Assembly (NCBI RefSeq): GCF_026151205.1
Contig: NC_087078.1
Coordinates: forward strand, 7,706,675-7,766,674
Direction: 5' to 3'
Length of the DNA stretch: 60,000 nt
Origin: Bolinopsis microptera
Taxonomy: Eukaryota > Ctenophora > Tentaculata > Lobata > Bolinopsidae
The position numbers and the translations under genes were made by a program. The notes beneath the pieces were generated by a model. The model made no database searches. It had not been told where the DNA came from and saw only the letters and a list, made by a program, of their open reading frames with translations. Shown piece by piece: positions 1 to 60,000 of this stretch (its first letter is position 1; each line of letters starts with the position of its first letter).

Positions 1-1929
1 AGACTATTTGCATTGCAGCCTTGTCTTTTGGAGCACCAACAACTAGACAGGGTGGTATTGCGTTGGACATGTTCTTAACATCAGGCTAGCAGTAGCTTGA
101 GCTCACGTTTGCTATTTAGTAAATGCAAAAGTCGAAAGTAAAACTATTGAGTCGTTTGAGTTATTTATCCAAATCTATGCCCGATAAAAACCACATTCAA
201 GCAAGGCATTCTTTCATAAGATAATCAACAATAAGGTTATTTATAAATTATAACCTTTATAAACTCACCGAAATAAACGCACCTTTATAAACGCACCTTT
301 ATAAACGCACCTTTATAAACACACCTTTATAAACGCACCGAAAGCGAAACTAACATAAGATAGTAAAGTATAAACAATATTAAAACTAACCTAAAAGGTT
401 GCCTGCGAGAAACACGAGTATACATGTTATCATGAAGGATGCGATCTGCTTACGTCTTTCAGCACAATATCAACAGTGTTGACCGAGCTGCTGGGACTGC
501 TCCCTGACTTTATCAGCTGCTTATCAGGTTTATAATTAGATATTTTAAATTTGGTTGGAAAAATCGGAACTAAAGTTGTGAGTCGAGCACAGCTCCAGGA
601 TATGAACTACTAAATTGCTTTACTGGGGAATACCATGGCGGGTTTATTAAATACTGGGAAAATTACGGCGGAATTAATTTATCCCGCCACAATAATTCCA
701 TTTAAGGTAAATACACTAAGGACTAAAATATAAGCCTTCACTAATATAGTACACTATGATACAGGGGTAGCGCTTGTAACTACATCGATAAGAATTGGGA
801 CAGTTCCAAAGCACTCAAACACTTAAGTGGGTTCTTTTTATAGATATCTGGGGTACTTATGCCATGGCTGACTTTCAAGGTAAAAGAGTTGTAAATATTT
901 CGTTTAATTGCAGACGAAATAATATTGATGCGATTAGAATATTTTGCGACTCGTTGTAGTCAACCTTAAATACCTGTAAGTTGAATATTGCAATCGAATA
1001 TAATGAAAAATCAGCTAACAACAAACATTGAACCAGACTATCCCAAACTGTATATTTAGCATCTGACTAACTTATTTTAGGTTTATAAATTTCATGTTCG
1101 GAGTTGCACAGTTGTTTGGAGATAAAAGTTGCAATGCAATTTTAAGGGTTACTGTCAGTCCTATGAAAATAAAGTCGTCGAAATAGTACATATGAGTTTA
1201 GTTTTTAAGATACCCCAGACTAAGCCCAAGACTGAAGAAAACCCAATGTCTGATAACTGAGTTGATACTTTCAGCGTATCAGCGTAAATAGGGCATTTTG
1301 ACGACTACCGCCCAGCACCTCCCCTAATATTGACGACATACGATTTCCCAATCCTAGTCACTTTCTACTGGGTAATGTTTATCACGTGCTACAACGCTAG
1401 GGCTGTGATAGGTCCGTGTGGACTCTTTTGTGGAGGCATAGCTTTGTCAACACGGACAATGGTCCTGCAAGTTAATCAAACTACTAATGGATTAGGTGAA
1501 TCTGCTAGTGCTTATTCTGACCCGCTCGAACTTTCCCTATTTGATAACTGGGGGACTGCTTCATCAATGATATTGATCCCCGGTTATGTATCTGATTGCT
1601 GACGAGCTGATGACACTGACACCCTTCCTCTCTTATACCTCCTCAGTCTGTGAGCCCGACTATTGCAACATCCACATTCCACAATAAAGTATAAACACTC
1701 ACCATTTATTTCTTACCTCCAAACTGATTTATGATAATTTAATGATTTATAATATTTAAATCAGGAAGATCGCCTCAGTTCAATGAATTCAGTGAGGGGA
1801 GTTTGTTAGTTTGGGTTATGATCTCCAATAATTGGATGTGACCATACCACATAATATGGTAATGGCAAGAAAGTATGGTTAACATAGTAAATGTTTCCAG
1901 GAAACGTTAGGTTGCATCAGATGTTGCGA
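1..1929. other. No supported gene
   Basis: I see no convincing gene here. An open frame at 1330-1602 has no ATG at its start and no recognised domain. A stretch near 620-720 (mixed gcgggttt and cggaatt motifs) resembles a dispersed repeat also seen at 19.0 and 20.6 kb. The right end may include 5' untranslated sequence of the LINE that follows. Confidence 0.5.
253..345. repeat. 14-bp minisatellite
   Basis: About six tandem copies of a 14-bp unit (acctttataaacgc) with small variants such as accgaaataaacgc. Simple tandem repeat, no coding content. Confidence 0.9.
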
Positions 1930-1933
1930 ATCA

Positions 1934-4900
1934 ATGATTCCAGGTTACAATGTAGAGACATTCGATCTCTATGATAAGTTCGACCACCTTCACGCATCAC
2001 GTCTTAGTTTCAATCCATATGATCGCTCGCACGTAATAAATTCCATCGGCAATAGTTTAGATCAGAATAGTGACATGAACAACGAATACTGGAATGAAAT
2101 AAGCGAAATCTTAACCAAGTGCAAATATCAAGAACCTAAAAACGTCACAAACTCCGCCAAAGACGAGTTGAAAGTTTTTTCATTAAATATACGATCACTA
2201 GCAAAAAACATAACATATCTTAGAGAAGAAATCCACACCTTCTCAAAATGTGATGTGTTATGCTTTAATGAAACTAACTGTAACATTGATAAGCTGCCTA
2301 ATGGTATTGATGATATCACAATCGAGGGTTTTCACGAACCTGTTATACAAGCACCTTTACGAAAATCGGGGAGAGGAGGTGGGTTAGCAATCTATATAAA
2401 CAAACGTGTGTGCGATTTTGATAAAATTGAACGTCTTGACTTAGCTCTGGATCCTGAAGACATGAGTGGCGAGTTCCAACTAGTCAAAATTCATAATTGC
2501 AAAGGTTTTAACAAAACCAAGGTTATAGTAAATTTATACAGATCACCGTCAAGAGATACAAATAAGTTCATTAGCTTACTCGATCACGTACTTAATAGAC
2601 TAGATAGACACTCACGCAAACACGTTATGTTTCATGGCGATGCAAATATTGATCTTATTAAATATGAGACTGATTCCTCAAGCCAGAACCTCATTGACAC
2701 ACTGGCAAAATATGGTTTTGTTCAAACTGTTTCAAAACCAACACGAGTCACTGACCACAGTGCCACCCTTATTGACCATGTGTACACAAATAATATTGAA
2801 AACACATTAAGTAGTAACGTGTTAACACTCGACATCTCCGATCATCTTGCAACGTTGACCACTATAAAGTTACGTGCAGTATCACAAAAGCACACCACAC
2901 ACTCAAATAGGACCGATACCACAAAATACCGTGAAACACGTACTATGAATGAAGCCAGCAATGCTATGTTCAAGGAGCTATTGGAAGGGGAGACGTGGGA
3001 GGAAGCGCGGGAATCAGGCAGTGCGAGTGAACAGTATGACAAGTTCTCAGAAATCTACATGAAACATTACAACACTGCATACCCCGTTAAGAGTAATCGT
3101 AATCGTCGTGAAAATGAACGGTCTGATCCGAAGCCGTGGATACTTCCATGGCTCGAAACAGCTTGTGCACGTAAACAGCAATTATACCATCTTAATATCA
3201 CAGAGCCTACTGATGAAAACATAGCTGCATACGATAAAATGAAACTATTTTGCAGTAAACACGTTAACATTGCCAAGGAGCGGTATTACAAAAAACAATT
3301 TGAAAAATATCAGGACTGTTCCAAAAAACAATGGGAGATAATCAACGGCCTGCTAAACAGAAAAAGACGGGGATCTGATCAAATCAGATTGAGGGATACT
3401 GACGGGACGATCTTGAGTACTAACTCGGCAGTCGCTGAAAAGTTCAATGGCTACTTTTCCAGCATCGCAGCCAACATCAAGTCTCAGATCAGTTCCAGAC
3501 AGACCTTCGATCCTGGGGGGTTCCAGGAGTATCTGACCGGGTCATGTCCAACGTCTATCTACCTCGAACCTACTGGGCCCACCGAGATTCATAGAATTAT
3601 TATTGGCCTAAAAAATAAGGCAACTCTCGATCCAAAGATTGAGCCCCTGAAAATAGCCAGCACATGCCAAAATTTTTTATGCGCCTTAGCAAAAGTAGTT
3701 AACACATCTTTTGTAGAGGGAGCTTTCCCTAAAGCTTTGAAAACGGCAAAAGTTACACCTATACACAAAGGAGGTTGTAAACTCGACGTAGCGAATTATA
3801 GACCTATTTCGCTTCTGGGCTCGTTCTCAAAAATTTATGAAAAACTAATGCACAGACGCGTTTTAGAATTTCTCGACAAGAATAACTCTCTATTCGAGAA
3901 TCAGTACGGATTCCGACCAGGAAGATCATGTGAGCACGCACTTCTCAATGCTCAGAGCTCTACTCTGCATTCTCTAAATAAGAACCAAATAGCAATTTTA
4001 TTACTTTTAGACTATAGCAAGGCATTTGACGTCCTAGATCACGCGACATTACTCAGGAAACTTGAGCATTACGGTATTACGGTATTCGTGGCATTGCGTT
4101 GAAATGGTTCGAGTCATACCTCAGTGGTCGCAGTCAATTTGTTTCCCTAAACGGCTCCAATTCATCATTAGAATCTATGATATACGGTGTTCCACAAGGG
4201 AGCATATTAGGCCCCCTGCTCTTTGTCATATATATCGATGACTTACCAGGAATCAGTAACCTAGCTAAATTTATATTATATTTATACGCAGACGACGCAA
4301 ACATTATTATCACCGGACGCGGATCAAATGTACAAGACATTATATCCAAAGTAAACCACCTCACTGACGTGTTGATAAAATGGGTTAACTCGAACGGCCT
4401 AGCTCTTAATCTGAAGAAGACTTGCTATATGGTATTTTCAAAAAGACGGGTAGATCTATCGTCTCTACAAGTAAGTATCGACAACTCTCCTATAGAACGC
4501 AAAACGGAGGCCAGGTTTTTAGGAGTTATCGTCAACAACAAACTAAAATGGGCCAGCCACATCCGAGCCGTCAAAACAAAAATGTCACGGTTTATAGGTA
4601 TTATGTTCAAAATAAAACGCAAATTACCAATCAAAGCACGCTTACAGATCTTCCAAAGTTTTGTACAATCTCACTTAAATTTCTGTTCACTAGTTTGGGG
4701 CTTTGCTGCAAAATCCCATATTGAATCACTGTTCACTAAACAAAAGCAGGGAATACGAGCAGTTATGCCGGGCTACGTGAATTACTATTACAAGGACGGT
4801 AAGCTTCCGGATCATACTAAAACTACGTTTAAAGAGTACGAAATATTATCTGTACACGGGGTCATCATAAAAAATGCTCTGACTCTGATGCACAAGATAA

Positions 4901-5262
4901 CTTACATGCCTGGTCTTCTGCCGTCGTCGATAAAAGACTTATTTCCTCCCGATATACCAAAGTATGGCACGTCTTATGACGACAATATCGACTGGCTAAC
5001 AACGTACTCTCAACCAGATCTACGCGCTAGTGTTCTGTATAAAGGTCCTATATTAGCTATTACCGAGCACAACATTAGTCGCATAACTTGCCCATCTAGC
5101 ATTTTCTCAATAAGCATATATAAGAAATCAGCGAAGCGTGTAATGATAGAACTACAAAGCTCAGGAAACGATGAAGAATGGCCACCTTTTCTGTTACATA
5201 ATTTACCCGGGCTACGTAAATCGACAAGATCAGGCACACAACAAATCAACTACCGAGAATAA
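1934..5262 (+). pseudogene. Non-LTR retrotransposon (LINE) endonuclease-reverse transcriptase ORF, frameshifted
   Basis: The first part (1934-4102, 722 codons) opens with ATG. It holds an apurinic-type endonuclease domain at about residues 78-315: LNIRSL, the acidic NET motif, GGGLAIYI, YRSPS, GDANIDL, and SDH near its end. The reverse transcriptase starts near residue 585, with NYRPISLL, QYGFRPGRS and the catalytic DYSKAFD. The RT continues in another frame (4099-5262) with GVPQGSILGPLLF and the catalytic YADD, followed by a thumb-like C-terminal region. The frame breaks at an 8-bp tandem duplication (ttacggta twice, 4069-4084), so this copy cannot make a full-length protein unless the break is an allele or assembly error. 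The domain order and motifs fit the jockey/CR1/L2 group of LINEs; I cannot choose the clade by eye. Such proteins nick DNA and prime reverse transcription of their own RNA. No separate ORF1 is visible. Confidence 0.93.
4069..4084. repeat. 8-bp tandem duplication breaking the LINE RT frame
   Basis: ttacggta occurs twice in direct succession. Removing one copy would bring the two halves of the reverse transcriptase into one frame exactly between the DYSKAFD and GVPQGS motifs. A second 8-bp duplication breaks the GPCR at 10.76 kb. Confidence 0.85.
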
Positions 5263-5701
5263 ACTAAGGAATAAATAAAACCAGACGGTTAGCACACTAG
5301 TCACTATCAACCATATGCCACTTTTTTCACTGCCCATTCACTGTCATATTAATAGCATCATATATATAGCGCTAGCAGGTGCTGATAAGACATGGGCTCA
5401 GTTATTCTTTTTTGTTTTAACCTCAAGTAGCTTATAAAACAGTGCGTGTGATCATCTGTCGTATCAAATCAAATTATTTATCACTATATGTTAATAAATC
5501 ATGATATACAAGTTTTAATTTTTAAAGTTTCTGTTTTTGTTTTTAATGAATAGACGTAATCAACATTTTCAATTTTCATATTCACGCATATTAAATAAAA
5601 TCATATTGTTATGTATTATATTATTTTGTAAACATTGGCCGGGTACCAAAAACCGGTCCCCAAACAAACATTATTATATAACCCCTGACCATTAATTCTG
5701 T
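5263..5701 (+). other. Probable LINE 3' tail and AT-rich flank
   Basis: AT-rich sequence follows the LINE stop codon and contains aataaa-like signals just after the ORF (near 5269-5280). I cannot place the exact 3' end of the element: no clear poly(A) tail or target-site duplication is visible. Confidence 0.4.
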
Positions 5702-6022
5702 ATGTGTATATTCTTGTTATTTTCAAAAAAAATCTGCGAATGTCAACAAAAAGTCAAATCAAATGATATCCACGAACAAAAATTGATCAATTTCGAACTG
5801 TCTTGCTTTTCAAAAAAGGTACGGTACAATGAAAATGACAACCATTTAAGTTTAACAGTGTTTCCGGTGCGACGAGCAAATTTCAACGACAGTAAACCAA
5901 TATACTGTTACCCGTGCTTGGAGCGAATTTACGTGCCTTACATCTCCAAAATCCTTCAAACAATGTACATTCCCGACAACAAGCGGTTCATCGGAAAAAA
6001 TCTGCCCTTTTCAAAATTATAA
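5702..6022 (+). CDS. Unrecognised 106-aa ORF
   Basis: It starts with ATG and is open for 106 codons. It contains a region rich in tyrosine, proline and basic residues (YCYPCLERIYVPY, then PDNKRFIGK). I recognise no family. It follows the LINE tail directly, so it could be a fragment of a mobile element, a short gene or chance. Base composition is richer in sense-codon-like content than the flanks, which is weak support only. Confidence 0.3.
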   Translation: MCIFLLFSKKICECQQKVKSNDIHEQKLINFELSCFSKKVRYNENDNHLSLTVFPVRRANFNDSKPIYCYPCLERIYVPYISKILQTMYIPDNKRFIGKNLPFSKL

Positions 6023-7084
6023 ACGCGTTTAGTACGTCGTTCGTGACAACATGAAGTCATAGGGCGCAAAGGAGTAAATACCGCTACCGCACATCAGGAC
6101 CAACAAAAGAGTGTTGTACTTGTATCTGAGTTTCCTTGCCTGGAGAGAACAGGGCAGGTCACATCACGTGACCGATACCACGTGGTGCAACCGAATTTTC
6201 TTTATCTCCGCACGTATCGTATTGTCCGGCGATAATACAGTCCATTGTTCTGCTTACTTGCAATCCTAGCTGCACTGCTCATACACTAATACTCTGATTA
6301 ACTACAAGCTATAACTGCTAAACCCGTGCTCTTTTGTCTGGCGACTCTTTTATCGGAGTCTCTTTTATCGGAGTTTGTCTAAGAAAGTCTGTCAATTGTC
6401 AAAGTGTTACCGGTTTAATTTAATAATTTATTCTTGTAAGACACAAAACAATGATTCTATATTTACCCATTTTTAATGAAAGCGAATTAGCCATTACCGA
6501 TCAGGTCATATCGTATTTTACAATACGTTAGACTTACTTTAAGTTAATAAATTATAAATTATGGAAGGTTAAGGCGGGGACTGGATAACTAGTACTTTTG
6601 TCGAGCTGCATTTAAATATAAAGGAATTGATCCTATGCTGAACTTATACTGAACGTATGAAAGAAATACTATATAATTGTATATAATAAGCTAAACGGAT
6701 ATATAATTCGGTAACTCCAAGGGGATTGTTCACAATATATTACGTTAAAGTCAGCCTGGGGGAGAGAGTTCAGAAAGGTTCGAGCTAGTGTAATTTGTAA
6801 TTGAATCTTCAGTAATCTTTTAAAGAATGGTTTTCTGCTGTGTTATTCCTCAGAAATTGTGAACACAGTAATTGTTAAAATTCATTGTTCGAATAAGCTA
6901 ACCGCGATCATTTTTGGATAGTCGTCGACCATTTTGAACTGATAGTAATGAATTTTAGATTCCACTTAGGCAAGCTCAAGATTGACGATGGTACTGCAGT
7001 CTGTACTGATATTGTCCTTCGATTCGAATGCTGAATGAGCGATGAAAGAAAAACTATAGATGTTGATGAACGTAGTTCTAGTTT
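6023..7084. other. No gene seen
   Basis: AT-rich intergenic sequence with many stops in all frames. No repeat array or splice-bounded exon stands out. Confidence 0.5.
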
Positions 7085-7333
7085 ATGAAACCTGGGACTA
7101 CCGGTCTTATTCTTTTCTTTTGCTTGGTGAAGATCACAGTGCTGGCAAGCACGAGCGGTGTCTTTATTGGGGGTATACTATGTACCCCCTTTACTATTGT
7201 ACCCCCTTTACTTTTATACCCCCTTTACTATTATAACGAAGCGTGCACTAAAGAGGCTTCCGACACGAGTTTTTTCAGACACGAGTTTTTCAGGAACGAC
7301 TCATCGGAAGTCGTTCAGCAGATTTATTTTTAG
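7085..7333 (+). CDS. Possible signal-peptide exon, uncertain
   Basis: ATG opens an 82-codon frame whose first 22 residues (MKPGTTGLILFFCLVKITVL) read like a secretion signal: a basic residue, then a hydrophobic core and small residues. The rest runs into a 17-bp tandem repeat of the accccctttactattgt type (about 7185-7235) that encodes proline- and tyrosine-rich sequence and looks non-functional. A first exon ending before the repeat is possible, but no strong splice donor is visible, so this may be chance. Confidence 0.25.
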   Translation: MKPGTTGLILFFCLVKITVLASTSGVFIGGILCTPFTIVPPLLLYPLYYYNEACTKEASDTSFFRHEFFRNDSSEVVQQIYF

Positions 7334-7482
7334 TTCAAAACATTCTAATTTGATGTCAAAGATGACAGGAATAAAAAATAGTTATGTTGAGATTTTTAAG
7401 AAATTTGCATAAAATACTCGTAAAATCGATTTAAAAAATGATTACTTTGTGAAAAATCAAGTTTTAAAAATGGTTACTAACA

Positions 7483-7587
7483 GTCGCTCGCTTTTCCCAT
7501 TCATTTACAATTGAAATAGATTACATGTTATAAATCGAAACTTATTACAATTCGTAAGCCATGAATGAGTGGGAAAAGCGAGCGACC
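7483..7587. repeat. Inverted repeat with about 22-bp arms
   Basis: The left arm starts gtcgctcgcttttcccattc (7483-7504). It is complementary, with one or two differences, to the right arm at 7561-7587 across a spacer of about 56 bp. It could be a small foldback element or an RNA hairpin. Confidence 0.7.
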
Positions 7588-8149
7588 GATTTCATTCTCG
7601 GTATCATTTTGCATTTGATAACGGTCATTCAAATTGATATCATTGCCTTTTGTTTGGGAAAGAGAGACACTGGCAGCGCTCCACTCTACCCATGATTATG
7701 GGTTTTGGTCAAATAGTATATAATATATATTCTAGATTTAGATGAAAAGCCCCAAACGAGTGGACAATAATTAACAAGGCTTTTAAAAAATATTATGAAC
7801 TATTGAGGCAAGTTAATTTCGAAAAGTTTGCTAATTATGTTCAAACTATCGGCAAGAAATACATAGAGTCCAACAGGAAACCGACAGGAAACCGACAGGA
7901 AATGGGAGACAATTTTAGGGTCCCGATGCACTGCACATTCATTTTCGAATTTTCGAGATTACTTACCAGGGGAGCATTTTAGCCCTATGTCATGTGAGGT
8001 GCTGGTGATTCGAAATCAGCGTTCAAAAACGTATCGATCTTAGTTGATTTCAACTGTCGGGGGGCCTTTCAGATGAATCTCAAAGTTTGAGTGTAGAGTA
8101 ATTTAGCACTATTGTAATCAAAAGATTGCGGCCAAACACAGTGGGAAAC

Positions 8150-8700
8150 AAAACCTAGTGTCGTCAACCACAATGAGAATCGAGCCCTCTTTGTAATCCG
8201 TTGAAACATTGTCTACTTCCTTCGTCTTTTACAGACTTTGAGACTCATTATATATCAAAATCAATGACAATTAAGAAACAATCACTCAACACGGTTGATA
8301 TCTCGTGACAAGATGGTCGGTAGACCGCTAATTAAACATTTAATTGTTCACTAATTAAGATTTGAATTGAACAATGTCCACGAAGACCAATGCCTATTTT
8401 ATTGGAGACCAAGAGTACGTGTTATTGCTTACTGTACAGACTGCAGTAGGAAAAACAAACCTAGTGGCATCAACCACAATGGGAATTGGGCCGTCATTGT
8501 AATCTGTTGAAACATCGTCTACTTGAGCTTCATTAGTCTTTTACAGACTTTGATACTTCAAAAATAATTAAGATACAATCACTATTCACTAAAATAATAC
8601 TAATAGTAACAATGATCTGTAGACCACTAATTACCCCGTAATTGTTCACTAATTAAGATTCGATTTGAAAAATGTACGCGAGGATATACTGCCTTGACCA
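8150..8700. repeat. Local tandem duplication, about 305-bp spacing
   Basis: Two diverged copies (about 8150-8395 and 8456-8700) share long blocks: aaacctagtg, atcaaccacaatg, gtcttttacagacttt and gttcactaattaagatt. They are non-coding in both copies. The type of repeat is not recognised. Confidence 0.75.
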
Positions 8701-9050
8701 TTGTTCATTTAAGTATTCATTATTATAAATTAAAGGCCCTGCACTGAGGGTATGAAAGTAATTACTGTCGATGTTTTTTAAACGCTTATTACGAATCACC
8801 CCCATGACATATAAGGTACAAATTTTTCCCTGACAAGTTATGGACAAACAACTGTTTTGGTCACGTGACATGCTAGTAAAACACAAATTCGGCTGTCTAA
8901 GGTTTTGGTTAGGGTTAGGGTTTGAGTTAGAATTTGGGTAAGACCGTTTCGTTCGGCTGCAAAACTAAAAACCCAAGTCACGCGATAATTTTTTGGACGA
9001 GCGAAATAATATGAGCCATCGGTATCATGTGTGTTATTAATATTAATGCA

Positions 9051-9110
9051 CTAGTGTAACCCATGCCTACGGCCGGGACTTCACTATCGCAGTTAAATTG
9101 CAAAAGTATA
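9051..9110. repeat. 60-bp inverted-repeat partner A
   Basis: This segment, containing gcctacggccgggacttcac, is nearly identical to the reverse complement of 12331-12390. The pair brackets the GPCR. They are either two opposite copies of one dispersed repeat or the ends of a larger unit. Confidence 0.8.
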
Positions 9111-9393
9111 AACAGTGCAAAAGTTAAAATTGTGCAAAAGTATAAACTCGCTCAGTTGAAACCGACTGCATAAGAGAAAATTTAATTCTGAGCGCCCATC
9201 ACGTAATACGTATCCAATAGTAATACTTAAAGTTAATAGGCTGGGTCAGGGTGACCGACAACTGACCCCAATTGAATCTAGTTCCCACGCAGTTAACAGA
9301 CACCCAATCAGCTTAATTGGGTGACCAATCAGCTTAAATCCCAAAACGACAATTTTATAGCTCCTAGATCACCATCACTTTTTGACGACGGAT

Positions 9394-9985
9394 ATGTTAA
9401 ACCCCTTTACTTCTTGGCGACGCCGAAAAAGACAGAAACTGGTGAAAAGTCCCGTCGATATAAATTGCTTATTAAAAACCTTTTGTCTTACTAATGATAA
9501 GTTAAATTGTTTTTGTCACGAGTGTTTTATAGGCAATGTTAATGCTGTAAATAACGTCATATTATTTAGACATTCATCTATCGAATTGTGGCAACAATTT
9601 GAAGACAGTGAATGTCTTGCTTAGGTGGAGGTTATTGTAATGATTTTTGGGATCTTGATATAAAATCTAAAGGGACATAAATTCGTACTGTCAGGTATAT
9701 AGTATTTTAAACTTGGAATTTGTAGCTCGGAATTTAAATGCATGAAACTGAATGATAATTTAATTGGTTTTTGTCATGAGTGTTTTATTCAATAATGCCA
9801 GAAATAACGTCATTTGTCAGATTATTTAAATATTCATCTATCAAAATTCAAATCGTGGCAACAATTGGATGACATTGAATGTTATACTCAAATAAATGTT
9901 ATTATAATGATTTTTGGGATCTTGCTATAAAATCTTAAGGGGCATAAAGTTCATGACTCACTTAATTAAAAAATGTAGTTATGTC
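9394..9985. repeat. Tandem duplication with a short ORF in the first copy
   Basis: Two diverged copies (about 9495-9725 and 9755-9985) share cacgagtgttttat-like, aataacgtcat and tgatttttgggatcttg blocks. The first copy holds a 77-codon ATG frame (9394-9624) beginning MLNPFTSWRRRKRQK; the second copy has no matching frame. I do not recognise the product, and a real gene is doubtful. Confidence 0.5.
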
Positions 9986-10504
9986 AGTTATAATACAATT
10001 TAAAATTGTAGCTCTGAATTTAAATGTATGAAAATGGAACGGGGAGAAATATTTATAATGACGACGCTGATTTATCTCCTTATAAACTGAATAATTTTTA
10101 AACCAGCAAACAAGTGAAACAAAAATTAAAGTTCAAATAAAAGCAGAAATTGACAACATTTTAAGACAAAAAATGCATCAAGTATAGAAGCAAGTGATTT
10201 AGATTATATGGCACTCATGTTTCGGTCACGTTCTTGCTGTATTCTGACTTTGATGAGGTCAAGACACTGGAAATAAAATACTGATTTCCCCAATCCGAGT
10301 TTGTGCAGCTAGCATTTTCCATTCTGTCAGCGTGCCCACCATGGGAGAAACAAATAAAGGTAATTGAAGTGCAATTAATGTTTGATACGAAGGGTCTGTG
10401 TCAGGATCTTTCGAAGAAAAAATAATAATTGACCCCGTTAATAGCTTTCAGCTGTTTTATCAGTGTCTTCTAATACCTGAGCTCTCGAGCCACTTCTGAG
10501 TCAT

Positions 10505-11457
10505 TCAAGATGCTGCCCTCTCAGGAGTTGTCTCACCAACTACTTTGCAGCACCAGCAACAGCAGTGATAGCAGCAGCGGCCAATAAAGGTGGACTTAAC
10601 ATAATCCCTGATCTGCTTCTTTCTGATGAAGTATATTATCGGGTTGATGGTTGAATTGAAAGGAATTCCTACAAATACTGCGTACAAGCCGTACATTGAG
10701 AACATGTCGACATTTTCGTTCCCAAACCAGACTATAATAACTGTGCAGACGAGGTACGCTATATTTATATGTTTACGGTGCAGAAGCATCCTGATATGAT
10801 CAAAATAGTGATGGTGGCATGTCGGCGCGTTTTGTTGGTGTTGTCTGGGTTTCTCTTATCAGCCCGGAGTTTTATTGCACAGATTGCTGAAGATACTATT
10901 ACAATGAAAATAATCAGAGTCAGCTCCACGATCATAAATATACTTTGAGATTCTTCAGAAATCAGATTTAGATACGGCAACAAGACATTAACTAAAAACA
11001 AGAGCATCCAATGAAAAGCAGTGATTAAAGCAATCAATTTTTTCTTTATTTCGTAAAAAGGGTAAACCATACAAATTGTCCTCGTCACTGAAAGTAGACA
11101 CGTAGCGAAAGCCGTTGCTGCAACAAGAAGGTTAAACCAATTCAATAGAAAGCTGATTACCATTTGCGTTTTTTCCGTCGAACCAGGCAACATTTCCATA
11201 CTCACGGACAGGGACACTCCCCAAAACATAACAGCTGATATACAGACAAGTAAGTCTGTAGAATTCAGGAGTATCATGAGCTTGCTGGCCAAAGTTTCAC
11301 GGTCTTTGTTGAGGAAGTAGGAAAGGGAAAGAGCATTTGATATGGTTCCCCCAATTCCTTCAACAAAAGTAAGAATGATGAGCCCAAATGATATAAGTCC
11401 AAATGAATAATCTGGTTCAACGGTAGGATACTCTGATGATAGATTTGAAATCGCCAT
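10505..11457 (-). pseudogene. Class A (rhodopsin-like) GPCR, frameshifted in TM6
   Basis: The ATG at 11457 follows an acceptor-like tttttttacag, suggesting an intron in the 5' leader. Seven hydrophobic spans are visible: TM1 near residues 19-48, TM2 with LLNSTDLLVC, TM3 ending TRT where DRY is usual, TM4 with FHW, TM5, TM6 with GCFC, and TM7 with NSTINPIIYF (the NPxxY motif). The tail is cysteine-rich (RCCYHCCCWCC), a likely palmitoylation site. The frame shifts inside TM6: TAAACATA is followed by TAAATATA (10760-10775), an 8-bp duplication with one change. Without it TM6 would read on into TM7. This copy is therefore a pseudogene, a null allele or an assembly error. The ligand is unknown. 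Confidence 0.88.
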
Positions 11458-11703
11458 TATATCTCCTGTAAAAAAGAACTTTTAACAAATTTGTTAGCTC
11501 TATAAAACTGTATTTGTGAGCTTATTATTAGGAATTTAAATCTCGTTGAGGGCCATCTATACATAACGTAGTCGATTTGTCCCATTTTCAGACTCTACGT
11601 TGTATTTAAGGAACACCGTCGTCTCAAACGATAAGACTAACTCTAAGAGCAGTAGTTCAGCACTTTAAATACTTTTCTGTTATCTTAAGTAACAATCTTA
11701 ATA

Positions 11704-11952
<249 letters not shown>

Positions 11953-12330
11953 AAATTTCCGAGCGTCTATATTAATAAAACGGTAAGAGTTATGGGACTG
12001 GTTTTTTCGATATAGTGCCGACTAAACTCTGACGAAGCCAATGAGCAAATTTATTTAAATCAGCGGTTGGTTAGTGGTTTTATTGATGGTTTTGTACCAC
12101 AAATGTGACATAAAATTGCTCACTTTTCCTCCCTCTTCACTTTCTCTTCCATGATTACTGCATGTTATGTAGCGTTGATGCATGAATCATAAGTAGGTTA
12201 GCTGCAAGTAATACTATAAGCTTATTAGGGGGCAGGGGCACTCATTGCGGTCTGTTTGGACTGTAGAGAGAGTTCATACTTTCATACGACATTTTTATGA
12301 GTGTTTTCAAATATAATAGGCGGGTGGGTG

Positions 12331-12390
12331 TATACTTTTGCATTTCAACTGCGATAGTGAAGTCCCGGCCGTAGGCACGGGTTACACTAG
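12331..12390. repeat. 60-bp inverted-repeat partner B
   Basis: Reverse-complement partner of 9051-9110 with only a few mismatches. See that entry. Confidence 0.8.
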
Positions 12391-12799
12391 TAATATTATA
12401 ATATAGTATGCATTGTATACATTGAATCGATATTAGGTCATTACTACGTAACAAAGATGTATTTTCATGAGCGTTGTGACATTACATTACATTACAGGTA
12501 TGGTACATTTTATTACGCTGAAACAGAGTACTACGAGGGAGAGTGGTATGAGAATAAGAGGAATGGTAGTAAATAGTATATTCCAGATAAATTATAGTTT
12601 GCTAATTATTTCAGGTTGACGAAAATCTTGATTATCATAAATATTAAACGTTTATATTTGCTTAAGTTAATGATAATTACTTGTTTCACTTGCTCCAACA
12701 AGGTGATAAGAGAATTCAAAACTACTAATACTATACGAAGTTAAAGTTAAAAAAATTTGAAAACTGGATCTGGATCTTCAAAATGATAAATGTGAGTAA

Positions 12800-13130
12800 A
12801 AATAAAAAAGTTAAGCTTGCAAGTGACGCCAATACAAAGACAAACCTAGTTTTTCTTTATCAACCAGCTGCGCTGACAACATTACATTTAGTTTTACGAG
12901 CCAATTACAAAATGTAGCAGCTGTTGAAGCTCTCACACAAAACGACTTGTACGGACTTGTTTTGTCTAGGTTGGTGGGGTGAGCGTCGTCGATCACATTC
13001 TGCTAAGGATCCCATAGGATCTATGCAGCCTCCCGGTCCACCTGCAGCCGAATGCTCGAGAAATCGTGTGTGAGGGTTAAATGGGGAGCTGTGCAATATA
13101 GTACAGCGAAAAGAAAAAACTTCAATGGAT
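12800..13130. other. Unclassified GC-richer segment
   Basis: Compared with its AT-rich flanks this block is GC-richer, with short open frames on both strands around 12905-13096. I recognise no protein family or RNA in it. It may be an old repeat fragment. Confidence 0.25.
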
Positions 13131-13319
13131 GGTTACCGTAATGGGTGCCACATGCCTAGCATGAAATATTTACCTACTTACTTGCACTTGTGTAGGTCTT
13201 TAGAAGCATTAGAATCGGGCGTTGCCAGCCACAGGCTATCCCGAATTTAGAAGCTTGCTTTAATAATGCTTTAATAATGTACATTAAGAATCGTGAATAA
13301 CACCTTAATTAATACTTTT

Positions 13320-13380
13320 TCTAACCTGGAGGCCCTAAAATGACTCGTCAGGATCCAGGCTAAACTTAAAATGGGACATA
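13320..13380 (-). repeat. Fragment related to the 21-kb SINE-like repeat
   Basis: Its reverse complement contains gtcattttagggcct preceded by ctggatc-type sequence, matching the tail of the SINE-like units at 21.0-21.35 kb. It is a partial copy in the opposite orientation. Confidence 0.5.
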
Positions 13381-13418
13381 ACCCACTAACTAAACTCGCT
13401 GAAACAGTGTGCTAAGCT

Positions 13419-13475
13419 GAGCTGGAGGCCAAGTTACCAGTGCTTGGAATCTGGTAACTTGGCCTCCATGAGCTC
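13419..13475. repeat. Strong stem-loop
   Basis: ggaggccaagttaccag (13424-13440) pairs perfectly with ctggtaacttggcctcc (13451-13467) across a 10-nt loop. A further 5 bp (gagct/agctc) closes the stem beyond a 3-nt bulge. It sits beside a SINE-like fragment. It may be a foldback repeat; the loop and stem are short for a typical animal microRNA precursor. Confidence 0.8.
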
Positions 13476-13535
13476 ATCAATTTTCAGATTAAAATAAATC
13501 GAGACCAATTAGTCAGTAAACTGATGATGGTATGA

Positions 13536-13853
13536 AACAAAATTGTTACAGTTATTTACTCCAGCCATGAGACTAGCTCTGACTGGCTTCTTACATACGG
13601 TAGTAACGTCTTTAGACAATCAGTATTTTTCAACGGTCCACTGCTTGCCATCTCTGAAACAAACTTAAATATAACGTGTCTTCCCAGCTTATTTTCAATA
13701 AACATTTGCAAGTCTAATACAAAACGTGTGCTATTGGAACACCAATCAAGGGACAATAACGAGGAAAGCTGGCAAACCTTTTTACTGAATAACATTCCTG
13801 GTTTAAGGAAATCTCAACGGTCACAAAATCACACACCTCACAACATAACTTAG
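13536..13853 (+). mobile_element. 5'-truncated LINE, C-terminal ORF end
   Basis: The frame 13536-13853 matches the last part of the LINE ORF at 1.9-5.3 kb. Shared landmarks are DWL-TY, GPLLAI beside GPILAI, FSI near the middle, KRV, and NNIPGLRKS beside HNLPGLRKS just before the stop. It is therefore the 3' end of a diverged element of the same general type, lacking endonuclease and most RT. The sequence from 13854 to about 14172 may be its 3' untranslated region, ending at the CA microsatellite. Confidence 0.8.
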
Positions 13854-14170
13854 TATTAGTAAACTATTTTAACAATTCACCACCATCAGCACGTAGGTAC
13901 CCTCCTTATACCCGTCCGAAATACGCTGAACATGCATGACTCACACATTTTAGTTATATTACGAAAGCACTTTCAATAATAACAATTACCGGCCACATTA
14001 GAAATCATAAAATTTTCGCTGCCATACCTGCTAATTATAGTCTACTGATAATACTCCCGGCCATCGCTCAATCCAAGCCTTAATATCAGCACAACACGCA
14101 CAATCACATATCATCAACTTGATCTCAACGCATCATAATAACAACCACGCGCACGGACTGCCACCGCTCA

Positions 14171-14172
<2 letters not shown>

Positions 14173-14233
<61 letters not shown>

Positions 14234-14322
14234 GCCACGCACGCACGCACGCACGCACGCACGGGCGCACGCACGCACGCACACCGTACACAAGCACGCA
14301 CACCGTACACAAACACACACAC

Positions 14323-14419
<97 letters not shown>

Positions 14420-14429
14420 CACACACACA
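14173..14429. repeat. Compound (CA)n-(GCAC)n microsatellite
   Basis: CA repeats flank a GCAC tetranucleotide block (about 14231-14285) and a short accgtaca-containing block. This mirrors, in the opposite orientation, the TG/TGCG array at 11.7 kb. No coding content. Confidence 0.97.
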
Positions 14430-14779
14430 TCGTGATACGGCGTGATCAATTATTTTAATTGAACTTGAAGTACAACGGCTGCGCCCCTGACTTTTTAACT
14501 AAAGATAAGAGACGTATATATTAGGACTTTTTTATTTTGATGAAATTTTGTGTGTGAATCATGAATTAAAGCTTTGTGTGAGAATAAGTGTGGAAATAAA
14601 AGAGATATTTGTTTTATTATATCATAATCATGTATATTATCTTAATTATGTGACAGTATTATTATTTTACCTGCACCTACAGACTATATTATTTCAGTTA
14701 GTATCGATATGAATGTTACGATATTATTTCAGTTTATTTTTATATTATATTGTATTCAATAAACCGATTTCAAAGCCCT

Positions 14780-15560
14780 TATGGGTGGCCCTCGGGTCTT
14801 TAAAACAAAAACAAACGCGTACTGGAATCAAAATTTCGAATAAAATTGAAAAATCATATTGTCCCATTCTCTGTCCCATTTTTAGATTTTCAAGATGAAA
14901 TTTCCAGGACCGAAATTTTACAGTTTTTACAATTTTACAGTTTTAACTAAATTGTTCACCTGCAACAAATTAGCCAGTCAACTATAGCTATATAATAGAT
15001 GTCATATAACACGATTGAGGTGCTGGACGTTTCATGATTTCGGTCGGACGTTTGATTTCGGTCGGAGGAAGCTCTCTCTTTCTCTCTCTCTCTCTCTCTC
15101 TGTTCTGGTCAACGGTTTCGGAGGAAGCTCACTGCACAAAGCTTAACAAAGCGAAAAGTCGTATTTTCCAATTTCTGTCCCATTTTCAAATATACTTTAG
15201 CTTAAATAGTCTGCAGTCACCAATAAAGAAAAAAAGAGATGTCCCATTCTCTGTCCCATTCTCTGTCCCATTCTCTGTCCCATTCTCTGTCCCATTCTCT
15301 GTCCCATTTTTAGATTTTGAAGATGAAACTTCCAGAACCGAAATTTTACATTTTTTACTGAATTTCTCACCTGCAACCAATTAATCAGTCAACTATAAGT
15401 AGTATAACTATATGACACAATTGAGGTGCTGGAAGTTTGATTTCGGTCGGAGGAAGCTCACTGCACTCACTGCAAAAAGCTTAACAAAGTGAAATAAGTC
15501 GTATTTTCCAATTTCTGTCCCATTTTCAAATATACTGTAGCTTCAGTCACCGATAAAGAA
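14780..15560. repeat. Dispersed repeat family, two adjoining copies
   Basis: Blocks such as gtgctggaagtttgatttcg, tcggaggaagctc, aaagcttaacaaa and ccgaaattttaca occur twice here and again near 18.64-19.02 and 20.73-20.83 kb. The copies carry no coding frame. An interspersed repeat of unknown class, possibly a non-autonomous element. Confidence 0.7.
15241..15310. repeat. 12-bp minisatellite
   Basis: About six copies of gtcccattctct inside the dispersed repeat. The unit probably expanded from the single ctgtcccatt motif found in other copies. Confidence 0.95.
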
Positions 15561-15585
15561 AAAGAGAGATGTATGTAAAATATGT

Positions 15586-15598
15586 ATCTTTAATTTTT
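15586..15598 (-). terminator. Possible polyadenylation signal of the BTB gene
   Basis: On the minus strand ATTAAA lies about 80 bp past the BTB stop codon. It is a common variant of the metazoan AATAAA signal. No other evidence for the transcript end. Confidence 0.35.
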
Positions 15599-15671
15599 AT
15601 CATCAAACATATAACATCAAATTTTCATAACAATTAATAATTGAACTCTGATTAGTTCAGGTAAAAAAACT

Positions 15672-17618
15672 TTAACAACTAGTATGTGGAGGAGGTTTCC
15701 TCTGTGGAAGAGGGGGTGAGATTGTAGCCTGAACTTTTGAGCTATATGGAATCCACATCACTAAAACATGCAGATCCTTGAATTCCGCAAATAGCTGTCT
15801 CAGTTCTGGAATGTTCGGGCTCTCATCTGAGTTTGCTACCGGATAGTTATCTAAAGGTTTCTTCTTGTCAAACAGCAAGAAATGATATGTCTCATGAGCT
15901 TCGTAAAAGTCCTCATAGATAGATATATCTTCTTCTACTTCTTCCTTTTCGCTGGACTTAGTTACCAGTCGAAGTGGCTTAGAACCATTAACTTGCAGCG
16001 TGAACCACTGGTTGCAATCTTCTATTTTCTGTTCAGTGTCCTGTAACAGGTAGAATTCTCGGGAGAGGCGCTGGACAGTGCAGCGGAAGAACATTTCTTC
16101 GTTGTGGTTGATAGAATCAGGTTCGTGAACCCCACATTTCAGCTCGAGCGAGTGCTCAGGTAAAATCTTCTTCCCGAAAGGTTTAAGGACCAATTTTATG
16201 TACTCCTTCGGGATTCTATTGTAACAAACGAATTTGGTGAATAGCTCCACAATCTCGTCTCTCTTTGAAGAATTTCCTTCTGCCCACTGCATGATCGATT
16301 CGACCCTCAGGAACTCCCATTCGCCTAAACTCACGTCTCCAAGAAACTCTTTGACCACATTAAATGAAAGCGTCTCCCATTGTACGTATCTTGGAGCGAA
16401 ATTTTGCGGTTTTGTGATGAGGAATTTCTGAAGAAGGTATTTTATATCTTGATCCCTGTTCACCTCATACAGTCTCATGAAATGAGTTACCGTATCACCG
16501 TTCATCATCTTGTTGTCGTTGATGTACTCGATGATGCATTGTTTAACGAGAGGTTCGGCTGTTGGATATCTTGCTTTTACCACGCAAAGCAGCTCCTCTG
16601 AGGAGATACTGCTTGTTCTGGAGAGAGAATAGTCACCGTCACATGCTTTACTTTCCATTGCTTGCATGATGTCTCCGAGATATTTGTCTACTCTCATCTC
16701 TGTTACCTCCATTCCAGTATTCCCTGAGTTAAGGAAGTTCTCTCTTATATCAGCTTGTCGTATTCTTTTTGTTATCGTTCTCATAATGGTGGTTCTTATG
16801 GAATCCTCCAAGCCCCTGACGCTCAAGATCCACGGATAAACGTGTTGTAATAGATCAGTTTTGGAAATTCTGTGGTATTTGATATCAAAAAGCAGGATTT
16901 CAATGTGACATCTGCGGTTTTCCAATTCGAATTCGGCCCAATTGGTAAATAAACTGAAAATGTCTATGGGTGAGAGCAGACCAAAGTTGTTTGATGTGAT
17001 AGACTTCAAACAATAGTAGTCTAATTCGGAGACATTGCCAGTTTCAAGCTCAGATAAACTTTTCAAAAACTGTGAGTCAAGTTGACTCAAACAGTATTCG
17101 ACGAGCTTGTTATCAATATCTCTTGTCCCAAACTTTTGTGCGAACTTGAAAAGATCTACAAAGTTGTCCACCGCTATGATTTCACCGAACATTGACTGAG
17201 CATAATTCCGCAACCACTTCACTTCATAGCATGTAGCAAACTTGTAAACTTCCTTAATGTTCCCGTAATTCAACTTGATTTCACCGCAATATAAACTCCT
17301 AACGATCTTTCTCAGGGTGTTTGGGTGATCGTCAAAATCTGGTGACAATTTGATATTGGTAGTAGTGTTTCGATCAGTCTGCATCTGATCGGTCTCTGGC
17401 ACCCAGACCTCCCCCGCTTCTAACATATTGCTGTTTAATGCAAGGATCAATTTATGGCAATAGATCTTCTCGTCGCCAATCAGAATGCAAGCGTCAGACA
17501 GGTCATCTGTGTAGTCGAAAAATGGCAAAAGTGAAGCACAGAGGTTTTCTTTCCATCTTTTCTCTGCCGATACAGGATGGTGCTCTTCCATTTTGTTCAT
17601 GTAATAATGTTGATACAT
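15672..17618 (-). CDS. BTB-BACK domain protein, about 648 aa
   Basis: I chose the ATG at 17618 because it follows a probable 35-bp leader intron (17632-17666). The N-terminal region (about residues 30-145) is a BTB/POZ fold: DDLSDACILIGDEKIYCHK, then the LRKIVRSLYCGEI segment and YKFATCYEVKWL. A BACK-like helical region follows, with DIFSLFTNWAEFELENRR, and a second BACK-like stretch lies near residues 430-500 (VKEFLGDVSLGEWEFLRVES, MQWAEGNSSKRDEI). No Kelch or MATH repeats are visible. The C-terminus is proline-rich (PPLPQRKPPPH), a possible SH3-type ligand. BTB-BACK proteins usually dimerise and many serve as Cullin-3 adaptors; that role here is inference. The coding region is one uninterrupted exon, flanked by dispersed repeats. 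Confidence 0.9.
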   Translation of the reverse strand: MYQHYYMNKMEEHHPVSAEKRWKENLCASLLPFFDYTDDLSDACILIGDEKIYCHKLILALNSNMLEAGEVWVPETDQMQTDRNTTTNIKLSPDFDDHPNTLRKIVRSLYCGEIKLNYGNIKEVYKFATCYEVKWLRNYAQSMFGEIIAVDNFVDLFKFAQKFGTRDIDNKLVEYCLSQLDSQFLKSLSELETGNVSELDYYCLKSITSNNFGLLSPIDIFSLFTNWAEFELENRRCHIEILLFDIKYHRISKTDLLQHVYPWILSVRGLEDSIRTTIMRTITKRIRQADIRENFLNSGNTGMEVTEMRVDKYLGDIMQAMESKACDGDYSLSRTSSISSEELLCVVKARYPTAEPLVKQCIIEYINDNKMMNGDTVTHFMRLYEVNRDQDIKYLLQKFLITKPQNFAPRYVQWETLSFNVVKEFLGDVSLGEWEFLRVESIMQWAEGNSSKRDEIVELFTKFVCYNRIPKEYIKLVLKPFGKKILPEHSLELKCGVHEPDSINHNEEMFFRCTVQRLSREFYLLQDTEQKIEDCNQWFTLQVNGSKPLRLVTKSSEKEEVEEDISIYEDFYEAHETYHFLLFDKKKPLDNYPVANSDESPNIPELRQLFAEFKDLHVLVMWIPYSSKVQATISPPLPQRKPPPHTSC

Positions 17619-17631
17619 CTTCTTTTCTTTA

Positions 17632-17666
17632 CTGAAACAGATATTAATGAAATAATTTTTACTTAC
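17632..17666 (-). other. Probable 35-bp intron in the BTB gene leader
   Basis: On the minus strand the segment begins GTAAGT and ends ctgtttcag, just 14 bases before the BTB start codon. An exon reading through it would start at GTG, not ATG. The length is very short for an animal intron. Confidence 0.5.
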
Positions 17667-17699
17667 GTACACTGTAATCGTGTGGTATCAAAGCCTAAA

Positions 17700-18640
17700 A
17701 CGTTGTATGCGAATGCAACCGTAAGAATTCAAACAAAGAAATATCTAAAAGCGACTGTTATGTTGAATTAAAATTATGTTACATTATGTTACATTACAAA
17801 TCAAATTATCGTCATGATCCATGTATTAACTTATTAATGTGGAAAAAAATGTAAAAATGTGGATCGTCATATCATGAAGATTTCGATATCCAGGTTTACG
17901 TTCTGGTTACTGATTAAAAATTTCCTATGAAAACAACTTACAACAGCAAAATCGCATACCGTACGGCCGACTCTATGTTAGATATATCGACTGCTATTTC
18001 TATCGCATTTTCATGTAACAAGGGATAAGCTTGCAATTTACTTATGGTTATCCGTTATATTGGTAATTATATAGTCATATATTATATGGGAAAGAAGAAG
18101 TTTTGTAAGACACTAAATAAAAACGGAAAACCTACAACAAAAAGACCAAACAACTCAGTCTCAAGGACCTAATTGTAAAACACCAACAATTTAAGGAATC
18201 TGAAACCGAAACTATAAAGTGAAATGATATCTGCAGGAACGGAGAGCTCAAATAACATAAATCTTACCAAGTTGCTCCGATGGAGTACAGTTTCTAATCA
18301 GATTATGCTTAATCAGTGCACCTTTGACCTACGTCTTATATCGTCATATTTTTACCTCATTCCATATTAGAAAAATGAGTTATCTATAAGACGTATATTA
18401 TAAAAATGAATTACAGGCAACTTGGTGATTTTCCAACATGACAGTTGACGCACATTTATTGGTGATTTAACTGTTATAGAGAAAACAAACAAATATATTC
18501 ATGCAACCATCAGGTACTAATTTTTATGTTATAATGAGGGTGATGAAATTTCAAGTTCATTCTAGGGTAACTTGTTAAAGTAAAATTATTTATGAAGTAG
18601 AGACCCTTAGAAATTAGTAAAAATTAGTGGAAACGAGTTT
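17700..18640. other. No gene seen
   Basis: AT-rich sequence upstream of the BTB gene. It may include its promoter, but I see no clear TATA box or other element. Confidence 0.5.
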
Positions 18641-19130
18641 GTGAATTGTGGTGTGACTCAACTGAATTTCTCACCCGCAACCAATTATTCAGTCATAAAT
18701 GGCATATGAGTATGACACGATTGAGGTGCTGGAAGTTTGATTTCGGTCGGAGGAAGCTGATCCTGCAGAAAGCTTAACAAAACGTTGATTCGTATTTTTT
18801 AATTTCTGTCCAATTTCCAAATATGAAAATTTCTGAACAAATATTTGACAGATTGGATGGACTTTTCACCCAAAGACCAATCGAGGTGCTGGAACTGGAA
18901 ATAAAAATCCTGAACAAAATTTAAAAATCAAATTGTCCCATTATATTTCTGTCCCATTTTCAGATTTTGAGATTATGAAATTTCCAGAACCAAAATTTTA
19001 CAGTTTTGACTACCTTACTCGGGAATATTATAGCGGGTTAATTTATGATTGGGAAAATTAATGACCGGGAAAAATATGGCGGACTTTCCCAAAACCCGCC
19101 AAATTATCCCGGTCATGAATTTACCGGTGG
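18640..19130. repeat. Dispersed repeat copy plus GC-block repeat
   Basis: Contains the same gtgctggaagtttgatttcg, tcggaggaagct and aaagcttaacaaa blocks as 15.0-15.5 kb. It is followed by actcgggaatatta, gaccgggaaaaatatggcgg and aaaacccgcc (about 19015-19115). That last block recurs inverted at 20.62-20.72 kb. Confidence 0.65.
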
Positions 19131-19739
19131 CCGACCTTTCAAGTTTTTTTTCAGAGGTCAACACATTTTCAACCGAAATTTTTGTTTTTTGTTACTTGTT
19201 AAAGAAGTTATTTCAATTTACAGTTATTGATATTACTCAGAAATAGAAAAAAATACACGTCTATTTAAAGGAAAATAAATAAAGCAATAATAAGTCAAAT
19301 CCTCATTAAAGCGTATTCTCATTCTCATTATCGCTAATGTCCCCTCCATTATCATTACTAGCAGGAACCCGTATAATATAACCCTAAACGGTGTCAAGAC
19401 TCAAAATACTAAAATAATTATTACCTATTTAATTGGCGTTTTTGACACCACTTGGGGGTCCAAATTTTCGGCTCTAAAATCATTATTCCTTGGCCAATTT
19501 TTTATTTTTTCATGCTGATTTGAAGGCCATTAAAGCATATGACCCAGCCAAAGAAGTTCCAGTTGTATATCTTTTACGGGTTATGCGGAAAGTCGCGTTA
19601 AAGTTGATGCCGTGGTGTCAGTAAAATGGCACAGATATATATATATCCAACCGTGTGTATGACGTGTCCCAGTAGCCAATCATAATATATATATATATAT
19701 CGTCTCGCTTTATATATAGTAAGATTGATATCCCCCTGC
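19131..19739. other. No gene seen
   Basis: AT-rich, including short TA-dinucleotide tracts near 19640 and 19690. No exon-like segment recognised. Confidence 0.5.
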
Positions 19740-20223
19740 TGCTTACCGTCAAATTCGAAGTCGTATTGTTGTCTTTCATTTTGTCCGCTAGTGGGGCTAC
19801 TGCTTTGAAGGTCAGCCGGAGCTTAATTTCCTGCCCACATATTGGTATTGGGGAACGTTTTGGCTTTGCATCTTCAATTCATTTTCAATTCATTACTTCT
19901 CCAGTTATCAATCCACCGTGGACCATGAAATAGTGGCACAGTTTACTCACTTCTAGCGGGATGTGGCCACAATTTACTTTAACGGGGAAAACTCCCTCTT
20001 TCTTTAGTCTACACACTGCACACGAGAAGCGATCAATCTTTAGCGACTGAGCTGATGTCTCTCGCTCCACTGTTACACGCTCTCCAGGTTCCGCCTTTGT
20101 CCAGTCAGTAGCTTTGTAAATATGATGATGAAATCCTCGAGATGCGATCACAGCCGTAAATTCCAGAATATGAGTATCATCAGCTCTTGGGACTTCTTTT
20201 ATCTCGGGAGCCTGGCGTGTCAT
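19740..20223 (-). pseudogene. HIRAN-like domain protein, broken by stops
   Basis: The ATG at 20223 opens a frame with EFTAVIASRGFHHHIYK, then DWTKAEPGERVTVERE, SCAVCR and VNCGHIPLEVSKLCHYF, followed by a GGLITGEV segment. This matches, from memory of the pattern, the HIRAN-like domain of many uncharacterised cnidarian transposon-associated proteins (RGFH, W-x5-GE, E-x-N/S, GHIP). Two in-frame TGA codons near 19889-19880 interrupt it, within a near-perfect 11-bp tandem duplication (ATGAATTGAAA/G). The same frame then resumes with KRSPIPICGQEIKLRLTF, which also fits the family. Probably a decayed copy. Confidence 0.5.
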
Positions 20224-20619
20224 TCTCAACGTCAGAAAATTGGTACACAGTAAGCTAACGATGACGACTCAAACCGCAACAGTAAAGAAATGATAATTTA
20301 CTGCCCTTTAGCTATCCCGCGAAGATTATTATTATAATATATATATATGTTATTATTATTTTCGTTTTCTTCTATAACATATAAATTGTTTTCTTCTCTA
20401 CGATTCACTGATTCATGGGCAAGAGAAATGAGAATCACGGTCCATCCTGAAATCTGATTTCTATAACCAAATTGTGATTTTTATAACGAAATTATGGTAG
20501 CAACAGCCAATAAAGTTACAGCCCTCCATCCACTGCTTCAAAAGTCTTCTCTAGCACATATGAGACTTTAGGTAAAATATGATGATCACCACCCCCTTGG
20601 AACCCCATAATCTGACTCG

Positions 20620-20832
20620 GCGGGTTTTATTATGACTGGTAAAATTTTTGACCGGGAAAAATATGGCGGAATTTTCCAAAACCCACCACTTTATCCCAGT
20701 CTTAATATTCCCGAGTAAGGTAAATTTATCCCCTGCAACGAATTCTTCAGTCATAAATGGCATATTATATATGACACGATCATGAAGTGCTAAAAGTTTG
20801 ATTTCGGTCGGAGAAAGCTCGTTTGGGAACAA
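20620..20832. repeat. Dispersed repeat copies
   Basis: An inverted copy of the 19.0-kb block (gaccgggaaaaatatggcgg, attcccgagtaaggt) is followed by another partial copy of the gaagtgct-aaagtttgatttcggtcgga block. Open frames here are accidental. Confidence 0.65.
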
Positions 20833-21014
20833 CTTTTCTTAATTCTGCGCTCAATTAAATAGCCTAATTATATCTTGGTACCAACCGTCAGTGAAGAACT
20901 TCTTACTCAAAAACCAGCTTTTGACACCTGGACTCTGGAGATTTTATTTCACAATCCCAATAGCATGTGTAGTTGTTCCTTGGGACCTACAACCTTTACT
21001 TTGAACTTTGCTTT

Positions 21015-21355
21015 AATCTCAAAAATGGCGAGCTGGAGGTCGGTCTTACAGGTTCTAATCTGACGTATCAGAGCTACTTCAGCTAGTGAATTATGCGATA
21101 CGTCCAATTGAAGGTTAAGACTGGATCTGGACTAGTCATTTTAGGGCCTACGAAATAATTTTCACCGGTATTTTGTCGAGCTGAACATCCTACACCCTTT
21201 GCACATCCTCGATTTGCTTGCAGAATCTCAAAAAATGACGAGCTGGAGGTCAGTCTTACAGGTTCAAATCCGACGTATCAGAGCTTATACTTCAGCTGGT
21301 GAGACGGTGAGTTAGTCCAATTTAAGGTTAAATCTGGATCTGGGCCTTGTTCATA
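21015..21355 (+). repeat. Two tandem SINE-like (tRNA-derived?) units
   Basis: Two units about 210 bp apart share gagctggaggtc, gtcttacaggttc, gacgtatcagagct and ggttaa-actggatctgg. In the first, tggcgagctgg resembles a pol III A box; in the second, ggttcaaatcc matches the B-box consensus. The A-B spacing (about 24 nt) is shorter than in tRNAs, so this is a relative or a decayed copy rather than a tRNA gene. Confidence 0.5.
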
Positions 21356-21588
21356 TACTTATACCCAATAATATTAATTGTGTGAGAAATTTACTTTTCG
21401 CGGATTGTTTTGTTTTGAATAGTTTAAGTGTTGTTCACATATTATATAATGACTGAGGGTGAGGGATGGGGTTTCTATTTGGTTATGCCACTGTTATTTT
21501 AACACAGTGGCTATGTGTAAAACTGATTACGGGGAGGGGGTTTAAATTGGCCAAAAGGTGATTACATATATAATAATATAAGACCGCT

Positions 21589-21600
21589 AATAGTTTCAAT
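21589..21600 (+). repeat. Left target-site duplication of RTE-like LINE
   Basis: aatagtttcaat here is repeated exactly at 22605-22616, bracketing the LINE fragment. Confidence 0.85.
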
Positions 21601-22604
21601 CAAGATAATAATCAAAGCCATTATGTCCCTTTACATCAACACCAAAGCCAAGATCATGACCCCTGAAGGTACAACTCTTGAATTCCTGACCAACCTTGGA
21701 ATTCTCCAGGGCGATGTTATTGCTCCGCTTATCTTCATTATCGTCCTGGACTTCATTCTTAGACTGGCAATAGGTCCACACGATGGGCTTAAAGTAGGTT
21801 GTGATTACATAGCAGATTTGGACTTCGCCGATGACTTAGCTACAATCACACCCAGCTTCAGCGATAACAGCCGCCTCTGTCAAAGTATCTCTGATATTGC
21901 AGCCCGGTATGGTTTACTCATCAACATCGAGAAGACAAAATACATGTCCTACAACCTACCACGGCCTGTTAACTCGGATGATAGGGTCTTCATTAACAGC
22001 AACCCTCTCGAAGAAGTCCACGACTTTAAATATCTAGGATCCTACATCGCTTCAACCAGCAAAGACATCAATGTCAGGAAAGGCCTTGCATGGAAAGCAC
22101 TTGAAAGTTTAGATGTTTTCTGGAAATCTGACATGTCTAGAAAGATCAAGACTAAAATTTTCAGAACTGCAGTCGAGCCTGTTCTTTTATATGGCGCAGA
22201 AACATGGACTTTGAATAAAGCTGACACTAAAGCACTAGACGGTGTTTACACACGAATGCTACGAAGGGTCTTTGGTATCTCATGGAAATCCCACACACCT
22301 AACTCCGTCCTCTACGGAAATTACCCCTCGGTGACTGATACCATCAAAACACGAAGACTTCGTTTTGCAGGGCATGTCTACCGTCTACAGGACCAACCTG
22401 CTCAGCAACTCCTTTTCTGGCTACCATCTTACGGCAAAAGGTATCGAGGACGACCACACAAGACCTTTCCAGACGTCCTTCAAGAAGATACTGGTTTAGA
22501 GCCCCACATGATACGTCTGCTCATGAGTGATAGAGATAAATGGAGACATGCGTTGACACGAAACTCGTTCCAGATTTCATCTGGACCGACCTAGGCAGGC
22601 AGGC
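21601..22604 (+). mobile_element. 5'-truncated RTE-like LINE copy
   Basis: A 1004-bp insertion flanked by a 12-bp target-site duplication. The open frame (ATG at 21623, stop near 22592) covers the end of the RT palm and the thumb/C-terminus: LGILQGDVIAPLIFIIVLDF, the catalytic FADD, INIEKTKYM, FKYLGSYI, LLYGAETWTLNKADTKAL, RMLRRVFGISW, RLRFAGHVYR and RGRPHKTF. The YGAETW and GHV-x-R/RGRP motifs are typical of RTE-type elements in invertebrates. The endonuclease and RT fingers are missing. The 3' end is a short ggca repeat (aggcaggcaggc), as RTE elements often have in place of poly(A). The frame is intact over its whole length, so the insertion is probably young. Confidence 0.9.
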
Positions 22605-22616
22605 AATAGTTTCAAT
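22605..22616 (+). repeat. Right target-site duplication of RTE-like LINE
   Basis: Exact second copy of aatagtttcaat, directly after the ggca-repeat tail. Confidence 0.85.
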
Positions 22617-23218
22617 AATTTAATAACAAAAAAATGTCAGATATTGTGTGAATTAATTATTGTAAAATATGATTATAATATCATTCATTATAATTTCAAG
22701 TATAAATTATAATCACGTTGGTAAAAATATAAAACATTAGCTATAATTTAACACAATTCTTCCTTTTCTCCTAATTAATATTACTTACATATAAATTAAA
22801 ACTTCAACTAAACCCCATTCTAGAGAGATAGTTCATGATGACCCTACCAAATCTACAATAATTGACATTTTATCTTTAAAAACTATTCGGATATGTCGAA
22901 CAGACGGTGTTTTATCCGGAAATATTAACATATATAGTTAAAGTGATACGTATTTAACGTCAAATTTAATCTCAGATCCGATAAAAGCGCAGTGTTTAAT
23001 TTTTCCCTTATATTTTTCCTAAAATGCCGTTTACCACAATTAAATTGTGGTCGGAATTTTTAATTAATTATGGCTAAGCTACTTATTCTGAAACAATGAT
23101 CATCATTAATCTCACCCAAATTTATTCGGATTAACAAAATCTTAAAATAAAAGCTCAAGGTCTATAAATTGATGATCTGTCGGGGTCAACCAAATAAATT
23201 AATTTGTATGTTCCTGCA
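22617..23218. other. No gene seen
   Basis: Strongly AT-rich. If the locus C exons end near 23.6 kb, this could be downstream intergenic sequence. Nothing else recognised. Confidence 0.5.
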
Positions 23219-23408
23219 GTGTCACTGCGGTGTCACTGCGGTGTCACTGCGGTGTCACTGCGGTGTCACTGCGGTGTCACTGCGGTGTCACTGCGGTGTC
23301 ACTGCGGTGTCACTGCGGTGTCACTGCGGTGTCACTGCGGTGTCACTGCGGTGTCACTGCGGTGTCACTGCGGTGTCACTGCGGTGTCACTGCGGTGTCA
23401 CTGCGGTG
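23219..23408. repeat. 11-bp minisatellite
   Basis: About 17 nearly perfect copies of gtgtcactgcg. As 11 is not a multiple of three, all frames cycle through the same 11-residue repeat without stops, so the long frames here are artefacts. Lies about 220 bp beyond the tentative last exon of the V/C locus. Confidence 0.97.
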
Positions 23409-23627
23409 ACATGGAACTGATCGTCACATGTATCAAACTCTCCGTGAGTCAAGTTACCTAGCTGCCACTTGACAACAGTACTTCATATTAAAAACAATAT
23501 AGAAAACGATGATACTTCTTATCCCATATCAATTATTAGGTCCAGCCGTTAGCCGATGTATAAAATGCTGGCAGTTGAAACGAATGAAGGAGCGAAGTGA
23601 CGCTGCATCTAGTATACGGAGTTGGCT

Positions 23628-23650
23628 TCACTCTGTGGGCTCTGATAGAC
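23628..23650 (-). CDS. V/C locus: tentative last coding exon C4
   Basis: Minus strand: an acceptor (taatctcag) is followed by GT, completing a cysteine codon with the last T of exon C3, then six codons (LSEPTE) and TGA. The cysteine would be the final one of the sushi-like domain. The polypyrimidine tract is weak and no polyadenylation signal is evident, so another last exon is possible. Confidence 0.35.
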
Positions 23651-23829
23651 CTGAGATTAATATTTTGGCTTATTTGACCTTATAAACCATAGGAATTAAG
23701 ATATCATAAAAACATGCAGGGTAAAACATGTTTTACTCCTGCGAGAGATTCCGCCTAAGATGAAATTACAGATCTGATTTTAATAAATTCAAATTAAAAA
23801 TGTTAAATTTGTGACTATATATATATATA

Positions 23830-23879
23830 GTACACTCAAAGGAACAGATGTATATATACATCTGTTCCTTTGAGTGTAC
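23830..23879. repeat. Perfect 50-bp palindrome
   Basis: gtacactcaaaggaacagat followed by its exact reverse complement, centred on tgtatatataca. A TA-rich tract precedes it. On the present model it lies in the intron between C3 and the tentative C4. Confidence 0.95.
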
Positions 23880-23963
23880 GTACTAAATAAGGTCAATGAA
23901 CAAATCTTCATCACAGTAGCTATCAACCTTTGATTCAGACACTCCTAATTTTTATATACTTAC

Positions 23964-24105
23964 AGATCTTGTTGACGTCGTAAGTCCACTCCGAAATGCT
24001 CTTATCACAGGTTAGGTTAAAAGATAGACCGTCACCGTTAAGTATGAAGTTACTGTCTACTGCCCCCTCGTTTAAACCGTGTGTGCATGTGATCTTGCAG
24101 TACAC
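23964..24105 (-). CDS. V/C locus constant exon C3: sushi-like domain
   Basis: Minus strand exon of 142 bp: the acceptor acacacacag is followed by GTG TAC TGC, and it ends AAG ATC T before GTAAGT. Phase in 0, out 1, which fits exon C2. It encodes about 47 residues with four cysteines at YCKITCTHG, NLTCDKS and (split over the junction) the last residue. The spacing, with a glycine-rich NGDGLSF stretch and SEWTYD before the final Cys, resembles a CCP/sushi module. NLT is an N-glycosylation sequon, fitting an extracellular location. Predicted to be outside the cell, after the membrane span of C1. Confidence 0.7.
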
Positions 24106-24288
24106 CTGTGTGTGTAGGATGTTATGACGTTATGTTTGGTATAGTCATGAGATCATATAATTTGTAAATCGTTTTTCTGTATTTTGTTACATTTATTTAC
24201 TTTATGAGAAACCTCGAGTACATAATAATCCTAATTTTTCAATTTCATATTAACTAAACTAAAATAAAAGAGTTCTACTTATTCTAAC

Positions 24289-24392
24289 CTGGGTGTTTTC
24301 TCTGGATCTGATGGAATTGCACTCTGCAGTACCCTCTAGCGGTATTACACCACTAATATCACACAACCCTTTGTAATGGTCTGCTTGTAATG
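24289..24392 (-). CDS. V/C locus constant exon C2
   Basis: Minus strand exon of 104 bp: the acceptor tctattcag precedes CA TTA CAA and the donor GTTAGA follows CAG. Phase in 1, out 0, exactly joining C1 to C3. It encodes about 34 residues, LQADHYKGLCDISGVIPLEG then TAECNSIRSRENTQ, with two cysteines. It forms the stalk or first half of the cysteine-rich outer domain. No known domain is recognised from this exon alone. Confidence 0.7.
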
Positions 24393-25693
24393 CTGAATAG
24401 AACAAGGTTTTAGTTTTATCAATAATTAATTAATTAACAATTAATTAATTCAAATTCAAAAATTCACAGCGACTAATTAATAATTATTGATATCTTAAAT
24501 ATTAGAGTGGGAATTGGGCGAAGTTTTAAAGCAGACACAAAGTCATATTGTTATTTTTATACAGGTGGAGACTGATATTGTGGGGAAGTGTAGAATGGGT
24601 ACTGACAGTTGCGCCTAAATGTTTTAAACAATAAATAACTAACAGATGTGCTTTAAATTAAAGAATTCCACGAACACCTAGTACAAAAGAAGAAGTGTTT
24701 AGCCGGATATGAAATAGATAAGGAGTTTTCGTGAAATGATGACTATGAATTCAGGTCTAAGTATTGATGACATTTTAACATGATAAATCAATATGCTAGT
24801 TCAATCATTTTGTAAGTTATTTTGCTTAAGGAATTTGGTTGGCTTATACTCATAATAATATTAATAGTTGACAAAAAGTGCAATTATTTGTAAAAATGCC
24901 AGGTAGCCCTTGCCGCCTTTCGTTAGCACACAATCACAAATAGATAGAAGTGAGATTGTATTCTTAAATGTGCATGCCAGTGCGACTGCCGATTTATTCG
25001 CTGTAATATTGGTTGTTTAGTTGTAGGCGGTTGTCATCGCTAGATAATCTCTATTAACTACTGACTAGCTCCCGCCCGGCTACTAGCCGGCTACTAAATA
25101 GTTTAATCCCAGCTCAACCCGAGAAATGAGGTTCTAAACCGGCTTTATTGTTGTTCTTAAACGGCTCTTAATTGTCTTTGCAGCAGTTCCTGAGTTTCCT
25201 GACAGACTCTAATTGACCAATCAGCTATTTTGGGATCACCGAAATTATTCCACAAATTTACAATAGCCGATGGCAAAATGATTTTAGAAAAGGCTACATA
25301 TTATGTCATATGTAATATGTTGGTGCAAGTGGACTAGCGGAATATATTCGGAATATATTCGGTAAATGAGCAAGTTGTGAGACATGGGGTTATTGGGGCT
25401 GTTAGATCTTAAAAGTCGTTAAGGTAGGAGAAAATCTCAAGTATAATCAGTCGATGATGAAAAAGATTGGTTAGATCAGACACCAGAGTTAAGAATGAAA
25501 TCTGTCCGATAAACATATTGTTCAGAAAAAGGTGCCATTTTTAATCTTACCATCATCTTCTAAGAACCGAGCTGAATATTATTTTTGTCTTTTAATAAGT
25601 AATGCATATTTTACGGTTGAATATGTTTAGAGATGTCAAAAGTTTTATTATTATTATTAAGTAATTAAGTTACATGTCAATATTTTTACTTAC
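24393..25693. other. Intron C1-C2 of the V/C locus (no other exon seen)
   Basis: AT-rich with TTAATTAA-type tracts near 24420-24480. I found no further exon with good splice sites and an open frame. Confidence 0.45.
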
Positions 25694-25809
25694 TGGTTGT
25701 CCAAACTGGCTTGGTCATGGCGAAGAAGAATATCGCTAGTAAAGATATCAGAGTCACGAACACTGAAAACATCTGGCATCGCTTTTCTGTCTGAGCATCT
25801 CGCGGCACC
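25694..25809 (-). CDS. V/C locus constant exon C1: transmembrane segment
   Basis: Minus strand exon of 116 bp with acceptor aattccgcag and donor GTAAGT. It starts with one base, G, completing a codon left by a phase-2 donor, and ends with one base (phase 1), matching C2. It encodes VPRDAQTEKRCQM, then a hydrophobic span (FSVFVTLISLLAIFFFAM), then TKPVWTT. Basic residues lie before the span and none of the V exons has a signal peptide, so a type II topology (N-terminus inside) is predicted. All seven V exons end in phase 2 on the same strand, and each would form a sense codon with this G (GTG, AGG, CGG, ATG or CAG). Confidence 0.75.
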
Positions 25810-26778
25810 CTGCGGAATTAATTAATTAAAATTAAATCATTGAATTTAAATAATTAAATAGATTTGATAAATTGAAGTGATTAATTAATTGTGTGATGGA
25901 CGGAGGTGGAAGTTGTTGGCAAGTCAATGTTATTGGTGAGACGAATTCAGAGACAAAACATAATTACCTAAATTCCCATAAAAAAGATGACATGAAAAAT
26001 GTGAATTCGCTAAAAATTGTTAATTCGGAACCCGGAATTAGCGTATTAATTATTTTTAATGTTCGAACATCATTCAAGCACTTCGACTGAAGTCTGAAGA
26101 AATTGTTGTCTTCGTTAGTATTGCAGGTTTCTTAACCTTCATGAGGTTTTTTAAAACTGCTGGCCTGATCCCCTATTTTTGCATTGTGCAGTTACCTGGG
26201 GGATTTACTGTGACTGTTCGGGTTTCTGTCCCACCTACTGGGCCTTCCCGGTATCTTATTTTTAGCACGCACGGTAATTACAACTGGGACCGGGACTACT
26301 AATCCGGGATTATGGTCGATCCTGGAGTTGAAAAATGCCATCTCTCAACTCCTGGTGCCAATAATTGTTCTGGATGCTCCGCAAACTTACTAGTTTAAAA
26401 ACAAAGAGGAACGATAAACTACGAAATGATGCATTAGCTGTAATGTTGAAGCTCCTTCATAAAATCACAAATCCACGCTAATGACAAACCTTTTGTCCCT
26501 AATCAATGGTATTATGTGAATCTGATTAAGATTTAATCTTAACCGTTTCACTGATTTGCTGGACGGAGACCTTGACAGATCATCTTTTTTAATTTTGGCT
26601 TCACGATCTCCTTTGCACAATTCACATATCGCAACTATCGCAAGTATAGCCTCACAACGAATTATTAAAGTACGGCGTTCAAATATTTCAATTATTTAAT
26701 TAAATACATTGTTAAATACATTGTTAAATACATTGTTTCACAATCCTCTTGACGTGACTTAACTCAGGGTATTAAGTA
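25810..26778. other. Intron sequence upstream of C1
   Basis: AT-rich. A GTG-start open frame at 25893-26090 (plus strand) has no recognised domain and is probably chance. Confidence 0.45.
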
Positions 26779-28043
26779 CCTTAATTCCCAAAAATTTGGG
26801 CGACAAAAAATTTGAGCGGGCCTCTCGCCCAAATTTTTTGCAGACCAAATTAATTGCATAAATCTTTTCCGTCAGCTAAATTTTTTGCTAACCAAACTTT
26901 TGGCATTTGGCCTGTGGCCCTGAAATCTATAGAAAGATGGCTTTTTCTTCATATCCAAGTGAAATAATATTTGAAATTTTAGTTTTCTAATCTGTCATTC
27001 ATGGCTTGACCAAGTAAAAAGGCTTATATTTTAAATGAATAGAAATAACTGGAATAACTAACAGCTACTAATAAAACAATTATGGCTAGAGGTACGGATA
27101 GCTAGAGATTTAAACAAGATCTGCAAATGGATTATCATCCACCGTAAAGTCTGATCTACAAGCATCAGTTATACCCGACTTCTCAAAGCCTTTCCTTATG
27201 TCATCTGGCCTCCCTTTTAAATATACAAAAAGTTCGTTGATCCAACGAGCGTGTACTTCACGGATCACTGTCAAGCGGGTATCAATTTTCACATTGTCTG
27301 ATGAAACTCCTCCATTGAGCTGACACACTATGTTTTTCGCGTACCAATCTTCGTACTTATTGCGCATGAATTTCTTAGCCAGTCCATTGATAGATATGTC
27401 CAGGAGCTGTAGATGATGGGTCATATTAGCTGGAACTTTCTGTAGGATGCAGTTGTTCTGTCATCAGATCTTTTAGTGTCTGTGTGTGTTGGGCCCGAAA
27501 CACATCTGATATCAGTAGCGCTTTCTGCTCAGGGTTGTTGATGGAGGCTCGAACTGATTCTATGCGAGGAAAAAGGATTTTCTCAAAGAACTGGACACTG
27601 GTCAAACCTTTCGACCATCTGGTGAGGCGTCATAATGATAATTGTATGTGAAAGGGGTATGATAAGATATGCTGAGTGTAAGTAGACTAAACTATCTGAT
27701 TGAGAGACTGAATATCACTATTGTATATCTATCATTTTGTACTGTGCCATCATCACTGTATTTTTTAGTAGTTACTGGGCAGATCGTAAATTTCATAATG
27801 TGAAACAACTCAGACTACCACCTACATGCTTAAAATTGAAAGCAAAATGACTGGAATAATAAGAATAATAATGAACTAAGGCAAATATCTAACTGAAATT
27901 TTAGTAAAAAAATCGTTCATTTTTCGAAGAATTTGTGCCCAAATTTTCGGTCGCCCAAATGAGTTCAAATTTTCTGCCCAAATTTTTCGGGCTCAAATAA
28001 ATTGTGCTCAATATAATGGCACACAAATTTTTGGGAACTAAGG
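26779..28043 (-). mobile_element. Pogo/Tigger-like DNA transposon relic
   Basis: The 1265-bp element starts ccttaattcccaaaaatttg and ends with its near-exact inverse (one mismatch in 20). It is flanked by TA on both sides (26777-26778 and 28044-28045), the target site of Tc1/mariner-pogo elements. Inside the ends are several further gcccaaattttt-type inverted motifs. On the minus strand a decayed DDE-type transposase is visible: LLISDVFRAQHTQTLKDLM (about 27520-27465) holds the second catalytic Asp. After a one-base frameshift follows THHLQLLDISINGLAKKFMR and EVHARWINELFVYLK to 27110. The N-terminal DNA-binding part is missing, so it cannot transpose by itself. Confidence 0.85.
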
Positions 28044-28409
28044 TATATGATACAAAAAATAACACAGTTCATCCCATCAAAAATAGTTTATGTTAAGAAT
28101 CAACAAAGCTAGCTCGATGTTGTGAAGATTACCCACGCCTGAACGTTGCAACCACTTTGACCACCCGGTACCTCTCCACCCCTTGTCATGACAAGTGCAA
28201 TGTATAATGTACAATGTATAATTTAAGAAAGGAGTAGGTGGCAGACAAAAGTAAACCGATCAACATCTACATCTAATTTTATATCTGCCCTTATTTATCA
28301 TTTTAGTATCGTGATCACCTCGTTTTGAGATTGATATGGGATAACAATGATTGGCAATCATAAAATCGTTGTCGTTCGGAGTAAAGATATGATTATCGTA
28401 AACTGCGTG

Positions 28410-28620
28410 GTACTGTGTTACACTGTGTGACACTGTGTGCGACACTGTGTGCGACACTGTGTGCGACACTGTGTGCGACACTGTGTGCGACACTGTGTGC
28501 GACACTATGTGTGACACTGTGTGTGACACTATGTGTGACACCATGTGTTACACTGTGTGACACTGTGTGCGACACTGTGTGCGACACTGTGTGTGACACT
28601 ATGTGTGACACTGTGTGTGA
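28410..28620. repeat. 12-bp minisatellite
   Basis: About 17 copies of gacactgtgtgc with variants (gacactatgtgt). Since 12 is a multiple of three, long HTVS-like frames appear on both strands; these are repeat artefacts. Confidence 0.95.
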
Positions 28621-30015
28621 TATATCGTTTACTTGGCACATCAAGACTGGATACTGATTAGTTTGTGTTTCTATTACTATCATAATATTATTAAATTGAA
28701 CTGTTTAAAAATGTAGGCAGTATCCAAGAAACCCGATTAATGATGGTTATCGTAACTAAAGGTGTCTAACCCTTGATTGTATGGGTTCTAAAATAACGTC
28801 AGACTCTAATTATGTGTTCAGGAGCTACCTCCGTAACATCGGAACAGGAATATAAATATTTTGAGTAATCGCGTAAGGATTTGATAAGTTGACGTCTGTG
28901 GTTTTATAGACTAGCTACACCGTTGCGTCAAATTAAATTCATATACTGTTCTGTATTCATTGTTGAATTCAAACAATCATATGCATGTTCATTTTGTGCA
29001 TGTCAATTTTGTACACGTGAAATTTGTGAGTAGATTATTGTATTAAATTTAAATCAATCATACAAATAAATTTCGAATGATCTTACGGTATAGCCGTTTC
29101 AGACATCTTTTACTACCCTTTCGACAGAAAAAATAGATTGAAAGTCTAAAGCTAGGCAAAGGACAAGTTGAACAAGTTATAATCACATTTACTATAAAAA
29201 AGGAATAATAAATAAATAAAATAAATTGATAAATAATTGGCAGATAGAGATAAAAGAAACAGAAATATCAACTTTTAAGACTGCGACAAACTTTGTCTGC
29301 CTCGTTCCTGGCAGTCAATTAAACATCGACAAAAGAACAGACATTCTTTAGTCTCACAATATGACTTAATTGCTGTGATGTTTGATGTTCTGGGTCGTTT
29401 ATATGAAACCCAATATCAAATCCAGCGTGTTATCAGTATCCGAGTACACCCTTCTTTGGGGTAGTAACATGTTTTCAGGAGTCATGATCGTAATGTGCAT
29501 TTCCTACTTGTAATATTGACTGTCATCATGTATTATTACTTGTTGATGGATGACAGGAAAGCTCACTCAAAGTGATCATAATGAGTGAACGCCGAAATTC
29601 TGCTTTCAACCATTGACCAACGAATTAGATTCGACAGAATTTCTAACCAGGATGTTTGTGACCGCATGGTTGCGTGTGTGTACTGTCGTCAGGACTGAGA
29701 ACACAGAGGGGATCTCAAAAGGGAGCCTTATGAAAATGATCTTAAAATTGTTTAAAATCGTCGCATGGCTACTACTAAACCGACGAATTTGACCTGGAGA
29801 AGCTAGAATATATAGTAAGCCTACCAGTCAACTTTTTAAATGAAAGCAAACTCTTATAATGGTTATGGTGGAGCTGAGGTGGACAAGAAGGAACCAAACC
29901 TGGGACTTACTGTGCCATACTCTCACAGGACCATAGTTGAATTTATAATTGGGTTCAGTTAAAGATTGTGTTTGATAGATGGCTGTGAGCTGCAGTCAGT
30001 AGCACGTACACTATA
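28621..30015. other. No gene seen
   Basis: AT-rich sequence within what would be the long V-to-C1 intron. I found no exon with good splice sites. Confidence 0.45.
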
Positions 30016-31181
30016 CAGTACACTTACATACCAGTAGTACATACTACACTTACATACCAGTAGTACATACTTCACTTACATACCATTAGTACATATACTA
30101 CACTTACATACCAGTAGTACATACTACACTTACATACCAGTAGTACATACTACACTTACATACCAGTAGTACATATACTACACTTACATACCAGTAGTAC
30201 ATATACTACACTTACATACCAGTAGTACATACTACACTTACATACCAGTAGAACATACAACACTTACATACCAGTAGTACATACTACACTTACATACCAG
30301 TAGTACATATACTACACTTACATACCAGTAGAACATACTACACTTACATACCAGTAGTACATACTACACTTACATACCAGTAGTACATACTACACTTACA
30401 TACCAGTAGTACATACTACACTTACATACCAGTAGTACATATACTACACTTACATACCAGTAGTACATATACTACACTTACATACCAGTAGTACATACTA
30501 CACTTACATACCAGTAGTACATACTACACTTACATACCAGTAGTACATATACTACACTTACATACCAGTAGTACATATACTACACTTACATACCAGTAGT
30601 ACATACTACACTTACATACCAGTAGAACATACTACACTTACATACCAGTAGTACATACTACACTTACATACCAGTAGTACATATACTACACTTATATACC
30701 AGTAGAACATACTACACTTACATACCAGTAGTACATACTACACTTACATACCAGTAGTACATACTACACTTACATACCAGTAGTACATACTACACTTACA
30801 TACCAGTAGTACATACTACACTTACATACCAGTAGTACATACTACACTTACATACCAGTAGAACATACTACTACTTACATACTACACTTACATACCAGTA
30901 GAACATACTACACTTACATACCAGTAGTACATACTACACTTACATACCAGTAGTACATACTACACTTACATACCAGTAGTACATACTACACTTACATACC
31001 AGTAGTACATACTACACTTACATACCAGTAGTACATATACTACACTTACATACCAGTAGAACATACTACACTTACATACCAGTAGTACATACTACACTTA
31101 CATACCAGTAGTACATACTACACTTACATACCAGTAGTACATACTACACTTACATACCAGTAGTACATATACTACACTTAC
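30016..31181. repeat. 26/28-bp minisatellite abutting the V7 donor
   Basis: About 44 copies of a 26-bp unit (tacatactacacttacatac + cagtag) with a 28-bp variant (tacatatac). Read on the minus strand, every unit contains TATGTAAGTGTA, a close match to the 5' splice-site consensus. The first copy is the actual donor of exon V7 (GTAAGT at 31181-31176). The V7 intron thus begins with a long run of donor-like sites. Confidence 0.95.
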
Positions 31182-31468
31182 ACATGAACGAAGTGTTCCC
31201 TGTAACCCCTGGTATCGTAGATCCGCATCAAGTCCCTATGTCGGTTATACCTGTTTTCTTGACTCCTCTTCATCACAAATAGTGCTCTTTCCTCCTTGTT
31301 CATTCCCTCCATCTTGCTTATGTCCGGGTCTACTACTTTCTTTCTGTTCGATCTTGGAGAACCTGGGTCGGAGTTGAACATTCGAGCTCCGAATTGAACA
31401 ATTGATGTCCTTCTTTCTCTGTTTTGAGTACGGGTTCCGAGAACAGGATGCGTTTTTAAGAGAGCCAT
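31182..31468 (-). CDS. V/C locus variable first exon V7
   Basis: ATG at 31468; 95 codons plus 2 bases, then GTAAGT (phase 2). The product is basic and hydrophilic (MALLKTHPVLGTRTQNRERR at the start) with no signal peptide. The end carries the family motif: ENRYNRHRDLMRIYDTRGY, then REHFVH. No splice acceptor is evident near the ATG, so this looks like a true first exon with its own promoter. It is the V exon nearest the constant exons. Its intron opens directly into the 26-bp minisatellite. Function unknown; predicted to be a cytoplasmic tail. Confidence 0.75.
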
Positions 31469-31858
31469 GGCGAAAAGTTTAGTATGACTTATAACAATAA
31501 CAAATTAAAATATCAAATTAAGGCAAACATTTCATCAAAAAGTCAGTAGACTGATCTAATGCTAATTGGCGAGCATGTTGTATATTATATTTGTTTATAG
31601 ATAAAGATTGGATGCGGTTACAATAACAACTGGAAATAGTGTATCAAGATTGGGTCACTAATGACCAGAAGGTAAACACGTCATAACCATGTCATAACTT
31701 TAGCATAGCACAAAGAGAATCTTGTTGAGATAGGGCACTGCTGTCTACTCTAGGCGACTACAGAGGCGACGTCCTCTGAAGCGTATCATCTGTCGTGAAC
31801 TTGGAGAACTGGGTCATCTTTCAAATTGTGACATTGCGTTTCAAGTGCCAGGTGTTAT

Positions 31859-32083
31859 CCAAAGGTGGTATCAAAAGATGTTATCTTAAGGTGTTATCTA
31901 AAGATGTTCTCTAAAGATGTTCTCTAAAGATGTTCTCTAAAGATGTTATCTAAAGATGTTATCTGAAGATGTTATCTAAAGATGTTATCTAAACATGTTG
32001 TCTAAACATGTTCTCTAAAGATGTTCTCTAAACATGTTATCTAAAAGTGTTATCTAAAGGTGTTGTCTAAAAAAGATGTTATC
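31859..32083. repeat. 13-bp minisatellite
   Basis: About 17 degenerate copies of ctaaagatgttat/ct. Lies between V7 and V6. Confidence 0.9.
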
Positions 32084-32782
32084 ACACTCACAGTGGAGGA
32101 GTCTGAAATTATTATCACGTGTTATAATCACTATTGTTGAGCTATTTGATGAATCATATTTATAACTTACTGTATTGATAAGTTGATAGTAAATCGAAAA
32201 GTCATAATTAAGGAAAATCCGTGAAAAATAATATGGGGAAAATAACGATGGTGGTCTAAATTTTGGTAGTCCGAAAATGTGGTGTTTTTTCGAAAAACCA
32301 CCGACTTTCGTACCATTTAAATATGTCTCGTAAGGTAGGTATGGGTTTAAAGTACAAACACTACGGTGTACATTCTACATGTGAACATAATTATAAGTTT
32401 ATAAGAGGAAGATACGACGATTAAAATCAGAAATATGTTTCAAATTTCAGAGCTACCTCTAACTTCTTTATGTGAAAATATTTAAATTAAATCTTCGAAA
32501 GAAGGGTCTTGGAAAGGTCATGTAAGGTTTCATGGTTCAGTTATCAGTACCTATATATTATGTAAGACAGCTATTCATATAGTTTGCTTTAAAACCGTTA
32601 AAGGTAATATAATATGATATGAACATTATGTATGTTGTGATGTTTCTGATAAATTTCTGATAATTCCGTAAATGCGACAAAAGAAAGGTGCTCTTTACAG
32701 GAAAAGGAAACAGTTCAACGTTAAATGTGACTACTTCATATTCATGTTATAAAAGGATTTTAATCAATTGATGGTAACTCAC
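32084..32782. other. V6-V7 interval, no further exon seen
   Basis: AT-rich. I looked for a V6-specific downstream exon encoding a membrane span and did not see one, which favours sharing of C1. Confidence 0.4.
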
Positions 32783-32964
32783 ATTCTGCCGTGCATGTAA
32801 CCCTGGTTGTAACCATGGATACCCCAGTTAACACTCTGTATCCTATGTTTCTCGTAACGTTTCTCCTGAGCAATCCTCTTAGCTCGATCATGGAGAGTCC
32901 GCTCGATCTGCTCTTCCAAACTTTTCTTAAGCAGGGGCTCAACTTTTACCGTAAATGGCCCCAT
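32783..32964 (-). CDS. V/C locus variable first exon V6 (short)
   Basis: ATG at 32964; 60 codons plus 2 bases, then GTGAGT (phase 2). It is the shortest member. It reads MGPFTVKVEPLLKKSLEEQI, then ERTLHDRAKRIAQEKRYEKH, then RIQSVNWGIHGYN. The EKRYEKHR...GIHGY core aligns with EARYNRHR...ELHGY of V3. The tail ends YMHGR with a split Met codon at the junction. Hydrophilic, with no signal peptide. It lacks the longer N-terminal region of the other members. Confidence 0.72.
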
Positions 32965-32999
32965 TATAGTGTTTGTCTATAGTGTTTTCAGCACATCAG

Positions 33000-34110
33000 C
33001 TGATCATTCAGGAATTCGTGGTAGTTGTCGGTTAAAATTACTAACAAGCAAACAATGTAGAGCCAGGATATGTTGTTGCCAAATGCAAGCGTACAAGGAT
33101 GTGAGTCAGGCTTCAACAAATTTGACTAAGGAGCTACCGAGCTTAATTTCACGATCTTACTGAATCTCTGAATCGCAGAGCTGAGATTAACGTATCAAAC
33201 ATAATGGCTGACCGGCAATTCACAATTATGCAACCTGAGATTGCATATTATGATGTTTTTAGTGCACGTGGTTTGAAGTCATCATCCAGCTACTCTTTGA
33301 TATTCTGTACTCGTGATCAGCGGTCGTTGGACTGATCCTTGCTCGTGATGACTCGCCGTCTGTTTTGTCTGTAAATGTTTTGTGGCCCGGGTCTGGTTTC
33401 ATCAGACCCTACTGGTGGGGTTATGATATTAGAATACTTTTTAGTTTCTCTTTAGTAAGAATACCTTACAGAATAATTATCTTTAGTTAGGGTAGGTTAT
33501 CTTATTTCAGGGTAGCATCTATTTAGGGTAAAGACATGTGCATAAAATTGTAGGTATATTTCCTTTAATTATATCTGCTGCTAATTCGGGTTTGAGTTAC
33601 TGACACTCTCGAACGAACTCAATGTGATGTTAGTTATTAATTATTCAATTGTTAAATTGGGCCCAAGAAGCAAACATCAAACATGGGAAGATTAAGTTGA
33701 AATAGTAATTTTGGGTTATCATTACTATTTAATTCTTTCAACCACTTATCATTATGCCTTTACTATTTTACTGTTTTTGAATTATTGTTAGGTTAATTAC
33801 CAAGAAATATTTATTATTTATTATGATAATGAGGATCATCAAACAGATGCTTTGCACAATTGAAGGGGATCAAACTGTATAGGACGATGAAGAGAATGAA
33901 GCAGAAGACTTGAGATTCTACAGGTATTATTATATTACAAACTTAATTTTTTTCATTAAAAATCTAATAGATTAATCATCTCGAAGTAGATGTATGTGAC
34001 GAAACTCTAAATTTGAACTAACTTTGAACTGGGAAAAATATCGAAATTATCAGTTATATAAGGGTGTGAAGAGCTGCGTTTAAGTTGAAGAGGGGTTAAT
34101 CGTGACTCAC
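33000..34110. other. V5-V6 interval, no further exon seen
   Basis: AT-rich sequence with no recognised gene or repeat array. Confidence 0.4.
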
Positions 34111-34376
34111 CTATCTTCAGTCATATCATGATATCCAGACAGGTCATGTTGTCGCCACAACGTCCTGTGTCTGTTAAACCTTTTCTCGTTTGCTTCAGCG
34201 ATATTCTGCTTTTTTTGCAAAGCCGACACTTCCAACTTCACCTTTCGTTTCATACTCGTAGTTTTTGCGTTAACGTAGGTTTCTGGTTTGCTGGTTTTAC
34301 TGCTCTTTCGGAAATCTTTAAAATGGTTAGACCGCAGTGAAGCTCTGTTTCCTCCCATTCTGTATGCATCGATCAT
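34111..34376 (-). CDS. V/C locus variable first exon V5
   Basis: The ATG at 34376 (MIDAYRMGGNRASLRS) aligns with the V4 start (MIKAWGRGAAKASQRS), which fixes the start in both. It has 88 codons plus 2 bases, then GTGAGT (phase 2). The middle is lysine-rich (SMKRKVKLEVSALQKKQN) and the end has the family motif EKRFNRHRTLWRQHDLSGYH, then DMTED. No signal peptide. It shares with V4 a 32-bp upstream box at the same distance from the ATG. V4 and V5 look like the product of a recent exon duplication. Confidence 0.78.
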
Positions 34377-34390
34377 TCTGGATACGACTA

Positions 34391-34422
34391 CAATACGATT
34401 CAACGACTGCTACGACGGCGAT
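34391..34422 (-). promoter_or_regulatory. Conserved 32-bp upstream box of V5
   Basis: Starts 15 bases upstream of the V5 ATG and matches the V4 box (35659-35690) at 25 of 32 positions, with 11 consecutive identities (actgctacgac on the plus strand). It could be a shared promoter or leader element, or only residual homology from the duplication. Confidence 0.45.
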
Positions 34423-34429
34423 GAACAAC

Positions 34430-35354
34430 CTTATGACACTTTTGTCGATCCTATTGGATTGTTGATACAGATGGTTCAAAGTCCAGCGGAAGGGAGATCT
34501 TTATAATTATATCGTTAAACTGTTGCAACAACAACAAAAAGGAAAATTACGATAAAATTGTATTTTTTGGTGTCCATTACTATTTACTATTCGTTCAGCC
34601 ACTTAACACCAAGCCTATTCCATTAGCAAATCAATAATAGATTAATTGTTGATGATTGTGATATCTGATCAAATTATATTTAATAGATACAAATTATATT
34701 TAGTATATTCGTGACGTTGTTTTTACTAGACTCGAATATATCTTTTTTTTTGTATGGTTTTAAGGTCGAATCGTGTAATTTTAATTTTGAGAGATTTCTT
34801 AGCGTTATCAATTTACAGTAATGGGACACATCAGTTTAAGACTGATTAGTGCATTTTTGTTTGATAAGTAGTGCTAGTCATATCACTGCTTATCAGCTTT
34901 ACTAAAGAATGTTCATAATTACTTACATGCTACGAATTTTGACTGATTAAATTTTGCCTGCCAATTTTTACGTTTGAGTTGATAAACTATGATGATTATA
35001 TATGAATTTTACTTGATAGAGTGCTTATCTTAAAGTTAAATGTTTTTACAGGCTCTAATGATGTAGTTTTACGAAGATTTCAAGCCTTACGTTGTGTGTT
35101 TCCCTTTGTGTCCAAAAGCATTATAACTTTAATTTCGTTTATTTTAAAATATGCTTGTTGCGCGATCAAATGGAATACATTTTATTAGGACGAAGGATAG
35201 AATGAAGTGGAATCTCTTAATTCTATAAACTAATCAAATTAAATTAAATCAAACACCTAAGATTGGGTTAAACTTCAAATTTACAACAATATCAACACGT
35301 GTAAGACTTTGCTGCACTGCGTTTAAATTAGCGTGATCCAGAATATAGACTAAC
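34430..35354. other. V4-V5 interval, no further exon seen
   Basis: AT-rich sequence without an exon-like segment. It is under 1 kb, too short to hide much of a separate gene. Confidence 0.45.
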
Positions 35355-35644
35355 CTGTGAGTTTCTTGGCCACCATCATACCCCTTCAGATCATACTTCC
35401 GACACACGATCCTGTGTTTGTTGTACCGATTCTCATTTCCTCGAGCCACTATCAGTTTCTTCTTAACGACTGCAGCCTGGACCTTCCCCTCCTCTGCTAC
35501 TGCCAATGTTATCTTTCGTATCTTGCTCGTTAATACTGGTTTTTTGTGGTGATGGTGATGACCGGTTAGCGTTTCTGTGCGGTTCCGGGAACTTTCCGAC
35601 CTTTGTGAAGCCTTCGCTGCCCCTCTGCCCCAAGCTTTGATCAT
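35355..35644 (-). CDS. V/C locus variable first exon V4
   Basis: ATG at 35644; 96 codons plus 2 bases, then GTTAGT (phase 2). The frame stays open upstream to 35674, but without an ATG. N-terminus MIKAWGRGAAKASQRSESSR, a run of five histidines (GHHHHHKK), a basic middle (KKPVLTSKIRKITLAV), and the family motif ENRYNKHRIVCRKYDLKGYD near the end. No signal peptide, so it is predicted to be cytoplasmic. Closest relative in the array is V5. Confidence 0.78.
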
Positions 35645-35658
35645 GTTTGATGTAACCA

Positions 35659-35690
35659 AAATACAATGCGACAACTGCTACGACAGTGAT
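35659..35690 (-). promoter_or_regulatory. Conserved 32-bp upstream box of V4
   Basis: Counterpart of the box at 34391-34422, at the same 15-base offset from the ATG. Confidence 0.45.
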
Positions 35691-36077
35691 ATACTATGTA
35701 ACTTGCGTTTATCCTCTGGGATTGTTGATGCAGGAGTACCGGTGTCCGCAGAGATGGAGCAAGTAATGTTTGTTTAAAAAGCTCTGATTATATGAGTGAA
35801 ATTTACTGAACTTGTTATGTACATATTTTAAATGCACCTGTTAAACGTCAGAACTCAGAAGCTGATTTGCTTAACACTGCATCAGCTGATCGCGAATATT
35901 CGTTTTGAAGATATTGCTATATCTGAGTATCTATCTTGCGAAGGCCTTCCTAAATTTCACCCAAAATCGTATTTCCTGTACAAGAGTTATATTATACCAT
36001 CTACTGTATTATATACGTATGTACTGTTTTATATGCATGTATTGAAAGGTTACGTCAACAAAAAACTAACATTGTTG

Positions 36078-36142
36078 TGGCTACCACTGGTTACCACTGG
36101 TTACCACTGGTTTCCACTGGTCACCACTGGTCACCACTGGTT
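36078..36142. repeat. 10-bp minisatellite next to the V3 donor
   Basis: About six copies of ctaccactgg/ttaccactgg/tcaccactgg begin within 10 bases of the V3 splice donor, inside the intron. On the minus strand the unit reads GGTNACCAGT, so each copy offers GGTAACC- or GGTGACC-type weak donor-like sequence. Confidence 0.9.
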
Positions 36143-36152
36143 AGTCACTAAC

Positions 36153-36502
36153 CTCCGCTTAGCCTCGTGATAGCCGTGTAGTTCGTAGCGGTCCCAAAGT
36201 CTCCTGTGCCTATTGTACCTTGCTTCTTGGGCCCTAGTATAAGCTGATGTGTTGGAGGAAGCAGAACTTCTGGCAGAATGAGAAACAGTTGTAGAACTTT
36301 GCCGTGAAATGGGGTTGGATTTATAACCACTGTAACTGTTGGTATTGGAGATATGTTCGTCTACATAGTCGAAGAAGCAGTCGAATCCAGTCTGTGGTGG
36401 TGCACATCCTGAGGCTAGAGAATTTCTACGCTGGTTTTGGATAGCGCCCAGGATGCCTGGCAAAGGAACCTTTGAAGGTCGGTCATAGTAGAAACTGGAC
36501 AT
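36153..36502 (-). CDS. V/C locus variable first exon V3
   Basis: ATG at 36502; 116 codons plus 2 bases, then GTTAGT (phase 2). The N-terminus carries PLPGILGAIQNQ, which V2 shares as SLPGILGFIQNQ, followed by a PP-x-TG...FFDY segment, also shared in form. The middle is serine-rich and low in complexity. The family motif is clearest here: EARYNRHRRLWDRYELHGYH. No signal peptide. V2 and V3 form a second related pair in the array. Confidence 0.8.
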
Positions 36503-36753
36503 TCCAAATCAATGAGGGTTGTGTTTTGGTGTGGTGATTAACGGTTATTCAGGCAGACAGTATCAATACACAACTTCGTAACATAAACAAGTAGCACAAC
36601 ATGATAGATATAATATTATTGGTAAAATGTTGAGCAAATAAATATAAAACAAATGTACCGTGTTAAATTGGTGGCAGCAGGTTACTTAAAAGCGGTAATA
36701 TTACATTTACACGTATCAAATACAACAAAATTTGACAAATTTTAGTAACAGAA

Positions 36754-37991
36754 AGCCTGGATTTAAGGCTGGAGAGCAAAGTGAACTAATGAGATGTCTG
36801 GATTAGAGCCTGGAGAGCAAAGTGAACTATTGAGATGTCTGGATTAGAGCCTGGAGAGCAAAGTGAACTAATGAGATGCATGGATTAGAGTCTGGAGAGC
36901 AAAGTGAACTATTGAGATGTCTGGATTAGAGCCTGGAGAGCAAAGTGAACTAATGAGATGTCTGGATTAGAGCCTGGAGAGCAAAGTGAACTAATGAGAT
37001 GTCTGGATTAGAGCCTGGAGAGCAAAGTGAACTAATGAGATGTCTGGATTAGAGCCTGGAGAGCAAAGTGAACTATTGAGATGTCTGTATTAGAGCCTGG
37101 AGAGCAAAGTGAACTAATGAGATGTCTGTATTAGAGCCTGGAGAGCAAAGTGAACTAATGAGATGTCTGGATTAGAGCCTGGAGAGCAAAGTGAACTATT
37201 GAGATGTCTTGATTAGAGCCTGGAGAGCAAAGTGAACTATTGAGATGTCTGTATTAGAGCCTGGAGAGCAAAGTGAACTAATGAGATGTCTGTATTAGAG
37301 CCTGGAGAGCAAAGTGAACTAATGAAATGTCTGGATTAGAGCCTGGAGAGCAAAGTGAACTATTAAGATGTCTGGATTAGAGCCTGGAGAGCAAAGTGAA
37401 CTATTGAGATGTCTGTATTAGAGCCTGGAGAGCAAAGTGAACTAATGAGATGTCTGTATTAGAGCCTGGAGAGCAAAGTGAACTAATGAAATGTCTGGAT
37501 TAGAGCCTGGAGAGCAAAGTGAACTAATGAGATGTCTGGATTAGAGCCTGGAGAGCAAAGTGAACTATTGAGATGTCTTGATTAGAGCCTGGAGAGCAAA
37601 GTGAACTATTGAGATGTCTGTATTAGAGCCTGGAGAGCAAAGTGAACTAATGAGATGTCTGTATTAGAGCCTGGAGAGCAAAGTGAACTAATGAAATGTC
37701 TGGATTAGAGCCTGGAGAGCAAAGTGAACTAATGAGATGTCTGGATTAGAGCCTGGAGAGCAAAGTGAACTAATGAGATGTCTGGATTAGAGCCTGGAGA
37801 GCAAAATGAACTAATGAGATGTCCTGATTAGAGCCTGGAGAGCAAAGTGAACTAATGAGATGTCTGGATTAGAGCCTGGAGAGCAAAGTGAACTAATGAG
37901 ATGTCTGGATTAGAGCCTGGAGAGCAAAGTGAACTAATGAGATGTCTGGATTAGAGCCTGGAGAGCAAAGTGAACTAATGAGATGTCTGGA
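36754..37991. repeat. 41-bp satellite, about 30 units
   Basis: Unit: tctggattagagcctggaga + gcaaagtgaactaatgagatg. Diagnostic variants (gtcttgatt at 37203 and 37572; aatgaaatg at 37321 and 37690) recur exactly 369 bp apart, giving a nine-unit higher-order period in part of the array. Lies between V3 and V2. Non-coding. Confidence 0.97.
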
Positions 37992-38573
37992 CAAGCAAGC
38001 TAACATACTAGTCGTTAAACATATCCATCAGGAGAGGTCGTTGGACAATGAAGGATACAAAATTCTCAGGTTATTCTTAAAGATATCTCTAACAAAAGAT
38101 ATCAGACTCGGTGTAGATTAAAAAACCTCTGATCATGATCAGTAGTTTTCAACCTCAGTATTATTTGCTTCAGTCGCAATAATAAAGTATCATGATTCAG
38201 TACAATGCCACCAATAATAATATACAGATAAGATACATTTTATATTTGCAAGACAGCATAGTTTGTTGTTGTTTGCCCGGTAGCCTTGAAAATTGAAAGC
38301 ATTCGGCGCAATGATGTAAGGCTATAGTACAAAATATGTAATATATCATATAATTCATAATCACTAGAGAATACTCAAAGTTAAAATCTTTATTATAGAG
38401 TTTCTTTGTCGTGGTAATTTAAAAGTGAATATGAAAATTGAAACTAAGCATTAGATACACACATGCAAGCAATGGTATTCGGTATGCTTGTTTCTTTTAA
38501 TCAAATCGTTAAAACTATCAACGTGCGTCGTGCATAGCTTATTTACACTATTACTCATGAGACATAATTGCAG
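37992..38573. other. No gene seen
   Basis: AT-rich sequence between the 41-bp array and the candidate plus-strand exon. Confidence 0.45.
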
Positions 38574-38666
38574 AAGAATGTTGATATGGAGTATCTCATT
38601 CAGCTTAATTGCTTCAGTATGGACAAGAGTAGCTGTCAAATTCTAATAACACTCTTCTCAAATGGG
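38574..38666 (+). CDS. Candidate plus-strand exon (uncertain)
   Basis: Acceptor ataattgcag, 31 open codons (KNVDMEYLIQLNCFSMDKSS, then CQILITLFSNG) and donor GTGAGT; 93 bp, phase 0 both ends. The product is not recognised. It is opposite in orientation to the V exons around it. Could be chance. Confidence 0.25.
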
Positions 38667-38984
38667 GTGAGTGAAACTGCAGAAGTAAAAAAAGGCAGTC
38701 AAAGGCATTTTGCTAGTCTGGGAATGGAACTTTTTTTAAATAATACCAAAATAATCTCTAGATTGCATGGATAAGCTTACATGGATAAGATTAATGGACT
38801 TTTGAGTGTGTGCACGAAGAGCGAGACAGTATGTACATTGTACATGTTTTATCAGGATTCCAAAATACAGAATACTCAAAGATCCTCTGCTGTGGATCCC
38901 TCATCATGTCAAAATGTTGATGGGAAAGCTAAAGAGAACTGGCCAACCGGTGTCACTAAGAATACACTATGTAGAAACCTTAAA

Positions 38985-39225
38985 GGTTTTCGACGGGGTA
39001 CGGACTCGTCGACATGTTTGGGACTGATTTTTGGTAATCAGACGTCGTGGGACAAATTAGGGTAAGGTTTTGGCCTGGGTTTTGACTTTGGGTTACGTTT
39101 AGGGTTGGTTATAAGATTTTTTCCCACCCAAACCCAAACCCTAATATTTTGCACCGACAAATCCCACGCCGTCCAGTCTCACACCCACGAGTCTCAAGGT
39201 CCCAGGGTCCGGGACTCGGACCCCT
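38985..39225. repeat. Imperfect foldback (MITE-like) element
   Basis: The left half (gtcgtgggacaaattagggt and cggactcg) is roughly complementary to the right half (accctaatattttg, aaatcccacg and actcggacccc). No clear target-site duplication. TTAGGG-like motifs here belong to this repeat. Confidence 0.35.
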
Positions 39226-39296
39226 ATGATTTTCATTGATTTCGTTTATTAACGTTTACGATCAACAATTTTCTAGTGTTATAAGCGATAACTCAC

Positions 39297-39670
39297 CGTA
39301 GTGGGACCTCAGCCAACCCGTAGCCTTCTTGAATCTTGCTCGCTTTCCTGTGTGCATCATACCGCCCGTCTTGAAGCCTGATCTGTTCCTTCCTAGTTCT
39401 AACATGATCATTCACCACTGTCTCACCATCAGCATCTCCCGAAGGTCGATAAGACTCGAAGATATCCTCTGAACTCTCTGATCTGACTGCTGATGGGTCT
39501 GTTATTTTGAACTCTTCAGAAGACTCGTAGAATGCAGCGAAGCTCCCTCCGGTTGGAGGGTTAAACCTGTGCTCTTCTTGGTCGGTACCCATCTGGTTCT
39601 GAATGAAACCCAATATACCGGGTAACGAGGCTTGCTGGTTGAATTGTACGTAACCAGACATACTGGACAT
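39297..39670 (-). CDS. V/C locus variable first exon V2
   Basis: ATG at 39670; 124 codons plus 2 bases, then GTGAGT (phase 2). N-terminus MSSMSGYVQFNQQASLPGIL, continuing GFIQNQ, shared with V3. A PPTGGSFAAFYESSEE segment is followed by acidic, serine-rich sequence. The family motif is weaker: DGRYDAHRKASKIQEGYGL. No signal peptide, so it is predicted to be cytoplasmic. The last split codon would be CGG (Arg) if joined to C1. Confidence 0.75.
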
Positions 39671-39679
39671 GCTTTAGAG

Positions 39680-40901
39680 ATCCCTTTTAATCGGCCCTGA
39701 TTTCTCCTCAACGGTTCGCTGACATCCCTCAAACACAAATCTTATGAATGTATGTAGTTATATCGTGAAACTATGAAAGGTTTGCTAACACTATGCAATA
39801 CATATTACAACTATTCAGTACCGAACAAAGCAACACAACACAATACAGCGAACAGAGATAAAGATTAGCGCTACATCGTGAATGGGGGTGTATCATACCG
39901 CCTAATTGATGTCCTATTTCGAGGTGGTATTATTATCCACAAATGCAGTCTAACTCTAATGTGAGTAGCGATTCTACAGATATTCATGATTAAATGATAT
40001 AGGTGTCGGTATCACTCTCAATATTATATTTCGATTAAGAATTGGATCATATCGATGATACCTTCAGACTGATCGACTGGATTCGTGAGATCACTAACAG
40101 TGATGAATTATACACTCGAGGATTTTAGAAACACGTTTAATAGTATTAAGATTTGGGTCAGATGCTTCCGATTGTTGAAAGTATTCAAGAAGCATGAACA
40201 ATGACTTAATTTAATATAAGAGTTCCGCGGAAATTCCTCGAGGTTTTACACACGGAATTCCGCAAGGAAATCCACAATGGAACTTTTTCCGTAAAAACTA
40301 CGCGGGTGGGCCGTACCTAATTAGGTTCTTGTCGGTATGAAAACTTAGATCTCGTAAGACCGAGCGTTAGTTTTTAACATAGTAGTGTTTAGGCTTTCGA
40401 CAGAAAAGAAAAGTTAACGAAGTTAAGTAAACCAAGGCTTATAACTGGTTAAAATATATGAAAATAATCGACGTTTCGGCACTCATTGGCCTTTTACTAA
40501 GATATTCTTAAATATGGCATAAAAACTAGAATTTCAATTTTATGTCATTTAGTAAGTAACTTCTTGATAATATGATGATTCAAACGTCGTAGAGCTAGAT
40601 GATGTGAAATTTGGCAAACGGAAATGCAACAAATTTGGATATCGTATATATTCCTTTATACATCCATGTAAATTTCCAGTTTCATATTGTTCTTCCTAAT
40701 TATATAATGCGTAAATGCTGACAATAACGCCTTGGAAATTGTTATAATTTGTTCGAAAGAAAATGTGTAAGATGTCCAGATCTCTACTTTATAAATTGGA
40801 TTACAGAACGTCTTCAAAAATCATGATTTTAGATTATACACTACATGCTCTGACCTCTTTAGATCCGCGAAAAGCACACAGTATTGGGCACCTGTAGGCT
40901 G
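39680..40901. other. V1-V2 interval, no further exon seen
   Basis: AT-rich sequence. No exon encoding a membrane span was recognised after V1. Confidence 0.4.
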
Positions 40902-40945
40902 TACCACGGTATTACCACGGTATTACCACGGTTTTACCACGGTAT
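40902..40945. repeat. 11-bp minisatellite in the V1 intron
   Basis: Four copies of taccacggtat, about 105 bp beyond the V1 donor. Confidence 0.9.
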
Positions 40946-41050
40946 TAGATAATAATGCAGCCAGTGAATGTGATGGTACACAGTTAACTTTGAGTGATAT
41001 TTTTTATTTAATTGATATAGTATGCTACTATGTTTGTAAATTCGACTTAC

Positions 41051-41439
41051 TGTTGTTCGTTGATAGCTTTATTCAGTTCCTCCTCGAAGTTCTCCATGTG
41101 CTTATTGTACTTATCCTCAAAGAAGTCTTCGACATCTCCAAAGAATCCAGAACTGGAAGAAGAACTGGAAGATGATGACGATGAGGACGATGAGGAAGAT
41201 GAAGACGATGAACCTCCGTTGTTTTTCTTCTCCAACTTCCTGGCCTCTTTCTCCATTTTCTTGGCCTCCTTCTTGACTCTCTTGGCCTCCTTCTTGGCTC
41301 TCTTCTTCTCAGTTTTTGGACTGACTCTGAGTGGAACGTACATTTCCACATCCTCCTGACCAGAGGGTCCAGCGAACGATTCATCGTCAACATTGACTAG
41401 AGCCATACTGGGTAGTGCGGACCTCCTTTCTAGTTCCAT
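41051..41439 (-). CDS. V/C locus variable first exon V1 (divergent)
   Basis: ATG at 41439; 129 codons plus 2 bases, then GTAAGT (phase 2). The N-terminus is mildly acidic (VDDESFAGPSGQEDVEMYV). Next comes a lysine-rich, probably coiled-coil or helical block (KTEKKRAKKEAKRVKKEAKK), then 21 serines, then GFFGDVEDFFEDKYNKHMEN and FEEELNKAINEQ. The EDKYNKH core aligns with the ENRYNKH/EARYNRH core of the other V exons, but the DLxGY part is absent. It is the most distant and outermost member. The shared exon design (ATG start, same phase, same strand) is the main reason to include it. Confidence 0.68.
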
Positions 41440-43431
41440 CTTGTTTTCTAATGTTATTTAGTGATATTTAGGAATTTAAAGGAGGAGCTAAACCAGAGCT
41501 CTGAGCTCATTTAATATTTATTGCATCGACTAAATATTCAACTCGCCCAAAACCTAGATATTGAAAAGAACGCCGATTTACATATAATCATGAATTCAGA
41601 AAATTATCAAGCCAAATGGGTAATTTTCAAATAAGACGAATAAAATACCGACAAAGCGTCTAACAAGAACATAAGGATAAAGACATTAGCAACAATTATA
41701 GTGTTACTCCAATTTGACAAGCGGAAAAACAGCTAAAAAACTAAAACACTAAAATTATATCAAACGTACAGAAACCCACACAGCAAGACGGTATTGCATC
41801 TCAACAGCACTACGACCAAGTTTAAGCTGTACAGCCGTGGTCTCTAAGCTGGGTACAACAGTCTGTATTGCTTTCTATTATGCAGGTGTTGTCAGAGAGC
41901 TAGTGCTAGAGCTGGGAGGCCGCAGTTACAGTCTTTTGACGGAATATATGTGTGCAGCTTAAAGGGCAACCTATCAGCAGGTCTGCTAAAAGAAAGTTAA
42001 GTGTGAATAGTTGAGTCCGGCGAGATGGTCATGAAGTGGGTATGATTCGTTCTCATATCAGCTCGTATACACCTGTTGTGTTGGCCTGACTTTGTTGATA
42101 TTGTTGAAGTGCATGCTGACGTACTTTGAGCCTTTTGGGATATATATCCGTTTAATTTGTATGCAATGTTTAATGTTTATGTATCGTTATATACTTTGTT
42201 AAGCCAAGAAAATGTTTTGGACCGCCTTTAGTTCGGGCACGTGTTTGGTCTGTGTTTGGTCACGTTTTGGTCACGTGTCTGGTCCGTACTAAGTAGAACT
42301 CTAAATCATGTGTTGAAGGAACAGATCTAAACTTGCTAAGAACTAACAGCTGATCAGACATAGAGGTGTAGAAACTCTTGGTAAGAGAAAACTTTGGGAG
42401 TGCGCTGTAGTGAGATGAATATTGTACATTTTATACAGCTAAAAATAAACATAGTTTTTGTAGATGTTCTGTAAGTAATAGTTAACAATAATAAGATACC
42501 AAGATATCAGTAACTGTAAGTTTAAAGAATACTATTTTTACTATGCATCGACACGCTGCACCAAACGAAGCTCTATGGATCTGAGATATTACTAAAGGTT
42601 GCTTTATATTAAAGTGTGCAATGAAAGGTTTCGGCACTTAACACATTTAAACTGTAAACGTATCAGAAATAATAAATTCTTATTCATAATATCAGTATTG
42701 GAGTCACCTAATAGATGTGTTACACTCTTGATTCTTCGTTACATTCTTTGTGATACCGAAACTGGTAAAATGAAACCTTGCAGCTGAGGAAAACTGCCAC
42801 TTATTTTTGTGCTGAAATAATTTAAATAACTTCAATTTTACACATACCATCACTCAACGCCTGGGACAAATAAATCACATATTTCGTGAGTGGGAAAACT
42901 CGCTTACATTATTAAGCTTAACAGTTTATTGAATATTCCAAATTGATCAATATTTTCTTTCAACCATTTACGCCGTTTCTAGTTTTTCTACATTTATAAT
43001 TGAAACTTGGAGCAGAATGATATCGAAGTTGAACAGTAAAAAAGCGTTACAAATGAGCACTCTTTAAGCTTTTTTAGCCAAACAATCGAAAAGTTCAGAT
43101 AAATATGTGTGCGAATGTTAACAAATCACTGCCACTAAATGATCAGAATTGCCGTCTCAGAATTTGAATAGTTTAATAAGAATGGCTGATAAGGTTTTTA
43201 AAGATTTTACAAACTTGAACGCTTAATTTCTCTCTCAAATGTGGAAAAATACAGAGATCGAAGAAAGACCGAGCAAAGTAACAACTAACAAGTGTAGAGC
43301 CAGAGGCCTGTCACAGAAAGGCAAGGCTGCTGAAAAAGTAGCAACAAGTGTCGAGGTTGTTAAAACAATTCCTCGATGTAATAAGTATCAAATATTTCTA
43401 CAAATATGCTAACGTTATTTCCTATTTTTAG
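41440..43431. other. No gene seen
   Basis: AT-rich sequence upstream of V1, presumably including its promoter. Short direct repeats of gtttggtc-type occur near 42240-42290. An open frame at 42599-42787 has no ATG at its start and no recognised domain. Confidence 0.45.
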
Positions 43432-43467
43432 TGCTCAGTCTCAGTTGCAGGAGCTGAAAATGAGCAG
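43432..43467 (+). CDS. Candidate 36-bp microexon
   Basis: Acceptor ttcctatttttag and donor CAG/GTAAGT bracket 12 codons (CSVSVAGAENEQ), phase 0 both ends. A second candidate about 430 bp on (43900-43949) encodes the similar SSVRVVSAGSAMAIKL. Both splice sites are strong. Parent gene unknown. Confidence 0.35.
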
Positions 43468-43899
43468 GTAAGTCGTATCTAATCCTAGTTCAACGAATCA
43501 ATATGATATATTTCGTGGGTCGGGTTATAACCTTGATCGTTAACGAAATTATGAGTATTATTATCTGAGTGTTTGACCGGCACTAACATTGTTGGCTATA
43601 ATATAGTAAGATGTGATTCCACTGATGACGTAGAGACTAAAGTGGTTAAGTGCCGTGTAAAGTAGCTCCAGAGTTTTTGGGCAAATTTACCAAAAAATCG
43701 TGCAAAATAGAAGGATTCTAAATTTAAAAGTCTGGGTTCAAATTTAATAATGGTGATGAATTACTATAATCATGATTATACAAATGTCTCACCATGTTTA
43801 AATTAAGTCCTTCCGTAAACTTAAGATCGATTACGAGTAGTGTGAGTGATACATAGATCAAATTCAATTACTATTTTGTATCCTTGGTCAGTTTAGTAG

Positions 43900-43949
43900 T
43901 CCTCAGTCCGAGTTGTGTCTGCTGGCTCTGCCATGGCTATTAAGCTTGG
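43900..43949 (+). CDS. Candidate short exon resembling the 43.4-kb microexon
   Basis: The acceptor (gtttagtag) and donor (GTAGGT) are weaker. The encoded SSVRVVSAGSAMAIKL is similar to CSVSVAGAENEQ of the previous candidate, suggesting an exon duplication. Low certainty. Confidence 0.25.
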
Positions 43950-44209
43950 GTAGGTCAGACTTACATATTATATAAATTGAACAATGTACAACTGCACATC
44001 AACAAGGTCAGTAAAGTTTTAATAATAATGCCACATAATTGATATTCTGCCATTCCAGCCGACACTGCAAGGCTGCTATGATTGGACGTGAACTTAACCA
44101 GGAATATCTATGATGGAACGAATAATATGAATGTTTTTTGTGGTGTATATGTGCATTTATGCGATGTGATGCTGTCACGATATCTACAGCGAAATGTCAA
44201 GCTCTTCTA

Positions 44210-45562
44210 TTAAGGCGGGGGGTTCAGCCTGATTTTTTTGTGAACCTTGGTTTCGAGATAGTAGTTGACCAACAAACTAGGACCGGTGACCGAACTTTGG
44301 AGGGGGTCCCGGACCCCAACCGCCAAACGGTGCCCGCGGGGCAGCCACGCCCATATTTGGTCCAAATTAGGCCCAATTTAGCCAAATACCCTGAACATGC
44401 CCAAAGTCCAGATTTTAGGTGCTTTACTTGTAGCTAGTGATCCCCTGAACTCGTATATGAATTTTCATCAAGATTGGACAAAAAATGACTGAGTTATGAG
44501 CCAAAAACCATATGACCATAGTTGGGCATACGCACCAAATTTGATCGATTTTGGCCCATAAATTGATCAAATATCAATATTTTTGAATGAAACTAACTTT
44601 ATATGAAAGGTAAGCCTATACTACACATTCTCTATGATTATCAGCTCAATATATACCTAACTGTGGATTCTGTGTTCAAATAATTGCAAAAAATGAACAA
44701 AATCGCCCATATCTCAGTTCGCGATATTTGCAAAACTGACTTCGCTCAAAACAATAGAACTCAATAGGGTTTCAATATTTTTTCATGAAATTTTCAGAAT
44801 CGACGTAGAATCGCCTCATGACCTTAAGTTTTGTATTGGAATTTTGAGTTAGGCCTTTTAAAAAATTTGGCGGCCAAATTCTGAAATTTGCCGGGCATTT
44901 TTCAGAATTTGGCCGCCAAATTTTTTAAAAGGCCTAACTCAAAATTCCAATACAAAACTTAAGGTCATGAGGCGATTCTACGTCGATTCTGAAAATTTCA
45001 TGAAAAAATATTGAAACCCTATTGAGTTCTATTGTTTTGAGCGAAGTCAGTTTTGCAAATATCGCGAACTGAGATATGGGCGATTTTGTTCATTTTTTGC
45101 AATTATTTGAATACAGAATCCATAGTTAGGTAGATATTGAGCTGATAATCATAGAGAATGTGTAGTATAGGCTTACCTTCCATATAAAGTTGGTTTCATT
45201 CAAAAATATTGATATTTGACCAATTTATGGGCCAAAATCGATCAAATTTGGTGCGTATGCCCAAATATGGTCATATGGTTTTTGGCTCATAACTCAGTCA
45301 TTTTTTTGTCCAATCTTGATGAAAATTCATATACGAGTTCAGAGGACCACTAGCTACAAGTAAAGCACCTAAAATCTGGATTTTGGGCATGTTCAGGGTA
45401 TTTGGTTAAATTGGGCCTAATTTGGTCCAAATATGGGCGTGGCTGCCCCGCGGGCACCGTTTGGCAGTTGGGGTCCGGGACCCCCTCAAAAGTTCAGTCA
45501 CCAGTCGTAGTTTGTTGGTCAACTGCTATCTCGAAACCAAGTTTCACAAAAAAATCAGGCTG

Positions 45563-45610
<48 letters not shown>

Positions 45611-45614
45611 TTAA
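44210..45614. mobile_element. 1.4-kb foldback (palindromic) element flanked by TTAA
   Basis: Two arms of about 680 bp are near-perfect reverse complements, centred at about 44893 with only a few bases of spacer (tgccgggca). The arms carry no coding frame of note. TTAA lies directly outside both ends (44210-44213 and 45611-45614), the signature target of piggyBac-type insertion. The left end reads ggcggggggttcagcc. The right end has the same sequence but with 46 C in place of the 6 G, so the terminal homopolymer has expanded or the assembly is unsure there. Open frames within it (for example 44138-44437) are incidental. Transcribed in full it would make a very long hairpin RNA. Confidence 0.9.
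45565..45610. repeat. 46-base C homopolymer
   Basis: Uninterrupted C run at the right end of the foldback element; the left arm has only six G. The length is likely to be unreliable in any assembly. Confidence 0.95.
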
Positions 45615-47143
45615 GTAGTACTATAGTTTGCTACACTTTATAGCGTGGCGAACAAAAAAATCTTTTTTTTAATTTGAAGTATTTGCGTTCCGATGTTAGC
45701 TATTACCTTTTAGGTTATTATTTAGTCGGTGGAATGAAATGGTGGGTGATTAAAGAATTAAAATTGTAGGCGACAAATTTGTGATAATTTGGTCTTTAAT
45801 TTTGATTCAATCTGATTGCAACAACTTCAAGAGAAAATATAAAGAAAACATAGAAATACAATTTTCAACATATTGTGATATTGATTAATGAATTGTTAAT
45901 ATTCGATGTTTTTAGAGTTAAAATTATATTGTTCACTACTTTTGATTAAATATACGTAATATACATATATTGCAGCACAACATTGTTTTTGAATGTGATA
46001 ACAGAAAAATTGTTCGTGGAAATTTTGTTAGGCAAAAAATGAGGCAGTTGCAGTCAGTGCAATCATTAATCAACGAAAGAACGATAGTGGTTAACGTTTT
46101 AAGTTTTGTCAACATTTTGGCTGACCAAATTTAAGCCGATAATGTACCTTAAGATGGCAGTACATTTGGAGTGAAACCATTAGTGACTCTTATCTTACCC
46201 ATCATCACTTTCATCAGCCCTAAATTTTTAACATTCGTTGGAGTAATCACTAACAGAAATCATTAAAACGGTTAGTCATTAGAATATGTTTGGAAATACG
46301 AGGTGATACAGAGGTAAATTGTCAGTGCAATAAATTCAACGGATTGGCTGTGAGTGGATAATTAACGAGAACATAAAAATGCGGTGTATTAATTATAAAT
46401 ATTCCCTCGAAGGAAATTGGCCATAGTGACAAGTACAAGTCCCCACTACCAGTAGGAACTGTTCCTCTCAAAATCCTGGTGATAGTACTTGGGGTTAGTT
46501 TCTGTTTTACCCTCCTCTAAACTGACTGGCTCTGAACGGACTGGCTCTGTTTGTTGCTTTCACAGTGAAACCAACAAACAGAGAAGCAAAGCATCACGAC
46601 ACATCGTGGAAATACAAGTTACAGTGCTGCTAAAGGGAAGTGTTAAAGAGAGGGAGGAGTGGTACTAGCTGATCTAATTGGAACTCATATCCGGGATACG
46701 GGGTGCTGATAATTTGAGAGAGCTTAACTTTAGAGCAAGCAGGTTATATTTATAAAGTATGTCACGTGGTACTTTATAGCTGTACAAACCCGCGGCGCTG
46801 TGATACTTTCAGGAAATTCCACGATCTATTCTTTTGATGTATCATGAGAATTGAGGATGTTTCATGTTATCGTCAAGAGAAATGTGTATATCTGACACAT
46901 TGAATATTATGTGATCTTTCTAATTTGAATCCTTAAATTCTTTGAATTCTTATGAAGTTATTCAGATCCGAGCTTTAATTGCACTTTTGGGTTACATCTG
47001 TAGCTGTTTCATTCTGATATATCAATTCCATGAGGACACAAACGATGGAGTAATACTATGTTCGTAAAAAATGTATATAAAATGGGTAAAGAAATACAAC
47101 AAAATGTTTAAAAATTATCTTTGAATTCTTTACAAACACTCAC
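45615..47143. other. No gene seen
   Basis: AT-rich sequence. The only structure is the near-perfect palindrome at 46545-46583. Confidence 0.45.
46545..46583. repeat. 39-bp near-perfect palindrome
   Basis: ctctgtttgttgctttcac, one base, then gtgaaaccaacaaacagag: 18 of 19 pairs match. Could form a hairpin or cruciform. Confidence 0.9.
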
Positions 47144-47201
47144 TTTCCTCCATCGGTACTTTTTGGAATCCATTTTTCAAGTCCCATTAAGAATTCCAGC
47201 G
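47144..47201 (-). CDS. Candidate 58-bp exon
   Basis: Minus strand: acceptor aattattttag, then LEFLMGLEKWIPKSTDGG in the only open frame, then GTGAGT. Phase in 1, out 2. The peptide looks protein-like, but I do not recognise the family. No partner exon identified; it lies upstream of the V/C locus on the same strand. Confidence 0.35.
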
Positions 47202-49337
47202 CTAAAATAATTGCAAAATATTAAATATTAACTGTTAACAAAGCGAACAATGTTCTGTGAAAACAATGCGAGTATACTGTTTAAGCTCCAAATCATTACA
47301 TAACATTATATAACATGTATTCAGTATTCAAAGAATATGAGCATACGACTAACGAAATTACGCAAGGTCAATTTTACGAATCGTCTAGTATAAGGCTTCA
47401 AGGTATGGTATATGTTTATAGCTCTGATTAAGTGGACTATCCGCATTCTGTGCGATAAGTTCGTCCTGGTATAATTATAATTTATTTTAATTCATTTGCT
47501 TCCACCATATGTACAATGTCCTTATATTTCGAGTATTAACCATGGAAGAGGGTTTTCCCTCTTAGCCCTGCTTTTTATTGTAGCTGCACATTTACCATAA
47601 CATCACGAACAAAACTTTTGTCGGAGCTTGTAAGTATTCTGACGGGAATGACTACAGGACATTGTGCGTATGATTTACCAGTTTTGAACAAGGAGAGAAC
47701 ACCTACATATTATCTCCTTGCCTTTGGAATTCAAACTATGACCTGTATACTTCACACTGAACACTCTATAGAAGCGTAATCGAAACTGAATTAAAAGATT
47801 AATCATTAATCATACGCTCTTCCTTATTGGTTCTGAATAATCTAATCAGGCTAATAACATGTTCACTGAGGAGATCCTTCTTTTCATTGTAAACTTTCCA
47901 CGAGAAAATCTAATTTCTCTGTTCAATAAGGGTTATACCCAGAATTCTGTGCTGAATATCATGGCTTGATCTGGGATCATTTATATCCCACGTCAGTTGG
48001 TCAGTAGCTTCTGATGGAGAAAGGGTTTGGAGATGCTGACGGGGGTAACTTTAAGTTTAAGGCTTTTCTGATGTCATAAAAAATACTAAATTGACCAAAA
48101 TATTGACGATACAATTAGGGGATGGCAAATTGTCCTAATTAAAGAAAAATATAAGACCGAAGTATGTATCCTATATCATGAGACATCAGGGTCGACACAA
48201 CGGTCCCTTAGGCCTGAACAAGGCGGAGAATGGAGATGATACAATAATTTAAACCAGGGAAACTCGTTACAAAAGTATACGACTAGAATTTTCGACTTAA
48301 AAGATTTAAATTTAATAATAATGCCGTACCCCCATGTACTTGGTACGGTTGGTAAATGGTATGTGTGCGTGCCAAAAATATTGTACCGTACCATTTTGTT
48401 ATCTTAACACATTTAAGAGTTCAGCTAATTTCCAAAACTTAGTGTAGCTTTACAACTACAAGTATTCAACATATCTTGAATCTGGACGCTCAATGCAATA
48501 TTGAATTTCACTTTATTGCAATCTGACATGCATTTGCAATCACTCGTGGCAGCCTAAAACCTTTTCGAACAAGGTTACATTTTTCGTAAATAGGTTGACA
48601 GAAACGATTGAACAGTTTGGGATGGTATTAACAGTAAGTACACGGTATTATTAGTTGCTATTACCTTGTCTCACAGTGCTTCAAAACGTATGGGTATTTC
48701 GTCATTTCTTTGAGAGCTGGGCTATTTTAATCTAAGTCCGAACGACGATATTTCTAAATTCCTTTGTTTAATAAAATAAAAAAGAATTAATCGTGTATTC
48801 ATTGTTACAGTTTTGTAACTATTTAGCCATTTTTTTATAATGATGAATCATTTGTTATTTGTTCTCACTATTCTCTTTGTACTGATGTTTGGTGGGAAAG
48901 CCGCGCTATGGCATTCATATTTATATTTCATGATTCAATAAAAAAGCGGCATCTATTGTCGACCATGAATATAAATGCCACGTTTTTTATTCATTTCATT
49001 TCATGGTTGAACAATGAACATAATGCATTGGATGAGACGACAAATATTGTGAACACGTACGCAAACCTTTTCCCACGGAAATTTGAAAATATTTGGTTAA
49101 TTTCTAGAAACTAAAGATCAATTACAAAACGACTTATCTACATAATGACATGCTGAATGCTGAATGAAGAATGAAGATATATAGAATCTTTCCATCACTG
49201 GTATAAATGCTGTACTAAAAAACAATAGGCAATATTTTCTGGGGAATAGTTTTAATATCCGGTGAGCTGCAAGCAGCAGACATTGGTCGTTCAATCTAAC
49301 GTCTCCCTGATGGAGCAGAAACGTAAGACCAGGAGAC
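47202..49337. other. No supported gene
   Basis: AT-rich. Open frames at 48176-48394 (minus) and 48908-49114 (plus) have no recognised domain and are probably chance. A weak exon-like segment on the plus strand near 48592-48634 ends at GTAAGT. Confidence 0.4.
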
Positions 49338-52251
49338 TAGAGATTGAGCCCCGCTGTTACAAGGTAGGGTAGAGATTGAGCCCCGCTGTTACAAGGGAGG
49401 GTAGAGATTGAGCCCCGCTGTTACAAGGGAGGGTAGAGATTGAGCCCCGTTGTTACAAGTGAGGGTAGAGATTGAGCCCCGCTGTTACAAGGGAGGTTAG
49501 AGATTGAGCCCCGCTGTTACAAGGGAGGTTAGAGATTGAGCCCCGCTGTTACAAGGGAAGGTAGAGATTGAGCCCCGCTGTTACAAGGGAGGTTAGAGAT
49601 TGAGCCCCGTTGTTACAAGGGAGGGTAGAGATTGAGCCCCGCTGTTACAAGGGAGGGTAGAGATTGAGCCCCGCTGTTACAAGGGAGGGTAGAGATTGAG
49701 CCCCGCTGTTACAAGGGAGGTTAGAGATTGAGCCCCGCTGTTACAAAGGAGGGTAGAGATTGAGCCCCGCTGTTACAAGGGAGGTTAGAGATTGAGCCCC
49801 GCTGTTACAAGGGAGGTTAGAGATTGAGCCCCGCTGTTACAAGGGAGGTTAGAGATTGAGCCCCGCTGTTACAAGGGAAGGTAGAGATTGAGCCCCGCTG
49901 TTACAAGGGAGGTTAGAGATTGAGCCCCGTTGTTACAAGGGAGGGTAGAGATTGAGCCCCGCTGTTACAAGGGAGGGTAGAGATTGAGCCCCGCTGTTAC
50001 AAGGGAGGGTAGAGATTGAGCCCCGCTGTTACAAGGGAGGTTAGAGATTGAGCCCCGCTGTTACAAGGGAGGGTAGAGATTGAGCCCCGCTGTTACAAGG
50101 GAGGTTAGAGATTGAGCCCCGCTGTTACAAGGGAGGGTAGAGATTGAGCCCCGCTGTTACAAGGGAGGTTAGAGATTGAGCCCCACTGTTACAAGGGAGG
50201 TTAGAGATTGAGCCCCGCTGTTACAAGGGAAGGTAGAGATTGAGCCCCGCTGTTACAAGGGAGGTTAGAGATTGAGCCCCGCTGTTACAAGGGAGGTTAG
50301 AGATTGAGCCCCGCTGTTACAAGGGAGGGTAGAGATTGAGCCCCGCTGTTACAAGGGAGGTTAGAGATTGAGCCCCACTGTTACAAGGGAGGTTAGAGAT
50401 TGAGCCCCGCTGTTACAAGGGAAGGTAGAGATTGAGCCCCGCTGTTACAAGGGAGGTTAGAGATTGAGCCCCGCTGTTACAAGGGAGGGTAGAGATTGAG
50501 CCCCGCTGTTACAAGGGAGGGTAGAGATTGAGCCCCGCTGTTACAAGGGAGGGTAGAGATTGAGCCCCGCTGTTACAAGGGAGGTTAGAGATTGAGCCCC
50601 GCTGTTACAAGGGAGGTTAGAGATTGAGCCCCGCTGTTACAAGGGAAGGTAGAGATTGAGCCCCGCTGTTACAAGGGAGGTTAGAGATTGAGCCCCGCTG
50701 TTACAAGGGAGGGTAGAGATTGAGCCCCGCTGTTACAATGGAGGGTAGAGATTGAACCCCGCTGTTACAAGGGAGGTTAGAGATTGAGCCCCGCTGTTAC
50801 AAGGGAGGTTAGAGATTGAGCCCCGCTGTTACAAGGGAAGGTAGAGATTGAGCCCCGCTGTTACAAGGGAGGTTAGAGATTGAGCCCCGCTGTTACAAGG
50901 GAGGGTAGAGATTGAGCCCCGCTGTTACAATGGAGGGTAGAGATTGAGCCCCGCTGTTACAAGGGAGGTTAGAGATTGAGCCCCGCTGTTACAAGGGAGG
51001 TTAGAGATTGAGCCCCGCTGTTACAAGGGAGGTTAGAGATTGAGCCCCGCTGTTACAAGGGAGGGTAGAGATTGAGCCCCGCTGTTACAAGGGAGGTTAG
51101 AGATTGAGCCCCGCTGTTACAAGGGAGGGTAGAGATTGAGCCCCGCTGTTACAAGGGAGGTTAGAGATTGAGCCCCACTGTTACAAGGGAGGTTAGAGAT
51201 TGAGCCCCGCTGTTACAAGGGAAGGTAGAGATTGAGCCCCGCTGTTACAAGGGAGGTTAGAGATTGAGCCCCGCTGTTACAAGGGAGGTTAGAGATTGAG
51301 CCCCGCTGTTACAAGGGAGGGTAGAGATTGAGCCCCGCTGTTACAAGGGAGGTTAGAGATTGAGCCCCACTGTTACAAGGGAGGTTAGAGATTGAGCCCC
51401 GCTGTTACAAGGGAAGGTAGAGATTGAGCCCCGCTGTTACAAGGGAGGTTAGAGATTGAGCCCCGCTGTTACAAGGGAGGGTAGAGATTGAGCCCCGCTG
51501 TTACAAGGGAGGGTAGAGATTGAGCCCCGCTGTTACAAGGGAGGGTAGAGATTGAGCCCCGCTGTTACAAGGGAGGTTAGAGATTGAGCCCCGCTGTTAC
51601 AAGGGAGGTTAGAGATTGAGCCCCGCTGTTACAAGGGAAGGTAGAGATTGAGCCCCGCTGTTACAAGGGAGGTTAGAGATTGAGCCCCGCTGTTACAAGG
51701 GAGGGTAGAGATTGAGCCCCGCTGTTACAATGGAGGGTAGAGATTGAGCCCCGCTGTTACAAGGGAGGGTAGAGATTGAGCCCCGCTGTTACAAGGGAGG
51801 TTAGAGATTGAGCCCCGCTGTTACAAGGGAGGGTAGAGATTGAGCCCCGCTGTTACAAGGGAGGGTAGAGATTGAGCCCCGCTGTTACAAGGGAGGTTAG
51901 AGATTGAGCCCCGCTGTTACAAGGGAGGGTAGAGATTGAGCCCCGCTGTTACAAGGGAGGTTAGAGATTGAGCCCCGCTGTTACAAGGGAGGGTAGAGAT
52001 TGAGCCCCGCTGTTACAAGGGAGGGTAGAGATTGAGCCCCGCTGTTACAAGGGAGGTTAGAGATTGAGCCCCGCTGTTACAAGGGAGGGTAGAGATTGAG
52101 CCCCGCTGTTACAAGGGAGGGTAGAGATTGAGCCCCGCTGTTACAAGGGAGGTTAGAGGTTAAGCCCCGCTGTTACAAGGGAGACTAGAGATTGAGCCCC
52201 GCTGTTACAAGGGAGGTTAGAGATTGAGCCCCGCTGTTACAAGGGAGGGTA
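49338..52251. repeat. 32-bp satellite, 91 units, with higher-order repeats
   Basis: Unit: tagagattgagccccgctgt + tacaagggaggg. The array is 2914 bp, 91 units to the base. Variants (gaggtt, gaaggt, ccccactg, acaatgg) fall in a pattern: ccccactg at 50181, 50373, 51173 and 51365, and acaatgg variants near 50739, 50931 and 51731. This gives a 992-bp (31-unit) period with a nested 192-bp (6-unit) period. Non-coding. Confidence 0.98.
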
Positions 52252-52944
52252 ATATGTGAAGGACCCCTTAGTATGGGCCCTACTGTTGCACCAACTTCTA
52301 AACCATCATTCGACCAATGTTAAAGTTGTTCCAATTATGGCTACATGTTGGTGACAGTTTGGATCAAGAACAAACGGTTTAACGGTTGGTAATCCTTTTA
52401 ACTCCATATGGTAACGCAGTAAAGTAAGTAAGTAATTAATGGTAACACATATTGACTGCAACTTGAAATTTTGACCGACTAACGTTAAATCTCTGCCTTT
52501 TTATAATAGGTAAGACGGCTACCCAGTTTGAAGCTCCTTTTTCCATTCAATTTCCACTTTCAAGTTCTATACACCTCTTCACTTGGGTTTGGGTCAGAGA
52601 GGTTAGTAGAGGGTTAGAGTATTGAATAGTCCCTCAGAGTTAGAACGATCTAGAGAACGTGTTTAAGTAATTAGTGATCCCCAGTTCTACACACCTTTTT
52701 ATTTGTGGTGACATCTTAACTTCAACTCTTTTGATTTTTAGATGCACCTCTGTAATTCTGTAAACTCGCTGCCTTTGTTAGATGTTGGGAGGTTGAAGGG
52801 AGCTGCTTTATTCCTTTATCAGTATCTTGTGTTTAGATTCAACCATGGGAAAAATAATTTAGAAATGGATTAGTGCTCCTTTGTCTACCAAACTACTGTC
52901 GAAGATATGACATTGTGCAAAAACACAACTTGTATTGATAAGTT
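52252..52944. other. No gene seen
   Basis: Ordinary AT-rich sequence after the satellite; no exon recognised. Confidence 0.45.
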
Positions 52945-53135
52945 CAGTCTGTCTGTCTGCAGAACGTCGCGTGCCGTCTAGCTAGAACAAAGCCTCCATC
53001 TCGTATGGCGTAACGTGACGCGGTCTGAGTTGCTAGCTAGACGGCACGTATACTGTAGACAGATCATAGTACGAGATGGAGTCTTTGGTTCTAGCAAGAC
53101 GGAACGTAACGCATCTCGTAATTGATTACGTGACG
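52945..53135. repeat. Complex foldback region
   Basis: cgtgccgtctagctag (near 52970) is matched inversely by ctagctagacggcacg (near 53034). Further, aaagcctccatctcgta is matched inversely by tacgagatggagtcttt. So one motif block occurs in both orientations, able to fold in more than one way. GC-richer than its flanks; no coding frame. Confidence 0.75.
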
Positions 53136-53492
53136 CGTGACAAGTCTAGCTGGGGTCTTGGTAATTGGGATCAGATCTAGACACCTCAAGACCTGCCCCT
53201 GGGTTCGTGGTAACAGTAACCAGTGATAACTGTACTGAGACACCAAGAACTTCGTTAGTGATCAGATAACAGAACTAAAGAGACCAAAAGAGCTAAGATA
53301 TTGATCAAACAAAGACATGAGTGCGCGAATAAACTGAGGATTCGGTGACCTCCAGTTCACTCGTAATCGTTAATGTTGTAATCTGTATTTAAATTTACGG
53401 TGAAATAAGGATGAAGTTCGAGAATTGTTAACATTACGGCATTAGAGTTGGCTTACATGATAAATGCCAACGAAATTTTCTTATTTTCATAC

Positions 53493-53661
53493 AATAGTCA
53501 GGATTAATGCCAATCCAACCCCCAAGGATATAGATTCTAGGCAGATATTCATCTTATAACAGTGAGCTTCAGAGCCACTTCTCATCACATACTCCCATTT
53601 CTTCACTGAATCTTCCCTGATTGCTGGTTCTCCGTAATTTGGAATAATTCTCAGAAACTTC
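53493..53661 (-). CDS. Candidate exon with hydrophobic end, minus-strand gene at 53.5-56.7 kb
   Basis: Using acceptor AG at 53662-53663 the exon starts with one base, accepting the phase-2 donor at 55573. It then reads KFLRIIPNYGEPAIREDSVK, KWEYVMRSGSEAHCYKMN and a hydrophobic end (ICLESISLGVGLALILTI) before GTATGA, which is either a donor or Val plus stop. If the nearby acceptor at 53666-53667 is used, a different frame (EEVSENYSKLRRTSNQG...) ends at TGA instead. I favour the first for length, but the choice is open. Family unknown. Confidence 0.4.
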
Positions 53662-53717
53662 CTCCCTGGTCATAATAAACCGTGCAGTCAGGCGGATATA
53701 CTGTTTAGCATGAATGG

Positions 53718-53800
53718 TTGGTTACAAGTTAGAACAAATGGTTACAAGTTAGAACAAATGGTTACAAGTTAGAACAATACAAATGGTTACAAGTTAGGAC
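53718..53800. repeat. 20-bp minisatellite
   Basis: Four copies of atggttacaagttagaacaa, one with a 5-bp insertion. Confidence 0.95.
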
Positions 53801-55572
53801 AGGACATGGTGCCGCACCATTTTGGGATCAGTAGCCGATCCGTATTCCATAACTGAGGGTGTAACTAGGTAGCTTTGGAACAAATACACTGCTTTATTTT
53901 ATTCTTATCTTTGATTTGAAATTTTCGTTAAATAATACGGAAATATAAAACATGAATAACATTGAATAAAATCATTTGGTGACAGAGAATGTTTACTGTT
54001 TAAGGTGGGAAAATGCTCGGAGTGGTTAGGGCAGGCACAAGTAAGCATAATTTGACTGTACTATATGATTGGGGAAACCAGTAACATCCATGTTAGAACA
54101 CATGTGCTCTACCCCTAACCCTAAACAATCGAATTTGCGATTTACTAGCTAACTTATAATATATAAGTTTTAATCAAATGCTACAAAGCGATAACTTCTT
54201 ACTCAAACTCGTAGTCAAAAGGAAAAACACTGTGAAGGTTTAACTTCATTGATAAAGCGATAAAAATATCCATATGTCCAATTATCTAAGTAAGGGTGTC
54301 TGGGATTGTTTACAAATGTATTGACTATAATATGCAACATCTATCTAATTATATTTATGTCAAAACGTACAGATAAAAATATATATCAATAAAAACATAT
54401 AAGTATAAACATATATGTGAAAGTTTATGAAAAAATATGATTTTGATTGTCACATTTTAATCAGCTTTTTTACGCGATCTAAATTTACTACCCTTCTCTG
54501 CTGCCGAAAGTTGTGAGACTAAAACTGATGGTGAGCGTTCGACACTTCCACAAAATAAGCTCTTATTTAGTTTTATGTATCCACTTCGTATTTGACCTTT
54601 GGAAGGAGCTAATATCGAATATATCAATCATTGTTAACCACACCCCGCTTATGAATGTACAAATTGTCCTTTTTTAGTTGCGTCTGACGTTAAGTTATGT
54701 AGTAAGACTTTCATGTGTTGAATCGTGTTTATGTGCATATGATGTACATTATAATTTTGTTTATTTCAAATTACTTCACCTCTTTGGTCAAAATATATGG
54801 CATAACTGACAACTGTCCAAGAAGTGTTGGTCACAAATTTAAATACAGGATATGGTATGTGATAAATCCAACTTACGACTCCACACCAGAGGAACTCTCC
54901 GCTTCGAGCATCTTAACGAATAATATCAAGAATAGAAAATAAGCAAACTCTGTTCAAAAATAGTCCACAAACAAAATAAGAAATTGTGAACTTCTTTAGA
55001 AAAATAAATTGTAAACATTAGTTGGTCTACACTAAAGTACCTGACATTTGATAAATTTTAAGGATAGAACTTTTGTGGGACAGCTTCAGCCAAACAAAAG
55101 CATCACAGTGCTTTGTAAAGATTGTCTTGCAGAACAAGGTTTTCTATCACTTCCTTCCGTTCATATTCAGTCTTTTAGTCATTTTATAGAAATTATGTAC
55201 TTATATATTACCCGTGAAACTTGTACTGTCAAGTCGGTTATTAGGTTATTGATGGGTCAACACGTACCTCTAAGTCTAACTGGTATAGGGGTATGGAAAT
55301 TAATAGTTATTAATTTTTGTGTCGGGTGAAAACAAAAAATTGCTTCTTCGTGTTTTTTACAAGCTGGATGATTTAAAATTTTACACTCATCGTCCTATAG
55401 ATACGAACAACTAAGAATTGGTCCCAATTCATCATACTTTGAGTTTTAAGCAAAATTAATTGGAATTTTATCATCCCACTCGATATGCATCCAGAGAAAA
55501 AAATACAATTACAAAATATTACTGTGTATTATTTTCTATTAATTCTTAATAGAAATTTCTGTTACAACTGAC
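53801..55572. other. Probable intron, no supported gene
   Basis: AT-rich. Plus-strand frames at 54715-54942 and 55048-55329 start at GTG or TTG and show no recognised domain. If the minus-strand exons at 53.5 and 55.6 kb belong together this is their intron. Confidence 0.4.
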
Positions 55573-55691
55573 CTCGTGATGTGTTGTATGTCGTGGCTGA
55601 GCTTTTCGCACATTTTCTTTTCTGCTGTCAACCTCCTCTTCTTCTCGGGGGTCAAGGCCAAACTCGTAAATCTACGCGGAATATTGATTTC
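55573..55691 (-). CDS. Probable internal exon of the 53.5-56.7 kb gene
   Basis: Acceptor atttcttcag and donor GTCAGT bracket 119 bp, phase 0 in and 2 out. It encodes EINIPRRFTSLALTPEKKRR, then LTAEKKMCEKLSHDIQHIT. The segment is basic and likely helical. Phase matches the preceding exon (out 0 by a GC donor). Family not recognised. Confidence 0.55.
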
Positions 55692-56118
55692 CTGAAGAAA
55701 TGGTAGAATAAGCCTGATGAAAGCTGATGAACTAGTCCTCTATAATAACGTACCTAGCTTATTCACTGTCTTTATCAACTGGGTGAAGTTGAAATTTAAC
55801 CTTCTCTTCAGTGCACTAGATGATGGTACGAGAAAATAAATTTCAATGTACACTTATAGTTTTAATACTTTCAACACTACTATATGACAAATAGTTTGAG
55901 ATCATGAGTACGATGTTGTCACATTGAAACGTTGAATAATTCATTTCATGATAAGAGCCTTTTCCTTGTCGCATCAAACGGGATCAACAAAAATGTTTCC
56001 CATGAAACATACAATTTTATATAAGCTAGCTTAATAAGAACTACTGTAAGTCCAACTCCAAGCCCTCGATCCTGAAGAAGTAGAACAGAATGACATGTTA
56101 ATCTTAAATTAAACTTGC
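55692..56118 (-). other. Probable intron between exons 2 and 3 of the 53.5-56.7 kb gene
   Basis: Would run from a GC donor (GCAAGT, 56118) to cttcag at 55692. No exon-like sequence inside. Confidence 0.4.
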
Positions 56119-56243
56119 CCGTAACTTCGGCTGCATGAGTGTTGTAGTGTAGCCCGTTCTCCTGCTGACATCATTCCAATGGCTGGTTTTATTTTTGGAT
56201 TTTGACGACTTTCTTTTGCTCCCAAGCCCAGAGTCGGGGGAAA
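56119..56243 (-). CDS. Probable internal exon with GC-AG donor
   Basis: Acceptor ttgctcttcag, 125 bp, phase 1 in and 0 out. It encodes SPDSGLGSKRKSSKSKNKTS, then HWNDVSRRTGYTTTLMQPKL. Ser/Lys-rich, possibly disordered. It ends CGG before GCAAGT, a typical GC-type donor. Another frame is also open, so phase chaining is what selects this one. Confidence 0.45.
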
Positions 56244-56501
56244 CTGAAGAGCAACTTCATTTACCAAGCGTAGACCTAATCCTATTGATGCACATTTTTA
56301 ATTTAGCATAGTTCATAGTAACTTAGGCGAAATTCTAAAAATATATGCACCAATAAGGTATACCGGACTGAATCGGTGGTCAGCTACCCATCCTTATATT
56401 GTACGATCTAAAGGTATTCCACACAATCATCATAACTTTGTCAAAATTGAACCTACAGAATTAAAGATTGTGTCAAGAATTATAGTGGAGGGAAAGTGAA
56501 C

Positions 56502-56742
56502 CTGGTCGTGTAACGTTGATCTCTGGGGTGTAGAACTGAAACTGATGGTGGTTTTCACTGAGTGGTATGGTGAAGACAAGCCGTTCCTTTTCTGATTCAA
56601 GGGTGTATGGTATCTTATCATAGTTCTGTTTTGTAGATTTCTGGGTTTCTTCTGCTTCTTCAACATCCATTACCATCATGTTCCATTCAACGCATGGCTC
56701 CTTGATTTCGGGTGCACTGATGGATATAGGATAAGTGGTCAT
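56502..56742 (-). CDS. Probable first coding exon of the 53.5-56.7 kb gene
   Basis: The ATG at 56742 follows directly on an acceptor (gttttattcag), so the leader is in an upstream exon. It reads MTTYPISISAPEIKEPCVEW, NMMVMDVEEAEETQKS, then YTLESEKERLVFTIPLSENH and FQFYTPEINVTRP, ending in phase 1 at GTTCAC (a weak donor). Without splicing the frame stops at 56473. Soluble and acidic, with no signal peptide. I do not recognise the family. Confidence 0.5.
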
Positions 56743-56768
56743 CTGAATAAAACACCTCTATTTCATCT

Positions 56769-56970
56769 GGGGGGTGTCCAACCCCAAAAAAACCCATTCC
56801 CAAGATGGAAATTTCAGGTAAAATTGGGGTTTTTTTTGGTATTTTTGGGAAGAAAAAATGTTAGAATTGAGGGGCCAGCAATCAGCATTATATAGGTCAG
56901 TGAACTTTTTCCCAAAATGGAAATTTGAGGTAAAATGGTTTTTTTTTGGGTTGGACCCCCCCCCCCCCCC
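56769..56970. mobile_element. MITE-like element with G/C-tract ends
   Basis: Terminal inverted repeats: ggggggtgtccaaccccaaa on the left against the complement of gggttggaccccccc on the right, followed internally by inverted aaattt-type matches. About 200 bp; ATCT flanks both ends, a possible short target duplication. Non-coding. Confidence 0.5.
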
Positions 56971-57042
56971 ATCTATAGACAAGAGTTGTGGAATTTCAAA
57001 GAAACAAAGGTATAAAATTGCTTTCTCGTAAAACTTCCTCAC

Positions 57043-57847
57043 ATTCTCCTAATTTACCATTTCTTCTACCGAACCTCACAACCTGGTATTTTTGCAAAAT
57101 ACGTAAGTAATTATACTTATAATGTATTTTGGTCGTTCCTGACACACTGACACAGAAGGATCATACAGATAAACTCGAACTAAATCAAAATGCTTATTGC
57201 ATATGAAACAATGTTGCATTAATGAGCTAGCAATTAATGAAGCTGGAAAAACAATAGATTTCATTTCAACTAGATAATTTGAAGATGTATGATCGCGTAT
57301 GCTCTTAGGTCTTTCGTCCTTGTATTTAGTATTTAGTTAGGATAGGAAAAACTGTATCAAATTTAGCTCTATCTCAATCAGACAAGGCTTAGAAGATTAC
57401 ATGACACTTCCCAAGAACACATGTTGTACAAATAACAACATTTGCATATTTCAGCTTACAGAGTACAGACCTTAAATCGCTTTGTGAAGCGCCGTGAGAA
57501 AATTCACCTCTAGACATATTGACATTCTAAGAAATAGGCAACTAGTAAGTAGTATGTAATAAACCGTTCTCTCAGCAGGACATACTAGCCATAACAAACT
57601 CATGGATCGAAACCATACAAAGCTAATCAAAAGCTATTAAACAATAAACATATTGGCAACATTACATCATCCCTGCCTTTTTGTGTTTGAATTACCTGAA
57701 TGGCTGGGATCATGTCAAGTTTGTATTCAAACAATTAGGGACTGTCTGATGTACTAACAGGGTTGGTCTGGGTTGGTTTTGTCTGTATAAGCCACTACGT
57801 GGTACAATCTGATTACTGATACAATCTGATAACCAGACACTGCTGCA
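57043..57847. other. No gene seen
   Basis: AT-rich sequence with no exon or repeat recognised. It would lie upstream of the 53.5-56.7 kb gene and may hold its leader exon and promoter. Confidence 0.4.
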
Positions 57848-58481
57848 TTACCGGTAGTATACTGGTAGTATAGAGCATTGACCATACCCTGCTGGATGAC
57901 CATACCCTGCTGGATGACCAGACCCGGCTGGATGACCAGACCCTGCTGGATGACCAGACCCTGCTGGATGACCAAACCCTGCTAGATGACCAGACCCTGC
58001 TGGATGACCAGACCCTGCTGGATAACCATACCCTGCTGGATAACCAAACCCTGCTGGATAACCATACCCTGCTGGATAACCATACCCTGCTGGATAACCA
58101 TACCCTGCTGGATGACCAGACCCTGCTGGATAACCATACCCTGCTGGATAACCATACCCTGCTGGATGACCAGACCCTGCTGGATTACCAGACTCTGCTG
58201 GATAACCAGACCCTGCTGGATGACCAGACCTTGGTGGATGACCAGACCTTGGTGGATGACCAGACCCGGCTGGATAACCAGACTCTGCTGGATAACCAGA
58301 CCTTGCTAGATGACCAGACCTTGGTGGATTACCAAACCCTGCTGCAGGGTAGCCGTATATTTCAACAGAAATTATCAAGACAAGTTGAAGCACTAAAGCA
58401 TCGGCAAGAGCATCAGCAAGCGCAAGCCACAGCTCGGCTACAACAGTAGAGAATAGCACGAATATTTTTGAGACGGGACGA
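57848..58481 (-). CDS. Possible exon for a GYPAG-type hexapeptide repeat protein
   Basis: Minus strand: a good acceptor (agttttttgctgtctag) opens a frame with no ATG of its own. It begins RPVSKIFVLFSTVVAELWLA, then a long hydrophobic stretch to EIYGYP. About 25 six-residue repeats follow (GYPAGY, GHPAGS, GYPAES, GHPPRS), encoded by an 18-bp repeat (about 57880-58340), and a short unique tail ends at a stop. The hydrophobic lead followed by Gly/Tyr/Pro/His repeats suggests a secreted or surface structural protein. Since 18 is divisible by three, other frames are open too, so this could be a non-coding minisatellite. Confidence 0.4.
57880..58340. repeat. 18-bp minisatellite
   Basis: About 25 copies of gatgaccagaccctgctg with frequent ataaccatac variants. 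May be coding on the minus strand (see the GYPAG entry). Confidence 0.95.
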
Positions 58482-58853
58482 CTAGACAGCAAAAAACTCT
58501 CTTAAACAAACTCAAAATATTAAAATAAAACAAGATATTGGTGTCAATGATGGCATTAGATAAACGATTTGTCCTTCACAATTGCAGTAATTCCGTCTAA
58601 AATAAAAGTCTGTGTGCGTGGTTGCTTCAAACCACTTCTCAACGTATATTTTTATGCATGTATTATAGGAACTGTGTGGCTTCCTACACATACTAAGGAG
58701 CAAAGTCATTGATCTGATTAACACATCTCTTTGTTTTTTGGATATCATTAAAAACGCATTACATGCTATGCAAACGCACAAAACTCAAATGACTCTAAGC
58801 AGATCATGCGCATCAGAACTTCAGAAGATATAATTATACAATATCATGTTTAC

Positions 58854-58972
58854 CATTCGAGTCAGTGAGTTGCGGAATGACTTTTTGGACAACATCGCAT
58901 AATAACGTTGAATTATAGAAGTATAGATGCTCTGTATTCAGATAATTGCTCAACGAATCATACCAGGCATAC
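58854..58972 (-). CDS. Candidate exon (uncertain)
   Basis: Acceptor tttatgatcag, then YAWYDSLSNYLNTEHLYFYN, then STLLCDVVQKVIPQLTDSN and a GTAAAC donor. Phase 2 in, 1 out; it does not chain with the GYPAG frame (which needs phase 2). Product not recognised. Confidence 0.25.
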
Positions 58973-58978
58973 CTGATC

Positions 58979-60000
58979 ATAAATGTGAATACCACACGTA
59001 TATGGCATATATTGCATAATGAAACCACGAGTCAGTCTTACTCCAAAGTAATCAAAATATTGCTATGATTATAAATAAGTTCAGCCTATTTAGCGTGGTT
59101 TAATTTTGTCAACCCTATAATCAACCCCAATCATAAAGACGGTCCTTATTTAAGTAATTTAAATTATCATTATAATTATTCTGCTCTTAATTGAAGGACC
59201 ATTTATGAATTCCCGCTCACAATTTTGACTATTATTGCATATTGGACTGTGTTAAAATATACGTGTCAATGGTACTCACTACTCATGTCCTACTTTTCAA
59301 ATTGCTTTTAATTTATTGTCTCACGTTGCGACCTCAACTATTTTATACATATTTGTGTAATGCTGTTTAAATTTAGATGATCACAAATGCAACCATATAC
59401 CAGCAGACACAAATTGCGTATAATTTCGTTCTTTTATCAAGGAATAAAGCTAATTTATGATTAAATTCTTTCAAAATTGCCAAAATAAAACTAGAAAACG
59501 GCCTTTTTTTGGGCAATTTGCTCGGCTGATAATCAGGGCCGTTGATCATAATTCGTTTATGAACGCTTCTTTTGAGCACAATAAATAAATCGGTGGTCCG
59601 TACTCTACAGCGACGCCATAAAAAATAGTGCTCTACGGCGTGGATCAGTCGTCAGATCACAGATTGACACACGCTTTACACCTCCTTTCGGCGGCCGAAA
59701 TCAAGGATCAGACGTTTAAAAAGGATCAGTCGTTAAAAAGAGGACTCTACGGCGGCAACAAAAAGTGTTGTGGGACCAATTATCTGACCATGCAATTGCA
59801 ATGAAGTTATTTGTGATATGGGCTAATATTCAGGAATTCACTCGCTAATAGTCATATTCAGTAAATATTTGATGATCATGATTCACATACACATGCCTGT
59901 GCCCTGTAAGTTTAGATATGAGATAGTCTACATATTTTCATTTGTATAACATATAATGGTACAGAAAGTGGTCGTGGTATTTTCTAATAGCCATTGTATT
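58979..60000. other. No gene seen
   Basis: AT-rich up to about 59580, then a GC-richer block to 59770 with scattered short repeats (ctctacggcg, ggatcag). An open frame at 59373-59579 is unsupported. Confidence 0.45.

Follow-up and report, generated by a model that had tools for sequence, protein, structure and literature searches.

The minus strand of a 60,000-nucleotide stretch of the Bolinopsis microptera genome (the whole stretch analysed, referred to below as the window) contains seven phase-2 exons, V1 to V7, upstream of a single constant module, C1 to C4 (Table 1). We conclude that the locus is probably one ctenophore gene, in which tandem alternative first exons supply exchangeable cytoplasmic tails to a small type II membrane protein. 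The layout is akin to that of a few vertebrate genes, and is made here of tandem related exons that would specify up to seven tails.

Seven V exons and one constant module

All seven V exons begin with ATG, end at the donors given in Table 1 and leave two bases of a split codon at the exon end, just as the initial annotation had described; their open frames start at most 12 codons upstream of the respective ATG. Its statement that every V-C1 junction codon is a sense codon was likewise confirmed (Q, R, R, R, R, M and V, in order from V1 to V7), and the combined V and C frames are open in 7/7 joins. The proposed chain of C1, C2 and C3 is free of stops in each of these joins, but a 21-nt microexon within it (C1b) had been overlooked.

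Table 1. Features of the locus in window coordinates; the last column names the homologues for which the V exon is the best match
Feature	Position	Strand	Description	Relatives
V1	41051..41439	-	Variable first exon, 129 codons + 2 bases, poly-Ser, GTAAGT; joined to C1 in P0001	P0001, P0004, P0008, P0009
V2	39297..39670	-	Variable first exon, 124 codons + 2 bases, GTGAGT	P0010, P0011, P0013, P0014
V3	36153..36502	-	Variable first exon, 116 codons + 2 bases, GTTAGT	P0003
V4 upstream block	35660..35733	-	Common with V5 (leader or promoter-proximal); local alignment	
V4	35355..35644	-	Variable first exon, 96 codons + 2 bases, GTTAGT	P0002, P0006, P0007
V5 upstream block	34392..34470	-	Common with V4; local alignment	
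V5	34111..34376	-	Variable first exon, 88 codons + 2 bases, GTGAGT; nearest to V4	
V6	32783..32964	-	Variable first exon, 60 codons + 2 bases, GTGAGT	
V7	31182..31468	-	Variable first exon, 95 codons + 2 bases, GTAAGT	P0012
Minisatellite	30019..31182	-	26-bp repeat from V7 donor on; 44 sense-strand GTAAGT copies, V7's own donor among them	
C1	25694..25809	-	Opens the constant module; encodes juxtamembrane VPRDAQTEKRCQMF and the only membrane span; phase 2-1	
C1b	25551..25571	-	21-nt in-frame microexon, phase 1-1, +7 residues	
C2	24289..24392	-	Constant exon, Cys-rich outer domain begins; phase 1-0	
C3	23964..24105	-	Constant exon, remainder of Cys-rich outer domain; phase 0-1	
C4	23628..23650	-	Final coding piece with TGA stop	

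A search of the 264.65 Mb genome with the constant module returned three matches, all at this locus. Positions 26000 to 60000 of the window yielded no convincing further copy of C1, C2 or C3 (best E value 0.37), and no joined (retrocopy) form was found in this genome. The earlier observation that no copy of a membrane-span exon lies between the V exons held up, and no private downstream exons were found there. Queried with the V exons, the genome gave no match outside the locus except one weak match on C9; the reach of this search is limited (with V6 as query nothing but V6 came back, and with V7 only V7 and V4), and distant V-like exons elsewhere could therefore be missed.

Splice junctions in public sequences

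The junction from 41051 to 25809, expected if V1 is spliced to C1, is seen in P0001, a public contig of 1,274 bases in which the V1 tail is followed by C1, C1b, C2, C3 and C4 (147 of 150 residues identical to the locus) and V2 to V7 are skipped, giving an intron of 15,241 nt. The constant module is joined to a V1 relative in the JGI contig P0004 and to a V4 relative in P0002, an annotated gene model from Mnemiopsis for which transcript support is not given (the library type of the contigs P0001 and P0004 is not stated). The microexon C1b, present in P0001, has a counterpart in P0004 and is missing from P0002. Identity in C1 is 38/38 residues for P0004 and 36/38 for P0002; it is lower in the outer domain (48/85 and 48/79, respectively), and in the tails it amounts to 49/63 and 49/94.

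We scored 13 homologues against V1 to V7, and each had one clearly best V exon; V5 and V6 were the best match for none of the 13. Two of the V1 relatives (P0008 and P0009) and two of the V4 relatives (P0006 and P0007) contain the exon only, and the relatives of V2, V3 and V7 stop close to the donor or run slightly beyond it, a pattern expected of unspliced sequence. P0003 apparently reads through the V3 donor and is therefore not a spliced form, and no spliced form of V2 or V7 was found among the public relatives. One constant exon set is thus common to several variable exons by way of the V1 type and the V4 type (the latter in another species' gene model). The initial annotation had every V exon spliced to C1, a proposal that stands for V1 in P0001 and for the relatives of V1 and V4 in P0004 and in the gene model P0002, and that is a prediction for V2, V3, V5, V6 and V7.

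Were each V exon a separate gene with private downstream exons, the common phase would be a coincidence or a product of shared descent, and the five V exons that are without an observed junction would fit such an arrangement. We consider this very improbable, because a second C1, C2 or C3 was found neither in the genome nor at positions 26000 to 60000, V1 is seen joined to C1, and the V exons are paralogues, as described below.

Kinship and 5' ends of the variable exons

Profiles were built from the V2 to V7 tails with one tail dropped per run, V1 being outside every training set, and were searched against the 1,990 stop-to-stop ORFs of the window, the best nine matches being listed for each run. 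The left-out V3, V4, V5 and V7 were recovered at E values of 2e-10 to 3.6e-9, and V6 at 1.1e-4; the top non-V match among those listed in any run reached 6.1 bits. Neither V2, when left out, nor V1, against the profile of the other six, was among the best nine matches listed of the 1,990 ORFs. V2 and V3 are nonetheless related (0 of 500 shuffles reached their full-length alignment score), and V1 shows only a weak relationship to the rest of the array (strongest with V3, where 1 of 500 shuffles reached the score). A [KR][YF]xxH motif lies 15 to 20 residues before the exon end in 7/7 V exons, and is also kept in relatives of V2, V3 and V7 from other records; its placement in V1 was matched by 23 of 20,000 shuffles, the motif having been picked after inspection of the sequences. 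The array is one of mutually related tandem first exons, with V1 and V2 as its weakest members. Judged by their sequences, the V exons are products of duplication, and V1, V2 and V4 retain recognisable separate identities in clearly diverged relatives.

If only V1, V4 and perhaps others were used, the remaining V exons would be decaying duplicates or untranslated ORFs; this would agree with the restriction of joined forms in public sequences to the V1 and V4 types, with the absence of an assigned relative for V5 and V6, and with the minisatellite directly at the V7 donor. Such partial use seems to us unlikely, given that all seven frames are open, that phase-2 donors and the tail motif are kept throughout, and that the motif occurs in V2, V3 and V7 relatives of other records as well.

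The regions upstream of V4 and V5 share a block with a local alignment score of 50 (shuffle mean 20.9; reached by 0 of 100 shuffles), whereas for the other 20 pairs of V upstream regions the score was reached by 4 to 99 of 100 shuffles. This V4/V5 block was the sole sign of common promoter-proximal sequence, and the separate promoter that the initial annotation proposed for each V exon is putative. Spliced leaders are added to many ctenophore mRNAs (PMC8527503), and could define the V 5' ends without seven promoters. It is possible, if not the reading that we favor, that within the same gene these ends are produced when a spliced leader is trans-spliced onto a single long precursor RNA or a small number of them. 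In Hormiphora, 56% or more of the Iso-Seq reads carry leaders, and the Mnemiopsis genome has 491 occurrences of the leader motif (PMC8527503); in the present genome the leader-plus-GT pattern was found at 254 places, against 124 for a reversed control (at most two mismatches), with four exact copies, all at C13:12.81-12.89 Mb. However, trans-splicing would require that a usable acceptor precede each V exon, and the donors of upstream V exons could then splice to it as well, yet P0001 skips V2 to V7; and none of the AATTTGAG matches of the window is within the V array (31182-41439).

Predicted protein and comparison with known systems

Read by eye, the sequence would give a cytoplasmic N-terminus followed by a single membrane span and a small outer part rich in Cys, which fits the cytoplasmic N-terminus with shared anchor and outer domain proposed at the outset. 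The single span and the six outer cysteines suggest the orientation, and the product is likely a type II membrane protein whose cytoplasmic tails can be interchanged. Each mRNA would contain a single V exon as its 5' coding exon, the phase-2 donor of which would be joined to the sole C1 acceptor, and the V exons downstream of the chosen one would be skipped (as seen for V1 and predicted for the others). The V-specific tail, of 60 to 129 residues, would hold the [KR][YF]xxH motif at almost the same distance from the membrane in each case, and would be followed by a nearly invariant membrane span, a stalk in which the 7-residue microexon may or may not be included, and an outer domain of about 80 to 90 residues with six conserved cysteines. 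The outer domain gave no Pfam match at the cut-off and no convincing match to solved structures, and a role as an auxiliary subunit or receptor is therefore one that we infer. A sushi/CCP domain was considered by eye for this part of the protein. By analogy with the DPP6 and DPP10 tails in Kv4 complexes, the near-invariant C1 span would most likely dock to a constant membrane partner, with the exchangeable tail setting localisation, trafficking or signalling by cell type.

In the clustered protocadherins, the variable exon encodes the outer part. Clustered protocadherins, UGT1 and GCNT2 have tandem related first exons, each spliced to one constant exon set (PMC1885805), and the present locus resembles them in its array of related exons and, for the V1 and V4 types, in the joining to one constant set. 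In the UGT1 and GCNT2 clusters it is the outer or catalytic part that varies with the first exon, whereas here it is the inner tail; and the UGT1, Gcnt2 and Ugt2a layouts are termed vertebrate-specific in PMC1885805, whereas this locus is from a ctenophore. Membership of the clustered protocadherins was rejected, there being no cadherin family in the Pfam matches of seven queries.

The claim that no locus of this form had been described does not survive comparison with DPP6 and DPP10, which have a similar layout: alternative first exons give variable cytoplasmic N-termini (five variants for DPP6 and four for DPP10) to proteins whose transmembrane and extracellular core stays the same (PMC3973911). 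N-termini from alternative first exons ahead of a common membrane span are likewise found here (P0001, P0002 and P0004), and the type II topology of DPP6 and DPP10 is that which we read by eye. Those proteins have a globular extracellular domain from a 25-exon core, in contrast to the short six-cysteine outer part here, and the present V exons, unlike theirs, form a tandem array of seven with a common motif. Pfam and PDB-sequence searches gave no link between the outer domain and DPP6 or DPP10, and a dipeptidyl-peptidase-like ectodomain was rejected for an outer part of 80 to 90 residues without a Pfam match of its own. In plectin, a dozen alternative first exons provide one common protein with short N-terminal domains that differ (PMC8468861); plectin is a cytoskeletal linker, whereas the product here would be a single-span membrane protein.

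Should all seven tails be in use, a comb jelly would have a tandem variable/constant gene, a type that has been described in vertebrates (PMC1885805), with the variable part facing inward. In the ctenophore lineage, the work reported in PMC12221973 found thousands of chromatin loops and did not find sequence-defined insulated domains. We suggest tentatively that ctenophores may have arrived independently at a protocadherin-like choice of one of seven cytoplasmic tails per cell, for a membrane protein that is constant elsewhere, giving cell-type identity at the inner membrane, possibly via chromatin loops or spliced-leader choice. The locus would be a compact test case for first-exon choice in a lineage with loops but without sequence-defined insulated domains, and for the role of a near-invariant membrane span that bears interchangeable tails.

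Exon anatomy and splice junctions

The initial annotation proposed seven minus-strand variable first exons (V1-V7), each running from an ATG to a GT donor with two bases left over and each able to be joined without a stop to a downstream constant module (C1-C3); both statements hold for all seven V exons, and every V+C frame is open. The module also contains a fourth piece, C4, with the stop codon, and an in-frame microexon, C1b, which preserves the reading frame between C1 and C2. At five of the seven V exons (V1, V2, V5, V6 and V7) the phase-2 donor, GTAAGT or GTGAGT, creates an in-frame stop right at the exon border, so that unspliced message would yield a free tail (the V-encoded N-terminal part).

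Features of the locus and its surroundings in the window
Feature	Position	Strand	Description
LINE-like element	1883-5262		two overlapping frames with endonuclease and reverse transcriptase
Receptor-like ORFs	10505-11481	-	resemble a multi-span receptor, judged by eye; no Pfam match up to E 0.01 in 10765-11481
BTB/BACK ORF	15672-17687	-	BTB and BACK domains (Pfam)
Reverse transcriptase	21527-22594		additional piece
C4	23650-23628	-	constant module; TGA
C3	24105-23964	-	constant module
C2	24392-24289	-	constant module
C1b	25571-25551	-	21-nt microexon
C1	25809-25694	-	constant module
Minisatellite	30019-31182		26-bp unit; begins at V7 splice donor
V7	31468-31182	-	last V exon; ATG start, GT donor, two bases left
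Tandem array	36757-37991		41-bp unit, about 30 copies; start 255 bases upstream of V3 ATG
V1	41439-41051	-	first V exon; ATG start, GT donor, two bases left
Tandem array	49338-52251		32-bp unit, about 91 copies; G+C-rich compared with the remainder of the window

The protein searches yielded 14 different homologues (P0001-P0014). P0001, from a 1,274-base contig (source 'lgn', which we take to be Logan), reads V1 tail-C1-C1b-C2-C3-C4 with 147 of 150 residues identical, and so spans the 15,241-nt V1-C1 intron in which V2-V7 lie. When the module was used as a query on the genome assembly (264,652,675 bases, 232 contigs), in which the window occupies C7:7706675-7766674, it gave three matches, all at this locus and exon by exon, in line with the earlier statement that no copy of the exon encoding the membrane segment (span) was seen in the gaps between V exons. 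Because the module matches only here and exon by exon, a retrocopy in the searched genome was ruled out as the source of P0001, which is known as contig sequence alone. Two further proteins carry the same constant module, behind a V1-type tail in P0004 (JGI contig, 1,024 bases) and behind a V4-type tail in P0002, a Mnemiopsis leidyi gene model. Mnemiopsis is the sole species named among the homologues; with 48 of 79 outer-domain residues identical, it is unlikely to be the origin of the window.

The remaining eleven are exon-only or apparently read through a splice site, and hence are not evidence of splicing: P0003 (V3 type), P0005 (C3), P0006 and P0007 (V4 type), P0008 and P0009 (V1 type), P0010, P0011, P0013 and P0014 (V2 type), and P0012 (V7 type). 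The proposal that every V exon is spliced to C1 is accordingly upheld for V1 by P0001 and for the V4 type by the Mnemiopsis model; relatives of V2, V3 and V7 carry no splice evidence, and none of P0001-P0014 was assigned to V5 or V6. Clearly diverged relatives exist for V1, V2 and V4. P0003, P0010, P0011 and P0012, whose aligned parts are 91-96% identical to the window, may come from the same or a sister species.

C1b is present in P0001, has a counterpart in P0004 and is absent from P0002; it thus occurs in both V1-type joined sequences and not in the V4-type one, a pattern over just three sequences that may reflect coupling between the microexon and the V exon used.

Around the donors, the minisatellite that begins at V7 has repeat units that each carry, read on the minus strand, a donor-like TATGTAAGTG, and it holds 44 of the 49 minus-strand GTAAGT sites from V1 to C1 (V7 donor counted); a short ACCAGTGGTG-type repeat also comes after the V3 donor.

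Relatedness of the variable exons

Profiles were built from the V2-V7 tails, one omitted per run, and searched against 1,990 window ORFs, nine rows being printed. When omitted, V3, V4, V5 and V7 were recovered with E values between 2e-10 and 3.6e-9, and V6 with 1.1e-4; omitted V2 was not among the best nine, nor was V1 with the profile of the other six. In full-length pairwise comparisons with 500 shuffles per pair, no shuffle reached the score of V2-V3 or of eight pairs among V3-V7, the exceptions being V5-V6 (3/500) and V6-V7 (1/500). V1 is weak against every other V exon (best V3, 1/500), as is V2 apart from its V3 match (best V7, 1/500). All seven contain [KR][YF]xxH followed by 15-20 residues after the H, a motif chosen once the alignment had been seen, with a chance rate by shuffling of 23 to 240 in 20,000 per exon; it also occurs in 12 of 12 homologues tested (P0002-P0004, P0006-P0014). 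Whole-genome V queries matched this locus and one place on C9 (E 3.05), in searches of limited reach (the V6 query recovered itself alone).

Upstream sequences and spliced leaders

A block of 74-79 bases lying upstream of V4 has a counterpart upstream of V5 (0/100 shuffles reach the score); for the remaining 20 upstream pairs the score was reached in between 4 and 99 of the 100 shuffles. The separate promoter that the initial annotation gave each V exon is therefore putative. Spliced leaders are described as common in ctenophores (PMC8527503), and leader addition at the V exons is possible. The leader-plus-GT pattern, with up to two mismatches, occurs at 146+108 places in the genome, against 67+57 for a reversed control. 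The only four exact copies fall in C13:12.81-12.89 Mb, within a cluster of spliced-leader-like ACAAATTAATTTGAGGT sites (C13:12796643-12894453). Matches to AATTTGAG in the window (26809, 46711 and 56922, all on the plus strand) fall outside the V array.

Constraint on the product and likeness to known systems

No part is more constrained than the span exon in either P0004 or P0002: C1 identity is 38/38 and 36/38, respectively, compared with 48/85 and 48/79 for the Cys-rich outer domain and 49/63 (V1 against P0004) and 49/94 (V4 against P0002) for the tails. This constraint would point to an unchanging membrane partner for the span, with tails that may differ. The six outer-domain cysteines are invariant across four aligned sequences.

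In the most probable mode of working, each mRNA would carry one V exon joined to C1, the V exons 3' of the chosen one being skipped, as in P0001 for V1, and the product would be a type II protein with its tail inside and its Cys-rich part outside. We infer this predicted topology from features judged by eye (a single span, the lack of an obvious signal peptide and the arrangement of the cysteines), and the role of the protein by analogy with DPP6/DPP10, the Kv4 channel auxiliary subunits, whose N-terminal variants are reported to be functionally distinct and differently expressed (PMC3973911).

The claim that no locus of this form had been described does not hold, since the two component layouts were already known; of this locus itself we found no description in the open-licence literature, judged by titles and abstract starts among the matches listed. 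The protocadherin, UGT1 and GCNT2 clusters are described as having variable first exons in tandem and a set of constant exons (PMC1885805); DPP6/DPP10 are type II proteins whose cytoplasmic N-terminus varies (PMC3973911), and plectin has a dozen alternative first exons (PMC8468861). Like the former clusters, this locus is a tandem array of related first exons; like DPP6/DPP10, its predicted variable tail is turned inward. The ctenophore locus would thus unite the two, a tandem array of related exons with a variable tail directed to the inside.
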